NCBI GenBank assembly: GCA_014871385.1
Contig: CM026431.1
Coordinates: 15,986,450 to 16,050,449, forward strand
DNA length: 64,000 nt
Reading direction: 5' to 3'
Source: Ceratodon purpureus
Lineage: Eukaryota; Streptophyta; Bryopsida; Pseudoditrichales; Ditrichaceae
Within the stretch, counting starts at the first letter, position 1, and each line of letters opens with the position of its first letter. The notes under the pieces are model-generated. The model had not been told where the DNA came from. It ran no database searches and was given only the letters and a program-made list of their open reading frames with translations. The translations under genes and the position numbers were made by a program. Below, piece by piece: positions 1-64,000 of this stretch.

Positions 1-1524
1 ATAATTTTCAATATTTTAGATTTTCAACATTTTAAAAAATATTGTAAATGAATTTTGTGAAGATATACACAAACATATAAGATATAGATTGTGTAAAAAG
101 GAAGGCATGTGAATGAGGTTTCATGAAAAGTTTATATATATAATTTTTTATTGATTGACACAAATGATTGATTGAAAAATGTACAAGCTATTTTTAGTGT
201 CAATCATATTTGCATATATTATGTGTCATTTAGATGCACATAAATGTCCAAACTTTTCTAGTGGATTGTATGGTTTTAACATGATGATCTTCAGAAAATA
301 AATAATAAATTAATGAATATTCGGAGTATTATAGTTCATTTGATTAACCTATAAAGTTCCTTAATTAGATGTTTCAAGATAATCCTACGCAAAAAAATCT
401 CTTGCTCAATGGGCATAAATATAAATAAAAAGATTCTTCTCCATTTTCAATTGTCGGAACTTGTACTAAACTATTTTAAGAAACAAAATTGTGAAGTTTT
501 TTATATAAATCTTGACAGTTGAAAAGTCATAACATCTTAATATTTTATTTTTTCTTCAAGCCAATTTTATATGAACATGCCACTTTAATTCATCTAGATG
601 TGAAGTTTTACGCTATAATTTTTTTAGATTTATTACCATTGTAATCTATATATATATATATGATTGTGTGTATGTGTGTGCGCTAAATCTTAGAAGTATT
701 AAAGGTATGTAGCATTTTCAAAAATAGAATTGGGTATGAAGTTGAGATTGTCCCTCATAGTCATAGTGTCATTCAGTGTGAATTTTGCATTAATTAATTA
801 ATGCAGAATTCACATTGAGTGACATTTGCCACGTCGACCCCCTTGAGGGATGCCACATGACAAATTGGGAAACTTTTGAATTACCTTCGCCTCCCCACCC
901 ACCCTCTTGTACTTTGAGGGGAGGTGAGGAGGTACAAACCATATGGAATAAAACCCCTCCAAAGACCTCCAAAGACCCCCCCCCGAGACCCCATGAGCAT
1001 CCTGGTTGCGCCACGTACCCCCCCCCCCCCCCCCCCCCGCCCCACTCCCAGCCCCCTCATTAATTAATTAATGCATTACAAATGGGGAGTGAGATTTGGG
1101 GAGATAGTAGGTCCATAACATTGTCAATTTACCAATTTTTTTGTGAACTCACTTTCTTGTAAAAATTGTAAAAATTGAATTCAAAATGAGTTGTTAAAGT
1201 TATGTATCACATCATTTTTACAGTTGGAATTGACATTATCCACTTTTATGTGGATGTAATTAGCAAATTAGTTTTTCCTCTTATTCTACATCTTATTTTT
1301 ATTTACATAATAATAATGAAGATGCAAATCTAGGTTTTTTCTTTTTAATATTTTTGTGAACACTATCTAGTCATTTTTCTTAGAGAATACGGAGTTGCCC
1401 ACTCCATATTTGTAAAGCGTAATTTTTGAAAATTCATTGAAAAGTGAAATTACAGCTTTGTTGAAGAATTGAAAAAAACTTGTTTTTGAAGTTTAAACAT
1501 TACGATCTTGCAATTGGTTTTGTA
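1..1524. other. AT-rich intergenic DNA with an imperfect palindrome
   Basis: No credible gene is visible. Positions 766-825 form an imperfect palindrome with 30-base arms (26 of 30 pairs match) centred on a TTAA-rich core, and a second short palindrome of the same core lies near 1060-1076. This pair could be the ends of a degraded miniature element. A run of C at about 1018-1038 produces spurious proline-rich reading frames. Confidence 0.5.
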
Positions 1525-1538
1525 TATGACTCTAAAAA

Positions 1539-1906
1539 AGTCCGGAATGACTTTAAACTACCAAAAAGTCTTTGGAGCCATGCTCAGTGGTTGGGCTCAT
1601 GGCATTCCTCTGGGATGATCAGGGTTCAAATCCCAATGCCGCCCAGGGCTCTACCACCATTTATCCACCCAATCTTGGTAGGGGTCTCTTGACCTTGTTG
1701 TATAGGTACTCTTAAATTATCCTAGGAATGGAAAACATGTCCGTTCTTCCTAATGGTACTTAGTTCTAGGCTAGGTAGTTATAGTGTCCATCTTCGAAAG
1801 AAGGCATCAAGGTTAGCATGCAGTATGTAGGTCCTGGTGGCAAACTTAGTATTACTATCTCCAACGGACGCTTAATTCACGTGGGCCTTCGCCGTGATTT
1901 ACTCTC
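1539..1906 (+). mobile_element. tRNA-derived SINE-like insertion
   Basis: The stretch from about 1575 begins with a tRNA-like A box (GCTCAGTGGTTGG) and has a B box (GGTTCAAATCC) at about 1622-1632, the internal RNA polymerase III promoter arrangement of tRNA-derived SINEs. A 14-bp direct repeat, tatgactctaaaaa, lies at 1525-1538 and again at 1907-1920 and is the likely target-site duplication. The tRNA-like head starts about 36 bp inside the left repeat, so the exact 5' end is uncertain. The 3' end is not a clear A-tail. A tRNA gene is unlikely, because no cloverleaf acceptor stem closes around the boxes. Confidence 0.6.
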
Positions 1907-1920
1907 TATGACTCTAAAAA

Positions 1921-4900
1921 CTTGGAATATTAACATGCTTCAGAGAGGAGTGTTGAAAGATAGTTTTTGATGTAATTTCATTGTGGGGTTAATATCCCAT
2001 AGAATATTATAATGGTTAATTGTTTATTTATATAAGAAGATAAACATTTTTTATCTGCGTCTATTGCTAAAATAATTTTTACTTCGCTATGTTTGTGCGA
2101 TTTTCTATGTTTCATTAATCCCTAAAGACAAAAGGCCCCAAAAGTACCAGCATCCCTCAAAAATGCCCTCTTTCAATACAAGGTGTAAGTTTTTTAGATT
2201 TGATGTATTGGGGGGGGGGGGGGATAACTGTAGGAACTAGCACCTTAATTATACATGTGTTTGTCCTCCAAAAATTAATTCAAAATCCTTATTGTTTGTG
2301 AGATCATAATGTTTAAAGTTGGAAAAAAGATTTGTTCCCCTTGTTGGGAAATGGTTTTGAAGTGTTTCATGAGCCCAAAAAATCAATTTTAAAAGTAAAT
2401 TTGACTTGATGCTCTTCAAATTCTTGATCTTAGATGGGTTAGGAATATGTCTACGGACTTTTTACCGTGCTACAATGTGTAAAATCCAAAGAAATGCTTG
2501 ATTTTTCACATTGAGGTATGCTAAAATTTAAATACAAACGCCGGTCTTAGATAATGAAAAGGCATATAGAATAAAACATTGGATTGGAAATCCAAGTGGT
2601 GAAATCATGCCTTAGAGTTTTATTTACATGTACCAAAAACAAAACTTGAAAAAAATTAGAATTTAAATTTTTGGTGAATTTTTGAAGTTTCCATGATCTT
2701 ATTAATTTTGGGCAAATTTTGAGGATAAATGAGCATATACTGCAATTTTGGGCAGATTTTAGCATGCCCTATCAAAACTAAATTCTAAAGTTTTCATAAC
2801 TGACCTCATAAGAACCTATCTAAATTTTTAATCTTTCCTCAAATAAAAGACAAAAAATTATCTTTTGGGATTTAACCGCTCAAGGCCTTTGAGACCACAT
2901 TTTAGTAGTGGCTCTTTATGGCAGGCTATTCCAAGGTCTCTTAAATTTAATAAATTTTTGAATTATTTATTACACATATCTTTCAACTATAGCTCTCCAA
3001 TGGCACAATTCTCTAAGAATTTGGAGTGACAATGCAAAAATCATGAATTTTAGAAGAATTTGCTCTAAATCTGGGTAGCTAGTAACTGGTTAGAATCTCC
3101 TAATTTTTTGTCCAAGTTGCATGTCATTCATAAAGGCAGAATGTGACAAGACTAAATTTCAAAGAGTGGGCACTTACAAAATAATGGACCTAATATTTTT
3201 TCATCCATGCACATTGATGACATTTTTTATCCGTTAGACATTTTTCATATAACTAATAATTTTCATGTAGAAGTTTGTCTTCATTCCTAAAATTTCGTCA
3301 TCCAAATGACAGCTATAATCCATAATTCAATTTGCATCCAAAATAATTTTTCATCTATAGAAATTATTACTTCCAATCTTCATATTTCATTTAGACTAAA
3401 CAAGTATCATTCAATATCTATGACGTGGCAAGGGTCCATCCACATGAACCCCTGTTATCAAATCTGCCTTTGGAATTAAAAGAAAATATACGATTTATTC
3501 TTCCAGAATTTCCTGAAATTTGAATTTTATCTTAATTGCATTGAAATTTTTTAAGGTTTTTTCTCTCATTGATATGAAGATATTCATCATTTGGATTTCC
3601 AATTGAACATGTTCAGATTTCCCTTTTGATAGTTTTAATTTTGGAGAAGATAAGGCATTTTTAGGACACTCCCTTTCACAAAATTAAAGATTTTTTTCCT
3701 TAATCCAAGCTTGTGTGGGGCTCAAACTTTGTGAGCATATACCTAACTTCCACACCTACATGAATTAATGACTTTCCATAAATCAAATTTGTTTACAATG
3801 TATACTTTTTGGGCATCAAAACTTAGGCATACGACCAAGCAATGTCAAAAAAAACTTTTACAATAGAATGACCTCAAATTTGATATACACTTTTTTGGAC
3901 AAAATAGGTGTAAGATCCTACACTTACATATTCTATTTTATGTTTAATTATAGAAATTAGTAGATTTCTATTTGTAGAGATGTGTTTTTTGCAGTTTTGA
4001 TTCCAAAAACACCAAGAGCATTTAAGGGTTAATTATGAAATTCATTAAAGTGGTCTACTCTTTTTGAAGAAAATGAATCCATTTCATTGAAAAATCAATG
4101 CCTATACAACCTATGAACAGAAATTGTCAAACTAATTATTATAAAAGAATCAACTATCCATATAAGATTTTATCAATACTTGGGAGTGATTCATTACTTT
4201 CCTTTTTGAACATCAGTCTATGATAATGTATATTTGTGACATAGTGCAGCTGGCTTGGCTTTACAAATGCTATAAGCGTTTCTCTGTCTTCTGTTGTACT
4301 AAGGTAGAAGGCTCAATAAGCGACCATCTAAGGGCTGGTTGGCCTTTTTCATGTATTTCCTTAGGTGGAAATATTTTTAGCTCATTTTTCGAACAAAGAA
4401 GAATTGATGAAGAATCTAACCCAAGTAGTTTTATATTACTTATGAATTTTCAAAGAATTTTTCCAAAGAATTTTGAATTACTTATGAATTTTCAAACGAG
4501 TTGGGTTGTAGGTCCCTATTTGTGTCCCTAGGTCTTTCATAAACTGTTCACTTGCAATTCTAAATAAAAATGGGGAAAACAAAGAGAATGATTGGCTCAT
4601 TTCCTTTTTTCCTTGGTTCATTCACTAACTGTACTAGTCAATTTCAGAACCAACTCATGTCCATTTCACACCCATCTAAGGGGCAGTTCTTAATGCCCGA
4701 ACTATTCTTGAGCCTTCTACCTTACTGTCTTTGAAACACTGATTGTCGCTGAACATTAGGAGTAAGAGTTTGCCCGAGTAGTCTCATTAACTTGCGTGGT
4801 AACAATATATTCCACAATTTATTATGTGACAAATCCCCGGTCATATCTTACAGTAAGGTAGGATGTCCTAGAACCACCACCACCCTCATAAGCAACACGT

Positions 4901-6530
4901 AGGTCTCCGTAGAACCGCCACTAGCTACCACTAGGATTCTCAGAACACTCCATTCAAAGTGTCCAATTAGAACACTCAAAAAGCTTGTGGTCTTAGATAT
5001 CATCATGACTAGAAATTAGTACCACATGGTGCGACGATGGAAAAGTCTACATATTAGTATTAGATCACGAAGTACTTTTGTGTTTAGAAATTTGTATCTA
5101 TTTTAGTATTGGGAAGAAAATTCTGAAAAAATTTGCATTCTGTTAGAAAATAACTTTCCTACATGGGAAAAGTACACTCCAAATATAATCCTTCAAAAAA
5201 AAGCTTAGAATCTTTAAGTTGGTGGTTTTAGAACAGTCGACCTTAAATGACTCAAAAATCGCTTAGATTTCAGATTGGAAGGTTCGGTGGGGAGTTATTA
5301 AGGGAATCAGTTTTGGAACATGTGTAAATTATTTATAAAATTAGACCGGTTGGAATAATTAAATTTGGATTAGTTATGAATTTCGGAAGGAGAACTTGTA
5401 GGTGGCTTAAAAAGTGCTCAACTTAAAATGTACATTTGATTACAGAGAAATTAGAAGTTAGAAGCTATAATGTACCTCCTGCTTGGATAGGTGTAGAGTG
5501 CGGTTCTTAGTGTTGCGCGGGTTTTGAGCCACCTCACTATATTGATCAGAGAGGAACCTCTAATAACTTAACCACTAAAGGACCGTTGTCGTAAAATGGG
5601 CTTTTTAAAAGTTTGGGCAAGTACATATGATCTCAATCTTAGATATTTGTTTTTGATTTTTCTTGTGAATGTAGGCCATATCAATAAATGTGAGGGAATC
5701 TTTTTTTTAATTAGAAATTTGTAAAAATAGTTATGCTATCTGAAGTGGAAAAAGCTGTTCAATGGGCAATTTGGGCAGCCATGCTAAATACATCAATTAC
5801 CTCTAAGAATATTTCTATAAATAATTCATGATGTCATCTTTGAGGTTTCCCAAAAAAAATATGGCTTTGAGTGCATAATGTTCACTCCACAAAATATCAA
5901 AGTTTTCTCACTGTTTCGGGCAGTGTACTAAAAAAACTTCTTCTATCCTTCATAAAAGTTAGAAGAAATATTATTTTAGGTTTTTTCTTTTTTTCACTTA
6001 AAATATGAACATTAATCTTTACTTTGACCGTTTGGATTAGGACTTTACTGATCAATGGAATTTCAAGGAAAGAAATCAGATTTAGCATTCTTGTGTATTC
6101 AACTTTACCAAAACATTGTTTTCATCATGCTACACTTGACTTTTAAATGTGATTTTTTAAATAAAGTTTGCTAACTTAGTCTTCTTTGATATGCATCAAA
6201 ACCCAAATCCATAACACAAAAAACCTTAAAAAAATAAAAATCAGACTCTGTCAATCTAGTCAAAAATCTTGTCAAAAAAGTTTGTTTTTAAATTTCAATT
6301 GTTATAACCTTCTAATCTTTGCGGTCAATTATATTGAAAAAGTTCTAGTACAAAAATCTAGTTGAAGATCTTACAGTTAGAATTAGAAAACAATGATTTT
6401 TTAGTCATTCATGCTTTTACATTGGAAATGGTAGTTTTGGAGCGTTTTTTGGTGAAACATAGTCAAAGAACTTTAGGGGCTAGGTGGGCCACACCACTTA
6501 CATGGAAAGAACATATATGTAATGTAGAAA
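1921..6530. other. AT-rich intergenic DNA, mostly decayed repeat
   Basis: No gene with convincing coding character was seen. Positions about 2130-2800 are a minus-strand copy of family A, annotated separately. The rest is AT-rich, CpG-poor, and without terminal repeats that I could pair. Confidence 0.5.
2130..2800 (-). repeat. Dispersed repeat family A, copy 1
   Basis: This copy is inverted relative to 13130-13935 and 17265-18065. Shared landmarks are a block equivalent to the one containing TTGCAGTATATGCTC, the segment matching CATGATCTCACCGCTCGGAT, and the segment matching CATGTGAAAAATCAAGCATT. Similarity by eye is about three quarters. Boundaries are approximate and no coding region or terminal repeat identifies the family. 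Confidence 0.6.
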
Positions 6531-6533
6531 TTA

Positions 6534-6980
6534 GAGCATCCGCACCCCTGCACGAGGTGCAAGACACGCTATTAGGCCGATTCTAGGCCCCGACTTGCAC
6601 CCGCTGCTCGCAAGAAATGAAGTCCCCCACCCCTACGCACCAAATTTGTGATACAACCATGTGAGTTCCGGGGATCCCGTTCGAGGCTGAGGTGGCGGGG
6701 TGATATGGGCTGCACAGAGGAGCAGACTGCGACGACAACCACGACCAACTATGTTGGAACTTCTCTCGTCAAAATTAGTTTGAAATCACCCAGATCGTGA
6801 GCGAACTTAGGGCGCGCAATAGACTGCGAGAGTACACCAAACTCAGGAGCCTGCGAGGTTTTTTACAGAGCCCGCCGAACAAGTGTCTCTTACGCGTGTC
6901 CCAGTGGGTGCCAAATTTATGTCCGGACCCGCAACAGACCTCCGCGGCCCAGCTTCCTCCGCATGGGTGCGCGGATGCTC
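6534..6980. mobile_element. PIF/Harbinger-like MITE
   Basis: A GC-richer 447-bp block has terminal inverted repeats starting GAGCATCCGC and ending GCGGATGCTC. It is flanked on both sides by TTA (6531-6533 and 6981-6983), the 3-bp target duplication typical of PIF/Harbinger elements. No transposase is encoded, so it is non-autonomous. Small open frames inside are not convincing genes. Confidence 0.65.
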
Positions 6981-7216
6981 TTAGTAGTGTAGTGTGGTTG
7001 GAGCTTTCTTACATGCACACTACACTCTTCAGAAGATGAGATATAATGTCAACATTCATTCAAAGTGGTTGTGCATACAAGCAAGGACACAAGATTTAAC
7101 TTGACCATCTTATGCGGTAAGCATCATGTTTGTTTATTTACCACACAAACATGCTGGAGGGGAAACATTACAATTCCTTGTTTATTTGTGCCAATCAAGG
7201 TATATTAACAGTAATG

Positions 7217-8922
7217 TACAATACCCGGAAGAAAAGATACGTGATTCTGTGTTATGTGCTAGAAAAATAGACTGAACATAGAATTTGATGAGCTCATGCG
7301 AGGTTGAAAATTCACGGAATTCAATGCAAAAAATTGCATTTGAAAGCTTTTAGACTCTATTTCAATAATAATATTTGTTTATATAAAAAAATAAACAAAA
7401 TCAACACAAAATTTGCTTTCTCCTATATAGTACTCAAAATCTAGTACTACCACCTTTTGCACTAACTACTTCCTCATACGTGTAGGCATGGTATCAATAA
7501 GGTTTTCTAAGAGGTCAAAAGGTATCTCTTCCCATACTCTTTGAAGTGGTTCCACCAATTCTTGTGCATTGCGTGGCCGGGATTTACTTTAAACTTCATC
7601 TTTAATAATTTTCCATAGGTTCTCTATTGGATTTGAATCTGGAGAGTTGGCAGGCCACTTCAACTTCGTTATACGGATTTTTTGTCTCCCTTGTTTGGCA
7701 AATTGCTGCGATGGACTGGAGCGCCATCCTCCATAAATAACATGCCTTTGTGAGGTTGATGGATAAAATAAAATGGAGTTAAAGCGCCATCGTAAATAAG
7801 TTCCACAAAATCACCTGCACTTCGCTTATCTGGAGGTATGATTACCAAAGGAGCCTTCTCAAAGCCACTAAAAGCACCCCAAACCATCACCGACGTACGC
7901 CCGAACTTGAAAGTTGGTACTAGATATTTATCTGAATATCTTTCATAAGCCTTTCGCCACACTCTAATTTGTCTAGAACTCCTTCCTATTTCGAAAGATG
8001 ATTCATCACTCCAAATAACCTTCTTCCAATCCTTCTTTATCCAATTTTTATGCTCTTTCGCAAACGCTAACCTATCTGCCATGTCCTTTTTACTGAGAAA
8101 AGGTTCTTTTACTCTAACACAGCTTCTATAACCAAGGTATGCAAAGCATTCCTTACAGTACGAGTACTAACCTTTGCAACACGTGCCATCTCATTTGTAA
8201 TTTCTATGAGTGGTTTACGACGATCTTCATTAAGGAGACGTTCTAACTGTCTCATATCCGGCTCTGTAAACTTTCGAGGCCTACCTGTTGGCTTTGGTGA
8301 CTTCACAATTCCTCGTTTTTTGAAACTGTTTATAACATCATAAACGGTGGAAGAAGGCATACCTAATTCTCTTGCTATCTCCACACCTTTGCTTCCAGCT
8401 TTGTGCATTCCAACCACTTGTCCTTTCTTAGCATTTGTCAACGCTCTAGTCTTCATCTTTCTCAAAAGATTATGCCACTCAACCTACCCACAACACCAAA
8501 CAAACTTATTTCAATAAGAATAATATACCACACACTAAACAAAGTCACGCTAACACCCAAAATCATCTCAAAAGCTAACCCTACAACTTACAATGCAATC
8601 ACAATTCAATATCACATACATATATATATATTTTAAATTGCGGCCCAAAACATTATTATACCATAATGAGGCCTAATAATAGTTAATGCATGAAAAAGGC
8701 GTGGACACACTTTAGATAGGGCAATGGAGAACTATTACTTTACATAGATTTTTTTCTATAATTAGACACAAATCATTTACTTTTCACAACCTTACTTTTA
8801 GTTCTAAAAATAGGTGAAAACCCCAAGGCAATTGCTCACAAAGTGAAAGTGTAGTGGTCACTTGAAGTTCAGTTAACTTGGAGATAAGTAAAATTCACGT
8901 ATCTTTTCTTCCGGGTACTGTA
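7217..8922 (-). mobile_element. Tc1-type DNA transposon, full length but inactive
   Basis: A 1,706-bp element is bounded by 28-bp terminal inverted repeats (7217-7244 and 8895-8922, one mismatch) that begin TACAATACCCGG and TACAGTACCCGG, with TA at each end as expected for Tc1/mariner insertion. It contains one transposase gene on the minus strand that is broken by frameshifts and a stop. Length, terminal repeats and the DD34E signature all fit the Tc1 clade. Confidence 0.85.
7466..8456 (-). pseudogene. Broken Tc1-family DD34E transposase
   Basis: The gene spans about 330 codons, close to the usual 340 of Tc1 transposases. ATG 8456 opens an N-terminal paired-type helix-turn-helix region that ends in a GRPR-like motif (TGRPRKF), followed by a second DNA-binding helix region. 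The DDE domain shows WSDESSF with the first Asp, EDGAPVH with the second, and SPDSNPIENLW with the Glu. Counting across the frameshift gives 34 residues between the second Asp and the Glu, so the class is DD34E (Tc1), not the DD39D of common plant mariner-like elements. Breaks: a frameshift near 8106-8120, another near 7690-7720, and an in-frame TAA at 7588-7590. The reading ends at TAG 7466-7468. It would cut and rejoin DNA at the element ends in the nucleus but cannot be active as it stands. Confidence 0.85.
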
Positions 8923-11900
8923 CAGTCGATAAAAGGAGGACGAGGCCGGGTAGTGTTCCAGACCTCCCTCCCACTTCAACTCTTAATTTGGATCACATAA
9001 TTTCATTGAGTTTCTTATGGCCCAGTGACAAACAACAAGTATTGCTCGTTCCATTGTTTTACCAATGCATTCTTGAAGAGGAGATATTGCTATTGACTTG
9101 TAGGTTATAACAAAATAATACAAAAATGATTTGATTGACAGCATGTGATAAGTTACCCAATGATTTTTTAATCTTATGGCCAGCATCTGAATTGAAATGA
9201 CTTGTTGTTTGCATTTTAGCGTTGGTGCAGTTGGAACTTGGGTGGTCCATGCATAAGGTGGAATAGGATGTGGTTCAGTTAGGTGAGCAAGCACCGTCAC
9301 AAGACAAAGAGATCTCCTCGCTAACTTATTGATCTGATTCACTGCTCAGAGCCACAGAGCAGCTAGCTCCAGCTCCAGCTCGAACTCCATAGCATGGCCC
9401 TGTTCTGGCACCAGCGGCAATGTAGCCATTGTCCTGCTTACTTTGAAAAAGAATAACATGGCCATTTGTCATTGACCGTCACATACACTTCGCCTACCCT
9501 GCTATAATACTACTGCAATTCATAGCTTTGAATGTATGGCTCTCTCACTCGGTCCTTACACCTCTAAAGGACCTCACCATGTCTATCATTGTAGAGATTC
9601 CTTATAAAATACCACTAAAAGAAAAATTATAAGTTGATGTTCAAAATGAAGTTGTAGATCGTAAATTTTACTTCACATTTGTACAATTAGATTTGTGAAT
9701 ATTGTCACCAGTGTTTTTACATAGTTTGTAGAAACAAAAATCAACATCTTCTTTAAAATTAATAATATAAAGAACATTGAAAATTTATAGGTGAAATTTA
9801 TTGTGATGGATTGAAATGTGACACTTTATTAGTGGTGATTAATTTTCAATTTTTAATTGCTTAATTTCATAATTATCCCAAGAGCACTTTTAAAGGATTC
9901 TTTTCAAATCAAAATCACAAGGATTTTCTATGGTACACTTCAACATGAAATCAATTATAGAAAATTCACTTATCATCCCTTCTTTATAAATTTTACATGT
10001 CCACAAAGCCAACAACCATTGGAGATTATAATCTTTTTTGAAGATTTGATGAAAACAATCCAAAAGAAATCTTGTCACTTTCTATTTGTCAATCATGCAA
10101 AATTTGGATATTGACAACATTAAAGGTTAAACCATCTATTGAATAGATGTAGACATTGATAAACATACAAAGCTTCTTCATTCTCTAATGCCAAAAGAAG
10201 CTATAGTTATTGGGTGATTCTTTTTTAAAAACTCCATGTCTTGTGATTATTAATATTGTTTATGATATTTAACCATATGAATTCGAGGACACCTTAATCA
10301 TGCAAATGCCAATCAAACCTTAGTAAGATAGGAGGTATCAATTGGATAATTATTGTAATTCTTTGAATTATATGATGCACACTCAAAAATGAGATTTAGG
10401 AGGGTGTGTAACTTCAAAGTTAAATGAAGTTTGGATTAGATTTTCAAAAAAAAAAGTGATAGGAGGTTCACCAATGACCTATGTCAACACTTTTTTGTTA
10501 CAATCTTCCATGTCCAAAATAAATCCATACATAAATATTGTGAATTTTATAAGTGAGAGCAACTTGTAGATATATGGTTTAGGACCAAATTTGTACATTG
10601 GAAGAAGTTGATAAAATAATCTAGATCATAATACACAAACTCATAAAACATGAACAAAAGAGTTCAATTAAAAAAATATTAAAAAGCTAACAAACATCCA
10701 AACACAAAAATAAATCCATACATAAATATTGTGAATTTCATAAGTGAGAGCAACTTGTAGATATATGGTTTAGGACCAAATTTGTACATTGGAAGAAGTT
10801 GATAAAATAATCTAGATCATAATACACAAACTCATAAAACATGAATAAGAGAGTTTAATTTAAAAAATATTAAAAAGCTAACAAACATCCAAACACAAAA
10901 ATACCACATAATACTTGTACTATATTTGTAAATTTTTGATGTATTTTCAAGTATTTGCAATATGTTTTCAATTATTTGGATGTATTTTGATAATTGCAAT
11001 ACTCGAAATTGAAATTTTATTTTTATAAGCTATGTATACTATGATTATCTGACCCTGGACTTCAAAATAATTTATTTGTAATCCTAAAATGAACTTTTAA
11101 AGTGACACTATACTTTGTCACTGTCATTAAATACCAATTTTGATCATAAATAATTTTAAATAAAAGGAGACACACGAGGCTATTTTGAATTAATTTCTTT
11201 GGAAGAATAAGAAAATATAAATTGAAATTTATTTGTCTAAAAAGTGTTTCATAAAACGACTTTAAAAAAATTTTAAATACACATTTGAATTAGTTCCCAT
11301 TGACATTTTACAATACAAAGCTTCTTGAAAAATGATTTTATAATCATGAATAATCTATCACTATAATTTAATTTAAGCACACGAATTGAATTTATTGGCA
11401 TTGTAGGCGCCAATGCCAAATCAATTTTGTAGGCCATTACAAAACAACATAGTAAACATAATCATTCATCCATTCCTTTAAAGTATTTTTTGGCATTGAA
11501 AAAGTAAATAAGTATTCCAAGTATTTTTACATTATGTTAGAATTATAAAACTAAATTTTTATTTATTTTTATATGATATAAGAAAATGTACATTTTGTGA
11601 AAATACACACATGAACATATAAAAAAATTGTGAAAATATTTCTGCATTGACTAATAGTTTTAAGTTCAAATTTTATGTTTTGAAAATATATAAAATTCTA
11701 AGTAATTATTTAATTAACAAGATAATAAGATTTTGAAATAGAAATTGTAAATGCATTTGTAATGTGCATTGCGTAAAGATATACAAAAGCATATAATAAG
11801 AAGATTGTTAAAAGATAAATTGAAAATCATTAAAGAATTTCAAACGATTTGAAAATAACTCTTGAAAGGATACAACAATTGCATGTTTTGAAAAGATGCA

Positions 11901-13129
11901 TAAAATAAGTTTCATTCACGGTTTTTATGGAAGATTAGTGATTGAAGCATAATTTGTTTTCAACGGATGTTGACCCTATTATGGTACTTTAGATATGAAT
12001 AATAGACCTAATAGAACAAGTATATATAACGCTTAGGACAATAAATTTTATTCATTCTTTAAGTTCATTTTTTTCTATTTATATTTCATAAAAGATACAA
12101 CATAAATCTTGAATTTGAAGAGATGCTTTATTTAGGAAGAACTAAGAATTTAAAGATAAGATTTCTTGTGAAGCACAGTTTAGGCAAATTGAGGAATGAT
12201 ATTACATAAGAAAATAACTAAATAGAATTCTATTTAAAACGATTTCAAATATTTTATTATATAACTTAAACAATAATACAATAATTTATTTTTATGTATA
12301 TATAACTATTTTTTCATGAAATATTATTCTACTTTAAATTTGTTGAAAAGTCTTCAAGATTTTCACAAAAAGTAATTTTTTTGAAATAATAAATGATCAA
12401 TTCAATTATTTGATTATAAGATAGAAGTTGAATTGTAGAACACTTTTCATACATTTAAACTTTCAATAGATAGGATACAAAATAGAGTGCAAATTAAGCA
12501 CTTTCATTTAAAAGGTATGTAATTGTTGACTACTAATTGGTTTTGACCATTTTTCCTTATACTTTTAGTATGACTATTTGATAATACACATTTCTTAAAG
12601 AGTTATGTCAAGTTTTCCACAACTTCCTCTAAGTTCCCATGAGGTTTCTAATCATATATAAATAAAATGATGTTTCTTACTTTGATGTTATAAAAGTAGA
12701 TAAAAATGGCCATATTTACATTATAATATGATAATTAGAAGTAAAAAAGATTTTGAATTGTCAAATTACAATCATCTGTAGTCGTATGAAAATGAAAGTT
12801 TTGAACTAGGAAAATGGTCTTGAAAAAATGTATTGTCTTATAGAGGTTGTAAGGTGAATTATCTCCATGTTACATTTAAAAATTATGTTGGATTAAACTA
12901 AACCTTTAGAATTGTTCCTAAAATCACCTACAATTTTAAGAATATAACTTAAGTTTTGTTTTATTGTATTGTTCAAAAAAAATTCCAAATAGCTAGAGGA
13001 CATGGAAGAGCTTGGTGGTCTCACTATATTTAGGTGTATAAATATGGTGGTCTTTAAACATATATTTTTTGTAATTCCATTCTTGAAGAATCATTTTCCA
13101 TTTCCAAAGCATCAACTCAACAAAAACAA
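8923..13129. other. AT-rich intergenic DNA without recognised genes
   Basis: I see no gene here. A 119-codon minus-strand frame at 8983-9342 lacks any recognisable motif. Positions 10517-10898 are a tandem duplication, listed separately. Around 12960-13110 lies a diverged copy of the sequence that forms the hairpin at 14440-14729. Confidence 0.5.
10517..10898. repeat. 191-bp tandem duplication, two copies
   Basis: The landmark AAATCCATAC occurs at 10521 and 10712, a period of 191 bp, and the two copies match along nearly their whole length with only a few substitutions. The high identity points to a recent duplication in otherwise decayed DNA. Confidence 0.85.
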
Positions 13130-13935
13130 AAATGGTATGATTTAGGGTCCAGTCAGGCTCCCCCTAGGTCAATTTTTTTAGGATGAAGCTGTAATTTTGG
13201 CACAATATAGACAATTATCATATCTTTCTAACAAGACCATACATACTTCAAAATTCCTCATACTTTAGGAGATATCTGTAGTCAAAGTTTAAAAACGTTG
13301 TTAGGGCATACTGAATTCTGCCCAAAATTGCAGTATATGCTCAAAATTTGTCCAAAATTGATTAGATAACAGAAACTTCAAAAATTCACCAAAAATTGAG
13401 ATTTTGCTTTTTCATGTTTTGATTCTATACATGTAAATACAATTTGAAGGCATGATCTCACCGCTCGGATTTTCAATCCAATATTTCTCCATATGCCTTT
13501 TTTACTATCATAGACCGGCCTTTGTATTTGAATTTCAGCATACCTCTATGTGAAAAAGAATTCCAACATACCTCCATGTGAAAAATCAAGCATTTCTTTA
13601 GGTTTTTTTAGTCGTATGAGGGAAAAAGTACATAGACATATTTCTAATCCATCTAGGAACAAGAATTTGAAGAGCCTCACATCAAATTTGCTTTTGAAAT
13701 TGGTTTTTTTGGCTCACAAAACACTTGAAATCCATTTAGCAAGAGGGGAAAAAAAACTTGTTTTCCAATTTAGAACATTATGATCTCACAAACGGTAAGG
13801 AGTTTGAATCTAAGATTTAGGGTGTAAATACATGTACAAGTAAGGTACTAGATCCTACGGTTATTTTTCCCCAAAATGCATCAAAACTTTAAAAATTACA
13901 CCTTATATTAAAAGACTCTGGTTTTGATGGTTTTT
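13130..13935 (+). repeat. Dispersed repeat family A, copy 2
   Basis: It begins with GGTATGATTTAGGGTCC and runs through the landmarks TTGCAGTATATGCTC, CATGATCTCACCGCTCGGAT and ACATGTACAAGTAAGGTACT. It is collinear with 17265-18065 in the same orientation. No coding capacity is seen. It may be part of a non-autonomous retroelement, but I found no paired long terminal repeats. Confidence 0.65.
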
Positions 13936-13966
13936 GGCAATTTTGAGGCCTTTCAACTTTAGGGGG

Positions 13967-14159
13967 CCTTAACTTGACCAGACGAACAATAGGGTGAATA
14001 TTTTCTCTTGTGTTCAACACAATGAACAGTCCATTTAAAATGCTGGTAAGGAGAATTGCCATGTAAGATGGGATCAACCAAAGTGTGCTAGATGGACATA
14101 TTGATATTGGCATTTGCAAGTCAAATATTCACCCTATTGTTCGTCTGGTCAAGTTAAGG
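13967..14159. repeat. Perfect 36-bp inverted repeat
   Basis: The arm at 13967-14002 is exactly complementary to 14124-14159, with 121 bp between. The arms start CCTTAACTTGACCAG. It abuts the end of family A copy 2 and lies just before the larger hairpin, so it may mark the ends of a small foldback element. Confidence 0.75.
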
Positions 14160-14439
14160 TTGTGGTGCACTGTTATGTTGGTACTGTCCCTAAACCGCAG
14201 GCTGGCAGGCATGACCAACTTGGCAGGCTCCCAAGGAGTAACTTACATATATTCCATTCCCCTGACCCATGTATGTTGTAACGAGGCACAAGTTACAGGT
14301 GCCAGTACCTAGTACTCACTACTCAGGGTCATCTTCATCAGGTGGAAATTATGTTTTGAGGACAGCTTGCAGAAATCATGAAAAATATATTCCTTTACAC
14401 ATATCAGAGTTATCCTTAAAGTCACCTTGTGTTTTAAAA

Positions 14440-14729
14440 AGATACCATGAGTTTTACGTTATTGTATAATTTTTTTTTACTTCAAATAGTTGGGAGGCAT
14501 GGAAGAACTTGGTGGTCTCACTAAATTCAGTGTGTAAGAGCTTGGTGGTCTCTAAACTCAAGGGAAACTAGTTTTGTCGTCATTCCATCCTTCAAAACTA
14601 GTTTCCCTTGAGTTTAGAGACCACCAAGCTCTTACACACTGAATTTAGTGAGACCACCAAGTTCTTCCATGCCTCCCAACTATATTGAAGTAAAAAAAAT
14701 TATACAATAAAGCAAAACTCATGGTATCT
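14440..14729. repeat. 290-bp near-perfect hairpin
   Basis: The left arm 14440-14576 and right arm 14593-14729 are 137 bp each and nearly exact complements, separated by a 16-bp loop. Transcribed RNA would fold into one long duplex. A diverged single-arm relative is present at about 12960-13110, so the hairpin seems to have arisen by inverted duplication of a local repeat. It is either a foldback element or a potential source of small RNAs. Confidence 0.85.
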
Positions 14730-15521
14730 AAGTCAAACACCGGATGCCTTTACAAATGACTCTATCATAAGAACATAAGTTGAACATTTCTGTAGGCAGT
14801 GTGTGCTGCGTTCCGCTGTAATACGCAGCCCTTGCATTGAATATACTCGTATCATTATACATACCAGTTGGATTTATTAACCCTTAATTGACATCTTTGT
14901 TTTGGAGAAAAATGCAACCTCATTGGCTTTTTGCCATATTTCTGCATAGATAATGAAACAATTTTGAAAATCCAAAACGGTGAATGTCGAGGTAACTTGG
15001 TTATGTTCCCAACTCAAAAAAAATCAACTACATTGGGTAACATCTCAAAAAATGCCACCGTTGAGATCAAAAGTTGCGAAAGGCTCCCTCGAGGACCATA
15101 TTGGTCCGCTGTGGCAAATAAGGGTTAAGAATTGAGATCTCTATGTATAAGTAAGTTATCAAACAAATTACTTCAGCACAAGTCACACAACATAAGCTAG
15201 AAACCTTCACAAAGTTGGGCCAATTGCCTTGTGCTATACATTATCAAAGCTAGTTCAAGCTCTAAGGGTCGGTTTACACTATGGACCATGGACATTGACC
15301 ACGGCCCTTTAAAATTTGTAATAGGTCAAATAAGTTGTTCCAGTCCAACTTTGCATTACATTACCTTGAAAAAAGGAGATTGATTGCAAAGTTTGAGGTT
15401 ACAAAAATATGGTATTTTTGGCCGATTGGATAATGTTTCATAGTCCAACGGGTTTTTTGTCGAATTGAGGCAAAGAGGTTGACTCGATAGAAATCAAGTT
15501 GGACGTTAGGCCCAAAATCAT
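14730..15521. other. Intergenic DNA, nothing recognised
   Basis: Short open frames at 14931-15128 and 15361-15543 have no motif and no splice context that would support them. No repeat ends could be paired. Confidence 0.4.
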
Positions 15522-16690
15522 CACTAGTGGAAAGGGTGTACAACTACACCAAAGATGAACACTGATAAGAGGCATAATTTTAATTTTTCCAAATGGTGTA
15601 GTGAGAATACTATTTGGTGTTATTGGGCACCACTTAGGCCTATTTCAGGGCGTCTAAAAAGGAGAGTTTACTGTTTGCATGGGTCCACTTGCTTAATAAA
15701 TGGCGTCCCCACCCATGTGACTCACACCCTATATTTCAGTGGTGTGGTGACCAATTGTTGTAGAGAATTTATGGGTGAATAAAATAATATTGAGTTACAC
15801 ATACTGGATGATTTGTATTTTTGTGCGTTCTTTTTATGATAACTTGGTTGATATGAGGTCACATGTACTTTCAACTATCACTTCCCTGTTACAACAACAC
15901 GTTCTTGTTGAGACTGAAAATGGGAAGTATGCTTGCAATGAATAGTTCATGAAGTATGCCAGCAAATATCAATAGTCCTAAGTAAAAAACCAACTCAGAC
16001 AGTGTTCCATTTGCAGCTAGCCAGACACCCTTGATCTGTATGGTACAACAATACCATCCAAACACCTACACCACCCAAACACCCAAATACCCACCTCAAT
16101 GCAAGACCTCGAGATAGCTGGAATGGAAACAAAATAACAGACAGGGAGAGAGTCGGAATGGAAGTAGTGTCAAATTGCAGACCTTGTACAAAAAAGAAGT
16201 CATGAACGAAAGAAAGGGAATCACGTCAGAGAAGCACATACTCTGCTCTAGGCACTTCACAAAAAGTAGGGTTTTGTTGCTGCACCGCTTCCACAAGAGT
16301 GGGTGGGCGTCCGAGTGGCTTGGAAGGGAAAGCGTCGGAGTGGCATGGGAGGGAGGGAGAGAAATCAACGAGAGTGTGCGAGAGTGAGAAGGCGAGGGCG
16401 TGAGTGTGGGGGTGGAGTAAGCTGAGGGCGCCATCGCCATGGCCGTAGCTAGTTGCTGACCCACACTATCTGGTTGCGGATCCACGCATTTAACGTCTAC
16501 ACCTAGAGATAGTTGTTTACCCTATAGATATGCGATATTCTTACAGCTTTTTTTCCATGTGAATACCGAAAATGAACAGAGACCAATCAGAAAGCACTTC
16601 TTAGAATAAATGAATACCAAAGAGATTTTTTGGTGTAGTAGCTCGGTGTAGTTAGAGCCTGTTTCTGGCCAAAATTTATGGGACCCTACT
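15522..16690. mobile_element. CACTA-like element remnant
   Basis: The left end reads CACTAGTGGAAAG, close to the left end of the better preserved element at 36173. Near the right end the sequence CTCGGTGTAGTTAGAGCCTG resembles the right end of that element (CTCGGTGTAGTTGAAGCATG), but the final bases that should mirror CACTAGTGG are not recognisable. No clear target duplication is seen. A GC-rich low-complexity patch at about 16300-16450 gives open frames on both strands that I do not accept as genes. Confidence 0.4.
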
Positions 16691-16974
16691 TGATCTGAAG
16701 GGACTGTACTAGGAAACTTGAAGGGGCATGTCAAAAATTGAGTAGAAAAAATAAAAAAATAGTTTTTTTTAATTTTGGAATTTAAAAATGGGTAGGGCTG
16801 GAAGCCATGCTTGTTGGGGAGAATAAAAAAGACCCGTGTAACATGTCAAGCATGAGAAGATTACCTAGAATAGAAGGATTTAAAATTTTCAAGACAAATT
16901 ATATTCATTCAATGGTTTGGGTTGATTCTATGTGAAAATTGTATCTAAATATTATAATCACCACATGTAGTATG

Positions 16975-18065
16975 TAGCATTAACCCTTAACCCCTAAATT
17001 TCCTTGATGCAAAAGTGCCTAATTCAAAAAAATAACCTTCTTCTACTTCAGGCCCAAAAAAGCTCAATCTATATATTATTTAGAAAATCTAACCGTAGGA
17101 TCTCAAAGTTAACTTGAAGTTCTACTTACACACCAAATTTGAACCGTCGATTCTTCTGCATTTGTGATATCATAATGGTCAAAGTTGGCTGAAATTTTCT
17201 CTTGCGGGAACTACTAAAACCCATTTCGGGTTTTAAGGATAGTTAGGGGTTAAAGCATCAACTCAATAGCTTTGGTATGATTTAGTGTCGAGTGAGGCTC
17301 TATATAAGTCAAATTTTACCCGATGTGGTTCAAACTTTGGCTCAAGATGGAAATTTTCATACCTTTCTGATAAGACCATACATGCTTCACAATTCCTCAT
17401 ACTTTAGGAGATATCCGTAGTCAAAGTTTGAAAACACTATTTGGGCATGGTGAAATCTACCCAAAACTGCAGTATATACTCAAAATCTGCCTGAAATTAA
17501 TTTGATCACAGAAACTTCAAAAATTCACCAAAAATTGAGATCTAGCTTTTTTTCAAGTTTTGTTTTTTACATGTAAATAGAATTCGAAGGCATGATCTCA
17601 CCGCTCGGATTTTCAATCCAATATTTCTCTATATACCTTTTTTACTATCATAGACCGGCCTTTGCATTTGATTTTCAGCATACCTCCATGTGAAAAATCA
17701 AGCATTTCTTTAGGTTTTGTAGGTCGTATGAGAAAACAAATTCCATGGAAATATTCCTAAATCATATAGGAACAAGAATTTGAAGAGCCTGACATCTAAT
17801 TTGCTTTTGAAATTGGTTTTTTTGGCTGACAGAACACTTGAAACCTATTTTGCAACAAGGGAAAAAAACTTTTCTTTCAACTTAAAACATAATGATCTCA
17901 CAAAAGGTAAGGAATTTGAATATAATATTTGGGGTACATATACATGTACAAGTAACATACTAGATTCTACGGTTATTTCCCCCCAAAATACATCAAAACT
18001 TAAAAACTTACACCTTGTATAGAAAGACTCTAGTTTTGAGGGCTTCTTGTAGTATTGAAGCCTTT
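16975..18065 (+). repeat. Dispersed repeat family A, copy 3 with extra 5' part
   Basis: From 17265 it is collinear with 13130-13935. The preceding 290 bp (from about 16975, with CCGTAGGATCTCAAAGT at about 17092) also resemble parts of the family near 38330-39350, so this copy is the most complete. No open reading frame of note is present. Confidence 0.6.
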
Positions 18066-18552
18066 CAACTTTAGGGTTAAAACATTTCCATACACAGGTT
18101 ATTTCAAAAAATCATGAGATTTTGGTTTAGACTGTTATATGTGTAATTCATAAGATTTCATTATATTTTATTCTATAAGTTTTGTATTAAATCAGTATGT
18201 TGTATACTTAAATGTAACTCTAAAAATTCTTGGTCCGTATTGTAATCCACTCGTAAAGTGCCTTGCCTATCTTGGTGTGAAACCTAGAATCATGTTGTTG
18301 TGTCTAATGTTGAATTATACCAGTTGATGTGTGTCTGATGTGTTCAGAGCAGAAGTCAAAGGCATCTGATTGTCTGCAGCTGTGAATGATTGGAGCATGG
18401 GATTTATGGGACATGACATGTTTATTCATGGAACCATGCGCTGATGAAGGAGCTCACTCTGATGAGCATGACCTTGGTCTCTTTAATGCTCCTCTCCCCC
18501 AAAAGTGTATCTTTTGTCCAGTGATCTTGTTCATAGATATGTTGCAAACATG
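18066..18552. other. Intergenic DNA before the LINE
   Basis: Nothing recognisable. The last ten bases adjoin the left copy of the LINE target-site duplication. Confidence 0.5.
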
Positions 18553-18559
18553 AATTGTG

Positions 18560-18566
<7 letters not shown>
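18553..18566. repeat. LINE target-site duplication, left copy
   Basis: AATTGTGAACTTTT lies immediately left of the long T run and recurs at 28360-28373. The last four T bases are ambiguous between duplication and tail. Confidence 0.85.

Positions 18567-18607
<41 letters not shown>
18563..18607 (-). repeat. Poly-A tail of the LINE (T run on plus strand)
   Basis: An uninterrupted run of about 45 T on the plus strand sits at the 3' end of the minus-strand LINE, next to the target duplication. An uninterrupted tail this long suggests a fairly recent insertion. Confidence 0.85.
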
Positions 18608-18608
<1 letters not shown>

Positions 18609-21600
18609 AAGCAAATGAAAAGAAATTCATTGCAGAAAGGGAACAGTTACAAACCCTCATCGGACCGGAGTCCAGGGTAGGGGAGAACAAAAGTCACCAA
18701 TTAACAATCAGGATCGAAGGCATACTATTCCACTTAACCTGCATGCCTACTCTAGAACATAGAACATCATTTGGTGTCCACACGGCATCGAATTCGCTAA
18801 GCAGTTCGACAACTTTATCAGCAGACTTTGTACTTTTATACTTTTAATCTTCCTACAGATTCTGATCCACTCGACCTTTCCACTTTCAACTATTGCTTCC
18901 CATACGTGATTCCTAATCCTCTCAGGAGGCCATCGATTGTGCTCGAAAACCATATCATTCCGTGCTATCCAGCACCCCCAGATGATAATCCCTCTCAGGA
19001 GGGACCAGACCTTGCATACTCCAAACATCCGTATCCTCACTTGCTTCCCGAAAAGACACTGCTCCAGTGAGAATTCCTTCGGTGGACTTACATTGCGGAT
19101 CCCCTTGGACATCCAGTGCACTATCGTGAAGGCAAACTTCCAGAAAGAACATGCTTGAGGGCATGAGAAAAACCTGTGAATGTAAGTTTCCTGGCTTCCT
19201 GGGGGACAAACAACGCAATCAGGATTGGCACGAGGGTTGTATTTAGCCCGCCAGGTGTTTGTTGCAATCGCTTGGTGCCACATCGACCACATAAATGCTG
19301 CCTCCTTCTGGGCACGATCTTGCCACACTCCCTTCCACTTGAGTCGCGTCCTGATGACTGTCTCGTGTCTCCACTTGTGCTGCACTGGTTTGATTAGAGT
19401 GGTTTTGTCCGACAAGAATTCTCTCCCCACCTTAGCACAGTACATGGTGATCGGGATGCCGCTCTTCCATTTCCAGTGTGCCGGGTCGAAGTGGGGAAGC
19501 TTCCCTGGTTCGCCATAATACATCCATATGGATTGCTTGGACGATTTATGCTTCTCCACTTGCATAACTCTGGCTAAGCGGATCGGTCCATTCCATCTTC
19601 TGATAATCTCCTCTAACCTTGCTGTTTGATCCATGATGAGAATCCTCGACTGAGCTCCTACACTGTATGCTGGATATCCAGATGGAAATCCTCTCAGACA
19701 TGCTCGATTCCTCAGATTGCCTGGGTTCCAGCTCTTGCAAGCTTGAACAAGGAAGACGGGATCAGTTCCGTCAATCCAGGTGTAACCTCCTATCCAGGAC
19801 CCTTCTGAAGCGAAATCACATGGTGTACACAGTTTTTGGCTAAGTCTCTGTTCCACCTTGTGGCAAAGGCTCTGTACAATTCTGGTTTCCTGTTGCGACA
19901 AGTTAAACTCATCTTCAAGTTGATCGATGGGGCGTGGTGCTCTAGCGTCCGGGTCCCAAATATCTCGGACCACCTGCAAACCTTGCTTGTACAGAGAGAG
20001 GGCGGTATGCTGCGAGGCATTGATGTCACCGCCAAGGAACTCTATTGACCACCGGAGGGATTTTTGACCCGCGTCTGCCTTGTTGATCGGTTCCGCCTCC
20101 CTCAGATGCTTAATCATTTTGCCCCATGCCAGGTGCACCTTCGACCAGATCTTTGACCCTGGAACAGGCAAATGCTGATTGGCAAGCCCCCACTGCGCCT
20201 GATGCGGCCATTTCTCCCGCTTCGAGGGGCTACAGTACCATAGTTTGTTGCGTAACATAACCTGTAGGTTGGACTGACCCGGAAGGTAGGCTGCAACGAT
20301 CCACTTGCACAATAATGCTGTCATCGCTTCCTGTGGGTCAATAAGATTTAGGCCTCTCACATTCTTCTTGGAGCAGCAGTCTTTCCAATTCACCCTTGTT
20401 CTTGTACTGTGTTCGGTACCAGACCATAGGTAGTTTCGTAGGAGGGCTTTCACCTTCATCAACGCCTTGACCGATCCTCCCCATATGGTGAGGAAAAACC
20501 ATAACGAGGATAATAAGACCTGCTTCACAATTACCGCCCTGCCTGCCAAAGAGAGCTTTGTTGAAGACCAGTATTTTAGCTTCTTTTGTATCTTGTCGAT
20601 GAGAAAACTGTCCAGGCTTTCTGATGACATATCCAGCCCGAAAGGAGTCCCTAACATTTTTGAAATGTCGTACTCCCCTGCCCAGGTCCATCCAATGCTT
20701 TGCAACCATTGCGGTCTCGGCATGCTACTACACCAGTACGCATGGCTTTTGGTCCAGTTTATTTCCAGACCGGATGCGTCTTTGAAAAGGTTGAGAATTT
20801 CAATCAGCTTCTGCACTTGTTCCGGTTGACTAACTTCTACAGAAATAGACGTGTCGTCCGCGAACTGAGATATTAATTGGGACTGTTGGGAGTTAGAGAG
20901 CTTGATACCGGCAATTCTTCCTTCCTCCTCCGCTCGTTTTAACATCAGGTTAAGCACTTCCGTTACCAGAATGAAGAGAGATGGCGCGAGGGGACATCCT
21001 TGCCGGACTCTCCTCCTTATCTCAAAGCTATCCGAGGCAGATCGGTTGACCGCAACGGTGGCAGAGGCTCCCTTGAATAACAACTTAACCATTGCCAGGA
21101 AGGGAACTCCCACCCCCAGCCTTTCGAGGCATCCGAAGAGAAATTCCCATCGCACCTTATCGAATGCCTTTTTGAAGTCGACCTTCAGGAATAGGAGCTG
21201 CTGCTTTGTGCGTTTAGCAGTGTCAATCACCTCATGGGCCACGAAGACGTTATCCAAAATAAATCTCATGGGTACGAATGCTGTCTGATCAGGACTCATC
21301 AACTCCGCCAACAGGGGTTTGAGTCTCGTTTGCATCGCTTTGGCTAGAATTTTGTACGCTGTATTTAACAACGTTATTGGTCTCCAGTTGCTCAGGTCCT
21401 CCCTCGGTCCAGACTTATGAATCAAAGTGATTCTGCCGATGGTCATTCCTCGCGGGAGTTGCCCACTGACAAGCGCTTTGTTTATCATCTCCAGAAACTC
21501 CTCACCTAGGAGACTCTAATGATGCGTGTAAAAGGTGATACTGATCCCATCAGGTCCGGGTGCTCGATCCTTTGCCAGGGCTTTGGCTGCGTCGCTAAGC

Positions 21601-22441
21601 TCATCCGTAGTCATCGGTCTACCGAGGCCTCCTCTCATATCTTCCGTAACCTTCGGGGTGATGAGACTTAGCACTGATTCGAGCTTGGCTGCATCCGCCT
21701 GCGGTGGCGGGGCATATAAATTTGAATAGTATGCTCGGCATACTTCCTCAAGGTCCTGACTCTCCGATTTGAGTTGCTCGTTCTCATCCTTGAGTTGAGA
21801 GATGGATTGGAGACGCGGTTTTTCCCGGACTAATTTGAAGAATTCCGCGTTGCATGAGTCTACCCGGTCCCTCCATCTGACTCTGCTTCGGATTCTCTGA
21901 CCTTCAGCCTTCTTCCCTTCCAGATCCGCAAGCTGCTCCTTAACCGAGGCTACTTTAAGCTGAAGTCTAAATGAGCATGGGTTCTGCTGTAAGCTATCTT
22001 GGGCTTCGGCAAGCTCATTTCTAAGAGCTGTCTCCTTAGCTCTTAGCTCTTCAGCTTTCTTCATGGAATAATTCCTGTAGAAATGCATGATTCTTTTCAG
22101 CTTTGAGAAGAAAGGTAGGTTATTGGGGTAGGTGGCCCAAAGCCTCTTAACTTCCTAGCTAGTTTCTTGGATATAGGCCACGTTCATCTTCCAGGAACTT
22201 TTTGGTTTGGAATGGGTTCCCAATTGAAGCGTGAGAGCAACAGGGAGATGATCCGAAAGTGTACAGTCCCCCCTGATGGAGTAGGACCGAATGGAAATCG
22301 AGGAGCTTAGAGGGGGGTTGATAGGTGTATAGATTCGGTCCAGCCTCGCTAGCACTCTATCTCCCTCTGCACGATCATTGTCCCATGAAAACCTTAAACC
22401 TGAGCCCGGAGAGAATGTATCCTTTATGTTCAGAGAGTCCT

Positions 22442-24847
22442 CACTAGAGCAGAACAGCATTCTGTCCTGCGTTAAACTGCGTCATCTGAAACGTAAACCT
22501 GGATTTATGGAAATTAGTGTGGAAATGTGATCCAAATAAACATACTGCACGTTAAAGGTTTTAACGTGCACGCGTCACTTTTGACGTTGCTTTAACGGCT
22601 TCTGTCAAAGAGTATCAACTTGAATTTTGAAGTGACGGTTCAGTGTTAAAAATAACAACATGAGTGACATCGCGTCAACTTAAACATAAATCTGCATTGT
22701 GGAAAGTAACTTTTTTGGAGAGTTTTTTACCTGACAATAGTTTTTTAATGGTTAAATTTAGTCACATCCCACGTCAGCACGTTTCTTTTAACATAGAGGG
22801 CGTTTAAGGTGACATCGGAAACGTTCAACTATGTTACTAAAAACATATTAACAGATCCTACGTGGAATGCCCTGCTGACTTGGAACAAAGGCGTGGAGGA
22901 TACGGCTGACCTCGAACGTAGGTTTCGGATCCTAGAGGGTGTCAATAGTGACGCCTGCGTTCTGGGTGACATAAAAATGCGTTACACTGTGTTTCAAGAA
23001 ACATATTGATATAGCTTACGTGTCCCCTATGCGTGTAAGTTAGAGCTGACATGGCGGCTAGGTTATGACCTGGTCTACATCCTAGGGGGTGTCAGTAGTG
23101 ACGCGCGCGTTTTGGATGACATAAAAATGCGTCACACTACGTTTCAAGAAACATATTGACATAGTTGACGTGTCACATGTGCATGGAGGCCGTGATTGAC
23201 GTGGCGGCTATGGTTTGACTTGGTCAACATCCTAGGGGGTGTCAATAGTGACACGCGTTTGAAGTGACATAAATTGCGTTAAATTGTGTTTCAAGAAACG
23301 TAATCACATAGCTGACGTGTCAGATGTGCGTAGAGGCTATGGCTGACGTGGCGGCTAGGATTTTGGTGATGTACACGTTAACTCATGTTTCCATTGTTCA
23401 TTCTTTGGTGGAAACATTCATCTATGAAGGTCTTAGATTAGGACTTTAAGCCTAGGTTTAGGGTTAGGGTGAGCCGCCACTTCGGCGGCTTCTTATCTTG
23501 TATTTGAGAGCTTGTTTTCAAGCTTTTTGTGTTTTCTTCTTACTCCATAGAGTGTCTCCCATTGTTTTCCCTATCAGTCCCTCGTTTCTTGTTCAAGTAG
23601 ATTGAGATTTGAATGAGTTGTAGATCTCTTGTAGGGCTTTCCAATGGTAGTAAGCACGTCCAATTCTAAGTTATAGGGAGTGAGATATCGCCTACCGAAG
23701 TTGGGGTTGTCAAAGGAGTGCGGTTGGAGGAAGGGTCTCGGATTTTTAGCAATCAGTCTTTGAATTTTGATCTTATGATCTTGAGATTTTGAGGGTAGAT
23801 GCACAATCAACTTAGCTTTCCAAAAAGCTAAGGCACGCCTTAATCCAATTAAGGATGGAGTAATGGCGACCTATAAACTGAAAGGTACTTCAATAAAATC
23901 CGGGGGGGGGGGGGAGGGGGGTTGGGGTTTCTCCTAACTTTATTTTTGTTCTCCATCTTCTTCTTGTCTTCATTCTTCCCTTGTTCCTTGGATGATGTCT
24001 TGCTATGAACTCACCGTGAGCACAATGATGTGGGGTGTGTAGATTAAGGAGGATCCAGCATGAGCAACCCCTTACATTACGTCATCCTACGTCTAAAAAC
24101 GTTTTCCGAAACGCGTTAAAATATGTGACATATGTGTTTATCAGCGTCAAGTTGAATAGTACATTGTGTTTCTTTTTACTCAAATTTCAAATTGAATGCG
24201 TCTCTATTGACATGGCAAACATCATCCTACGTCTAAAGACGTTTCCGTAAACGCGTTAAAATAAGTGGTACATGTGTTTATCAGCATCAAACAGTGTCAA
24301 AGTTAACGTCCAAGACGCACTTCCAAAACACGTCACACTGCGTTTACATAAACACAAATAATACAAATCCCAAATTTGATGCGAAAATATATCTTCAATC
24401 CACTATCACTCCACTTGTCACAATCTAGGCCATTGAAAACCTAAATGACACGTCAGATTTCCATGCCACATCAGAATTTTTTTCATCCATCAGGACGACG
24501 GAGCCTTGCCCACGTCATATCTGACGTGGAATTAATTAACATTGGGAAATGTCCATGTCACATGCAACGTGGAATGCAAAAAGGAAGGAACTGCTCACGT
24601 AGCAAAAAACTTACTCTCAAAGTTACTTACCCTGGTTAACTTCCATAATCTGTGTTTGCGTCACTTTTAACATAACGTCAACTCCTGTTAAACGGTTTAA
24701 CATAAGGTTGACGCAGCACGTCAAACCAATGCAACGTCCGTGACCTTTTTGCCATTTTTGCGTCAAAAAAACTGTCCACGTTAAACTGCGTTAAACCGCG
24801 TTAAAAATCGCGTTAAACGTCACTTTAGACACTGTTCTGCTCTAGTG
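22442..24847. mobile_element. Non-autonomous CACTA (En/Spm) transposon nested in the LINE
   Basis: The ends are inverted CACTAGAGCAGAACAG, flanked by a 3-bp duplication CCT (22439-22441 and 24848-24850), the hallmark of CACTA elements. Removing the element and one CCT restores a continuous endonuclease reading frame in the LINE. Subterminal DNA is full of short repeats of the type TTTAACGCG and CGTTAAAC, as expected for transposase-binding subterminal repeats. The 2,406-bp body has no TNPA- or TNP2-like gene. It contains three 150-bp tandem repeats (about 22867-23360), a 140-bp repeat pair (about 24083 and 24223), a hairpin AGCCGCCACTTCGGCGGCT at 23472-23490 and a long G run near 23903. Confidence 0.88.
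22867..23360. repeat. 150-bp tandem repeats inside the CACTA element
   Basis: The landmark CCTAGRGGGTGTCARTAGTG recurs at 22931, 23081 and 23231, an exact 150-bp period. Each unit also contains GTTTCAAGAAACRTA and a GACGTGGCGGCT-like end. Units diverge by several substitutions, so the array is not new. Confidence 0.85.
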
Positions 24848-25127
24848 CCTTCAGTGAGTTCCATGCCAAACGCTCTTGCGGGTCCATCGTTCGCTGATGT
24901 TTTGAGTACTTGTCTGCAGTCTTTTCGACCATGTTAAAATCACCCCCTAACACCCATCTCGCTGCATGGGGCAGACTATCAGCTATTCGTGACAAGAGAA
25001 TCCTTCTCTCATGGGGCTCATTTGGTCCATAAACGTTGATGAAGCCACAGCTTCCTCCTGGCAGGTTGTTTAAAACAAACCATAAGGGTGAGAATACGCT
25101 AGGGTCGCTCTCCTGGCAGTTGTGTAT

Positions 25128-25883
25128 AAGTTGTACAAACTAAGTACAAATTGTACAAACTGTACAAAATGCGGTACCCGAGATATTCTTGCGCCGACCA
25201 GTAGCACCATAGGTTACTTGACACGTCAGGTGGATTCCAATTCAAATGCCACGCGGGAGGTGATGATTGGTCCATCTTGTACAAAAAGTACATACTTGTA
25301 CATACCTGTACAAAAAGGAATCTATAGAGGATCTTGAAAGGCCAGAGCTTATTTCAAGGCATAAATCTTTGATGTGCCAAATGAAAGTGAAAAGTTCAGT
25401 TCTATCAAAATCAAATTCTTGGCCCCTCTCTATCAACAAGTCTTTTTACTGAATTCTCCAAAAAAATTAAAGAAATCTGTTTTTAAACCCATGTTTGGGG
25501 CCCCCAAAAAAAAACCCACATTTGTCAACTTTTTCAATCATATACTAGTATTTGGTATAATCAAATAGTAAGGCATGGTAGTTAAAGATTAGAAGATTGC
25601 ACACAACTCTTTTAAATGTAAAAAATAAATCTTTAAGTTGACAAAATGAGTACAAACATGTGAATTCTGAATCTGTGACAGTACAATCTTTGTAACTTTG
25701 TACTCATAAAGACGCATATTTTGCATCCAAGGAACTTTTTGTCATGCAATCATCAATGTATGCGGGATGTAAAACTGTGCCTACATATTAATTTTAACAT
25801 AAACTACAAGAAATTGGAGGAAATTTGGGTCCAAACCTTCACAGTGCCTTGAAACTATGCCGTGACTACAAATTTGTACATCC
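25128..25883. mobile_element. Small insertion in the LINE endonuclease, 9-bp target duplication
   Basis: A 756-bp segment interrupts the endonuclease frame. GTTGTGTAT at 25119-25127 and GTAGTGTAT at 25884-25892 look like a 9-bp target duplication with one change. The ends share a short inverted TGTACAAAYT, and the left third is rich in TTGTACAAA. A 9-bp duplication suggests a Mutator-like miniature element, but the terminal repeats are short and imperfect, so the class is uncertain. Confidence 0.55.
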
Positions 25884-26382
25884 GTAGTGTATTTTCACCC
25901 ATAACACTCTCCCTCTGTGGGAGCTACCTAAACTCTCGATGTTGGCACTGAGCCTAGCATGGATTAGTGTGGCTATGCCTCCTCGTCCAGCTCCTTGGTC
26001 ATTGGAATCGTTACCATATCCTACTGCTGCCTCTGAGTATAAGTAAGTTGCACTCGCATTCAACTGTCTGCCAAGGTTTTCCGCCCTTGCACCTGTAAGC
26101 TTGTGTTCCTGTATGAAGATTATATCTGGAGCTGGTGAAATTGATGAAAGATAGTTCCTAAGCCTAGCTACTTTGTCGGGGTCATTCAACCCTCGGATGT
26201 TGATAGTTAGGATGTTCATCATCATGCAGATGTGTTTGGGGAAACATGGGGCTGGTGTCGGGCAACCTGGGCTTCTACCGCGTCGTCCAAACGTCGGTTG
26301 ACAGCTTCAAGTTTTGCTTTGTACGAGGCTGCTAGGCGGATGGCTTTAGCATTCTGAGCAATCGGGGTGACTACACATCTGG

Positions 26383-28092
26383 TCAAGGGCTCTTGGATCC
26401 TAGTTGGGATGTCTGGGGGGGGGCTGTCTCCGGGATAACAGAGACAAGGGTGCTCTGTTCTGCTGCCTGGTTACCAATATGTGAGACCGGAACTTGGTCA
26501 GATGAGGCCAGGGCTTGCGTTGGGAATAGGTCCAGACCGAGCGATGAGCTATGCGAAGCAGCTTCAGCTCGGCTTCTACGGAATTCTTCAATCTTCTTGA
26601 AAGCTACTGCTGGGGGTTCGTCAAGGAGAATCCTAAACTGCCCCTGTTCCACGATTTTCGAGTCTTGTGTCTGTGCAGCTGTAGGTTCTGACATCCTTTC
26701 AAGACGTTTAGAGGTTGCACTGCTGTGAACTGGAGAGCAGCTGCTCAGGATGCTATCAGCACCTCGTTTAGCTCCAGGGTTCCTACCGTAACGGCCAGGG
26801 GACCAAGTCATGGGGGAACTATCAATGCGCTCGGGAGATTCAAATAACATTTCTCTAACTTGATCTGTAGTGAGAGGGACCTCGGGGGCAAATTGAGGTT
26901 GAAGATCCTGACGCTGCTGGCTCCTGTTGTTCGAAATGGTTGCATTATTTCGCACTTCAGGTGGTGGTGTTTTAGACACCTTGTTCCTCCTGCTGGTCAC
27001 CAATGTGTAGCCTTGGTCATCTTCTTCTACAGGAGGTCGGTGTGTCTCTGCCTGGGGCTGCGGTGCCTGGTTAGCTTGAGCCCTATTCTGAGCGGGGCCA
27101 GGGACTGGTTGCCCACGATGATCGCGAGCCTGAGGTCGGTTCCGGTTCGTTTGCTCCCGATGGCTTGGATGAGCTCGTGTCTGTGGTAGCGGAGCATTCC
27201 TGTGTTGCCTCTGCTGCGCCGCTGGAGGTCCTGGCGGTCTAAGGTCTGTGCATTCGGATACCTTGTGTGTGAGAGATAAGCAAAACCGACACCTCACAGG
27301 GGCGTGGTCATAGTTTATCAGAATGGCATGAGACACGTTCTCTAATCCTACAATCTCTAGAGCTGATGGCCATCCTTGCGAAAGGTCGAGGCCGACACAA
27401 AATCTCGGATTTCTCAGGTGTTTATTCTGTTGGTCTGCCGCATAGACTGGTCCAAGGGCTGATGCGATGTATCCCTCCAATGGTTTGAACTCGTACGGGA
27501 TTTTAACGAGTGAGACCCACGCTGGGATCCTCAACCCTACAGGATTGTCAGGGTTAAAGTTGGGAATCCACTTCTGATACACGCACAATCCCCATGGCGT
27601 AGAGTGCGGTGTCATGGCGAGAACTTGCCTCGTAGTAACAACACTGTTTGAGGTTAGGAAGACGAAGCCCCTCCCCATGTCGACCTTGATGTTAACTCCG
27701 TCAAAACCCAACTTCTGATTTATCAGTTGTATCCAATCGGCAAGCAGATGTTGGGGTATCTTCTTACCGATAAAGCTCGCAATTATCGTGGTCTACCTCA
27801 AGTGAGCCGCTTCTCTTGCTAGGGTTTCCTTGTCCAGCAGTGGCCCCGTCGTGAGGTGCCTCATGAGAAGTCCGTGGCAGTTCCTACTGTAGCCTACCGG
27901 AAGCAGTTCTCCTGGGGTGGCTTGATATGGGTTGTACTGAACTCCATCGCTAATCCTGTAGCACAAAATCGGGCATGCAATCGAGGCGTCAGTGGTGGAA
28001 GGTTTTAAGAGTGGGGGAGGTGGCGGGACCACGCGTGGTTGGACACCATTGTCAGCCTCGCCTCGTGCAAGTGCGTCACGGTATGACTCCAT
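26383..28092 (-). pseudogene. LINE ORF1: DUF4283-like, zinc-knuckle nucleic-acid-binding protein
   Basis: From ATG 28092 the frame is open to 26383 except for one in-frame TAG at 27793-27795. A DUF4283-like region follows the stop (landmarks TIIASFIGKKIPQ and DMGRGFVFLTSN, the pattern of plant LINE gag proteins). After it comes one CX2CX4HX4C zinc knuckle (CRFCLSLTHKVSEC), then a long Pro/Gln/Arg-rich tail. The protein would bind LINE RNA. It is the first cistron, and the gap to ORF2 is about 157 bp. With the stop repaired it would be about 570 residues, normal for the family. Confidence 0.85.
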
Positions 28093-28359
28093 CACTGGTA
28101 ACAAGAAAAAAGCATCTCTCTAGATAACTGGCACTAAACCCATTTAGGGTTACTGTTTCTATTTTCTAAAAGCGAAACGCCTTGCGACCGGTTTCTATGC
28201 TATCCTAGCAAGAAATCCTCAGAGATCACACACACGCTTCGTGATTCAGAGCAGCAGGAGCTAATCGTTAGCTTGCATCGCGATCTGAGCAGGAAACCCT
28301 AATCGCCGCCGCACTGCTCTCCGTCTCCCCCCAGTGCTCGTAAACTAATAAACTTGACC
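28093..28359 (-). other. LINE 5' leader
   Basis: A GC-rich leader between the right target duplication and ORF1, with several CGCCGC and GATCGCGATG-like tracts. In plant LINEs such leaders carry the internal promoter, but no specific site is recognised here. Confidence 0.5.
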
Positions 28360-28373
28360 AATTGTGAACTTTT

Positions 28374-31300
28374 ACAGAGGTTTCAAAGGGGTCTCTTTAT
28401 TTCTCCCCGTTGAGCGGGGCTCTGTTGCCAGGTTTGGTGAGTTTCATTTTTCTGCCCCTCCCCGTTTTGGGGTTGTGTGGTTATTTTTTTAGTTCTTATT
28501 CTTGCTAAATTTAGGGAAGGAGGTCCCAAATTAGTGGAGGAAGGTCCTCTTGAGATTAGTAAGACTCCACTCAAGCATAATAACAGGGCATAGATTTGCC
28601 CCACCCCTCCCACCCCCTCCAGAATTTGGCCTCCGAGCCGCGCTCAATGGGGGGATTTAGACAATCTTCTTTCAAAGAATATTGTAGTTAACAAGGAACT
28701 TGCATGTTAATGAGGGTAATATTGTTCATGGAAAGGAAGTATGGCTTCAACAATAATCAGACTAGACCAGAGGTAGTTTACAATAAAGACCAAAAACTCA
28801 TCCTGTAGACCTACAAAACTGGTGATTAACTCATCAACTTGTTCCGGGATGACTTGGGTTTACACTACTAGAACAAAAAGAAAATGACAAGAGGAGCTGA
28901 GGTCCTGAAAAGGCTTTAAAACAAGCTTAGTAGAAGGGTCCCCCAATTTTGTGGTGAAGCAGGTAACAATGAGGATACCATAGGCATGAAATGCTATTTT
29001 GTAGTGTAAATCGTCCCAGAGAAAAAGAAACTTCGGTCTTTAGAGGAAACTGCGTAAATTAAGTGTCTTGATGGACTTGTTTGAGCATATGTGGAGGATG
29101 AAGTAGCTTGGTAATGTTGAGTGAGCAATCGTAGGCAGGAAATGAGTTGTGTCAGCCAACAGCCCGCTGTACAAGACAAGAGACTTTACACCCGTTTGCT
29201 AATATAAAATAAAGTAGCTTTAGCTACTAAACTTTTTAGTTTTAACTATGGGAGGTTTAGTGTTTGTGGTAACAATTGGTGGTTTTCTATTCTTCTTGTG
29301 TAGGGGAGGATAGACATGATATATTGTATGGCGATAGTATTTATGTTTTGAAAGGTATTTTTGATGGTAGGCATACATATTTTAGAATTTTCTTCGAGTA
29401 ATTTCATTGATGAGATGTGTGTAGTGGCTCTGGCACGTGCTGTGATGACAATAAGGGGGCCGACTTTCCATCTTTTAGCAACAATAGTGGCGGTTAATGG
29501 TCTGCATTTGTTAATTTTAGCTTCAAGTATTTTTGAGGAGAATTGGCCATTGCAATATGTGAATTAAATAAATTGTATCGTAAGATTGGGGTCTATTTCT
29601 ATGGGGGGTTGTTTTGGTATGATATACCTCTGACACTGGCATCTTTGCGCACCGCATGTGCAAGGAAGTAGCCAACAAATCGTCCCAAGTAAATTTTGTT
29701 GATTCTAGAATAGAATGAATATACAACGTATATTCGTAATTCAGTCGATCTCCTGGGTCTTGCAAGGTAATCGTAACATTGAGATATAACTCTATATGTT
29801 GCTGAAGGAAGTCAGAAGCAACTCCGAATAGCATGTGAGTAGTTCTACATGATTGTCATCACCTATCACTCAAAAACTCTGTATCCTTCCTTCGCTAATT
29901 GACAATTTTATAAACTATCTAAGTTAGTAGCACCATTTTGTAAGGTGGAAATTCGCTAAACAACACCCAAGCCCAATAAAATCTATATTTGTTCTACGGG
30001 AGGGTCAAATTTGTCTAAGTTTGGTGTATGTCTAAGGTTGACTAGGTAGATGAAGGTTTTTAAGGGAAAATGTCTTAAGGATAACTCTTATCTTTGAGTT
30101 TGTGTGGCATTCTGCCAATTAAGTCTTAAGGTATTACAACATCCCCAGGAAATTGTACTAAGCCTTAAGCTTCAAGTGATACAAGTCTACGGTCTTTGAT
30201 CATTAAGTAGACTTTATCATTGCCATCTTGGCTATGGAGTTCCTCTATATAACTCCTTCTTCACTTCTTATCCATTCATCAATTAAATTGAATTATCAAC
30301 ACACAACTTACCTCAAGCAATGATGATACTTCAATCTCCTTTACTCCAAGCCATTCCTTCTTTCTCTTAAGAAAACACACTTAAGTTAGTAGATAATGTA
30401 TTTATGATACAATTGAATTAAAGCTTCTACCACAATTGAATTATATGAATGCCTTATACAAACATTAATTCAATATTCAATCTCTTTATCTTATTTAATT
30501 CACACAATATAAGAATTCACTCAATTCTCATTGTAAATCTTAATTCTTTCACACACTAAGTACTTCTTTACTTCCACATTCAACTCAAGTACTTACAATC
30601 ACTCCTTCAACTTCCAATCTTATTACAATTCAACAATTGCAATCACTCTTTAAACAACTAAGGTATTTCCTTAATTCTCATGAAGTACTATTTAATTTTC
30701 AATTAATACAATGCTAAAACATTACTCCTCTCAAGTCAATGTTCAAAGCATTCAACTCACAACACACATTCAACACTTTCTACACAATTTCCTTCCACAA
30801 TCTTAAAGAATTCACTCATTCTTTTATTGCAAAGACTAGCTTTTAAGCTAGGACACACATAATACACAATGTGGTGATTTCCACTTTGGAGAAGAAGGAG
30901 ATATACTTGAATCCTTAAGGGGTGCACTCTTTCCCAATGGATGTGCCTTTAAGGTAGCATCTATTCTTAAGGTCGTGACTCCCTATAGGGTTGCACTCCT
31001 TAACATCTCTTAGCTAGGGGTGTGTCTTTTACTACATTCACACTTAACCTTTCTCCTTAAGGTTTATTCTTTAGACTATTTACTTATTCTAATGTGAACT
31101 AGGTTCCTTTTAAGACCTTTTCACATTCTAATGATTCTACCCTACTTAAAGCACTTAATTTCTAATTTTTTAAAGTTTTTATTGCTCTTTTTTCTTATTT
31201 TAAAGAATTAGGGCTTAAATCTAAAAAGTAGCTCTACACATTTACGTCAAAGTTGACCGCACACGGATTTACACTGTACAAAGGCATTGGAATCCCAAGG

Positions 31301-31994
31301 GAAGGATGTCTGAGAAACAATATTCTGCATCAACATAGTTACTGGTTCTGTCATCCCAGGACCATCCCATAGCACTTGCCAGCAGGTGCACTCCCATGTC
31401 CCTTCCTTCGTTTTGAAATTGTTCTTAAAAGTCTTCATTTTGAATGAAACACTGTGATCTTGTATAGTCCACAAATGTATACCAAAAAAATTTATAAAAC
31501 AAATAATTTCCCTTTAAGTTCCTTTTTGAAATTAAATTTTTTCTTCATTGAAGAGGAAGATAATTAATGTCCTACGCATTATCAAAGAGTAGAACTTCAA
31601 TCTTGATAAAGACTATGTAAATGAAAAGTCTTGTGCTTCAACATGCTATGGAGTTTATCCAAGAGACATATACTTGTAGTGAGGAACTATACGTTGTTTT
31701 TAAATATAGATTTTATGATTTGAATGTAAGAACTTCACATCAATGATTATGAACAACAATGAGATGTAAGGAAGCAACTTTATAAAAAACGAAATTTTTT
31801 AAGGTTTTGAGACTTTGGACCGTCTTTGATAGCATTCTCATTTGTTTATTGGTTAATCATAAATCAACTTTTATTAGTTATTAGTCATGTTTGGCAATAC
31901 TCTAAGGCTTAAGGACAAACCTTTACGTAGAAATTAATAAGAAAAATGGTTTCCAAATGAAATTTAAAATTTCTAATAACGATAAGACTTTTAC
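28374..31994. other. Intergenic DNA, largely unrecognised
   Basis: Apart from a possible exon at 29628-29834, I see no gene. About 29990-31200 is a pyrimidine-rich block with many CACTCAATTC-like stretches that looks like an old repeat without identifiable ends. A 75-codon frame at 31247-31474 (minus) has no motif and is left unannotated. Confidence 0.4.
29628..29834 (-). CDS. Possible orphan exon, hypothetical
   Basis: A frame of 69 codons, starting at a possible ATG and including DFLQQHIELYLNVTITLQDP and FTWDDLLATSLHMRCAK, has balanced amino-acid use unlike the AT-rich noise around it. It ends at a good splice donor (CAGAG then GTATAT, junction after 29628). No downstream exon could be identified and no family is recognised. 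It may be an exon of a degraded gene or of an unrecognised mobile element. The call rests on composition and the donor site alone. Confidence 0.25.
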
Positions 31995-33060
31995 ATGTAG
32001 CCATCACCGACGTTATCTTGTGAGCGGTGAGCAGTGAGCGGTGAGCGGTGAGCATAAAATTTCAGTTTTTTTCAAAAAAAAGTTTGAATTTTTTTACAAG
32101 AATGAAATCTTTTCACCCAATTCTATCAAAAACCATAATCTTAAAACTCTTTCTTCGAAGACACGATTAAATAATAAGTGACACCTATTACCGTGGAAGA
32201 TTAATAAATTTGACTATTTTTTTAAAAAAACCAAAAAAGGAAAAAAAATTGGAAGAATTTAAATAAATCCCAAAAAAGGAAGAACGAAAAAAATTGCTAA
32301 ATTTATTTCAAAAGAAGAAATGGGATAAAAACCAAAACTAGGCGGGAAAAAAACTCTTACGCAAGGCCTTTTTGGATTCACAAAGAGAGTATTCTTTTAT
32401 ATACACTTTTGAAATTAAAATTCCACAAAGATATAACATTGAAAGGTGGATCCGACAGTCGATTACATGTGGTTTTAAAATTACAATTTTTGTTTTTAAT
32501 ATATCTTTTTATGATTTACTATAGAATATTATCTAATCGCAGGGACTTAGTAGATATGATCTTTATTTATAGAAGGTAAGTTCAAATACATCCTAAGCAT
32601 AAATTTAAATTAAATCATTTAGGAGAAAATATGAGTCACAAAGTAAAAACTTCTATAGCAATTGCAATTAGTTCCAAAGAAACTTCCAAAAGAATCTATC
32701 AAGTGTAGTAAGTTCTAAAAACGCATAACCTTGTTATAACCAAGTCGATGAAAGTATCCACTTTGTAATCCATCTTTTAGAGATATAAAAAAATCTAGTA
32801 ACGTGTTTGCAGTACTTTTCTTGTCCTATCTTTCCAAGGATCTATGATATCATCTTCATGAAATTTAAGAATGTACATTGCGGTTCATTGATGATAGTAA
32901 CTGAGTACACCTTCCCCTTTCCACCATCTATAGAAATAACATATCCAGAACTATAACATGGTATGAATTTAAAATTTATCATACAACAATTGTTTAAACC
33001 CCTGAAGAAAGATTTCTAAAAACATGTCACAAGTATTATTTCCCAAAACAAATGATCTTG

Positions 33061-34275
33061 TAATTTTCTATAAAAACTATCAAATAATACTCAAAATTAA
33101 ACCACTTGATGGAACTCTTGAATCTCAAAGACCCGTAAAAGGATGTGTCTTTCCAATGAAAAATACATTCAAAGCATACAAAGTGACGTAGGAATCCAAA
33201 AGAGGTTTAATAATCACATGTTTATTGAATTTTGAGTTAAGTAAAATTAGGCATCCAACTTGAAAGGGATTAAAACACATAAAAGTTCTTGAAAGTTAGA
33301 AAAGACAAATGTGGCCTTCACACCTCAAAGGGATCCATAATGTATTAGCTTTTTAAAATTATTCAACAAAAAAGGTATCTTAGCTATGCTGATATTCTGA
33401 CAATGCTGTTTTGAATTCTTCAAATTGGCCCTACACATGGAGATTTTCTCCAAATCTTTGATGTAATACATCGTTGGAAAGCCCCTCGACAAGAGCTTTC
33501 CAAAAACATACGACAAGCCATATTTCCAAGAAAGAAAAAAAATCTCGTCATTTTCCATGCGAGTTGTCAAAAAAAGTGAATGCAAGAGGCACCCCCAATC
33601 CATCTCTCGGATCCGAGGGGTGCCCCCAAGCTCTGACTTTCACTCGCTTTTTTGCTCCATATGAGCTCCAGCTCAATGTTGGATGCTCAGATTTCTTTGC
33701 TTTTTCAGTTTAAAGTGAAGGTAGGAGGCACCCCCGAACCATCCCTCGGATCCGAGACGTGCCTCGGCCAAGTATTTTTTTTTGCTTTTTTGAGTGCGTG
33801 GTTACAATTTTCACTCACAGTTTGAAGTTCAAAAACAGAATATATGTAAGATTCTCCTCTCGGATCTGAGAGAAGAATATATTCTGTCACATATTTTGAC
33901 ATGTATTCTTCTCTCAAAAATTCAAAACAGCATTGTCAGAATATCAGCATAGCTAAGATACCTTTTTTGTTGAATAATTTTAAAAAGCTAATACATTATG
34001 GATCCCTTTGAGGTGTGAAGGCCACATTTGTCTTTTCTAACTTTCAAGAACTTTTATGTGTTTTAATCCCTTTCAAGTTGGATGCCTAATTTTACTTAAC
34101 TCAAAATTCAATAAACATGTGATTATTAAACCTCTTTTGGATTCCTACGTCACTTTGTATGCTTTGAATGTATTTTTCATTGGAAAGACACATCCTTTTA
34201 TGGGTCTTTGAGATTCATGAGTTCCATCAAGTGGTTTAATTTTGAGTATTATTTGATAGTTTTTATGGAAAATTA
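33061..34275. repeat. Long palindrome, 357-bp arms with 501-bp spacer
   Basis: The arms 33061-33417 and 33919-34275 are inverted copies with only a few differences (for example at about 33117 and 33133), roughly 99 percent identical by eye. The spacer contains three copies of the palindrome CTCGGATCYGAG (33606-33617, 33745-33756, 33859-33870), two of them inside a longer repeated module with GAGGCACCCCC. RNA read through this region would form a long double-stranded stem. Confidence 0.9.
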
Positions 34276-34818
34276 AGCAAACTCATGTTTTATTGTTAAA
34301 ACTCAAGTGCTCGAGTTGAGCTGTGCGTTTGCTTGTTCGTCTTTGCTACTTGCAACGAACAGGTAGCGCTTTTCGTTTTTTTGTTTAGACCCCTTTTGTG
34401 GAGTATCGAATTGGTCTCTTCGGATCGAAGATGAGAATCTTCTTATAATTCTTATAATGCTAAAGATGACGTTTGTAAAGTAGTTGGATTTGAGGTTGTT
34501 TGTGTTGGAGGGCCTTTTCGGAGTTCTCATATCTTGAGTGATTATAAGACAGTCTTTACCGTTGGGCCTGTACGATCTTTGAATAATCAGCTAAGAGCTT
34601 TGCATATTTTAGAGTATATTTTCTACTGTGTATATGCATTTTCAGTTTTAAATTGTTTTTTGTCCAGTCTCCTTTATATTATTAATGCATGGTTTTTTTT
34701 TATTGTACTTCTACTTTTACAAGATTATATGATATGATATCAAGTTATTCTAAGATTCAGATGCTTGACTTGTTTGCATATCATCCGTCACTTTGACATT
34801 TTTCAGTCGAAGCGTGAA

Positions 34819-35436
34819 ATGACCTCTGAAAAATTGCAACTTTTCGCAACTGCCAAGGTTTCTGCCAAGTACAAAGAGAGATGGCTAAAGTGGTGGAACA
34901 TGAGCAAAGAGAGTCGTCTAGAGTATAACTGTCCTCCATCACCAACTTCTGATTCAGTTCTCCAGGTTTGAATTGATCAGGTTGCCTTTTGGGCTGTGGT
35001 ATGTATTCAAATCTTTTGACTGAAATTGTTGAATTCATTCCATGTCTTCTACCGGTTAGAGAAACAATATATTTGTTTAAAGTAAAATATGTACTTATGA
35101 AAATTGTCATTGTTTGTTACCGCAGTTAGAGGAGGAGGCTCTCAATTGTTATGCCAAGATTGTAGAGGAGGACATGATAGTGTTGAAGACACATGATTTA
35201 CCAAATCCTGTAGAGTGCATTAGCTCTTGGATTGAGGCTCATTTCATCAGTTTGTGGGGGAAAGCCTTTAGGAAGTTTTTCCTAAAGCTAGCACTTTTAT
35301 CAAGAAGGAGCCATTTCTCAACCAGGCTGGTGTTGAGAATGCTATGAAGCGGGCTATCTTGAGGTATTTATGGAGTGAGTTGGTTGTCAAGGGTGCATTT
35401 GACAAGAACGATATTCCACAGCGATTTAAGAAGTGA
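34819..35436 (+). pseudogene. Broken spliced gene inside the transposon, unknown family
   Basis: Exon 34819-34965 encodes MTSEKLQLFATAKVSAKYKE and continues to SDSVLQ, ending at the donor CAG/GTTTGA. The next exon opens after the acceptor TACCGCAG at 35126 with LEEEALNCYAKIVEED in the same phase. Near 35265 the frame shifts, and the coding pattern resumes in another frame as VFPKASTFIKKEPF and AILRYLWSELVVKG up to 35430, where a strong donor-like GTGAGTGG follows. The shift marks it as a pseudogene. It could be a remnant of the element's own gene or a captured host gene. No transposase motif is visible. Confidence 0.45.
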
Positions 35437-36172
35437 GTGGATGTCTCTAGCAGTAATGTATTTTTACTGATTATCAGAGAAAGCTTTTTGGAGCTCCTCA
35501 CCTCCATTGGATATGAATCGGGTGTAAATTTCTACATTGATCAATTTAGAAGCCATTATCTTTGGAAAAAAACCTTTAACCACCTTCCACGGCCATAGGT
35601 CCCATATATGCCATGTCATGCAAAATCATCTCAAAATATTCAAATAATAGTCAAAAATTTAAAAATTTAGTGCTCACCGCTCACCGCTCACTGCTCACCG
35701 CTCACAAGATAGCATTCCTGATGTAGCCATCAAATCCCTTCTTATAGTAAAGCATCTAGGCTATAAAAAAATCTTTTTTGCAATTCCAATAACTAATCTT
35801 AAGATAAAGTTGAAAAAAATGACAAGTGATTTGATGCACTCCACAAGGGCCTTATGGAAACAAGAAAAATTCAAAATTTTAAATTTTATTTTATCCCTTA
35901 GTGGGCTATTCCTACTACTATATATTTGGAGGCATATACACATTCTAATTTATGTGATGAACGTACGCTTGGAGGGCTTTCACTTTAAGATAAAAACAAG
36001 TTTTTTTAAATAAATATTAAAATAAATATTTAAAAAAAAACATGAATGAAGAAATATGTATAAAATATCATACCTTGAATTTTTGGACGAAATTCTTTTG
36101 GATTGAACTGGCTTTGGAGACAACTCTAATTATGGATATAAGTACACTACCACAAATTGAGTGTTGGCATTC

Positions 36173-37567
36173 CACTAGTGGAAATGGTAGTCAAGAACAC
36201 TGGGTTCTACACCAAATTGGAAGCTAAATGTGGTTGTGGGGAATGGTATAGTTGAAATACTGGTCGGTGTAAACTGACACCTAACAACGCCTTTAATTAA
36301 TTTATTTGTAGAGGAAAGGAGTAGGCGTGGTCCCCACGACAGGACAGGTGTTTTGGGACTAAGTCACATGGGCCACACTACATCCGCATAGCAGTAAAGC
36401 GCTCAATAAGAAATGCTCGGAAAATTCTACGACGAATTGTTTTGTGGATGGATTCCGGCTGTGTTAAGTTGGTCGATATTGATGTCCATAGAGCCCAAAG
36501 GTGAGTGTGAATCCCCTGCATCTTGATTTAGCCTTGCGCCACTATCAAGCGAGGAAAAGATTTATCACCCATGCGCTAGTCTCTATACGAGACTCACATG
36601 TCATATCAAATCCGGGAATCAGAATGTCGGGCACCATCACTCTTGCTGCTTGCACAATCTCCGATGTGAATCACCTCCGAAACCCCGTCTCAAAACATGG
36701 TGCATCATGCCGTCCTCTCAAAGCCCTACACCAAGGTTTATGAATCCATTTCCGGAGCAACGATGACCACGACAACAACCTTGTCGTCTATACTAATGCC
36801 GCTCCATACGAATATCTGATCCCCATATCAACGTCGTCCACTTCCACATTCATGATAGCACTTGTTGCAGCTATGTACACAAGTCGTAAAAAAACCTAAC
36901 AACTGAACATAGTATCAAAGCATGATCTATATAAAAGCCAACACATCCATTTCTCCGACACCTGCAACATCCACACTTGCATGTCCTTCCGAGTAACTGT
37001 AAAGGTGTGAAGGTGAACTCGGAGATTGAGCTCAACGACAATAAGGAGATGATACGACGCCCGATGAAAAGATCTACCAGTGTTGCAGTCTTGTATGAGC
37101 GTGCTATGGATTGAGAGTCTGGTCTTGTGGTCGGACGTCTAAGTTACCGCAAGACTATCCAACATTGCAGTTCGTCAACAGACATACTAGAAATATCATT
37201 CTAGTTTGTTGACTGCAATAGTAACTTGGTCTTATTGTTTGGGGAATCAACTGTTCATCTTCTAGCCTAATTCTCCCGCAACCTATCCATTCATGGCATG
37301 AGAAACTGAAGTTCCGCACGATTCCCATTTCTAGAAATTCTATCGATTGCGAAACGTGAAAGTACGGTTGTGGACATGTACACCATTGGTTGATAAAGTA
37401 TGAAGCCAGACTAAGACAAAAAATAGCTAAAGTGGAACAATGCCCTTCTATCAATTACACTGAAAAACTGCTCTGCGCCAATCATGACGTATTGCCCAAA
37501 AAAATGAACACCAATTTGCAATTTCAGTGTAGTCTCTCGGTGTAGTTGAAGCATGTTTCTACTAGTT
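36173..37567. mobile_element. Non-autonomous CACTA-type element
   Basis: The left end reads CACTAGTGGAAA and the right end reads TTTCTACTAGT, the inverse with the last base changed. TTC flanks both sides (36170-36172 and 37568-37570) as a 3-bp target duplication. The 1,395-bp body is GC-richer than its surroundings and has no convincing transposase. Its right end resembles the one near 16650, linking it to the remnant at 15522-16690. Confidence 0.65.
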
Positions 37568-37570
37568 TTC

Positions 37571-40500
37571 ATTCATCCATGAGTGAGCTCTACATTGCCT
37601 CTCTCCCTCATGAGCCCACACCTGAAGGGTTACAAATTCTTGAATAACATACTCCGGAACACACAGTAATACAGTATATCCATAACAAGAAGTAACAACT
37701 AATCAAAAGCTTAGGTTTGGAAATTGGGCTGGGAGATGGAGATGGAGATGCCAAAGCGGCTCATAACTGCGGTTGAATCTCTGACCCACTCTGAACATAC
37801 ACAATAATAATTTATCTCTGCAGATTATTATTATTATTGTGACCCAGAGCTGCCCACTTTGACCTTAGACTGTCCCTGCCCCCTGCCCCTGCCCACTGCC
37901 CAGGCTCAGATGCACATGTTCAGCAACATATAATTAGTTTTGGATCCTACATATTGCATAGTCTGTACCAGCACCATATCATTCACAGACTGCAGGCTGC
38001 CTCCTTCCTTCAAATGCAATGCAATGCAATGCAATGGTGATGGGTGATTGTGAGAATGTTTAGTCACAAGTGAATATGAATAATCCCGTCCTGAATATGA
38101 AACTGAGATATATGAATTGGGATATATGAATAATCCTGAATATGAATTGGGACGGGTTTTTGTAACAATTTTTCTTTCAGAAATCATCCATGAAAAAAAG
38201 TATATTATTAGGTTATGTTGAAATCTGAGTTCAGAAGTAAACCCCTAAAGTTGATTTCCATAAAATCCCAAATTCTGCCTCAATTCTGCCCTATTTTAGT
38301 TTAAGGTAGAATTATGCAAATTCAAACGTATTTTAAAGAATCTAACCGTAGGATCTAGTACCTAACTTGTACATGTATGTGTACACAAAAATTTAGGTTG
38401 TGACTCTTTATCTTTTGGAAGATCATAAGGTTTGAACTTGAGAGAAAAGTGTTTTTTGGTACTGCCCGGCAGGGACAGCTACCCTTTGGAGAGTGAAACA
38501 ACCAATTTTTTGAGATCGTGTGGTTGGAGGCTCTTCAGTTTTGGATTCTAAAGTGAGTTGGGATTATGCTCAAAAAATTTGAGGACAACACAACACACAG
38601 AAGCATTGGAAAACCACATTTCTAGTGACGGGAGTCAAATGAAATGCATATACACCGGCTCTTTTTCCACACTACAAATGTCTAAGAAGATCATCTATTT
38701 TTTGAAATCCAAACGGCGTATACATGCATTTGTATGGAAAAGAAATTGTAGAGGAAAGAAATCCAAAAAATAAATAAATCCAAAATAGATATGAATTCTA
38801 CAGCATATATTGTGGTCTAGGAGGAGAAAATGGTGAAGGAAAAATGGGTGACGAAGGTGATCCAATCACTGTTGATCTGCCTGAAAGTTTTTATAAAACT
38901 TGGAACTTTGATTAAATATATCTCAAGATCCGTACGGTCAAAATTTACAAAACTTGGTACGCATACTAATTGGATGGCTTTGAACAAGATCCTACGGTTG
39001 GATTTTTCAAAATCAAGTTAAGAAAAAATTGTTAAACAATTTCAGAAATGATCATTTGGAAGTCACTGATGACTGTCACATATTTGGTACACCACTCTTA
39101 TCGGCCACAAACCTGCCCGAGCTGCCCTGAATTGAATTTTGATTTGTAGACATGAATTATTTCTTAACTACGGGCCCGATGAAAGTAAAATTTGGTCTTG
39201 TTAGAAAGATATGACAATTTCTCATGTTGTACCAAAGTTACAACCACATCCGGTTACAACCACATCTGGTAAAATTTGACTCATAGGGAGCCTGACCGGA
39301 CTCTAAATCATACCAAAACTGTTGAGTTGATGCGTTAGGGGTTAACACGAAAAAACACCCCAATTTCTTAGGTTTAGATTTGTCATTCCACTGCTATATA
39401 CATGATTGGATTTGAAGACTCTTCAACAATCAAACATAGTTAAAACTTTCATGTCTTTTTCCATATCTTCTTCATTAGTGCATACACCTTCCTTTTTTCT
39501 TTTCTTCAAAATTCTATGATTTTCCAACTATTTAATTAGCTCATGGGTCTTCAACTTTCGGCTTGGACTTTTGGAACTTCACACTAGAACTATGAGATGG
39601 CTTCAATTTGAATATATTAATCATTTCTTTTAGCCCAAGACTTTAGAATCTAGCCATGGATTCATGGGGTAGAAATTCGACGGACCTACTCTTGATCACT
39701 TGGGCGTAATGCAAACCACTAAGGTGGAAGAGCACCAAGGGACACTGGCCTGCACAATATCCTTTACTGCAAATTCTCTAAAGCATGAAAATTTGAAACA
39801 AAAAGTGTATGAGGGAAGTGCACCCGGGACTTGATGAAATTGCACCACAGAGTCCCGATGGTACTCTTTGACCATATTTCCAGTAGTGTTGGATTGCCCT
39901 TCTTCCCATGAATCATGAGATTCAAAGCTAATTTTGAAGAACAAGTCCTCACCAATGCACCATGGTGAATCTGGCATTCTGAAGTGCAAATCAGAAATCA
40001 GCAGTCTGCAGAGGTGGTTCAGCCATCTCCAAGTGTGGCAGAGATTCAGAGAAGAGAAGACTGCTGCTGTTCAGCGGAATTCCGAAAGTCAAATTCCTGG
40101 TAGGTCCTGGCCCCTGCCCCGGGCAGCCAGAAGCTGGCAAAGGTGTTGTGGATTCAAAACGCAAGGATTGACCACAGGCAGCTGTTGACCGGGATGGGCT
40201 GGGCAGAGCAACAAGCACTGAGAAGAGTTTGGGAATGGAATGAGCCAAAAATTAAAATCGCTGAAGAAAGTGGAAGCTGGGCACCTTACCTTAATGTAGT
40301 AAGTAAGTCAGGAAGATGGTGATGTAGGTGCTGACATGTATGTAAGGTGCATACTGCATACTGCATGGTCTAAGATGCTTCTCCTCATTATGACTCCTGC
40401 AAGAGAAGCCTCAGGCTCAGGCACAAGATTGTACTCGGAAAGCTGTTCAAGATTTGCCAACCTTACTTGCACTAAGACAAAAATATGGACACTGGTGACT

Positions 40501-41240
40501 GGACACTGAACAGGCGCATATCATATATGTGAAACCAAATGTATTATGTGCCATCAAGCATTTACTATTGGAAGGTGAGATGCTGCTGCAACTTGCAAGT
40601 ACAATGAAGTTTTGTAGGTGAGCCTGGATCTCAGAGATACAACTCTGAGTACTGTAATTCATGTATATGTATATATATGAATTTCACAATTTTGGGATTC
40701 AAAAAACTGTAGAGGAGAATAGTGTTTAAAAACTTTTATAATCTAACCAGTTTGGGTCAAATAACATTCAGAAATTAACAACCAATCATAAAGCCAAACA
40801 CCCAATCAATTTACAAATAACCTTAGCAGGTAGGTATAATTTATATGTTAAGTTTTTTGTGAGCAAGGAAGCAATCTAATGCACTCTAAAACTCTAATAT
40901 CAAACTTTGAAACAACACAATTCCACAATAAGCTAACACAATTTTGTTGGAAATAGGAGTTGAGTCGGTTCAAAAACCCCATGTTGTCTATATGACATTC
41001 CATAATATGACATTCCATGATGCTAATAAGAATTTAATATAATGTGATGATATGGAAGGACGTGGATTGCAAGGCATAACATTCATCCACATATTTGGCA
41101 AGTCTATTAAAAGTTGAATATTTTCTAGACTTTATTAGAATCTAGATGAAATATATTCATATTCAAAGAATGTTTTTTATTAGTAGTTTTTTTGTGCATG
41201 CAAAGTAATATTTATACTCATTCTATAAGAGCATCATCAA
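37571..41240. other. Intergenic repeats up to the composition boundary
   Basis: It contains a (TGCAA)n microsatellite at 38013-38035, a CCCTGC-rich patch near 37870-37900, and family A pieces at about 38330-38560 and 39180-39350. A moderately GC-rich patch at 39930-40260 yields open frames on both strands, but none has a motif or splice context. The last 500 bp have very few CpG dinucleotides. Confidence 0.45.
38330..39350 (-). repeat. Dispersed repeat family A, fragmented copy 4
   Basis: Segments at about 38340-38480 and 39180-39350 match family A in inverted orientation. The clearest stretch is 39280-39345, with CTCTAAATCATACCAAAACT and TTGAGTTGATGC, the inverse of the block at 17262-17300. 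The middle (38560-39170) is diverged or unrelated. Boundaries are approximate. Confidence 0.45.
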
Positions 41241-41294
41241 GAAACGCCCTACAAAAAGTCATGGTAAAGTCAATTGACCGGTCGAGCTTGTATG

Positions 41295-41308
41295 TGGTGC
41301 CGGCACCG
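41295..41308. repeat. Dyad, diverged copy (TGGTGCCGGCACCG)
   Basis: This differs from the consensus by symmetric C-to-T and G-to-A changes at a CpG, as expected from deamination, and by its last base. It is the first copy after the composition boundary. Confidence 0.4.
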
Positions 41309-41813
41309 CGCTGAGCATTGGTCATATGCTTGCAGCAATGGAGGTAATCTTTTCGGAGTGGGTCGTTTAGGGTGTGAGCGAGCAAATTTAGGCCGTTTCT
41401 GCAGAAAAGTAGACCACCCGGTCGGTATAAAAATCAATGTTGTAAGAGACGGAAAACCCGTCAGAAACGAAAAATCTGAACCAACTCAATCATTCATCGA
41501 TGTCTCATACAGAAAAGTCATACATATATAATGTGATACATACACCAGACGAGTATACGATGAATACATGGACCAACATTCATCCCATATATGTACGTGT
41601 ACGTATGCAGGAAAAACAAGAAATACAACGTATGGAGAAAAGTCAGTGCAAGAATCATACACGACTTCGGAGTTTAGATGCGTGGAATGACGATTTGTCC
41701 ATTAATAGTAGCAATGGTATTACATTACACTGGAATTAAAACGGAGTGGCCAATACCACAAATAGACAGTAAAATCGATCTGGCCCTGAATCGATCCGCC
41801 GACCACATGGTCG

Positions 41814-41827
41814 TGGCGCCGGCGCCA
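41814..41827. repeat. Dyad, perfect copy, centre CG
   Basis: TGGCGCCGGCGCCA, a perfect 14-bp palindrome. The flank CAGCTGCGGAATTGATATACC at 41834 recurs with one deletion at 51395, which suggests some copies sit in a longer, older repeat. Confidence 0.8.
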
Positions 41828-42052
41828 GATGACCAGCTGCGGAATTGATATACCTCGTCACTGTAATTGTGGGTGACAGAATGTCAATTGTGGGCTGTAA
41901 CACCCCGACGTAATTACAACCGTTGGGACTGAAATTCACTTATCGACTCAGATACTGAGAAGGAATTCAACGATGAAAAACTGAGGAGTTTACTAAAGAA
42001 AAAAAATACAGTCCCCGGACTCAAAATTGGACACTACTCGGTCAGATTCAGA

Positions 42053-42066
42053 TGGCGCCAGCGCCA
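42053..42066. repeat. Dyad, full 14-bp copy, centre CA
   Basis: TGGCGCCAGCGCCA, 37 bp downstream of the inferred stop codon of the minus-strand gene at 42104-43008. Confidence 0.8.
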
Positions 42067-42103
42067 CCAGTGCCGCACCATATCCACGGAGCGCGAGACT
42101 CTC

Positions 42104-43008
42104 TCAGGGAGAACAACCTGCAAATGAACTTAGTCAATAAATAATCCAATGTATCGACGCCAAAAGGTAGAAGGAATATGCCATGAAATGAAAAATAACG
42201 CATAGTTACAAGAAGAAAAGATAGGCCCACATCGTTGCAGCCTCGAGATCGAGCGAAGCCAATGAATATGTGACTTGATCAAATGAAAACCTTGCTCAAG
42301 GAATGACGCGCACAAGTCAATATCAAAGCCAAAAAAGAATAAACATGTCTTACCTCGACAATAAGCCTCATCAGCATCAGCATCGGAGACAGACACGTCG
42401 TCCATCTCATCTTCCGCACACTCCTCCCCTGAATCTGAAAGGACAATAAGTGGAACAGCATTCCGTGAAGAAACAACTTTCTGAGGAGAGGCGCTCCGTT
42501 CGCGAGATCCGTCACTACGATCTCCATTTGGTGGTGTAGCTTGGTTCGAATTATCAGGCCCCCAAAGATCACGGCGCCGCCTTTTCTGCAGAGGAGATCT
42601 CGTCACTCGAGTTCTCGAAGACCGCTGCTGCATGAGGCGAACCTCCATGGGAGGATGCATAACGCCAGAGGCATTCGCAGCAGCCTGAAACGAAAGAATC
42701 GCTTTAGTTGTCCATTCCCCAGACCACGTTGGCTCTGCGAGGTCCCAAACAACTTTGAAACTGGGGCACTCCAACCCTGAAACTTCTTCAAACTCCGAAA
42801 CACTTCGCAGCCATTGTACTAGGTCAGACAAGGTCTTGGGTGCATCACGAAGATGCTGAAACTCATCCTGACGTCGAAATGCCGCACCTAACCAAACAGG
42901 CAAATCTGGCTCTTCCCAGTCAACTAGACCGACACAATGGAAATCACATTGTGGTCCGGAACTGCAACGCTTCTTGCCTTTCCTCGCATCGATATTCTCT
43001 GCTTCCAT
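42104..43008 (-). CDS. Hypothetical basic/acidic protein, two exons, about 222 residues
   Basis: Exon 1 runs from ATG 43008 (MEAENIDARKGKKR) to 42354, ending in the donor GAG/GTAAGA in phase 1. The proposed exon 2 starts at 42117 after the acceptor TTTGCAG and ends at TGA 42104, adding only a few codons. The N-terminal half is a globular-looking region with GLVDWEEPDLPVWLGAAF and FKVVWDLAEPTWSGEWTTK. The middle has a nuclear-localisation-type stretch QKRRRRD, and the C-terminal part is rich in Ser, Asp and Glu (SDSGEECAEDEMDD). No family is recognised. The open frame continues past the donor for about 75 codons, but that part looks like translated intron (Phe/Ser/His-rich). A nuclear location is likely, and function is unknown. 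Exon 1 is firmer than exon 2. Confidence 0.55.
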
Positions 43009-44027
43009 TGTTCCGATCGAAAATAATCTACTCTCAAGAGAAACACTACTACGAGACAATCTACAAAGCCCACTACACACACAAAGAAGATGAGGAAAAC
43101 AACCTTTAAAGGGGTACTTCTAAAAAAATGGCGAGGGTCGATGACTTATACCAAACAAGTTGAAGCAACAGAAACTGAAAGAGGAATGTACAAAATCAGT
43201 AAGAAACAGTATCAGATCTATAAGTTTCAAAAATCTCATGAACTAAATCTAAAATGATGTGTATTCACTGAGGCCGGCGCTTTAACCTAGACATCATTGC
43301 GCCGGATATCACCAGGTCGATTTTACAGGCCCATGGAAACGGTCGGGAAAATAAACGGGAATAAGAGAAATTAGAACTCCAAATGTAGATGGAAACATAG
43401 AATCCATGATGTCCAATTAGCGAAGAAGAATCAAAGACTCAGGCTGATCTAAACGATTGCAACACCTTAACAACATTTGCCCGATAAAACGGTGGCAGCT
43501 GGTGACGATTATAACGACGTAAGGAATCAACGAGTGTCAGGAGCAAATCACAAATAAAATCATAATTTACAAAGAAGATCCGATGAGGAAATCCAGGATG
43601 ATATAGACGAGATCAACTACATGCTGGATACATTGCAAATTTCTTATTCATAATAGTAAACGGTGACAGGTATAAAAGAAATGTCTGAAGAAGCAAAAAA
43701 TCTCCCCACCACACATAACACTTCGATAGATAAGACAGGGTTGGAGAAGCGTAAGGCATGAATTTCTCAAATATGTGCCTTTGAAACGATAATAGGCCGA
43801 AAGCACGATCAATTTATAATCTGAAAATACCACTTCAAAATTATGGAGATTGTTATACGAGCTATGGCACTTACAAAAACAATAATTATTGAGCGCAAAA
43901 ACGAACTTCTAAAGCAGATTTGAATTTAAATGAAAAAATCATTGTGATGATATGAGAACCACTCACTAACTAGTTGTCGCAAACACATGAGTTCAAAAGT
44001 GATCGCGCGAGTAACAGACAATCCATC

Positions 44028-44041
44028 CCACGCCAGCGCCA
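44028..44041. repeat. Dyad, diverged copy (right half intact)
   Basis: Eleven of 14 positions fit. The right half GCGCCA is intact and the left outer bases have changed. Confidence 0.5.
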
Positions 44042-44247
44042 TTCGGTGGAATTCAGATCGCGAATCGCGTTCGACACATGCCATAAATCCATTGGCGCAA
44101 ATGCATTAAGGTCGAGAGTAATACATTCTGTCGTCATAGATCATAGAACAAAACAATATAAATCAGCTACTGCAGAAATTCAGTAAATCAGATGGCCCGT
44201 AGTGACCACGGTATTCTTTTTGCGATACTAGCTGAATTCAAGTCGAT

Positions 44248-44261
44248 TGGCGCTGGCGCCA
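44248..44261. repeat. Dyad, full 14-bp copy, centre TG
   Basis: TGGCGCTGGCGCCA, in the intergenic DNA about 0.9 kb upstream of the zinc-finger gene at 45192. Confidence 0.8.
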
Positions 44262-45191
44262 CCTGAAAATGGCCGAAATTTTGAAAGTGTACCTGGTTCT
44301 AGCTCTAGGGTTCAGAAGTCTTGTTTGACGCCACCCTGGACTTGGATCCGATGAGGTTCAGTTGTGTCGCTGTTTAATGCAATGAATTTTTCATTTGCTC
44401 CACCAAAAAATAAAACAATTCAAAACTGTACTGTTCGGTTTGTGCTTCTAAATCTCCCCAATGAAAGGTGGGATATACATTCTGTGTACGTGACAGACTG
44501 TGACTGTAGACTTCTTATGCCGCTCGCGCAATGTGATGCAATTAAAACCTTAGAAGCCAATCTTTAAAAAGAATATATAGCATAAGAAGCCAATCATAGA
44601 AATGAATAAATACTATAAGAAATGTTAAATGAAGGTAAAATATCCAGTCGACTACAAATATCCAATTTCGACAACATAAGTATGCATAGTATAATAATCT
44701 GGTAGTACTCGAATTCCAATATATTCCCTCACTTCCATTCAATGACCGGCTGAGAACTTAAAATACAATGTGACCCCATAAAACATCCCAATCTATAAAT
44801 GTGCATTTATAAAGGCCATCGCCTCATACAAAATAACTATGAAAAAAAGGAGGAACTGTTTATAACAGCTCAACCATCATTTCGTAACGGCAAAAACGAA
44901 TGACATTTGAAGATTAATTAGCTTGGTTGCTCTCCAAATTAAAACCCAAATGATTTCTTAAAGAGCCTACCTGTCAAAAACTCTGGAAATTCACAAAACC
45001 ATCCCATCCAAAGCCCTCAGTGAAGTGTAAGTGGCTTGGATGGCCTTCGCAGCTGCAAGAAAATAGTCCTCAACACACTTGTCATCTTTTTTCAGGTTAA
45101 GAGGAAAGGAACTTCCAAAAAAAGTCTGTTGCTTAGCCGATGCAAAGCAGCGCTTGCTGTTGCCCACGGATCTAGGAAGTTCAGGTGCAGA

Positions 45192-46599
45192 ATGAGGAGT
45201 TTGAAGACTGAGCGAGGGGAGGAAGCATGGTTTGGACTAGAAGTGGGGCTTCCAATGATAGGACTGGATCCAACGAAGGACTGCAATCACGTATCCAACG
45301 AGGAGTTGCGGTTCTTTTTTGGAGAGAAGGAGTTGAAGAGGGGATACATGTACACTTCGGTGAAGGTTGTGTCGTTGAAGACGCGAGTAGAGGAACTCTT
45401 TCCTGCTGTTTATCAGACTCAGTCCCTTCCCGAGGGAAACTACATCCCTGAGAGTTTCGCCCGGGCGGTCGTATCCGAGGTCTGCCATCTTCACCCTATG
45501 AACTGGGCAAGATATGCAGCTGACCGATGGAATGGAAAGAAGAATAAAATGAAGTCCGAGCAGGTGCACCTACCAATTGTGCGATTCCAGGATGACAAGA
45601 CGCGGAATCTATTTATGGGAGCAGTGCTAGCGAGCCTCGATAGAGAGATAAAGGCAATGGGCGAAGAGCATGGTAGATCCGCCGCAGCGCATCACGCGGA
45701 AGTGAAGAAGGTGGAATCGCTACTGTCTGCACAGCCAACTCCGCTTCTTGATTATGAGCGAGAGAAGCTACAATTAGAGGTAAAGTTCCTCTACCCTCTC
45801 CTAGAGAAATCAGAGCAGCTACTAGACAGGATTCAGAAGATGAAGCCACTTTATATGCGGTCCGGAAATGAGACATTCATCTGCCAGTACAAGTCGGAAG
45901 TTGAGAGAGAGCTGGGGGAAGTGGACGCATTGAGGAAGCGGATTCGATTCCTGGAAGACCAGCTGAATGTAACAGACGATGCTGTGAACTCCGCAGTAGA
46001 GGAGGAGAAGCGCCTGAGTACCTTGAAAATGGAGCAGTGGTCTAAGCTCCAGGATCTCAAACGTCAAAGGGGGAAATTAGAGGAAAGGTCTAATTTACCA
46101 CTTTTCAGATGCCCAACCAGATTCATCGAAGAACCCGACCAAGCAACGGAAATATCGACAAAATTGCCATCGATCTCGGTACTCCCGTGCTCCTTGTGCA
46201 GATTAGGTTTCCCAAACATGGATATAATTATCGCACCTTGTCTGTGCACCTACCACCCCTGGTGCGTAACAATGCAGACTTGGTTACACGATACATGCGC
46301 CAATGGGAGCTGCAAGAAGAATTTTCCCGAGGGATGGAAACGGAGCTTCGGTCTATCCAGTATCCCGGGTAAGCTCCTGTGCCCATCCTAGCACATACAC
46401 AACCTTTTAGTAATTTGCTCTAAAAGAACACTGCATTTGATATACAGAAAAATTCTGATTTGCTGCGACTTTTGCTCAACCAGATCCATACGTCCCGGAA
46501 CCGAGCGCAAGGAGGGCGAAGGGGCATCTAAACTCAGACATTGGCGGGTTAAATTACAAACGAAAGCGCAAATCAACAGAAGGTATCAGAGACATTTGA
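45192..46599 (+). CDS. Coiled-coil protein with C4HC3 (RING-variant-like) finger and C-terminal basic motif
   Basis: Predicted 430 residues in two exons: 45192-46368 (donor CCCGG/GTAAGC, phase 1) and 46484-46599 (acceptor CAACCAG). An N-terminal domain (residues about 14-110) has GLDPTKDCNHVS, YIPESFARAVVSEVCH and MNWARYAA. A long coiled coil follows (about 155-300). A finger at about 333-374 has ligand spacing CX2C-X13-CXC-X2-H-X2-C-X10-C-X4-C with YHPWC at its heart, then W-x-R-SFG. The second exon gives HLNSDIGGLNY and a KRKRK basic stretch, likely for nuclear import. ATG 45192 is chosen because it aligns with the start of the paralogue at 57619. The frame is open upstream to 45036, but a splice acceptor at 45094 suggests that part is intron. 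A ubiquitin-ligase role is possible from the finger order but unproven. Confidence 0.8.
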
Positions 46600-47935
46600 A
46601 CTACAAATGACCGGGACAATCATTATCGTTTGAGATTTCCACAAGCTCTACGAACTAAAGACTGAGGCAGAGCTGGGCCGAATAAGTTGGCTTGTCTTTC
46701 ATTTCATTTTGACGTAGAAGTGATAGATTATATTACTTGTTGCTCTGTTGTCTCAATTTTGGTATCAGGTCGTGAGGTGGTCGTGCCAATTCACATATTC
46801 CAGTTTCTGAACAAGAAGCTGCTCATATGACACCCTAATAGATGCACTTGGAACTAAAACATAGTGATTTTCAGACAATTTATTCGGATGCCCTTGCTTT
46901 ATTTGCATATTATCGATACACTTTTTTGTATCTATTGATAACTCAAACCCATTCAATTTGTTCAATACTAGGCCGAGTCCACAGAACTAGCTCCGTCAGC
47001 CTTGTTCATGTTTACGATATATTGGTTTCCTCTCCCTTGAAGAAACTACTCAAGTTGAAGATTCCATATCTGCTGATTGAGTATCTTATTTCAGTCAGTA
47101 TATAACTTACTCACACTACCAATTACGAGTAAGGTATGACACGGAATCTTAACCCCGTCGCCAAACTTTAAATCTTGGAACGTCTGTCGCTGGAGAGGGT
47201 TGCTAGATAGCGACTAAAGCATCTTCTAAACAACTTACCCCTTTTCTCTGTATAAATGGACAATTACTTATAACGATGATAATCGATCAATGTTTTCCAT
47301 CCATTTGTTTCCGGTGTTGCAGCACGGGTAGCTAGAAAAGTAAAAACAAAACTGAACCATGCGTGCCCACTGCCTTCCAATTCCAGGGTATATACAGGAT
47401 GGCAGTTCCTGATTTCCAAGAAGAATCCATAGTGGACAGTTCTGATTCCTGAATCTGAACGCATGCTTATTCCGCAGCTGTTCAAACACCACTACATGAA
47501 GCTCACATGAATTTCAGGTTCACCTCATCAAAGATTTCATTCAACATTGTCTGCGAAATGTTCATACATATCAGAAAGGTGCAAACCCGAATGTTCAAAA
47601 TTCAAATTCAACGTTGTCTGCGAAATGTTCAGACATATCAGAAAGGTGCAAACACGAATGCTAAAAATTCAAAGGTCCTGAGGTTATGTTCGACACGTAA
47701 TAACGAACGAAGACAAGAAAATTGAATTCCGAAAGCGTTCTGAATTTTAGAATCAAATTTGAGAATGCAGAAATCGTTCAATAGTTCTCTCAGCAGAATT
47801 GACAGCCTTGCGCTATCTACGAAAAGGAAATTCCAATCACTGCACCATACTATCAGAAGTAGATCAGTGGATCACGTCTGTTTACTGCGGTAATCTGAGA
47901 GGGACACGAGCATTATAAAGATGGTTTCATACTGC
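46600..47935. other. Intergenic DNA between converging genes
   Basis: No gene was seen and no dyad copy was found. A 61-bp segment is imperfectly duplicated at about 47540-47660 (GTCTGCGAAATGTTCAKACA twice), probably a local tandem duplication. Confidence 0.45.
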
Positions 47936-49640
47936 CTACAGCCGGTTCAGGAAAATGACAAGAGCTCGCATATTGTCCACCTGAGAGTCCAGTTCGAGGC
48001 ATACTCCTCCATACTTTGCTTCTGCAGCCGATAATTCTAGTTCGAGCTTGTCCACAATCATGTGTTGTCTCTGCAATTTGAACTCCCAAGCACCTATTCG
48101 GTTCCGTGCCATGTCCACGATCTTCGAGCAGGAGATGACGAGGGACTCACAGATATGGTGATTTTCCTTTCCTCGGTCACTCCCATCGAGACAAATAGAT
48201 GACTGTGGATCACCTTGGGTATTCTTCAATACTGAGCAAAAGCTTTCGTACTCTTTAACGGCGCGGTTAAAAGTGTCTTTATTCTCTGTAAGCTTCTTGT
48301 TCACATGCTTGAGTCGCTCCTTTTCTTCTTCCAGGTGTTGAGTGATGCAGGCTACAGGGCCGAGTGCTTCATGACGAGCAGTTCTCAGACGCATTTGTTC
48401 TCCGTCAACGATTCTGTGGACAACCCCTCTCAGTACCTTCAGGGCGGACATAGCTGCATCTTCCATGGTCGGGGAAGCATCCTTGTTATCCATGCTACCG
48501 ATGGGAGAAAGTGGCCGGGTTGGATTCATGAAGTTGGTCTTCGTATCCTCAATGGGAGTTGAAGAGGAATGCTGACTCGAATTAGGGGGGAGAGCTGAGG
48601 CAGGGTGGGCAGGCTTACAGTGGAGAGTCCGCCCCAAATCCACCGTCGTTGTCGGAGCATGTACAGGGTCCTTCAATTAGAGCACAAAGAAATCAATCAG
48701 TAGGCCATTATTACATAGAATTTACGATAAACGTTTACAATAATGCAAAAAAAAATCCTATCTATGCATTGATATGAAGTACAGCGACACTATGCCAGCG
48801 GTTAGGGTTAAAATTAAACCATGCTATTTTTGCACAGTTTTCTGATGATCTCCAACCCTATTTCAAGTACGACTACAGTAATGAGAAAAGGGCTTCAAAA
48901 TGCTGTCAAAGAATACGGTTTAGTTAGTTTAATCAAAGAAACTAAGAGAGCTAAGGCCGCACTTCGATACGGATACATGACACTCAAACGGCTTCAAATG
49001 GATATGAAACAGGGGACTGAGTGATCGTGAACCGAAAAACGTCAGACTTCTTCGGTGGAACATCGGAATAAAGAAAATTCACATCGAGTTGGACCATGGA
49101 TAATAGCACGTATACTTGAACCGAACACGGCCCGAAGTCGTGGCGCAAGGTGATGTAAATGCGGCAGGCATGGAACGACATCAGGGACTGTTGGAAACTA
49201 ACCTTGAAGTTTTTGAAGGGGATAACCTTCTTCAGCGGTGCAAGCGGCTCCATAAGGCATTTGAATTCTGGCAGCAGCCGGGGGAGTGGACAGTGACGCT
49301 CGTGGAGGTGGGTTTCCGTGAACGCAAACTCCGCCCAGTTAACGTCAACATCCATCGCCTCCGCTACTAACGCGCGAGCAAACTGAAACGGCAAGACTGA
49401 AGTAATTGGCCACTTTAACTGGAGAGCTCTCTTAAAAAGCTCTCGAACATACTCGTTGTATTCAAGGCTTCCATGGTCATTGAACGTGAACCCATTGCCG
49501 GACCTGGGCCCCCAAAACATCGCAAGAGCTGCTGTGGACGGCATCAATTCCTTAGGAGCGAGCGTAGGGACAATGCCGTGACCATTGAGTCCCATGAAAA
49601 CTCGAAACCAGAGAATTGAACACTCGATCTTGGGATCCAT
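47936..49640 (-). CDS. Coiled-coil paralogue lacking the zinc finger
   Basis: Two exons: 49640-49203 (donor TTCAAG/GTTAGT, phase 0) and 48670-47936 (acceptor AATTGAAG), giving about 390 residues. An in-frame ATG at 49667 would add nine. The start at 49640 (MDPKIECSILWFRVFMGLNG) aligns with the starts of the two zinc-finger paralogues. The first exon holds the same N-terminal domain in diverged form (LPFQFARALVAEAM and VNWAEFAF against the SFARA and NWARYAA motifs). The second exon starts with a Ser/Pro/Thr-rich region and then forms coiled coils (HLEEEKERLKHVNKKLTENK). It stops without any Cys/His finger or the HLNSDIGGLNY tail. It may act as a dimerisation partner of the finger proteins, but that is inference. 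The intron of 532 bp is the longest in the cluster. Confidence 0.65.
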
Positions 49641-50386
49641 TCTGAAGCTACCAGGGAAATCACCCATGAGAGAAGAGACGAAGTAGAATAAGCACCGCCA
49701 ATTTCAACTGGGGTGCATATGCGAAGGTATACTCAATCCGAGGCTGCTGAGGAGAAAGAGAGAAGAGGAGAGTTCAGTACAACAGAAAATCTCCTGCTGT
49801 GATCTTCTGGTATCATGATTTCCACATTGAGGCAAGGAGTCCCACCATCAGCCGGATTGAGGAGCTAACCTGTCATGTCAACTTGCCTTTTCAGCCAGAA
49901 TACTGTCATCTCAATCAGGATCAATGCTACCCTTATTTTATAATTAATCAAGTTCATAGATTTATCAGATACAGATGAGGGTGGGTCTTGTTTACAAGTG
50001 TAATCGTCGATTGTGACAACCAAGATTAAATGAAAGGCTGAGTTATACGAGGTTGGTGCTTTGAAGTATCAACATTTTCATGTCCTGATCTAAACCTAGA
50101 CAGGCATTCTAGGTGTCAAATTCTTGGACGTCCATCCAAACATTATAAATCTTTGCAAAGATGCTGGACACTAGAATAACTGCATAAAATATCCGAAAAA
50201 CGGTAATAATGAACGCGTCCATCCCTAATGGCACGAAAACTGGAAACAACACCACAAATCTGGATGTAAAAAAAAAAAAAAAAAAAAAAAAAGAGCTTCA
50301 AAGAAACTGAATACGGACACTCCTTTAAAGCTATAAAAGGAAAAAAGAAAAAAAATGAATGGAAACTCGTTCAATGATGCGGAAAA

Positions 50387-50400
50387 TGGCGCTGGCGCGG
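50387..50400. repeat. Dyad, core exact, centre TG
   Basis: TGGCGCTGGCGCGG, with the 10-bp core intact and the right outer bases changed. Confidence 0.7.
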
Positions 50401-51085
50401 TCCAATATAAACTTCCGGAAGTAGACTGCATATCAGAATTCTCACACAATGAAACTGGTTATACCACAATCAATAATTGAACATCTGCAATTTGGCTCAA
50501 CCATCAAGAGACGAAAAAAAGTCCAGAGCCTAAAATATACCAGTACAAGTGACTTGTTTTCATGCTTAAACTACAAAACATAACTATTCCAATCATGATG
50601 ACCAACTCACTCCCAAATGAAAACATTGACACGATGTCTACTGTTCTTTTTATTAATTATTTTGGTACAACAATTAACAATGTCGAGGCAACAGAAAGTC
50701 TACCGCTTAAATTCTTTGAGTGTAAACAGATAAAACAAAGTCCTCTGCTATTAAAAATATCAATATTGAAGTGAAGGTGTCGCCTCTTCTGGTAAGTGAA
50801 CAAGAAGACCATGCTTGATCAAGCTATTTCGAATATCCTTCCGAAGCGTGTTGCAAAGAAGGACAGCATTTTAACTACGAATGGTTCGATTAACGATTAT
50901 CTCAAGAACACAAGGTCTCAAAGTACAATCTTCTCCCTTGAGCATCTGTTCAAATTAGCCATTTATAACTTGTTACAAAAAACATGCTTCCAAAACTGTG
51001 CACTCACTTTTGTGAAATTTCAAAAGGATTGAAACATGAAATTCAAACTGATCTTATTCATGAACAGCATCAAGATGGGGTCACC

Positions 51086-51099
51086 CGGCGCCAGCGCCC
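51086..51099. repeat. Dyad, core exact, centre CA
   Basis: CGGCGCCAGCGCCC, with flanks shared with the copy at 51950. Confidence 0.75.
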
Positions 51100-51949
51100 T
51101 CTGCAAAAAATCGTAAACTTGAACGGTAAAAGACGGTCCAAACAATTACGAACTATGGACTTAAGAATAGAAGCGTCTGTAAGCACTTAGTACGGGTACA
51201 CTTATAGACCAGATTTTGAAATAAAGATATTACGTTCCTATCGGATCCTTTAGGGGAACAAGACGACTCATGTACATAAACATTGCAATAATCAACACAA
51301 GTAATTAGATACTCATGCCAATGGACTCGTAACTGAAACCTGGTTTAGATAGCGAGAATAATTTGACAATTGGAACCAGATAGAGCACCCTCATCAGCTG
51401 CGGAATGATATACCAAATTCGATATACTCTCTTACACCTGTCAAAAACGAAAAAAACTAAACATTTATCAAATAACGGTGGTCCATTCAGTTAAATTCAT
51501 CCCAGAAATCTCAATTCCACACAAAGACGAATAGGTACAAAACTAATTAAATTAACAGACACACTCTACTAACTTGTACGTCATTTGACTTGAGACATGT
51601 GATTCTCTGGAAAAATTAATACTTGGTCTCCCTATACAAACAAGTCCAAGGGAACAAATTAAAAGCCCAGAGTTGAGTATTCATGGAAAATCAAATTAAT
51701 AATTACTAAAAACTGCCTTTTTCCAGCGTACTCAGCTGTCCTGAAATTCAACTTTCATATGGGAGATTAGCCAACATCACTGCATGCAGCGGAACAGCTA
51801 TCAAAAACCTAATCAAACAGAAGAAGATAGCACGCACGAGAATTTATAAACCGGTGTTGTATTTTAGTGACTGAAATATGAAGAACGAATTGATCAGAAA
51901 ATGAAACGAAACAAACTTAACATATGAAAAGCATCAGGATGAGATCACC

Positions 51950-51963
51950 TGGCGCCAGCGCCC
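51950..51963. repeat. Dyad, core exact, centre CA
   Basis: TGGCGCCAGCGCCC, with flanks shared with the copy at 51086. Confidence 0.75.
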
Positions 51964-52152
51964 TCGGACAATGTCTGTGACTATGAACGGTACACACAGC
52001 CTTGGGTAAAAATTTCAGACTCAGACCGTCACCAATATTAACATGAGAATATATATGACAGACATCAAAATAGTATGCAACAGATATGCTAGAAAATGAT
52101 TACATTGGATTTCTCGCAGATTATGAAAATAGAATAGTCCCTAAGTTTCAAA

Positions 52153-52166
52153 TGGCGCCAACACAT
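52153..52166. repeat. Dyad, left half only
   Basis: TGGCGCCAACACAT, with the left half intact and the right half degraded. Confidence 0.4.
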
Positions 52167-52374
52167 CGCTCGCTCTTTTTTCTGGGTCTACACAAATGAA
52201 TACAAAATCTAGATCACAATCAGCTGGCTTGCATGGGAGATACTTATCACAAAAATCACGCTGCGAATATACAAAACACGCCATCTCAATATCCAAGCAA
52301 TGTCCGTGTCTATGTCGCAAAAACAACGCAAAGTCCACAGACTTATCCGAACCCTGAGGGGCCGTTCCTGTGAA

Positions 52375-52388
52375 TGGCGCCGGCGCCG
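52375..52388. repeat. Dyad, core exact, centre CG
   Basis: TGGCGCCGGCGCCG, 148 bp downstream of the stop of the gene at 52537-53193, a position comparable to the copy at 60269 beside the twin gene. Confidence 0.8.
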
Positions 52389-52536
52389 AATGCATTCAGA
52401 TGATACTCTGTACATACCGGTATGAATAAGTTTTATGGTTACACTTGTGACATCGTTACGCTATGTATAATCGAAAATAGGAGTTTAGAACGAATCAAAT
52501 AGTACCTGGAATTCCGTCGAAAGCCAAAGTTGCCAA

Positions 52537-53193
52537 TCAATCCAAGCGATCCAATGGGGTCACCCAGATCTGCACTGCCGACTTCTTCTCTACATTCTGG
52601 ACTGACTTCGTCAACACGTTGCGCACTTTCGCAAGCTCGGACAATGACAACTTCGACAGGGGGGAGTTTAGTTCGCGCGTTGATAGCGGGGGATGCCGAA
52701 AACAATGCACCGGGATAGCTTTGGACTTCACAAACGCATTTAGGTTAATCCTGAAATTGCTAATGGGATCCGATTTATTGTAGAAAGGGTGGGCAGGATC
52801 AATCTCAACCGGCGAATATCCTGCGAAAATTACCAGTTTAATTTGCAGACAGGATTCGCACATATCAGAATTAGGTCTTGGCAATCATACATAAAGACAA
52901 CAGACTGCGAGCTCAATTTAGGTCAAGTGAAAATGCATACCAGTCCCGGTCGATCCTTGGCGATATTGGTCCGCTTCTGACCTTGCCAATCGCCACGCCG
53001 CCCATTCGGCAGTGTCTTCGATGCTGGATTTCCAGACGGACGAGACCGCCCAACACCTCCGGAGTCTCTGTAGCACCTGTTTCAGCGCTATCCTGTCTAC
53101 TGTGCACTTTTTCCTGCGATTCAGGGGAGCTCTTAGTTTCGGAAGGATGTTCCGAACCACAATATCATTCGGTATACAAGAAATGAAATGCAT
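52537..53193 (-). CDS. Hypothetical protein, F-box-like start, twin of 60408-61130
   Basis: Two exons, 53193-52941 and 52820-52537, joined in phase 1 (donor GACTG/GTATGC, acceptor TTTTCGCAG), give 178 residues. The start MHFISCIPNDIVVRNILPKL has the look of the first half of an F-box (xIPDDVVxxxLPKL), but the rest of an F-box is not clear. The middle has SSVWKSSIEDTAEWAAWRLA, and exon 2 has INLNAFVKSKAIPVHC and the end IWVTPLDRLD. Both exons match the gene at 60408-61130 in length (253 and 284 nucleotides), with roughly two thirds identity in exon 2 by eye. Retention of frame, splice sites and stop in both copies argues that the gene is functional. No function is assigned, and SCF-type ubiquitin ligation is only a possibility. 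Confidence 0.75.
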
Positions 53194-53838
53194 GTTGCCT
53201 ATTTGGGACGTAGTTAGCTCCGAAACAAACTACAGTGTAGGTTTAGGGTTCGAGAACTCAGGTTGTATGAATTAACGAATCGATGGCGGTCGCAAACCTG
53301 GGCACTCTCTGAAAGCCCTTCGAGTTTCGTTGCTTTAGTCTTCCATCCATTTATCATTAGGATGCAAATCACTGCACTATCTTCCACTCCAAATCACCTG
53401 GCCAATACCTATAAATTAGTGATTTGTGGGTTTTCTGAATTCTAGAGGTATACTGCTCCGTAAGTTGTTTACCATCTCATTCGTAATGTATTTTTACTTG
53501 AGGTTTTCTCGGTTTTTGGGCTCAAAATGATGGAATGCTCTATTGGACTGGGTATGAGATTCAGATGAAATAAAAGATTGTTTTCAAAATGGGGGCCGAA
53601 ACGGGGCCGAAACGTGGTTTTCTAAATGAAAATGATTTAAATTTGAATCAACGCAAGTATGCTCAAGGCAAGTATATTTATGGTGTCAGATTTTCGACAT
53701 ACTGAATGGACTCTACCTATTTCAATTTCACTACACAAATGCCGAGGCTTGTTCAAGCGATTTTGCATCTAACTGCCAATTCAATTATCTGGTAAATGTA
53801 TAATTGAAAGATCAAAAAATACTAGGATCCAGTTCAGC

Positions 53839-53852
53839 TGGCGCCAGCGCTC
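53839..53852. repeat. Dyad, core exact, centre CA
   Basis: TGGCGCCAGCGCTC, intergenic. Confidence 0.7.
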
Positions 53853-53971
53853 TTCGCGAATAACTTTGACTGCTCACTGTTCGAATTAGCAATATTAAAT
53901 CATCCCCGAAATCCGATTAATTTAAAGCTTTCTGTAAGAATCGTAATTTCCAGTTAGAATCACCTGGCAAG

Positions 53972-53985
53972 TTGCGCCGGCGCGT
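53972..53985. repeat. Dyad, core exact, centre CG
   Basis: TTGCGCCGGCGCGT, intergenic, 120 bp after the previous copy. Confidence 0.65.
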
Positions 53986-54241
53986 CCTCCTTTGGTATCT
54001 GTACTTTGGCTCCATACATGTTCCAATTCATAAAGACATCGAATATCGTTTCATTCGCCGCGAGCAGGAAAATGTACTTATTAAACCTCTTCGATCGGTA
54101 CATCAGAATGTCGTGACCTTTTTCATAAAACCCACGGGTCCACGAACTAAAAAATCAATTGCTCCAATTCGGGTGCAAATCACCCAAGCTTTGTTGCAGA
54201 CCTCGTGATTTCTGGAAAGATAAGAAGTTTCTACGTGGACA

Positions 54242-54255
54242 TGGCGCCAGCGCTT
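54242..54255. repeat. Dyad, core exact, centre CA
   Basis: TGGCGCCAGCGCTT, intergenic. Confidence 0.7.
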
Positions 54256-54528
54256 TATGCTGATTTTGATCACGAGCCTATTCTCCAGTCCAATAGAAAT
54301 GTAGATATTTCTCTAAGGGTACTGGTGAATTTGTCAAGAATTACGAAATCATGCATTCTATATTGCTAGGGTCGTTTCGAAATCTGAATTCCATGGATAT
54401 TCGTATATAAGATAATGGCCTCCACCTACTCAGCGGACGCTCGTCACAAAGTAATTTTGTTTTGTCGGTTGGTTCCTTTAAACCTGATATTGTTATATAT
54501 CAGATTACCTGGGTATATAATGAACGGA

Positions 54529-54542
54529 TGGCGCCGGCGCCA
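54529..54542. repeat. Dyad, perfect copy, centre CG
   Basis: TGGCGCCGGCGCCA, extended by flanking A and T to a perfect 16-bp palindrome (54528-54543). Confidence 0.85.
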
Positions 54543-54720
54543 TGGTGGTCACAACATACATGTTTAAAATATGATAATTGGAAAATACCAGTGTAAACTG
54601 TTATAATTGTAAAATCCAGGTTCTGTTGACACGGCATATCAGTGTGAAATATGATAACTGGTATCCACTACCACATAAAGACATTCTCTATCTACACATT
54701 ATCTCATGTCAAGCCGAAGT

Positions 54721-54734
54721 TGGCGCTGGCGCCA
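54721..54734. repeat. Dyad, full 14-bp copy, centre TG
   Basis: TGGCGCTGGCGCCA, with outer T and A extending the dyad by one pair. Confidence 0.85.
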
Positions 54735-55025
54735 ATCGATCAGTATGCCCTCAGGCTCTATTAGGATGCGAAACAATCGAACTCCCGTGCGATTCGAATC
54801 AAATTCTACATTGTTGAACACATATATGCCATAATTATAACTGTTCATGTTCGTCGTCAATGAATCGTCGGGACGCGTTACTTACCTGTATAGACGAGGA
54901 GTAACTTAGAGTTTCCTTGGAAGTTCTATTTCAAATATCCAGTATGAGATCCCAAATTTACGATGAAGAAGATCCGAAAGCGGATGCAAAATTGTTGAAC
55001 CGTATGCGAAATTTCATGTTTACAA

Positions 55026-55039
55026 TGGCACCGGCGCCA
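55026..55039. repeat. Dyad, one change, centre CG
   Basis: TGGCACCGGCGCCA, a single G-to-A change at a CpG in the left half. Confidence 0.65.
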
Positions 55040-56044
55040 TTCGTGTTCCCATACGGATTTTCAGGACGAGATTCAAAACATTTTTCTTTTATGAAGCGAT
55101 TTCCATTGAGTGTCCACGGAAGAATCAGTATCGCATTCTGTCCTTTACTGTCCATTCTAACAATCTCAATAAACAGATTTACAATATAGCGATTGAAGGG
55201 TACAAGTGATCGGAAGATTGACAGCATAAGTATTTTAAGAGTTCCTATGTGTAATTTAGAGTTTAGATACTTGAAATGTGGAATTTAAAATATTTAGGGG
55301 ATCTCGTTACGCAAGGTTATCTGGAGTAGGTGTTTGCTCTTATCCTCACTGTGTGAGAGTTACATTCCAATGCTTATAGGATTTGTGGGGATTGAAACAC
55401 CACCAACCCCAAACAAATATCAGCAAATACACTGTTTCAAAACAAAACTGCGAATCTGTAAAGCGTAATAATCAGAATTGCTTTGCTGACTGAATGTAAA
55501 CAATTTCGATATTTAATTCAGTTTCATGAGGAGGAGTAAAATTCAGAATTTGTACGCAAAAAAAAGGGTTCAGTTCGAATGCATCTTACTAATCCGAGAG
55601 ACTGCCGGGAATATTTCTGCTAATTGGAGTCAACATAGTCACTACAAATAGTGTCCGCACCGCCTCGATTTTGCATTGAAAGCATAGCGATGAAGCGGTA
55701 TTCGAGATAACATGACGGCGTTATAATTCTTCTCGGCAATACAGGTGCTCTTGATCTCTGTACTCTAGACGGGTAATCCTCCGTAGTGCCTGCAATCAAA
55801 CATTATTTTCTGTTGAGATACCTTGGAATTGAATAAAAAAATTTCCGGGGAAGAGCAGTAATTGAGAGCCTACTGACTGCACTATATTGAATGACTCAGT
55901 GAAAGAGAAATGACTGAAATCCCTACCATAGAACCACCTAGGTTCAGTACTATTTTAGAAATCCAAGAATATGCTATGGTTAGTATTTCAGCAACGACAG
56001 CCTAACCGAGGCAATCTTTTAGAATTGGTTATCTTATTTACCCG

Positions 56045-57619
56045 CTATTCGACGCTCTCAGCACTGGACTCCTTTTTCTTCTTACGGCTGGAGGAAGCAA
56101 TTGCGTTATAGTTCAATCCTCCTATGTCAGAGTTCAGGTGTGACCGACGCTTCTGTGGATCATTATATACCTCAGTCTCAAACGGCCCTGAACCAAATTA
56201 GATATTTAAGTCATTAGAACTTATCTCCAAAGGGCATTGCATTCAGACATTCCATAGTGGAGCGCTGAATGCCATCTGAATACTCGAATAAGAATTCGAC
56301 TCTCTGAGTACTCAAAGCATGTGTGGAACATGATCTTAAATTTAAACCAAGTTCATTTCTGGTATATCATTTCAGAGATAAGATGAAATTCCTCTAAAGC
56401 AAGATTGTGTGATTTTGAAGGCAGTATTTAACCAAGATAATCTCGATAAGAGAGAAATATAGATCTGATTGGAAAACATACCTTCAGTTTTGTAATACCC
56501 AAAGCTTTTAAGCCATGAAGGAGGAAATGGTTCGTTGCACATCCGACTTGCGCAATTTTCATCAATCCAGGTTTGCATGGAAATGCACCATGGATGGTAA
56601 AGGCATGTACAAGGAGCAACAACTATATCAAGCAAAGGAAATGGAGATTTGCAGAAAGCACATGCTTGCACATGTATCACCTGCACGTCATTCGTCAAAA
56701 TTGTTTCTCCGATGTATGGGCTTGGAGTCCTGGTCAGAGGAATTCTGGACTTTGCCTCCAACTGTCCTAGAACACGCTGTGTCTTCTCCACACTGGAAGT
56801 CAACCGTTCACGTGTTGCCCTTGCGCTCTGTTCTTCTTCAATCGCATTCTGAAGGGCACTCTCCGCTACCATTCGACTCTCCAGTTTCTCACGAATCTCC
56901 TGCTCCAAACCTGTAATCTTCTGGAGCGCCGCGGAAATTTCGGCCTTGTACCACTTACAGAGCCCTTCATTGCCGCATTCTTCAATGGAGCCTTGTGACT
57001 TCCGCCAATTCTCCAACAAATCATTCGCGGATTTTAACTGCACATGCAGATTCTCCAATTCCAATCGCTGCTTAAGTCGCTCTCCGACATCATCAGGGTT
57101 CTGCTGCTTCGCTGTCAGGATTTCAACCTCCCTACACTTCCGTTCGAGAGTTTCCTCTGCAATCTTCCATTCCTCCGTGGCGGCCTCTACCAGCTCTCGA
57201 AGATGATGTGCCGCGACCTCGCTGTATTTTTTCTGGCCGCCGGCCATGAAGACAATGTCGCCACTCACGTTGCGCTGAACAACATCTCCCTTTCGAAGCC
57301 CTGCGGCGTATCTTGCCCAATTCATCTGAGTGTGGTGACAGACTTCTGATACCAACGCCCGCGCGAAGCTCTCGGGAATGAAAGTAACCTCCGGCGTAAG
57401 TGGGGTTTGATAAATAACCGGCAACAACTCCACCACGCGGGACCTAACACGCTCGCACTTCGCTGCTGTATACTTGTAACCCATACTCCTAACCTTCGCA
57501 CCGAAGATTGAAACTAATTCGCTATCGCTAACATGGTGGCAATCTCTGGCCGGATCCAACCCTACGTTCGGCAATCCTAACGTGACGCCAAAGTGTCTCT
57601 CCTTCGCCTCGAAGTCCAT
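56045..57619 (-). CDS. Coiled-coil C4HC3 finger protein, paralogue of 45192-46599
   Basis: Predicted 426 residues in two exons, 57619-56482 (donor TGAAG/GTATGT) and 56187-56045 (acceptor GGTTCAG), joined in phase 1 exactly as in the plus-strand paralogue. Domains are in the same order: an N-terminal domain (about 9-106, with GLDPARDCHHVS, FIPESFARALVSEVCH and MNWARYAA), a coiled coil (about 135-290), and a finger (about 320-361) with the identical ligand spacing including YHPWC and MQTW, then SWLKSFG. The last exon has HLNSDIGGLNY and RKKKK, a likely nuclear import signal. The open frame extends 41 codons upstream to 57742, but only the part from MDFEAKER aligns with the paralogue, so ATG 57619 is preferred. 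The finger could bind an E2 enzyme or protein partner. DNA binding is not excluded. Confidence 0.82.
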
Positions 57620-57971
57620 GTCTGCCTTACTTTTCGCTAAAAACGCTGTGGGGCACCTCAAACTGCGTTGCTTTGAGTCAAAAAGTTTCCAACAGCTGGT
57701 TACGTAGATGATCCGAGACAACGGATTTCTGCACAACGGCATACTAGCTCAGAAATAGACTCCTGACAATCATTCGAAAATTGTGTAATTTAATTGAAAG
57801 ACGCGAAGAAACGTTACCCAACAACCTCGGCTTGAATGTCACTTCATTTAATTACATGTACTGATAAACTAGATGAGCAATATAATTGTCTTAAGGATAT
57901 GGAGTGGCTCTCAGAAAGCAATATGATTGTTTTAAGGATATGATTGTCCTAAGGATATGATAAGGGGCAAC

Positions 57972-57985
57972 CAGCGCCGGCGCCA
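57972..57985. repeat. Dyad, core exact, centre CG
   Basis: CAGCGCCGGCGCCA, about 350 bp upstream of the start codon at 57619. Confidence 0.7.
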
Positions 57986-58152
57986 AATGATCGCTGTTAT
58001 AATTAGCAAAGAGACCTAAATAGCTACAGCAGGAGGTAATGGCTGTAGGGGGGGCGCTGATGCGAAGGTGGGCCGGGTCGGGTGTGAGTGCACTGGTGAA
58101 AGGGGGGGCACCATGCGGCACGGGCTGGAGCGGGTGCAAGGGCGAGGAGGGA

Positions 58153-58166
58153 CGGCGCTGGCGCCA
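58153..58166. repeat. Dyad, core exact, centre TG
   Basis: CGGCGCTGGCGCCA, followed by GGTGAC, the inverse of the GTCACC found before the 51086 copy. Confidence 0.75.
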
Positions 58167-58313
58167 GGTGACATTTGAATTATACGACTCCAAAGATTTA
58201 TAATGAAACAACCACAGAGTCGCCTTGAAATTATCATACCAATTAATAATGGATCCTCGATGCACTTTGATAATGGAATTAATTTGAAGCCAATCTTTGG
58301 GTAGCATATCAGA

Positions 58314-58327
58314 ACGCGCCGGCGCGA
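58314..58327. repeat. Dyad, core exact, centre CG
   Basis: ACGCGCCGGCGCGA. The central 12 bases form a perfect palindrome with a different outer pair from the consensus. Confidence 0.65.
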
Positions 58328-58486
58328 CTTCCCCAACAAGCAGTCAGTGCAAGCTGAGTTTCTACTAGGTCACGTTAAACCATTTGGAATACTAGGCTCT
58401 GCTACACTAAATGATCGAGTATGCTTTTGTGAATGATCGTGTATGCTTTTCGTGTATACTTTAAAGTTGTGTCTTGCGAATTGCGG

Positions 58487-58500
58487 TGGCGCCAGCTGAA
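58487..58500. repeat. Dyad, left half intact
   Basis: TGGCGCCAGCTGAA, with the right half degraded. Confidence 0.45.
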
Positions 58501-59868
58501 ACAAATTCTGAAATATTATGTGATATGTAGTTTGGATCATCATAGTTCGATATTACAGGACTGCTCAAACAAACTTGAATTGGATGTTTGTGACATTTCA
58601 AATCAAATTTTGTGTCAACGAATATATATAAGGTAGAAACACCCGTAACCAACAACTTAAAGCAGTTTAGCATATCAAAGCTTGGGTTATCGTCAAGGAG
58701 ATATTTTTGGTTCATAGGAAAATATGGTCCATGAAGAATGAGCATTTATCCATAAATAATCTCCTAATATTAAAATTTTTACAATTTTTCAAAGTGAAAA
58801 GTACTTCCGAACCAATAGCCGATAAATACAAATGAGGTACATCTGTTCTTTTATAATCTAGGAATTAGAAGATTTCGGCTATTGGTCATGTGTCGACTAT
58901 AGGTGTGTCAACCTTATGTAGCTGCCATATTATTTATCCTTCATTTCATATTATATATTACTCCAAGGGACAGCTTTTGTTATAGAAAATTGTTGTCACA
59001 AAGTAGAATTGTTGTCACAAAGAAGAAATTTTAGAACTTGCAATATTTTTTCACGAAATTGATTCGATCCATTTAGTGAGGTGAAAGTTGATTTTATATT
59101 TTTTCCGTACTATATACACCCTTATATAGTGACGTGTATTACTTAGTTAAATGGAGAAAGAGCGGGAGCAAAGAGAACGACCACAACTTCGCCAACTTAC
59201 CTATTAACGATCGTCGTCATCTAAGCAATATAGCAGTCATTTTCCATAGCCGCTCTGATTACCCCACAAGCCCATAGTTTAAGCTATGAAGGATTTAAGA
59301 TTTTGAAATATTTATTTATCTTTTTAAAGGCAATATATTTACTTAAAATTTTAATTTTTCTGGGCATCATGCAACGACGAGCCACAAATTCGAGTAAATT
59401 CGACTGAAGTATATTTTCTAGTAAATTCGACTGAAGTACCTCCTACTCACACTGTTCGTACTAGTAACAAGTGATTTGTACATGGATAGTCGATAATCGC
59501 AAACTACTAAATTGTCTATGCAAGTAGCACAGGGTCTTGATGTGGTATTTGACAACACTTCTGATAATTCACACTTGTTGAGTTGATATTTGGACAGGAT
59601 GAGAGAGTTCACCGTCGTTTCTTCTCATATGATCATGATTTGAATGCTGTTTATTAGTATGACTCGGATCCCGGTCTGCCAGTATGATCTGGGCCTCTGT
59701 TCATGTGGACGATTATGTAATAAATTGAATTATTAAAATGAATTTGATGTGCTTCTTGTTTCTGGTAACCTTTCTCATTGCTAATATAAGTACCACATGT
59801 CCAAACAAAAACAAGTATTTTGACAACTTCCAATGAATTGCTGCAATCGCAGGAGTTCGATTCATTTT

Positions 59869-59933
59869 TATTTATTTATTTTTTTTTGAGACAAATGGTG
59901 AAAAATCCATTTCAAAAGGAACGAACATTACAA
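59869..59933 (-). mobile_element. Extremely truncated LINE 3' end
   Basis: The 65 bp after a T-rich run (TTTTTTTTTGAGACAAATGG) match the 3' end of the LINE at 18600-18660 (TTTTTTTGAAGCAAATG and the following CATTGCAGAAAGG-like block). A near-identical 14-bp direct repeat, GTTCGATTCATTTT and GTTCGATTGATTTT, lies at 59855-59868 and 59934-59947 as the target duplication. It is a dead-on-arrival insertion of the same LINE family. Confidence 0.65.
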
Positions 59934-60061
59934 GTTCGATTGATTTTTGAATCCTTCTTTTACGATTTGTATTCTGTATAATCTAATCGTCCTGAAATGC
60001 AAAGGCGTTTGCACTCATCGGGGACCCTCTGCACTTGAATATTGAATACCTATCTACCGGA

Positions 60062-60075
60062 TTGCGCCGGCGCCA
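60062..60075. repeat. Dyad, core exact, centre CG
   Basis: TTGCGCCGGCGCCA, intergenic. Confidence 0.75.
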
Positions 60076-60268
60076 TTCCATATTCCGCAGTGCACAGTTT
60101 ACTAAGTCTACACAGCATTGCCTTCAAATCTAAGTTCTGTGGAACGCAATGTAAACAACTCACACTTTTGTAAACATGCAGCCATTACAGTTGCAGCTAT
60201 CCGCTAGGTCATCTATTGCTGTCGCTCGACATTCTAAAACTTGGAAACTGCCAATCGGAAGCCCAACT

Positions 60269-60282
60269 TGGCGCCGGCGCCA
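60269..60282. repeat. Dyad, perfect copy, centre CG
   Basis: TGGCGCCGGCGCCA, 125 bp downstream of the stop of the gene at 60408-61130 and so probably in or near its 3' untranslated region. Confidence 0.85.
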
Positions 60283-60407
60283 GTCGTCAGACATTGGAAA
60301 TGAGGCGCCGTCGATGTGGTTTGGAGACATCATCGATTCACATACTATGTGTATTGTATTGGATTTATATTGCGTTGATGAGATGATCATGTAGCCAAGT
60401 ATTGGCG

Positions 60408-61130
60408 TCAATCCAGACGATCCAAGGGGGTAACCCAAATCTGCCCAGCCGATTCCTTGTCGATCCCGCGGATGGACCTTGTGAGAACGTTACGAAGTTT
60501 AGTAAGCTCGGCCATAGATAAATTTGATAAAGGACCACCTAATTCTTCTGGTGTAAGTGGCGGATGCCTCCTACAATGGACCCAGATTGCCTTCGACTTT
60601 ACAAATGCATTCAGGTTCATCTTGAAGTTCTCGAGAATGTCCGATTTCCCGTAAAGTGGATGGCTTGGATCAATGTCAACAAGCGAGTATCCTGGACATA
60701 TCACAAGTGAATTTGGTATCCCTCAATATCAAATTTTAACCTTGCCAAATAAGGCTTAACAGACAAAGCTTGCCACAAAAAGTCTGACCAACAACTCATT
60801 CTGGGATCGATAGAAGCAGGAAACTACGTGTGCTATTAATGCTGCTGTAGAAGGTACAAGGAATCAAATTTCAATACCTGGCCCTGTTGATTCAGCGTGA
60901 AACTGCTCCGACTCCCAACGCGCCAAACGCCATGCAGCCCATTCAGCAGTGTCTTCGATGGTTGATTTCCAGACTGACGACAGCGCCCAACACTTTCGAA
61001 GCGTCTCCAGTAGTTGCTGCATTCCGTTATGGTCTAAGGTACTTTCCTTCCTTCTATTAAGCGGAGCTCTGAGCTTGGGAAGAAAATTTCGAACCACCAC
61101 GTCGTCAGGTATACCGCTAATGAAAGACAT
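60408..61130 (-). CDS. Hypothetical protein, F-box-like start, twin of 52537-53193
   Basis: Exons 61130-60878 (donor GCCAG/GTATTG) and 60691-60408 (acceptor TATGTCCAG) join in phase 1 to give 178 residues, the same exon lengths as the twin. The start MSFISGIPDDVVVRNFLPKL resembles the first half of an F-box more closely than the twin does. SSVWKSTIEDTAEWAAWRLA is nearly unchanged, and the end is again IWVTPLDRLD followed by TGA. A non-synonymous-rich but frame-preserving divergence is visible, as expected for duplicated genes kept under constraint. It reads in the same direction as the zinc-finger gene at 56045-57619, which lies downstream. Function is unknown. Confidence 0.75.
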
Positions 61131-62511
61131 CTCGATGACTGACCTAACAAACTGAGTGCTCCCACTTCAGTACACAGCCTTAAAAAAACCCTGCTTAAAA
61201 GCGAGACCTAATGTGAGCGATTGCGACACTATACCTCTTCTGTATCATTACAGGTATCGGTGGCCTTATATAGCGTCGGTCTCGCGATTCCGTATCAAAT
61301 GGTTGCCCACCTGTCAATCTGATGATAATTACTTAGTTAAGGTGGGATTACGATCGACTCCGGCATTTCCCTCCCGGATATTGTTGTTAGGAAACGAAAT
61401 GCAACTCAAGTACTGTTCTGGCATACTGAGCACATGCACAGTACAGAAGGACGTTGTGGATTAAGGTTGTTTATATAGTTACAACAATATATGAACCAGT
61501 TTATAAGCCATGGCCACCGTAATTTTTTGATGTTCCTTGAGGAGATACGTTCACTGCCATTTAAAAATTAAAGTCAGTGTCATCAGATTCATCCAAGTCT
61601 CGGATACTGGCCGCACATGGCAGCCATTCGTTTCTCGAATCCACTTCCTGCAGCAAATAACTTTTGAGGCACCTCGAAATTGAATGCGATCATGTCCTTT
61701 GATGGGAACTGCAACCCCACGTGATATCTTTCAACTTAGGATCGTAGACGGTTACAATCAATCTTTATGCAGCAGTGATCGTCAGTGCTGGGTGGATCAC
61801 ATTGCGTGAACATTAAATTGGAAGTGATACGCTAAATATATTTCTCTAGTAAGACATGATTGGACGTTTAATTTATGACGGAAGCTTTTGTGGAGGTCGA
61901 CCTTGTCATTCGTGTCCCCTGTCTGGGCTGCTGTTCTTCACTAGAATGGCCACCCGGGTTTGTCCCTACTCCCTATGCGCATTGTCATCTAAAAATTGCC
62001 ATTGGATATGATATACAGGTCGATCGCAATGAAATTTAGAAACTACTTAAGATTCTTCGTCCCCTTATCCGGGGCTTTACTCTTTTATGAACTGTAGCAA
62101 CAACCAATCAATGGACGTTTCATCAAGCCTGTGAGATAGACACCCACATATTGGCCGAAGCAGCAAGACGGTGGCCTTGCTTGCCAGTGTAGGTGCATGA
62201 TGATGAACAGTCGGAAAATATAAGTGGGATGTTATGCACAATTCACGAAGTATGCTAAAACGTTAAATTGGTATCAACACTAGAAATCCAACATAGGAGT
62301 ATTTCACCTAACCATGCATCAGGTTCAGGAGAGTGGCGGTATTTCAACAAATGTTGAGCACTTTATTTAAACATGACTAGGCACAAAGCAAGGAACCAGA
62401 ATAACTAAAGTGGTAGCAAATAGCTCAAGAAAGGCTTAATTGAAATTGCAGCCTTCGTAATTAGCGTCTCTTCCGTGGCATGGAGGAGGATATTTGATCG
62501 TGGAACCCGGC
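61131..62511. other. Intergenic DNA, nothing recognised
   Basis: No gene, dyad or mobile element was identified. A 102-codon plus-strand frame at 61156-61464 lacks motifs and is not accepted. Confidence 0.4.
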
Positions 62512-62934
62512 TTACCAGTCACAGCCAGGAAAATCGGACATCACCAACCTGCGCCGCCCTTCCATTCGCGGAGTATCCAGCGCCGATGCAGAAAGACGCA
62601 CCGCCTCGGGGTGAGTCAGGTCCCTCACAATGGTGTCGTGTAGTGTAAGCATTCGCTGCGCTCGAGATGGAGTGTACCTCCGCTTTGTTGCGTGGCTTTC
62701 ACGAAGCACAGTGTCGTGCAACCTAGGATCGTCGCCGTCACTAGCGTCTCGCGGACTCTCTCGCGGAGTAAGGAAAACTTCCTCCTCCTCTTCTAAGAAC
62801 GACCATTGATCTGCCTCCTCTTCCTCCAGCACTAGAGTCCGCTGCAATGTCTTCCAAACTCCCTCGCTCACCTTTCGATACCTGCGCTCTTCTAAGCACC
62901 ACTCACGTCTATCCCTGCCACGGTCAGTCGTTCC
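62512..62934 (-). CDS. Possible exon of an unrecognised gene
   Basis: The frame is open from 62934 (after an in-frame TAG at 62935-62937) to TAA 62512 and reads REWCLEERRYRKVSEGVW, then acidic EEEEADQWSFLEEEEEVF, then an Arg-rich part with a short internal repeat LHDTVLRE / LHDTIVRD. There is no ATG near its 5' end, so it is either an internal exon or the 3' part of a frameshifted gene. In the adjacent frame, ATG 62966 opens MMEFDRLDHRRERLTVAGI and then stops. The end, GACTG/GTAAGC, also looks like a splice donor. The charged composition is not random for this DNA, but no family is recognised. Confidence 0.35.
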   Translation of the reverse strand, partial: GTTDRGRDRREWCLEERRYRKVSEGVWKTLQRTLVLEEEEADQWSFLEEEEEVFLTPRESPRDASDGDDPRLHDTVLRESHATKRRYTPSRAQRMLTLHDTIVRDLTHPEAVRLSASALDTPRMEGRRRLVMSDFPGCDW

Positions 62935-62966
62935 CTACGGTGATCAAGCCGGTCAAATTCCATCAT

Positions 62967-64000
62967 GGAGCGAGGTCACAGTCGCTAGAAATGAGAGTTC
63001 CTTGTACACCGAAATCCGATTAGGAGTGCTGTCTTAGGGACGCTTAAATGAAGTACCCCTCATGCCTAGTATTGACGTTGCGAAAGAATGGAAGGGCAAC
63101 TTAGTTTTTGTATTTTTAATTTGATTGTGAAGAACGAAAACTCGGTAATATACTTATTTATTGTAAATAAATATTTTCAACCATACGTGGTTCTAAAAAT
63201 AACGACTAGAAATCCAATGACATAAATTTCGTTTCCGTCCCACCTTAGTTTCTTATAAAGTTTATTGGGTTTTTATAGCTTCTATTTTAACATGTAAATA
63301 ATGTTTGAACTAATAAAGCTCTAGGTTATAAAAATCAAATAAAATTGATGCAAAAGAAAATTGTAAACTAAAATTTATACTTAAATAATCGGTTGATCTA
63401 ATCACTCTAAATAAATTCCTGTTTTATGAAATTCCAAATCTATTGTTAAATTTCCGGACGTTAATTATTTTAAATATTTATTTTAATCAAGAAACCAATA
63501 ATAATTTTTTTTATATATTATGCTCGATGTATAACGCAAAAATTATAAGAGCATAAAAATAAAAAATCATTCATTCAATTCATTGCCTTATTTCAATTAA
63601 TTCATTTTTCCAATTCGATGGATTAATTTGCCTTGTTTAACTTATTTATTTCTTTTTTCATTGAAATTTTTTTATATATATTCATTTATAATCTAATTAA
63701 TTTACTTGATAATTTATGATCTTAATGATTTTCATAAAGAAACGAAAAAACAAAGCATATTAACTTTCGATATCTCATTTGCGTAGAATAGTCATAGTAA
63801 TCAATGAAACTGTATCTTCATTCACCATTAATCGAGAAATTGTTGCCACAATACTCATAAGTATTTGAGTCTCTTCTTGAATTCTTGAATCATAACCGTT
63901 CCTTGTCACACTTTGATACCATTTATGGTCCACTATCAAAAGGTGTCATATTAAAGAAAGCATCGTTTGCGAACAATAAAAAAAAAATGCCAAATCAAAA
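62967..64000. other. AT-rich intergenic DNA to the window end
   Basis: No gene or repeat with ends was recognised. AT content rises, with long T/A tracts near 63480-63720. Confidence 0.4.

Follow-up and report, generated by a model that had tools for sequence, protein, structure and literature searches.

The locus and its dyad sites

We found part of a giant DNA transposon in the window, that is the whole 64,000-nucleotide stretch of the moss Ceratodon purpureus that was analysed, and the element extends beyond the window's end (Table 1). The cargo of this element family consists of one transposase gene and several family-specific genes. The motif VPLIVLSDS of gene D, which we take to be SUMO-interaction-like, is kept in all four homologs found in ENA. 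Sequence searches of PHROGs, NCBIfam and the PDB returned no confident name for the conserved element open reading frames (ORFs), and no viral genes were recognised among the element ORFs scanned.

Scattered through this DNA is a 14-bp dyad with the core GCGCYRGCGC. The earlier note had counted 17 exact cores and six complete 14-mers in the window and none in its first 41 kb, and these counts were reproduced: dinucleotide shuffles expect 0.01 cores, and no exact core lies upstream of 41.8 kb. When 0-2 arm mismatches and any 2-bp centre are allowed, 18 sites fall at 41-61 kb and two elsewhere in the window. The decayed copy at 41,295 has three mismatches and lies outside the element, whose terminal inverted repeat (TIR) starts at 41,341. 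The spacing of the half-sites is fixed (58 at N2, none at N0, N1 and N3-N8). The flanks are mostly non-homologous between copies, as had been claimed, with 51,060 and 51,924 forming one homologous pair (69 nt at 75%), but they are not fully free: at 4-3 bp beyond the 14-mer, 22 of 36 half-sites carry C-purine (0.109 expected), in a set of 18 window sites that includes two near-matches and from which one of two homologous sites was dropped. This preference is weaker outside the window set (72/156 halves), and only 12 of 1244 genome sites have CA/TG at the centre and also in both flanks. An asymmetric, oriented flank motif was dropped, as it can be read as this symmetric preference for C-purine. 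By eye, the dyads were also compared with Helitron 3' hairpins, tRNA primer sites and E2F sites, all of which were dropped for want of consistent neighbours. At gathering scores, Rfam had no hit anywhere in the window. When three elements were searched for a second motif, the top lists held, apart from modest excesses, just dyad-like and simple A/T words.

Table 1. Features of the element and its dyad sites in the window; C1, D1 and D3 denote other elements.
Feature	Position	Strand	Basis
9-bp target-site duplication GCAGCAATG, element left end	41332..41340	.	reverse complement at other TIR
Terminal inverted repeat, GAGGTAATCTTTTCGGAGTGGGTCGTTTAGGGTGT...	41341..41383	+	genome matches and six TIR pairs with duplications
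In-window part of giant element, extends past window	41341..64000	.	element comparison
Dyad, exact 14-mer	41814..41827	.	motif scan
Dyad, exact; C1 copy identical	42053..42066	.	scan and C1 alignment
Gene D, with VPLIVLSDS (presumably SUMO-interaction-like)	42133..43008	-	homologs in D1, D3
Dyad, exact; C1 copy identical	44248..44261	.	scan and C1 alignment
Gene E, coiled-coil and C-terminal Cys/His module (RING/PHD-like by eye)	45192..46388	+	ORF reading
Gene C, two ORFs, diverged E/F relative	47936..49703	-	linked via D1 ORF 49953-51425
Dyad, core exact	50387..50400	.	motif scan
Dyad, core exact	51086..51099	.	motif scan
Dyad, core exact	51950..51963	.	motif scan
Dyad, core exact	52375..52388	.	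motif scan
Gene A, probably two exons, unnamed family	52540..53229	-	ORF comparison
Dyad, core exact	53839..53852	.	motif scan
Dyad, core exact	53972..53985	.	motif scan
Dyad, core exact	54242..54255	.	motif scan
Dyad, exact 14-mer	54529..54542	.	motif scan
Dyad, exact; C1 copy 13/14 bases	54721..54734	.	scan and C1 alignment
Dyad, one mismatch; C1 copy exact	55026..55039	.	scan and C1 alignment
Gene F, paralog of E; C1 element protein 90% identical	56375..57619	-	ORF comparison
Dyad, core exact; C1 copy identical	57972..57985	.	C1 alignment
Dyad, core exact; C1 copy identical	58153..58166	.	C1 alignment
Dyad, core exact; C1 copy 13/14 bases	58314..58327	.	C1 alignment
Decayed dyad; C1 copy has intact core, TA centre	58481..58494	.	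C1 alignment
Dyad, core exact	60062..60075	.	motif scan
Dyad, exact; C1 copy identical	60269..60282	.	scan and C1 alignment
Gene B, paralog of A	60411..61166	-	ORF comparison
Gene G, family common to D3 element	62515..62934	-	ORF comparison

A family of giant DNA transposons

Across the genome, the exact 14-mer has 1244 occurrences and its reversed control none, and 48 of the 50 genome sites listed fall into three blocks. Each such dyad block represents a giant DNA transposon copy. All 97 cores lie within element segments (274 kb examined; 18 of the cores belong to the second copy of a duplication), and none occurs in 94 kb outside. Among 13 dyad loci sampled from the genome scan, a tally that left out three further loci lying in D1, ten lie no more than 1.5 kb from element genes, element DNA or a TIR, an eleventh lies 23 kb from a transposase, and two have no element placement. 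We regard it as practically certain that the dyads are internal to a giant DNA transposon family of the moss nuclear genome, in which they occur in multiple copies. The earlier note had held that its reading would fall if all copies proved to be parts of one long known transposon. This comes close to what was found, as the sites are internal to one long transposon family, but the sequence from site to site mostly differs and the family's long ORF is unnamed by Pfam.

Six complete relatives of 42.3-49.3 kb have matching TIRs, and a perfect 9-bp target-site duplication flanks five of them, the sixth having one of 8 bp (by eye); none was found for the element D2. Target-site duplications of Mutator/MULE transposons measure 8-11 bp, mostly 9, which the six elements fit. 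The other end of the window element is displaced on the same contig and has the predicted 9-bp duplication after reorientation: CATTGCTGC, the reverse complement of the left duplication, stands directly before the other TIR at C11:16114193. Positions 41341-41480 have 38 matches in the genome. The family looks recently active, since the window TIR and the TIR of the element C3 share 99% identity and 43 of the 57 transposase matches scored in the genome, out of 3388 candidates, are free of internal stops.

Each complete element holds one IS256/Mutator-like transposase match (one of them partial), and that of the window element lies 11.2 kb inside its other end. The evidence for an IS256/Mutator-like transposase is weak: the catalytic half of the transposase homolog P0007 matches the IS256 profile NF033543 at E 0.0031 (16.5 bits, cut-off 150), and the D1 transposase core gave no such match. 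A SWIM zinc finger in P0007 reached 22.8 bits (cut-off 19.6), and the D1 C-terminal piece gave no match to it. The family has TIRs and the 9-bp duplication in common with MULE/IS256 elements, to which the two P0007 matches may add a further likeness, and differs from them in gene content and size. The Pfam MULE profile PF10551 furthermore had no match in the scanned D1 ORF pieces (915 and 284 aa), and none of its 93 genome matches (150 of 384 candidates scored) lies within the six elements. A single-sequence AlphaFold model of P0007 was unusable (mean pLDDT 31.5).

Conservation and possible function of the dyads

Two diverged copies agree at 120 of 126 dyad bases, compared with 4698 of 6190 other noncoding positions. 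This test covers 9 of the 19 window dyads, those in DNA alignable to D1 (the other 10/19 being unalignable), and a dyad or near-dyad stands at the same place in all nine. CpGs were kept at 23/24 positions in dyads versus 128/226 in other noncoding DNA (Fisher P 9e-5). This pattern suggests that the dyads are under selection. It bears out the earlier view that conservation attaches to the dyad itself and, with the fixed 2-bp centre, supports a form like that of a dimeric-protein site.

The noncoding DNA of the window element, dyads set aside, has a CpG observed/expected ratio of 0.90 versus 0.57 in positions 1-41,340, which would agree with an escape of the element from methylation, although CpG content is an indirect measure. 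Positions 1-41,340 include a LINE stretch (0.71; its two sides 0.46 and 0.50), and host-type flanks are also less CpG-depleted (0.77-0.83). CpGs kept in element pairs (248/420 and 102/179) are near the squared-identity expectation, with one pair at 24/82 versus 0.486; ordinary transposable-element pairs, with only 10-37 CpGs each, kept 2/10, 10/16, 26/37 and 4/11, all below squared identity.

We tentatively propose, at a probability slightly short of even, that the dyad trains are sites for a dimeric protein that would shield the element from silencing. Such a dimer would contact two TGGCGC half-sites across the fixed centre, in loose trains of sites often 130-250 bp apart and near gene starts and ends, and binding at many sites would keep the noncoding DNA of the element unmethylated and its genes expressible, a mode that we liken to the action of VANC proteins on the densely placed motifs of VANDAL elements. 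As possible binder we consider either an element-encoded protein, first of all the coiled-coil Cys/His proteins E, F and C, or else a host factor that is conserved. One and the same dyad motif occurs in elements that have diverged to 59-77% identity in their transposase cores and 34-37% in their E-family proteins, which would fit a conserved host factor equally well; sequence comparison revealed no VANC-like protein. We consider the explanation as a whole, giant-transposon identity and anti-silencing dyads jointly, to be evenly balanced between right and wrong.

The rigid 2-bp spacing, the sameness of the motif across diverged elements and the presence in both copies of conserved sites some 350-1010 bp upstream of gene F would also fit promoters and enhancers on which a single dimeric transcription factor, most likely a conserved one of the host, turns on all element genes jointly, with no anti-silencing role. 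We hold this to be rather unlikely, as dyads also lie 130-160 bp past the 3' ends of genes A and B and, in frame and read as MAPAP, within the transposase ORF (three in D1, two in D3), which would be unusual for promoters. A service in transposition, replication or partition, through parS/Noc-like sites for a ParB-like protein of the element or through internal transposase sites, appears improbable. Bacterial ParB/Noc sites are dispersed palindromes of about 14-16 bp over large DNA, and the dyads do spread over the whole element and near both of its ends (451-827 bp), but the ParB match of a conserved element gene with the motif DGNHRAIA is very weak (phrog_1033, E 0.53), with no match in NCBIfam and only a weak TUTase match in the PDB (E 0.006). 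No half-site, moreover, occurs in the initial 64 bp of the window TIR, so that end recognition looks separate from the dyads.

Adjacent gaps of 130-250 bp are favoured (25/84 versus 6.5 expected) and gaps below 130 bp almost absent (1/84 versus 7.6), under a null of uniform placement that ignores gene exclusion; a 150-bp triplet in D1 and a 75-bp pair in D3 come closest to tandem units. Insulator or nucleosome-phasing sites dividing the element genes might leave such gaps, but many gaps exceed 400 bp and a strict phase is not visible, which makes this function very improbable. The earlier note had also considered independently mobile GC clusters as in organelle genomes, and the differing flanks of most copies would agree with these. 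We reject them with near certainty, because such clusters show presence or absence of single copies, while here all nine sites alignable between two element copies are shared and the 94 kb examined outside the element segments are devoid of cores. It is just as hard to credit that ordinary clusters of host genes under a common regulatory element make up the segments: several paralogous gene families do occur together, but all six complete elements have TIRs, target-site duplications and a transposase match.

Relation to known systems and significance

The VANDAL elements of Arabidopsis, MULEs with VANC anti-silencing proteins, belong to the Mutator-type DNA transposons. VANDAL elements resemble ours in a short motif that is dense in own-family, mainly noncoding DNA (PMC5735166, PMC10398659). 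YAGTATTAY is the VANC21 binding site in noncoding VANDAL21 DNA, where VANC21 triggers methylation loss (PMC5735166); the element here may likewise have reduced methylation. The motifs of VANC21 and VANC6 measure 8-9 bp and lack palindromic form, those of VANC21 stand in same-orientation arrays and both often occur in tandem repeats, whereas the dyad is a 14-bp palindrome with a rigid centre and mostly dispersed. VANC targets differ considerably between related elements (PMC5735166), in contrast to the constant dyad of this element of about 42-49 kb. Teratorn, Starships and Mavericks are giant eukaryotic DNA transposons of tens of kilobases that likewise carry many genes in addition to a transposase; Teratorn has TIRs and a length of 41-182 kb (PMC6431247). 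Teratorn uses a piggyBac-like enzyme and Starships a tyrosine recombinase, whereas the enzyme here is, by weak evidence, IS256/Mutator-like.

It is possible, with somewhat less than an even chance, that this family represents a hitherto undescribed superfamily, or an old branch, of giant DNA transposons in plants, still recently mobile and with its own dimer-recognised sequence code of about one dyad per 1-2 kb, set even within the transposase gene, in which an element-encoded or co-opted host protein would mark about 45 kb of DNA as belonging to the element and shield it from silencing. Many-gene DNA transposons of >40 kb are unusual in plants. The Ceratodon genome paper of Carey from 2021 reportedly describes a DNA transposon superfamily not known before. 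Among the titles listed in literature searches none describes the element, which does not prove its absence from print. The rigid, conserved dyad offers a handle on these elements, as a 14-bp probe could pull out the binder and a simple count points to the elements themselves. If the binder is element-encoded, the family would provide one more example of sequence-specific anti-silencing, from a lineage distant from Arabidopsis and based on a motif that has not diversified, and would test whether rapid motif turnover is needed for anti-silencing systems.

Ends of the giant element and the split insertion

Similarity between the window and D1, one of three dyad-rich blocks of contig C1, starts abruptly at window position 41,341 and C1:718,414 with the sequence GAGGTAATCTTTTCGGAGTGGGTCGTTTAGGGTGT; at C1:675,407 this sequence recurs in inverted form, differing at 3 of 35 positions. 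Because its ends are inverted copies and GCCCCATGG flanks it on both sides, D1 is a transposon of 43.0 kb whose target-site duplication is 9 bp long. A genome search with the initial 140 bp of the window element gave at least 38 matches, and pairing of ends gave six complete elements, five with perfect 9-bp duplications and the sixth with an 8-bp one, recognized by eye. D2 matches the terminal inverted repeat (TIR) only weakly, differing at 10 and 8 of 35 positions, and comparison of its ends gave no matching duplication; no right end of D3 turned up within the fetched stretch.

The duplication of the window element, GCAGCAATG, predicts the flank of its other end. An unpaired, wrong-way end lies at C11:16114193, directly preceded by CATTGCTGC, the reverse complement of GCAGCAATG; the window insertion is therefore split. 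Its two ends share one contig, and their arrangement requires either an inversion or a scaffold flipped across an assembly gap. At 628 bp from the C11:16114193 end there is a dyad (626 bp in D1), and 11.2 kb inside that end is a transposase match interrupted by one stop codon, likewise placed in the C1 and C3 elements.

Locations of the elements, dyad-rich blocks and features discussed
Feature	Location	Size or number
Complete element	C1	43,008 bp
Complete element	C3	47,889 bp
Complete element	C4	45,097 bp
Complete element	C5	43,529 bp
Complete elements, two	C6	49,305 bp; 42,280 bp
Window element, both ends	window 41341-64000; C11:16114193 onward	
D1 block	C1:670-730 kb	
D2 block	C1:2690-2720 kb	
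D3 block	C1:20255-20365 kb	
Duplicated segment of D3	C1:20.28-20.36 Mb	34.6 kb
MAPAP dyads, D1	C1:686.4-691.2 kb	3, at 50-residue steps
MAPAP dyads, D3	C1:20300.2-20304.7 kb	2, at 25-residue step
Gene D	window 42133-43008	
Gene E	window 45192-46388	
Gene F	window 56375-57619	
Conserved ORF run	C1:677.6-682.7 kb	
LINE-type reverse transcriptase	window 18747-22154	
Tc1-like transposase	window 7669-8483	

Distribution and conservation of the dyads

The earlier note had described exact GCGCYRGCGC cores confined to one segment of the window, and this is borne out: all 17 (0.01 expected), including six full 14-mers, lie within 41,814-60,282. Its copy at 41,295 has 3 mismatches and falls outside the element segment. 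With the 2-bp centre left free and at most two mismatches tolerated in the arms, the window held 18 sites at 41-61 kb and two elsewhere. The genome-wide count that the note had proposed gave, as a lower bound, at least 1244 exact 14-mers in the 362.5-Mb assembly, where the window occupies C11:15986450-16050449, and 0 for the reversed control; 48 of the first 50 sites listed, all on C1, fall into D1, D2 and D3.

The window with its right flank and the blocks D1, D2 and D3 together span 274 kb, of which 179.9 kb are element segments; these contain all 97 cores, and the other 94.1 kb contain none, with D2 scored as element and D3 as element for as far as it was fetched. Eighteen of these cores belong to the second copy of the D3 duplication (98.6% identity). 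Among 13 dyad loci sampled genome-wide, ten lie within 1.5 kb of element genes, of element DNA or of a TIR and an eleventh has a transposase 23 kb away, the remaining two being unplaced.

In three elements, the arms GGCGC and GCGCC are spaced by 2 bp in 58 cases and never by 0, 1 or 3-8 bp, and the centres of the 97 dyads are CG (41), CA (24), TG (21) or others (11). Adjacent dyads are 130-250 bp apart in 25 of 84 gaps, against 6.5 expected; 2000 uniform placements never gave more than 16. The transposase ORFs contain five dyads, which are read in frame as MAPAP in a stretch that appears disordered by eye.

Between the window and D1, identity is 95.2% in dyad columns (120/126), 80.6% in dyad-near flanks (444/551) and 75.9% in noncoding DNA outside dyads (4698/6190). 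The aligned pieces exclude 10 of the 19 window dyads; each of the nine alignable ones is matched at the corresponding position by a dyad or near-dyad (five identical, three at 13/14, one at 11/14). CpGs are retained at 23 of 24 positions in dyads compared with 128 of 226 elsewhere (P 9e-5).

Element genes and the transposase

Relatives of the paralogous genes E and F occur in D1, D2 and D3, with additional relatives of D, A/B and C in D1 and of D, A/B and G in D3; homologs of gene E include a Ceratodon purpureus protein (35%). E and F share an invariant C-terminal C-C-C-C-H-C-C-C pattern after a likely coiled coil, which we take by eye to be RING/PHD-like. Gene D carries a SUMO-interaction-like (SIM-like) motif, kept in its four database homologs P0008-P0011.

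A long ORF is common to D1 (1603 aa) and D3 (1482 aa), with further shared ORFs in the same order. Its 791-aa core has 57 matches scored among 3388 candidates (59-100% identical), 43 of them without internal stop; each complete element has one, that at C6:108.8 Mb being partial. A Pfam scan of two pieces named no family, and the D1 core had no match in NCBIfam. The one database homolog, P0007 (34%), has a SWIM finger over the Pfam cut-off and, in its catalytic half, a weak IS256-transposase match (E 0.0031, far below cut-off); its predicted structure was unusable. We read the long ORF, with DDE-like residues seen by eye, as a putative divergent Mutator/IS256-type transposase. With 150 of 384 candidates scored, PF10551 (MULE) matched 93 other loci in the genome and none inside the six complete elements. 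Seven transposase matches all score 1142.3 bits with a frame of 1402 aa (e.g. C8:11131349, C8:12971358, C10:12816073 and C11:17224049), suggesting that one subfamily multiplied in a very recent burst.

The conserved ORF run of D1, perhaps one multi-exon gene, carries a DGNHRAIA motif (ParB/Srx-like) and, downstream, the DNA methyltransferase-like motifs VLDLTAAVGKWTT and VDLIICDTPDNS; profile searches with this run gave no confident match.

CpG content and a predicted dyad-binding protein

Observed/expected CpG is 0.90 in noncoding DNA of the window element without dyads. The ratio is lower in the adjacent 41 kb, at 0.57 (0.71 where the LINE lies), and also in three host-type stretches, at 0.77-0.83, which argues for an element that lacks the mutational signature of prolonged CG methylation. 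CpG retention agrees in two element pairs (248/420, 102/179) and disagrees in a third (24/82), the ordinary transposable-element pairs set against them each being small. The LINE-type reverse transcriptase and the Tc1-like transposase lie in the left part of the window, where CpG is scarcer.

A conserved palindrome of fixed spacing, present in trains and on both sides of genes, would be what a dimeric DNA-binding protein requires. This putative protein would bind the dyads, and its binding may serve a VANC-like anti-silencing that lowers methylation of the element. That one element gene is ParB-like, as we assume by eye from the DGNHRAIA motif, is only a lead, with a match at E 0.53. A serious rival is binding by a host transcription factor: the motif is constant across elements whose proteins have diverged, which argues for a conserved binder, and we therefore keep this explanation beside that of anti-silencing.

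The closest precedent for the dyads is the VANC/VANDAL system of Arabidopsis, in which the element-encoded VANC protein binds a short motif that occurs at high density in noncoding VANDAL DNA and causes methylation to be lost over the entire element (PMC5735166, PMC10398659). Because of this precedent and the CpG state of the element, an anti-silencing role of the predicted dyad binder is the explanation that we favour, by which these giant transposons of Ceratodon purpureus may lower their own methylation.
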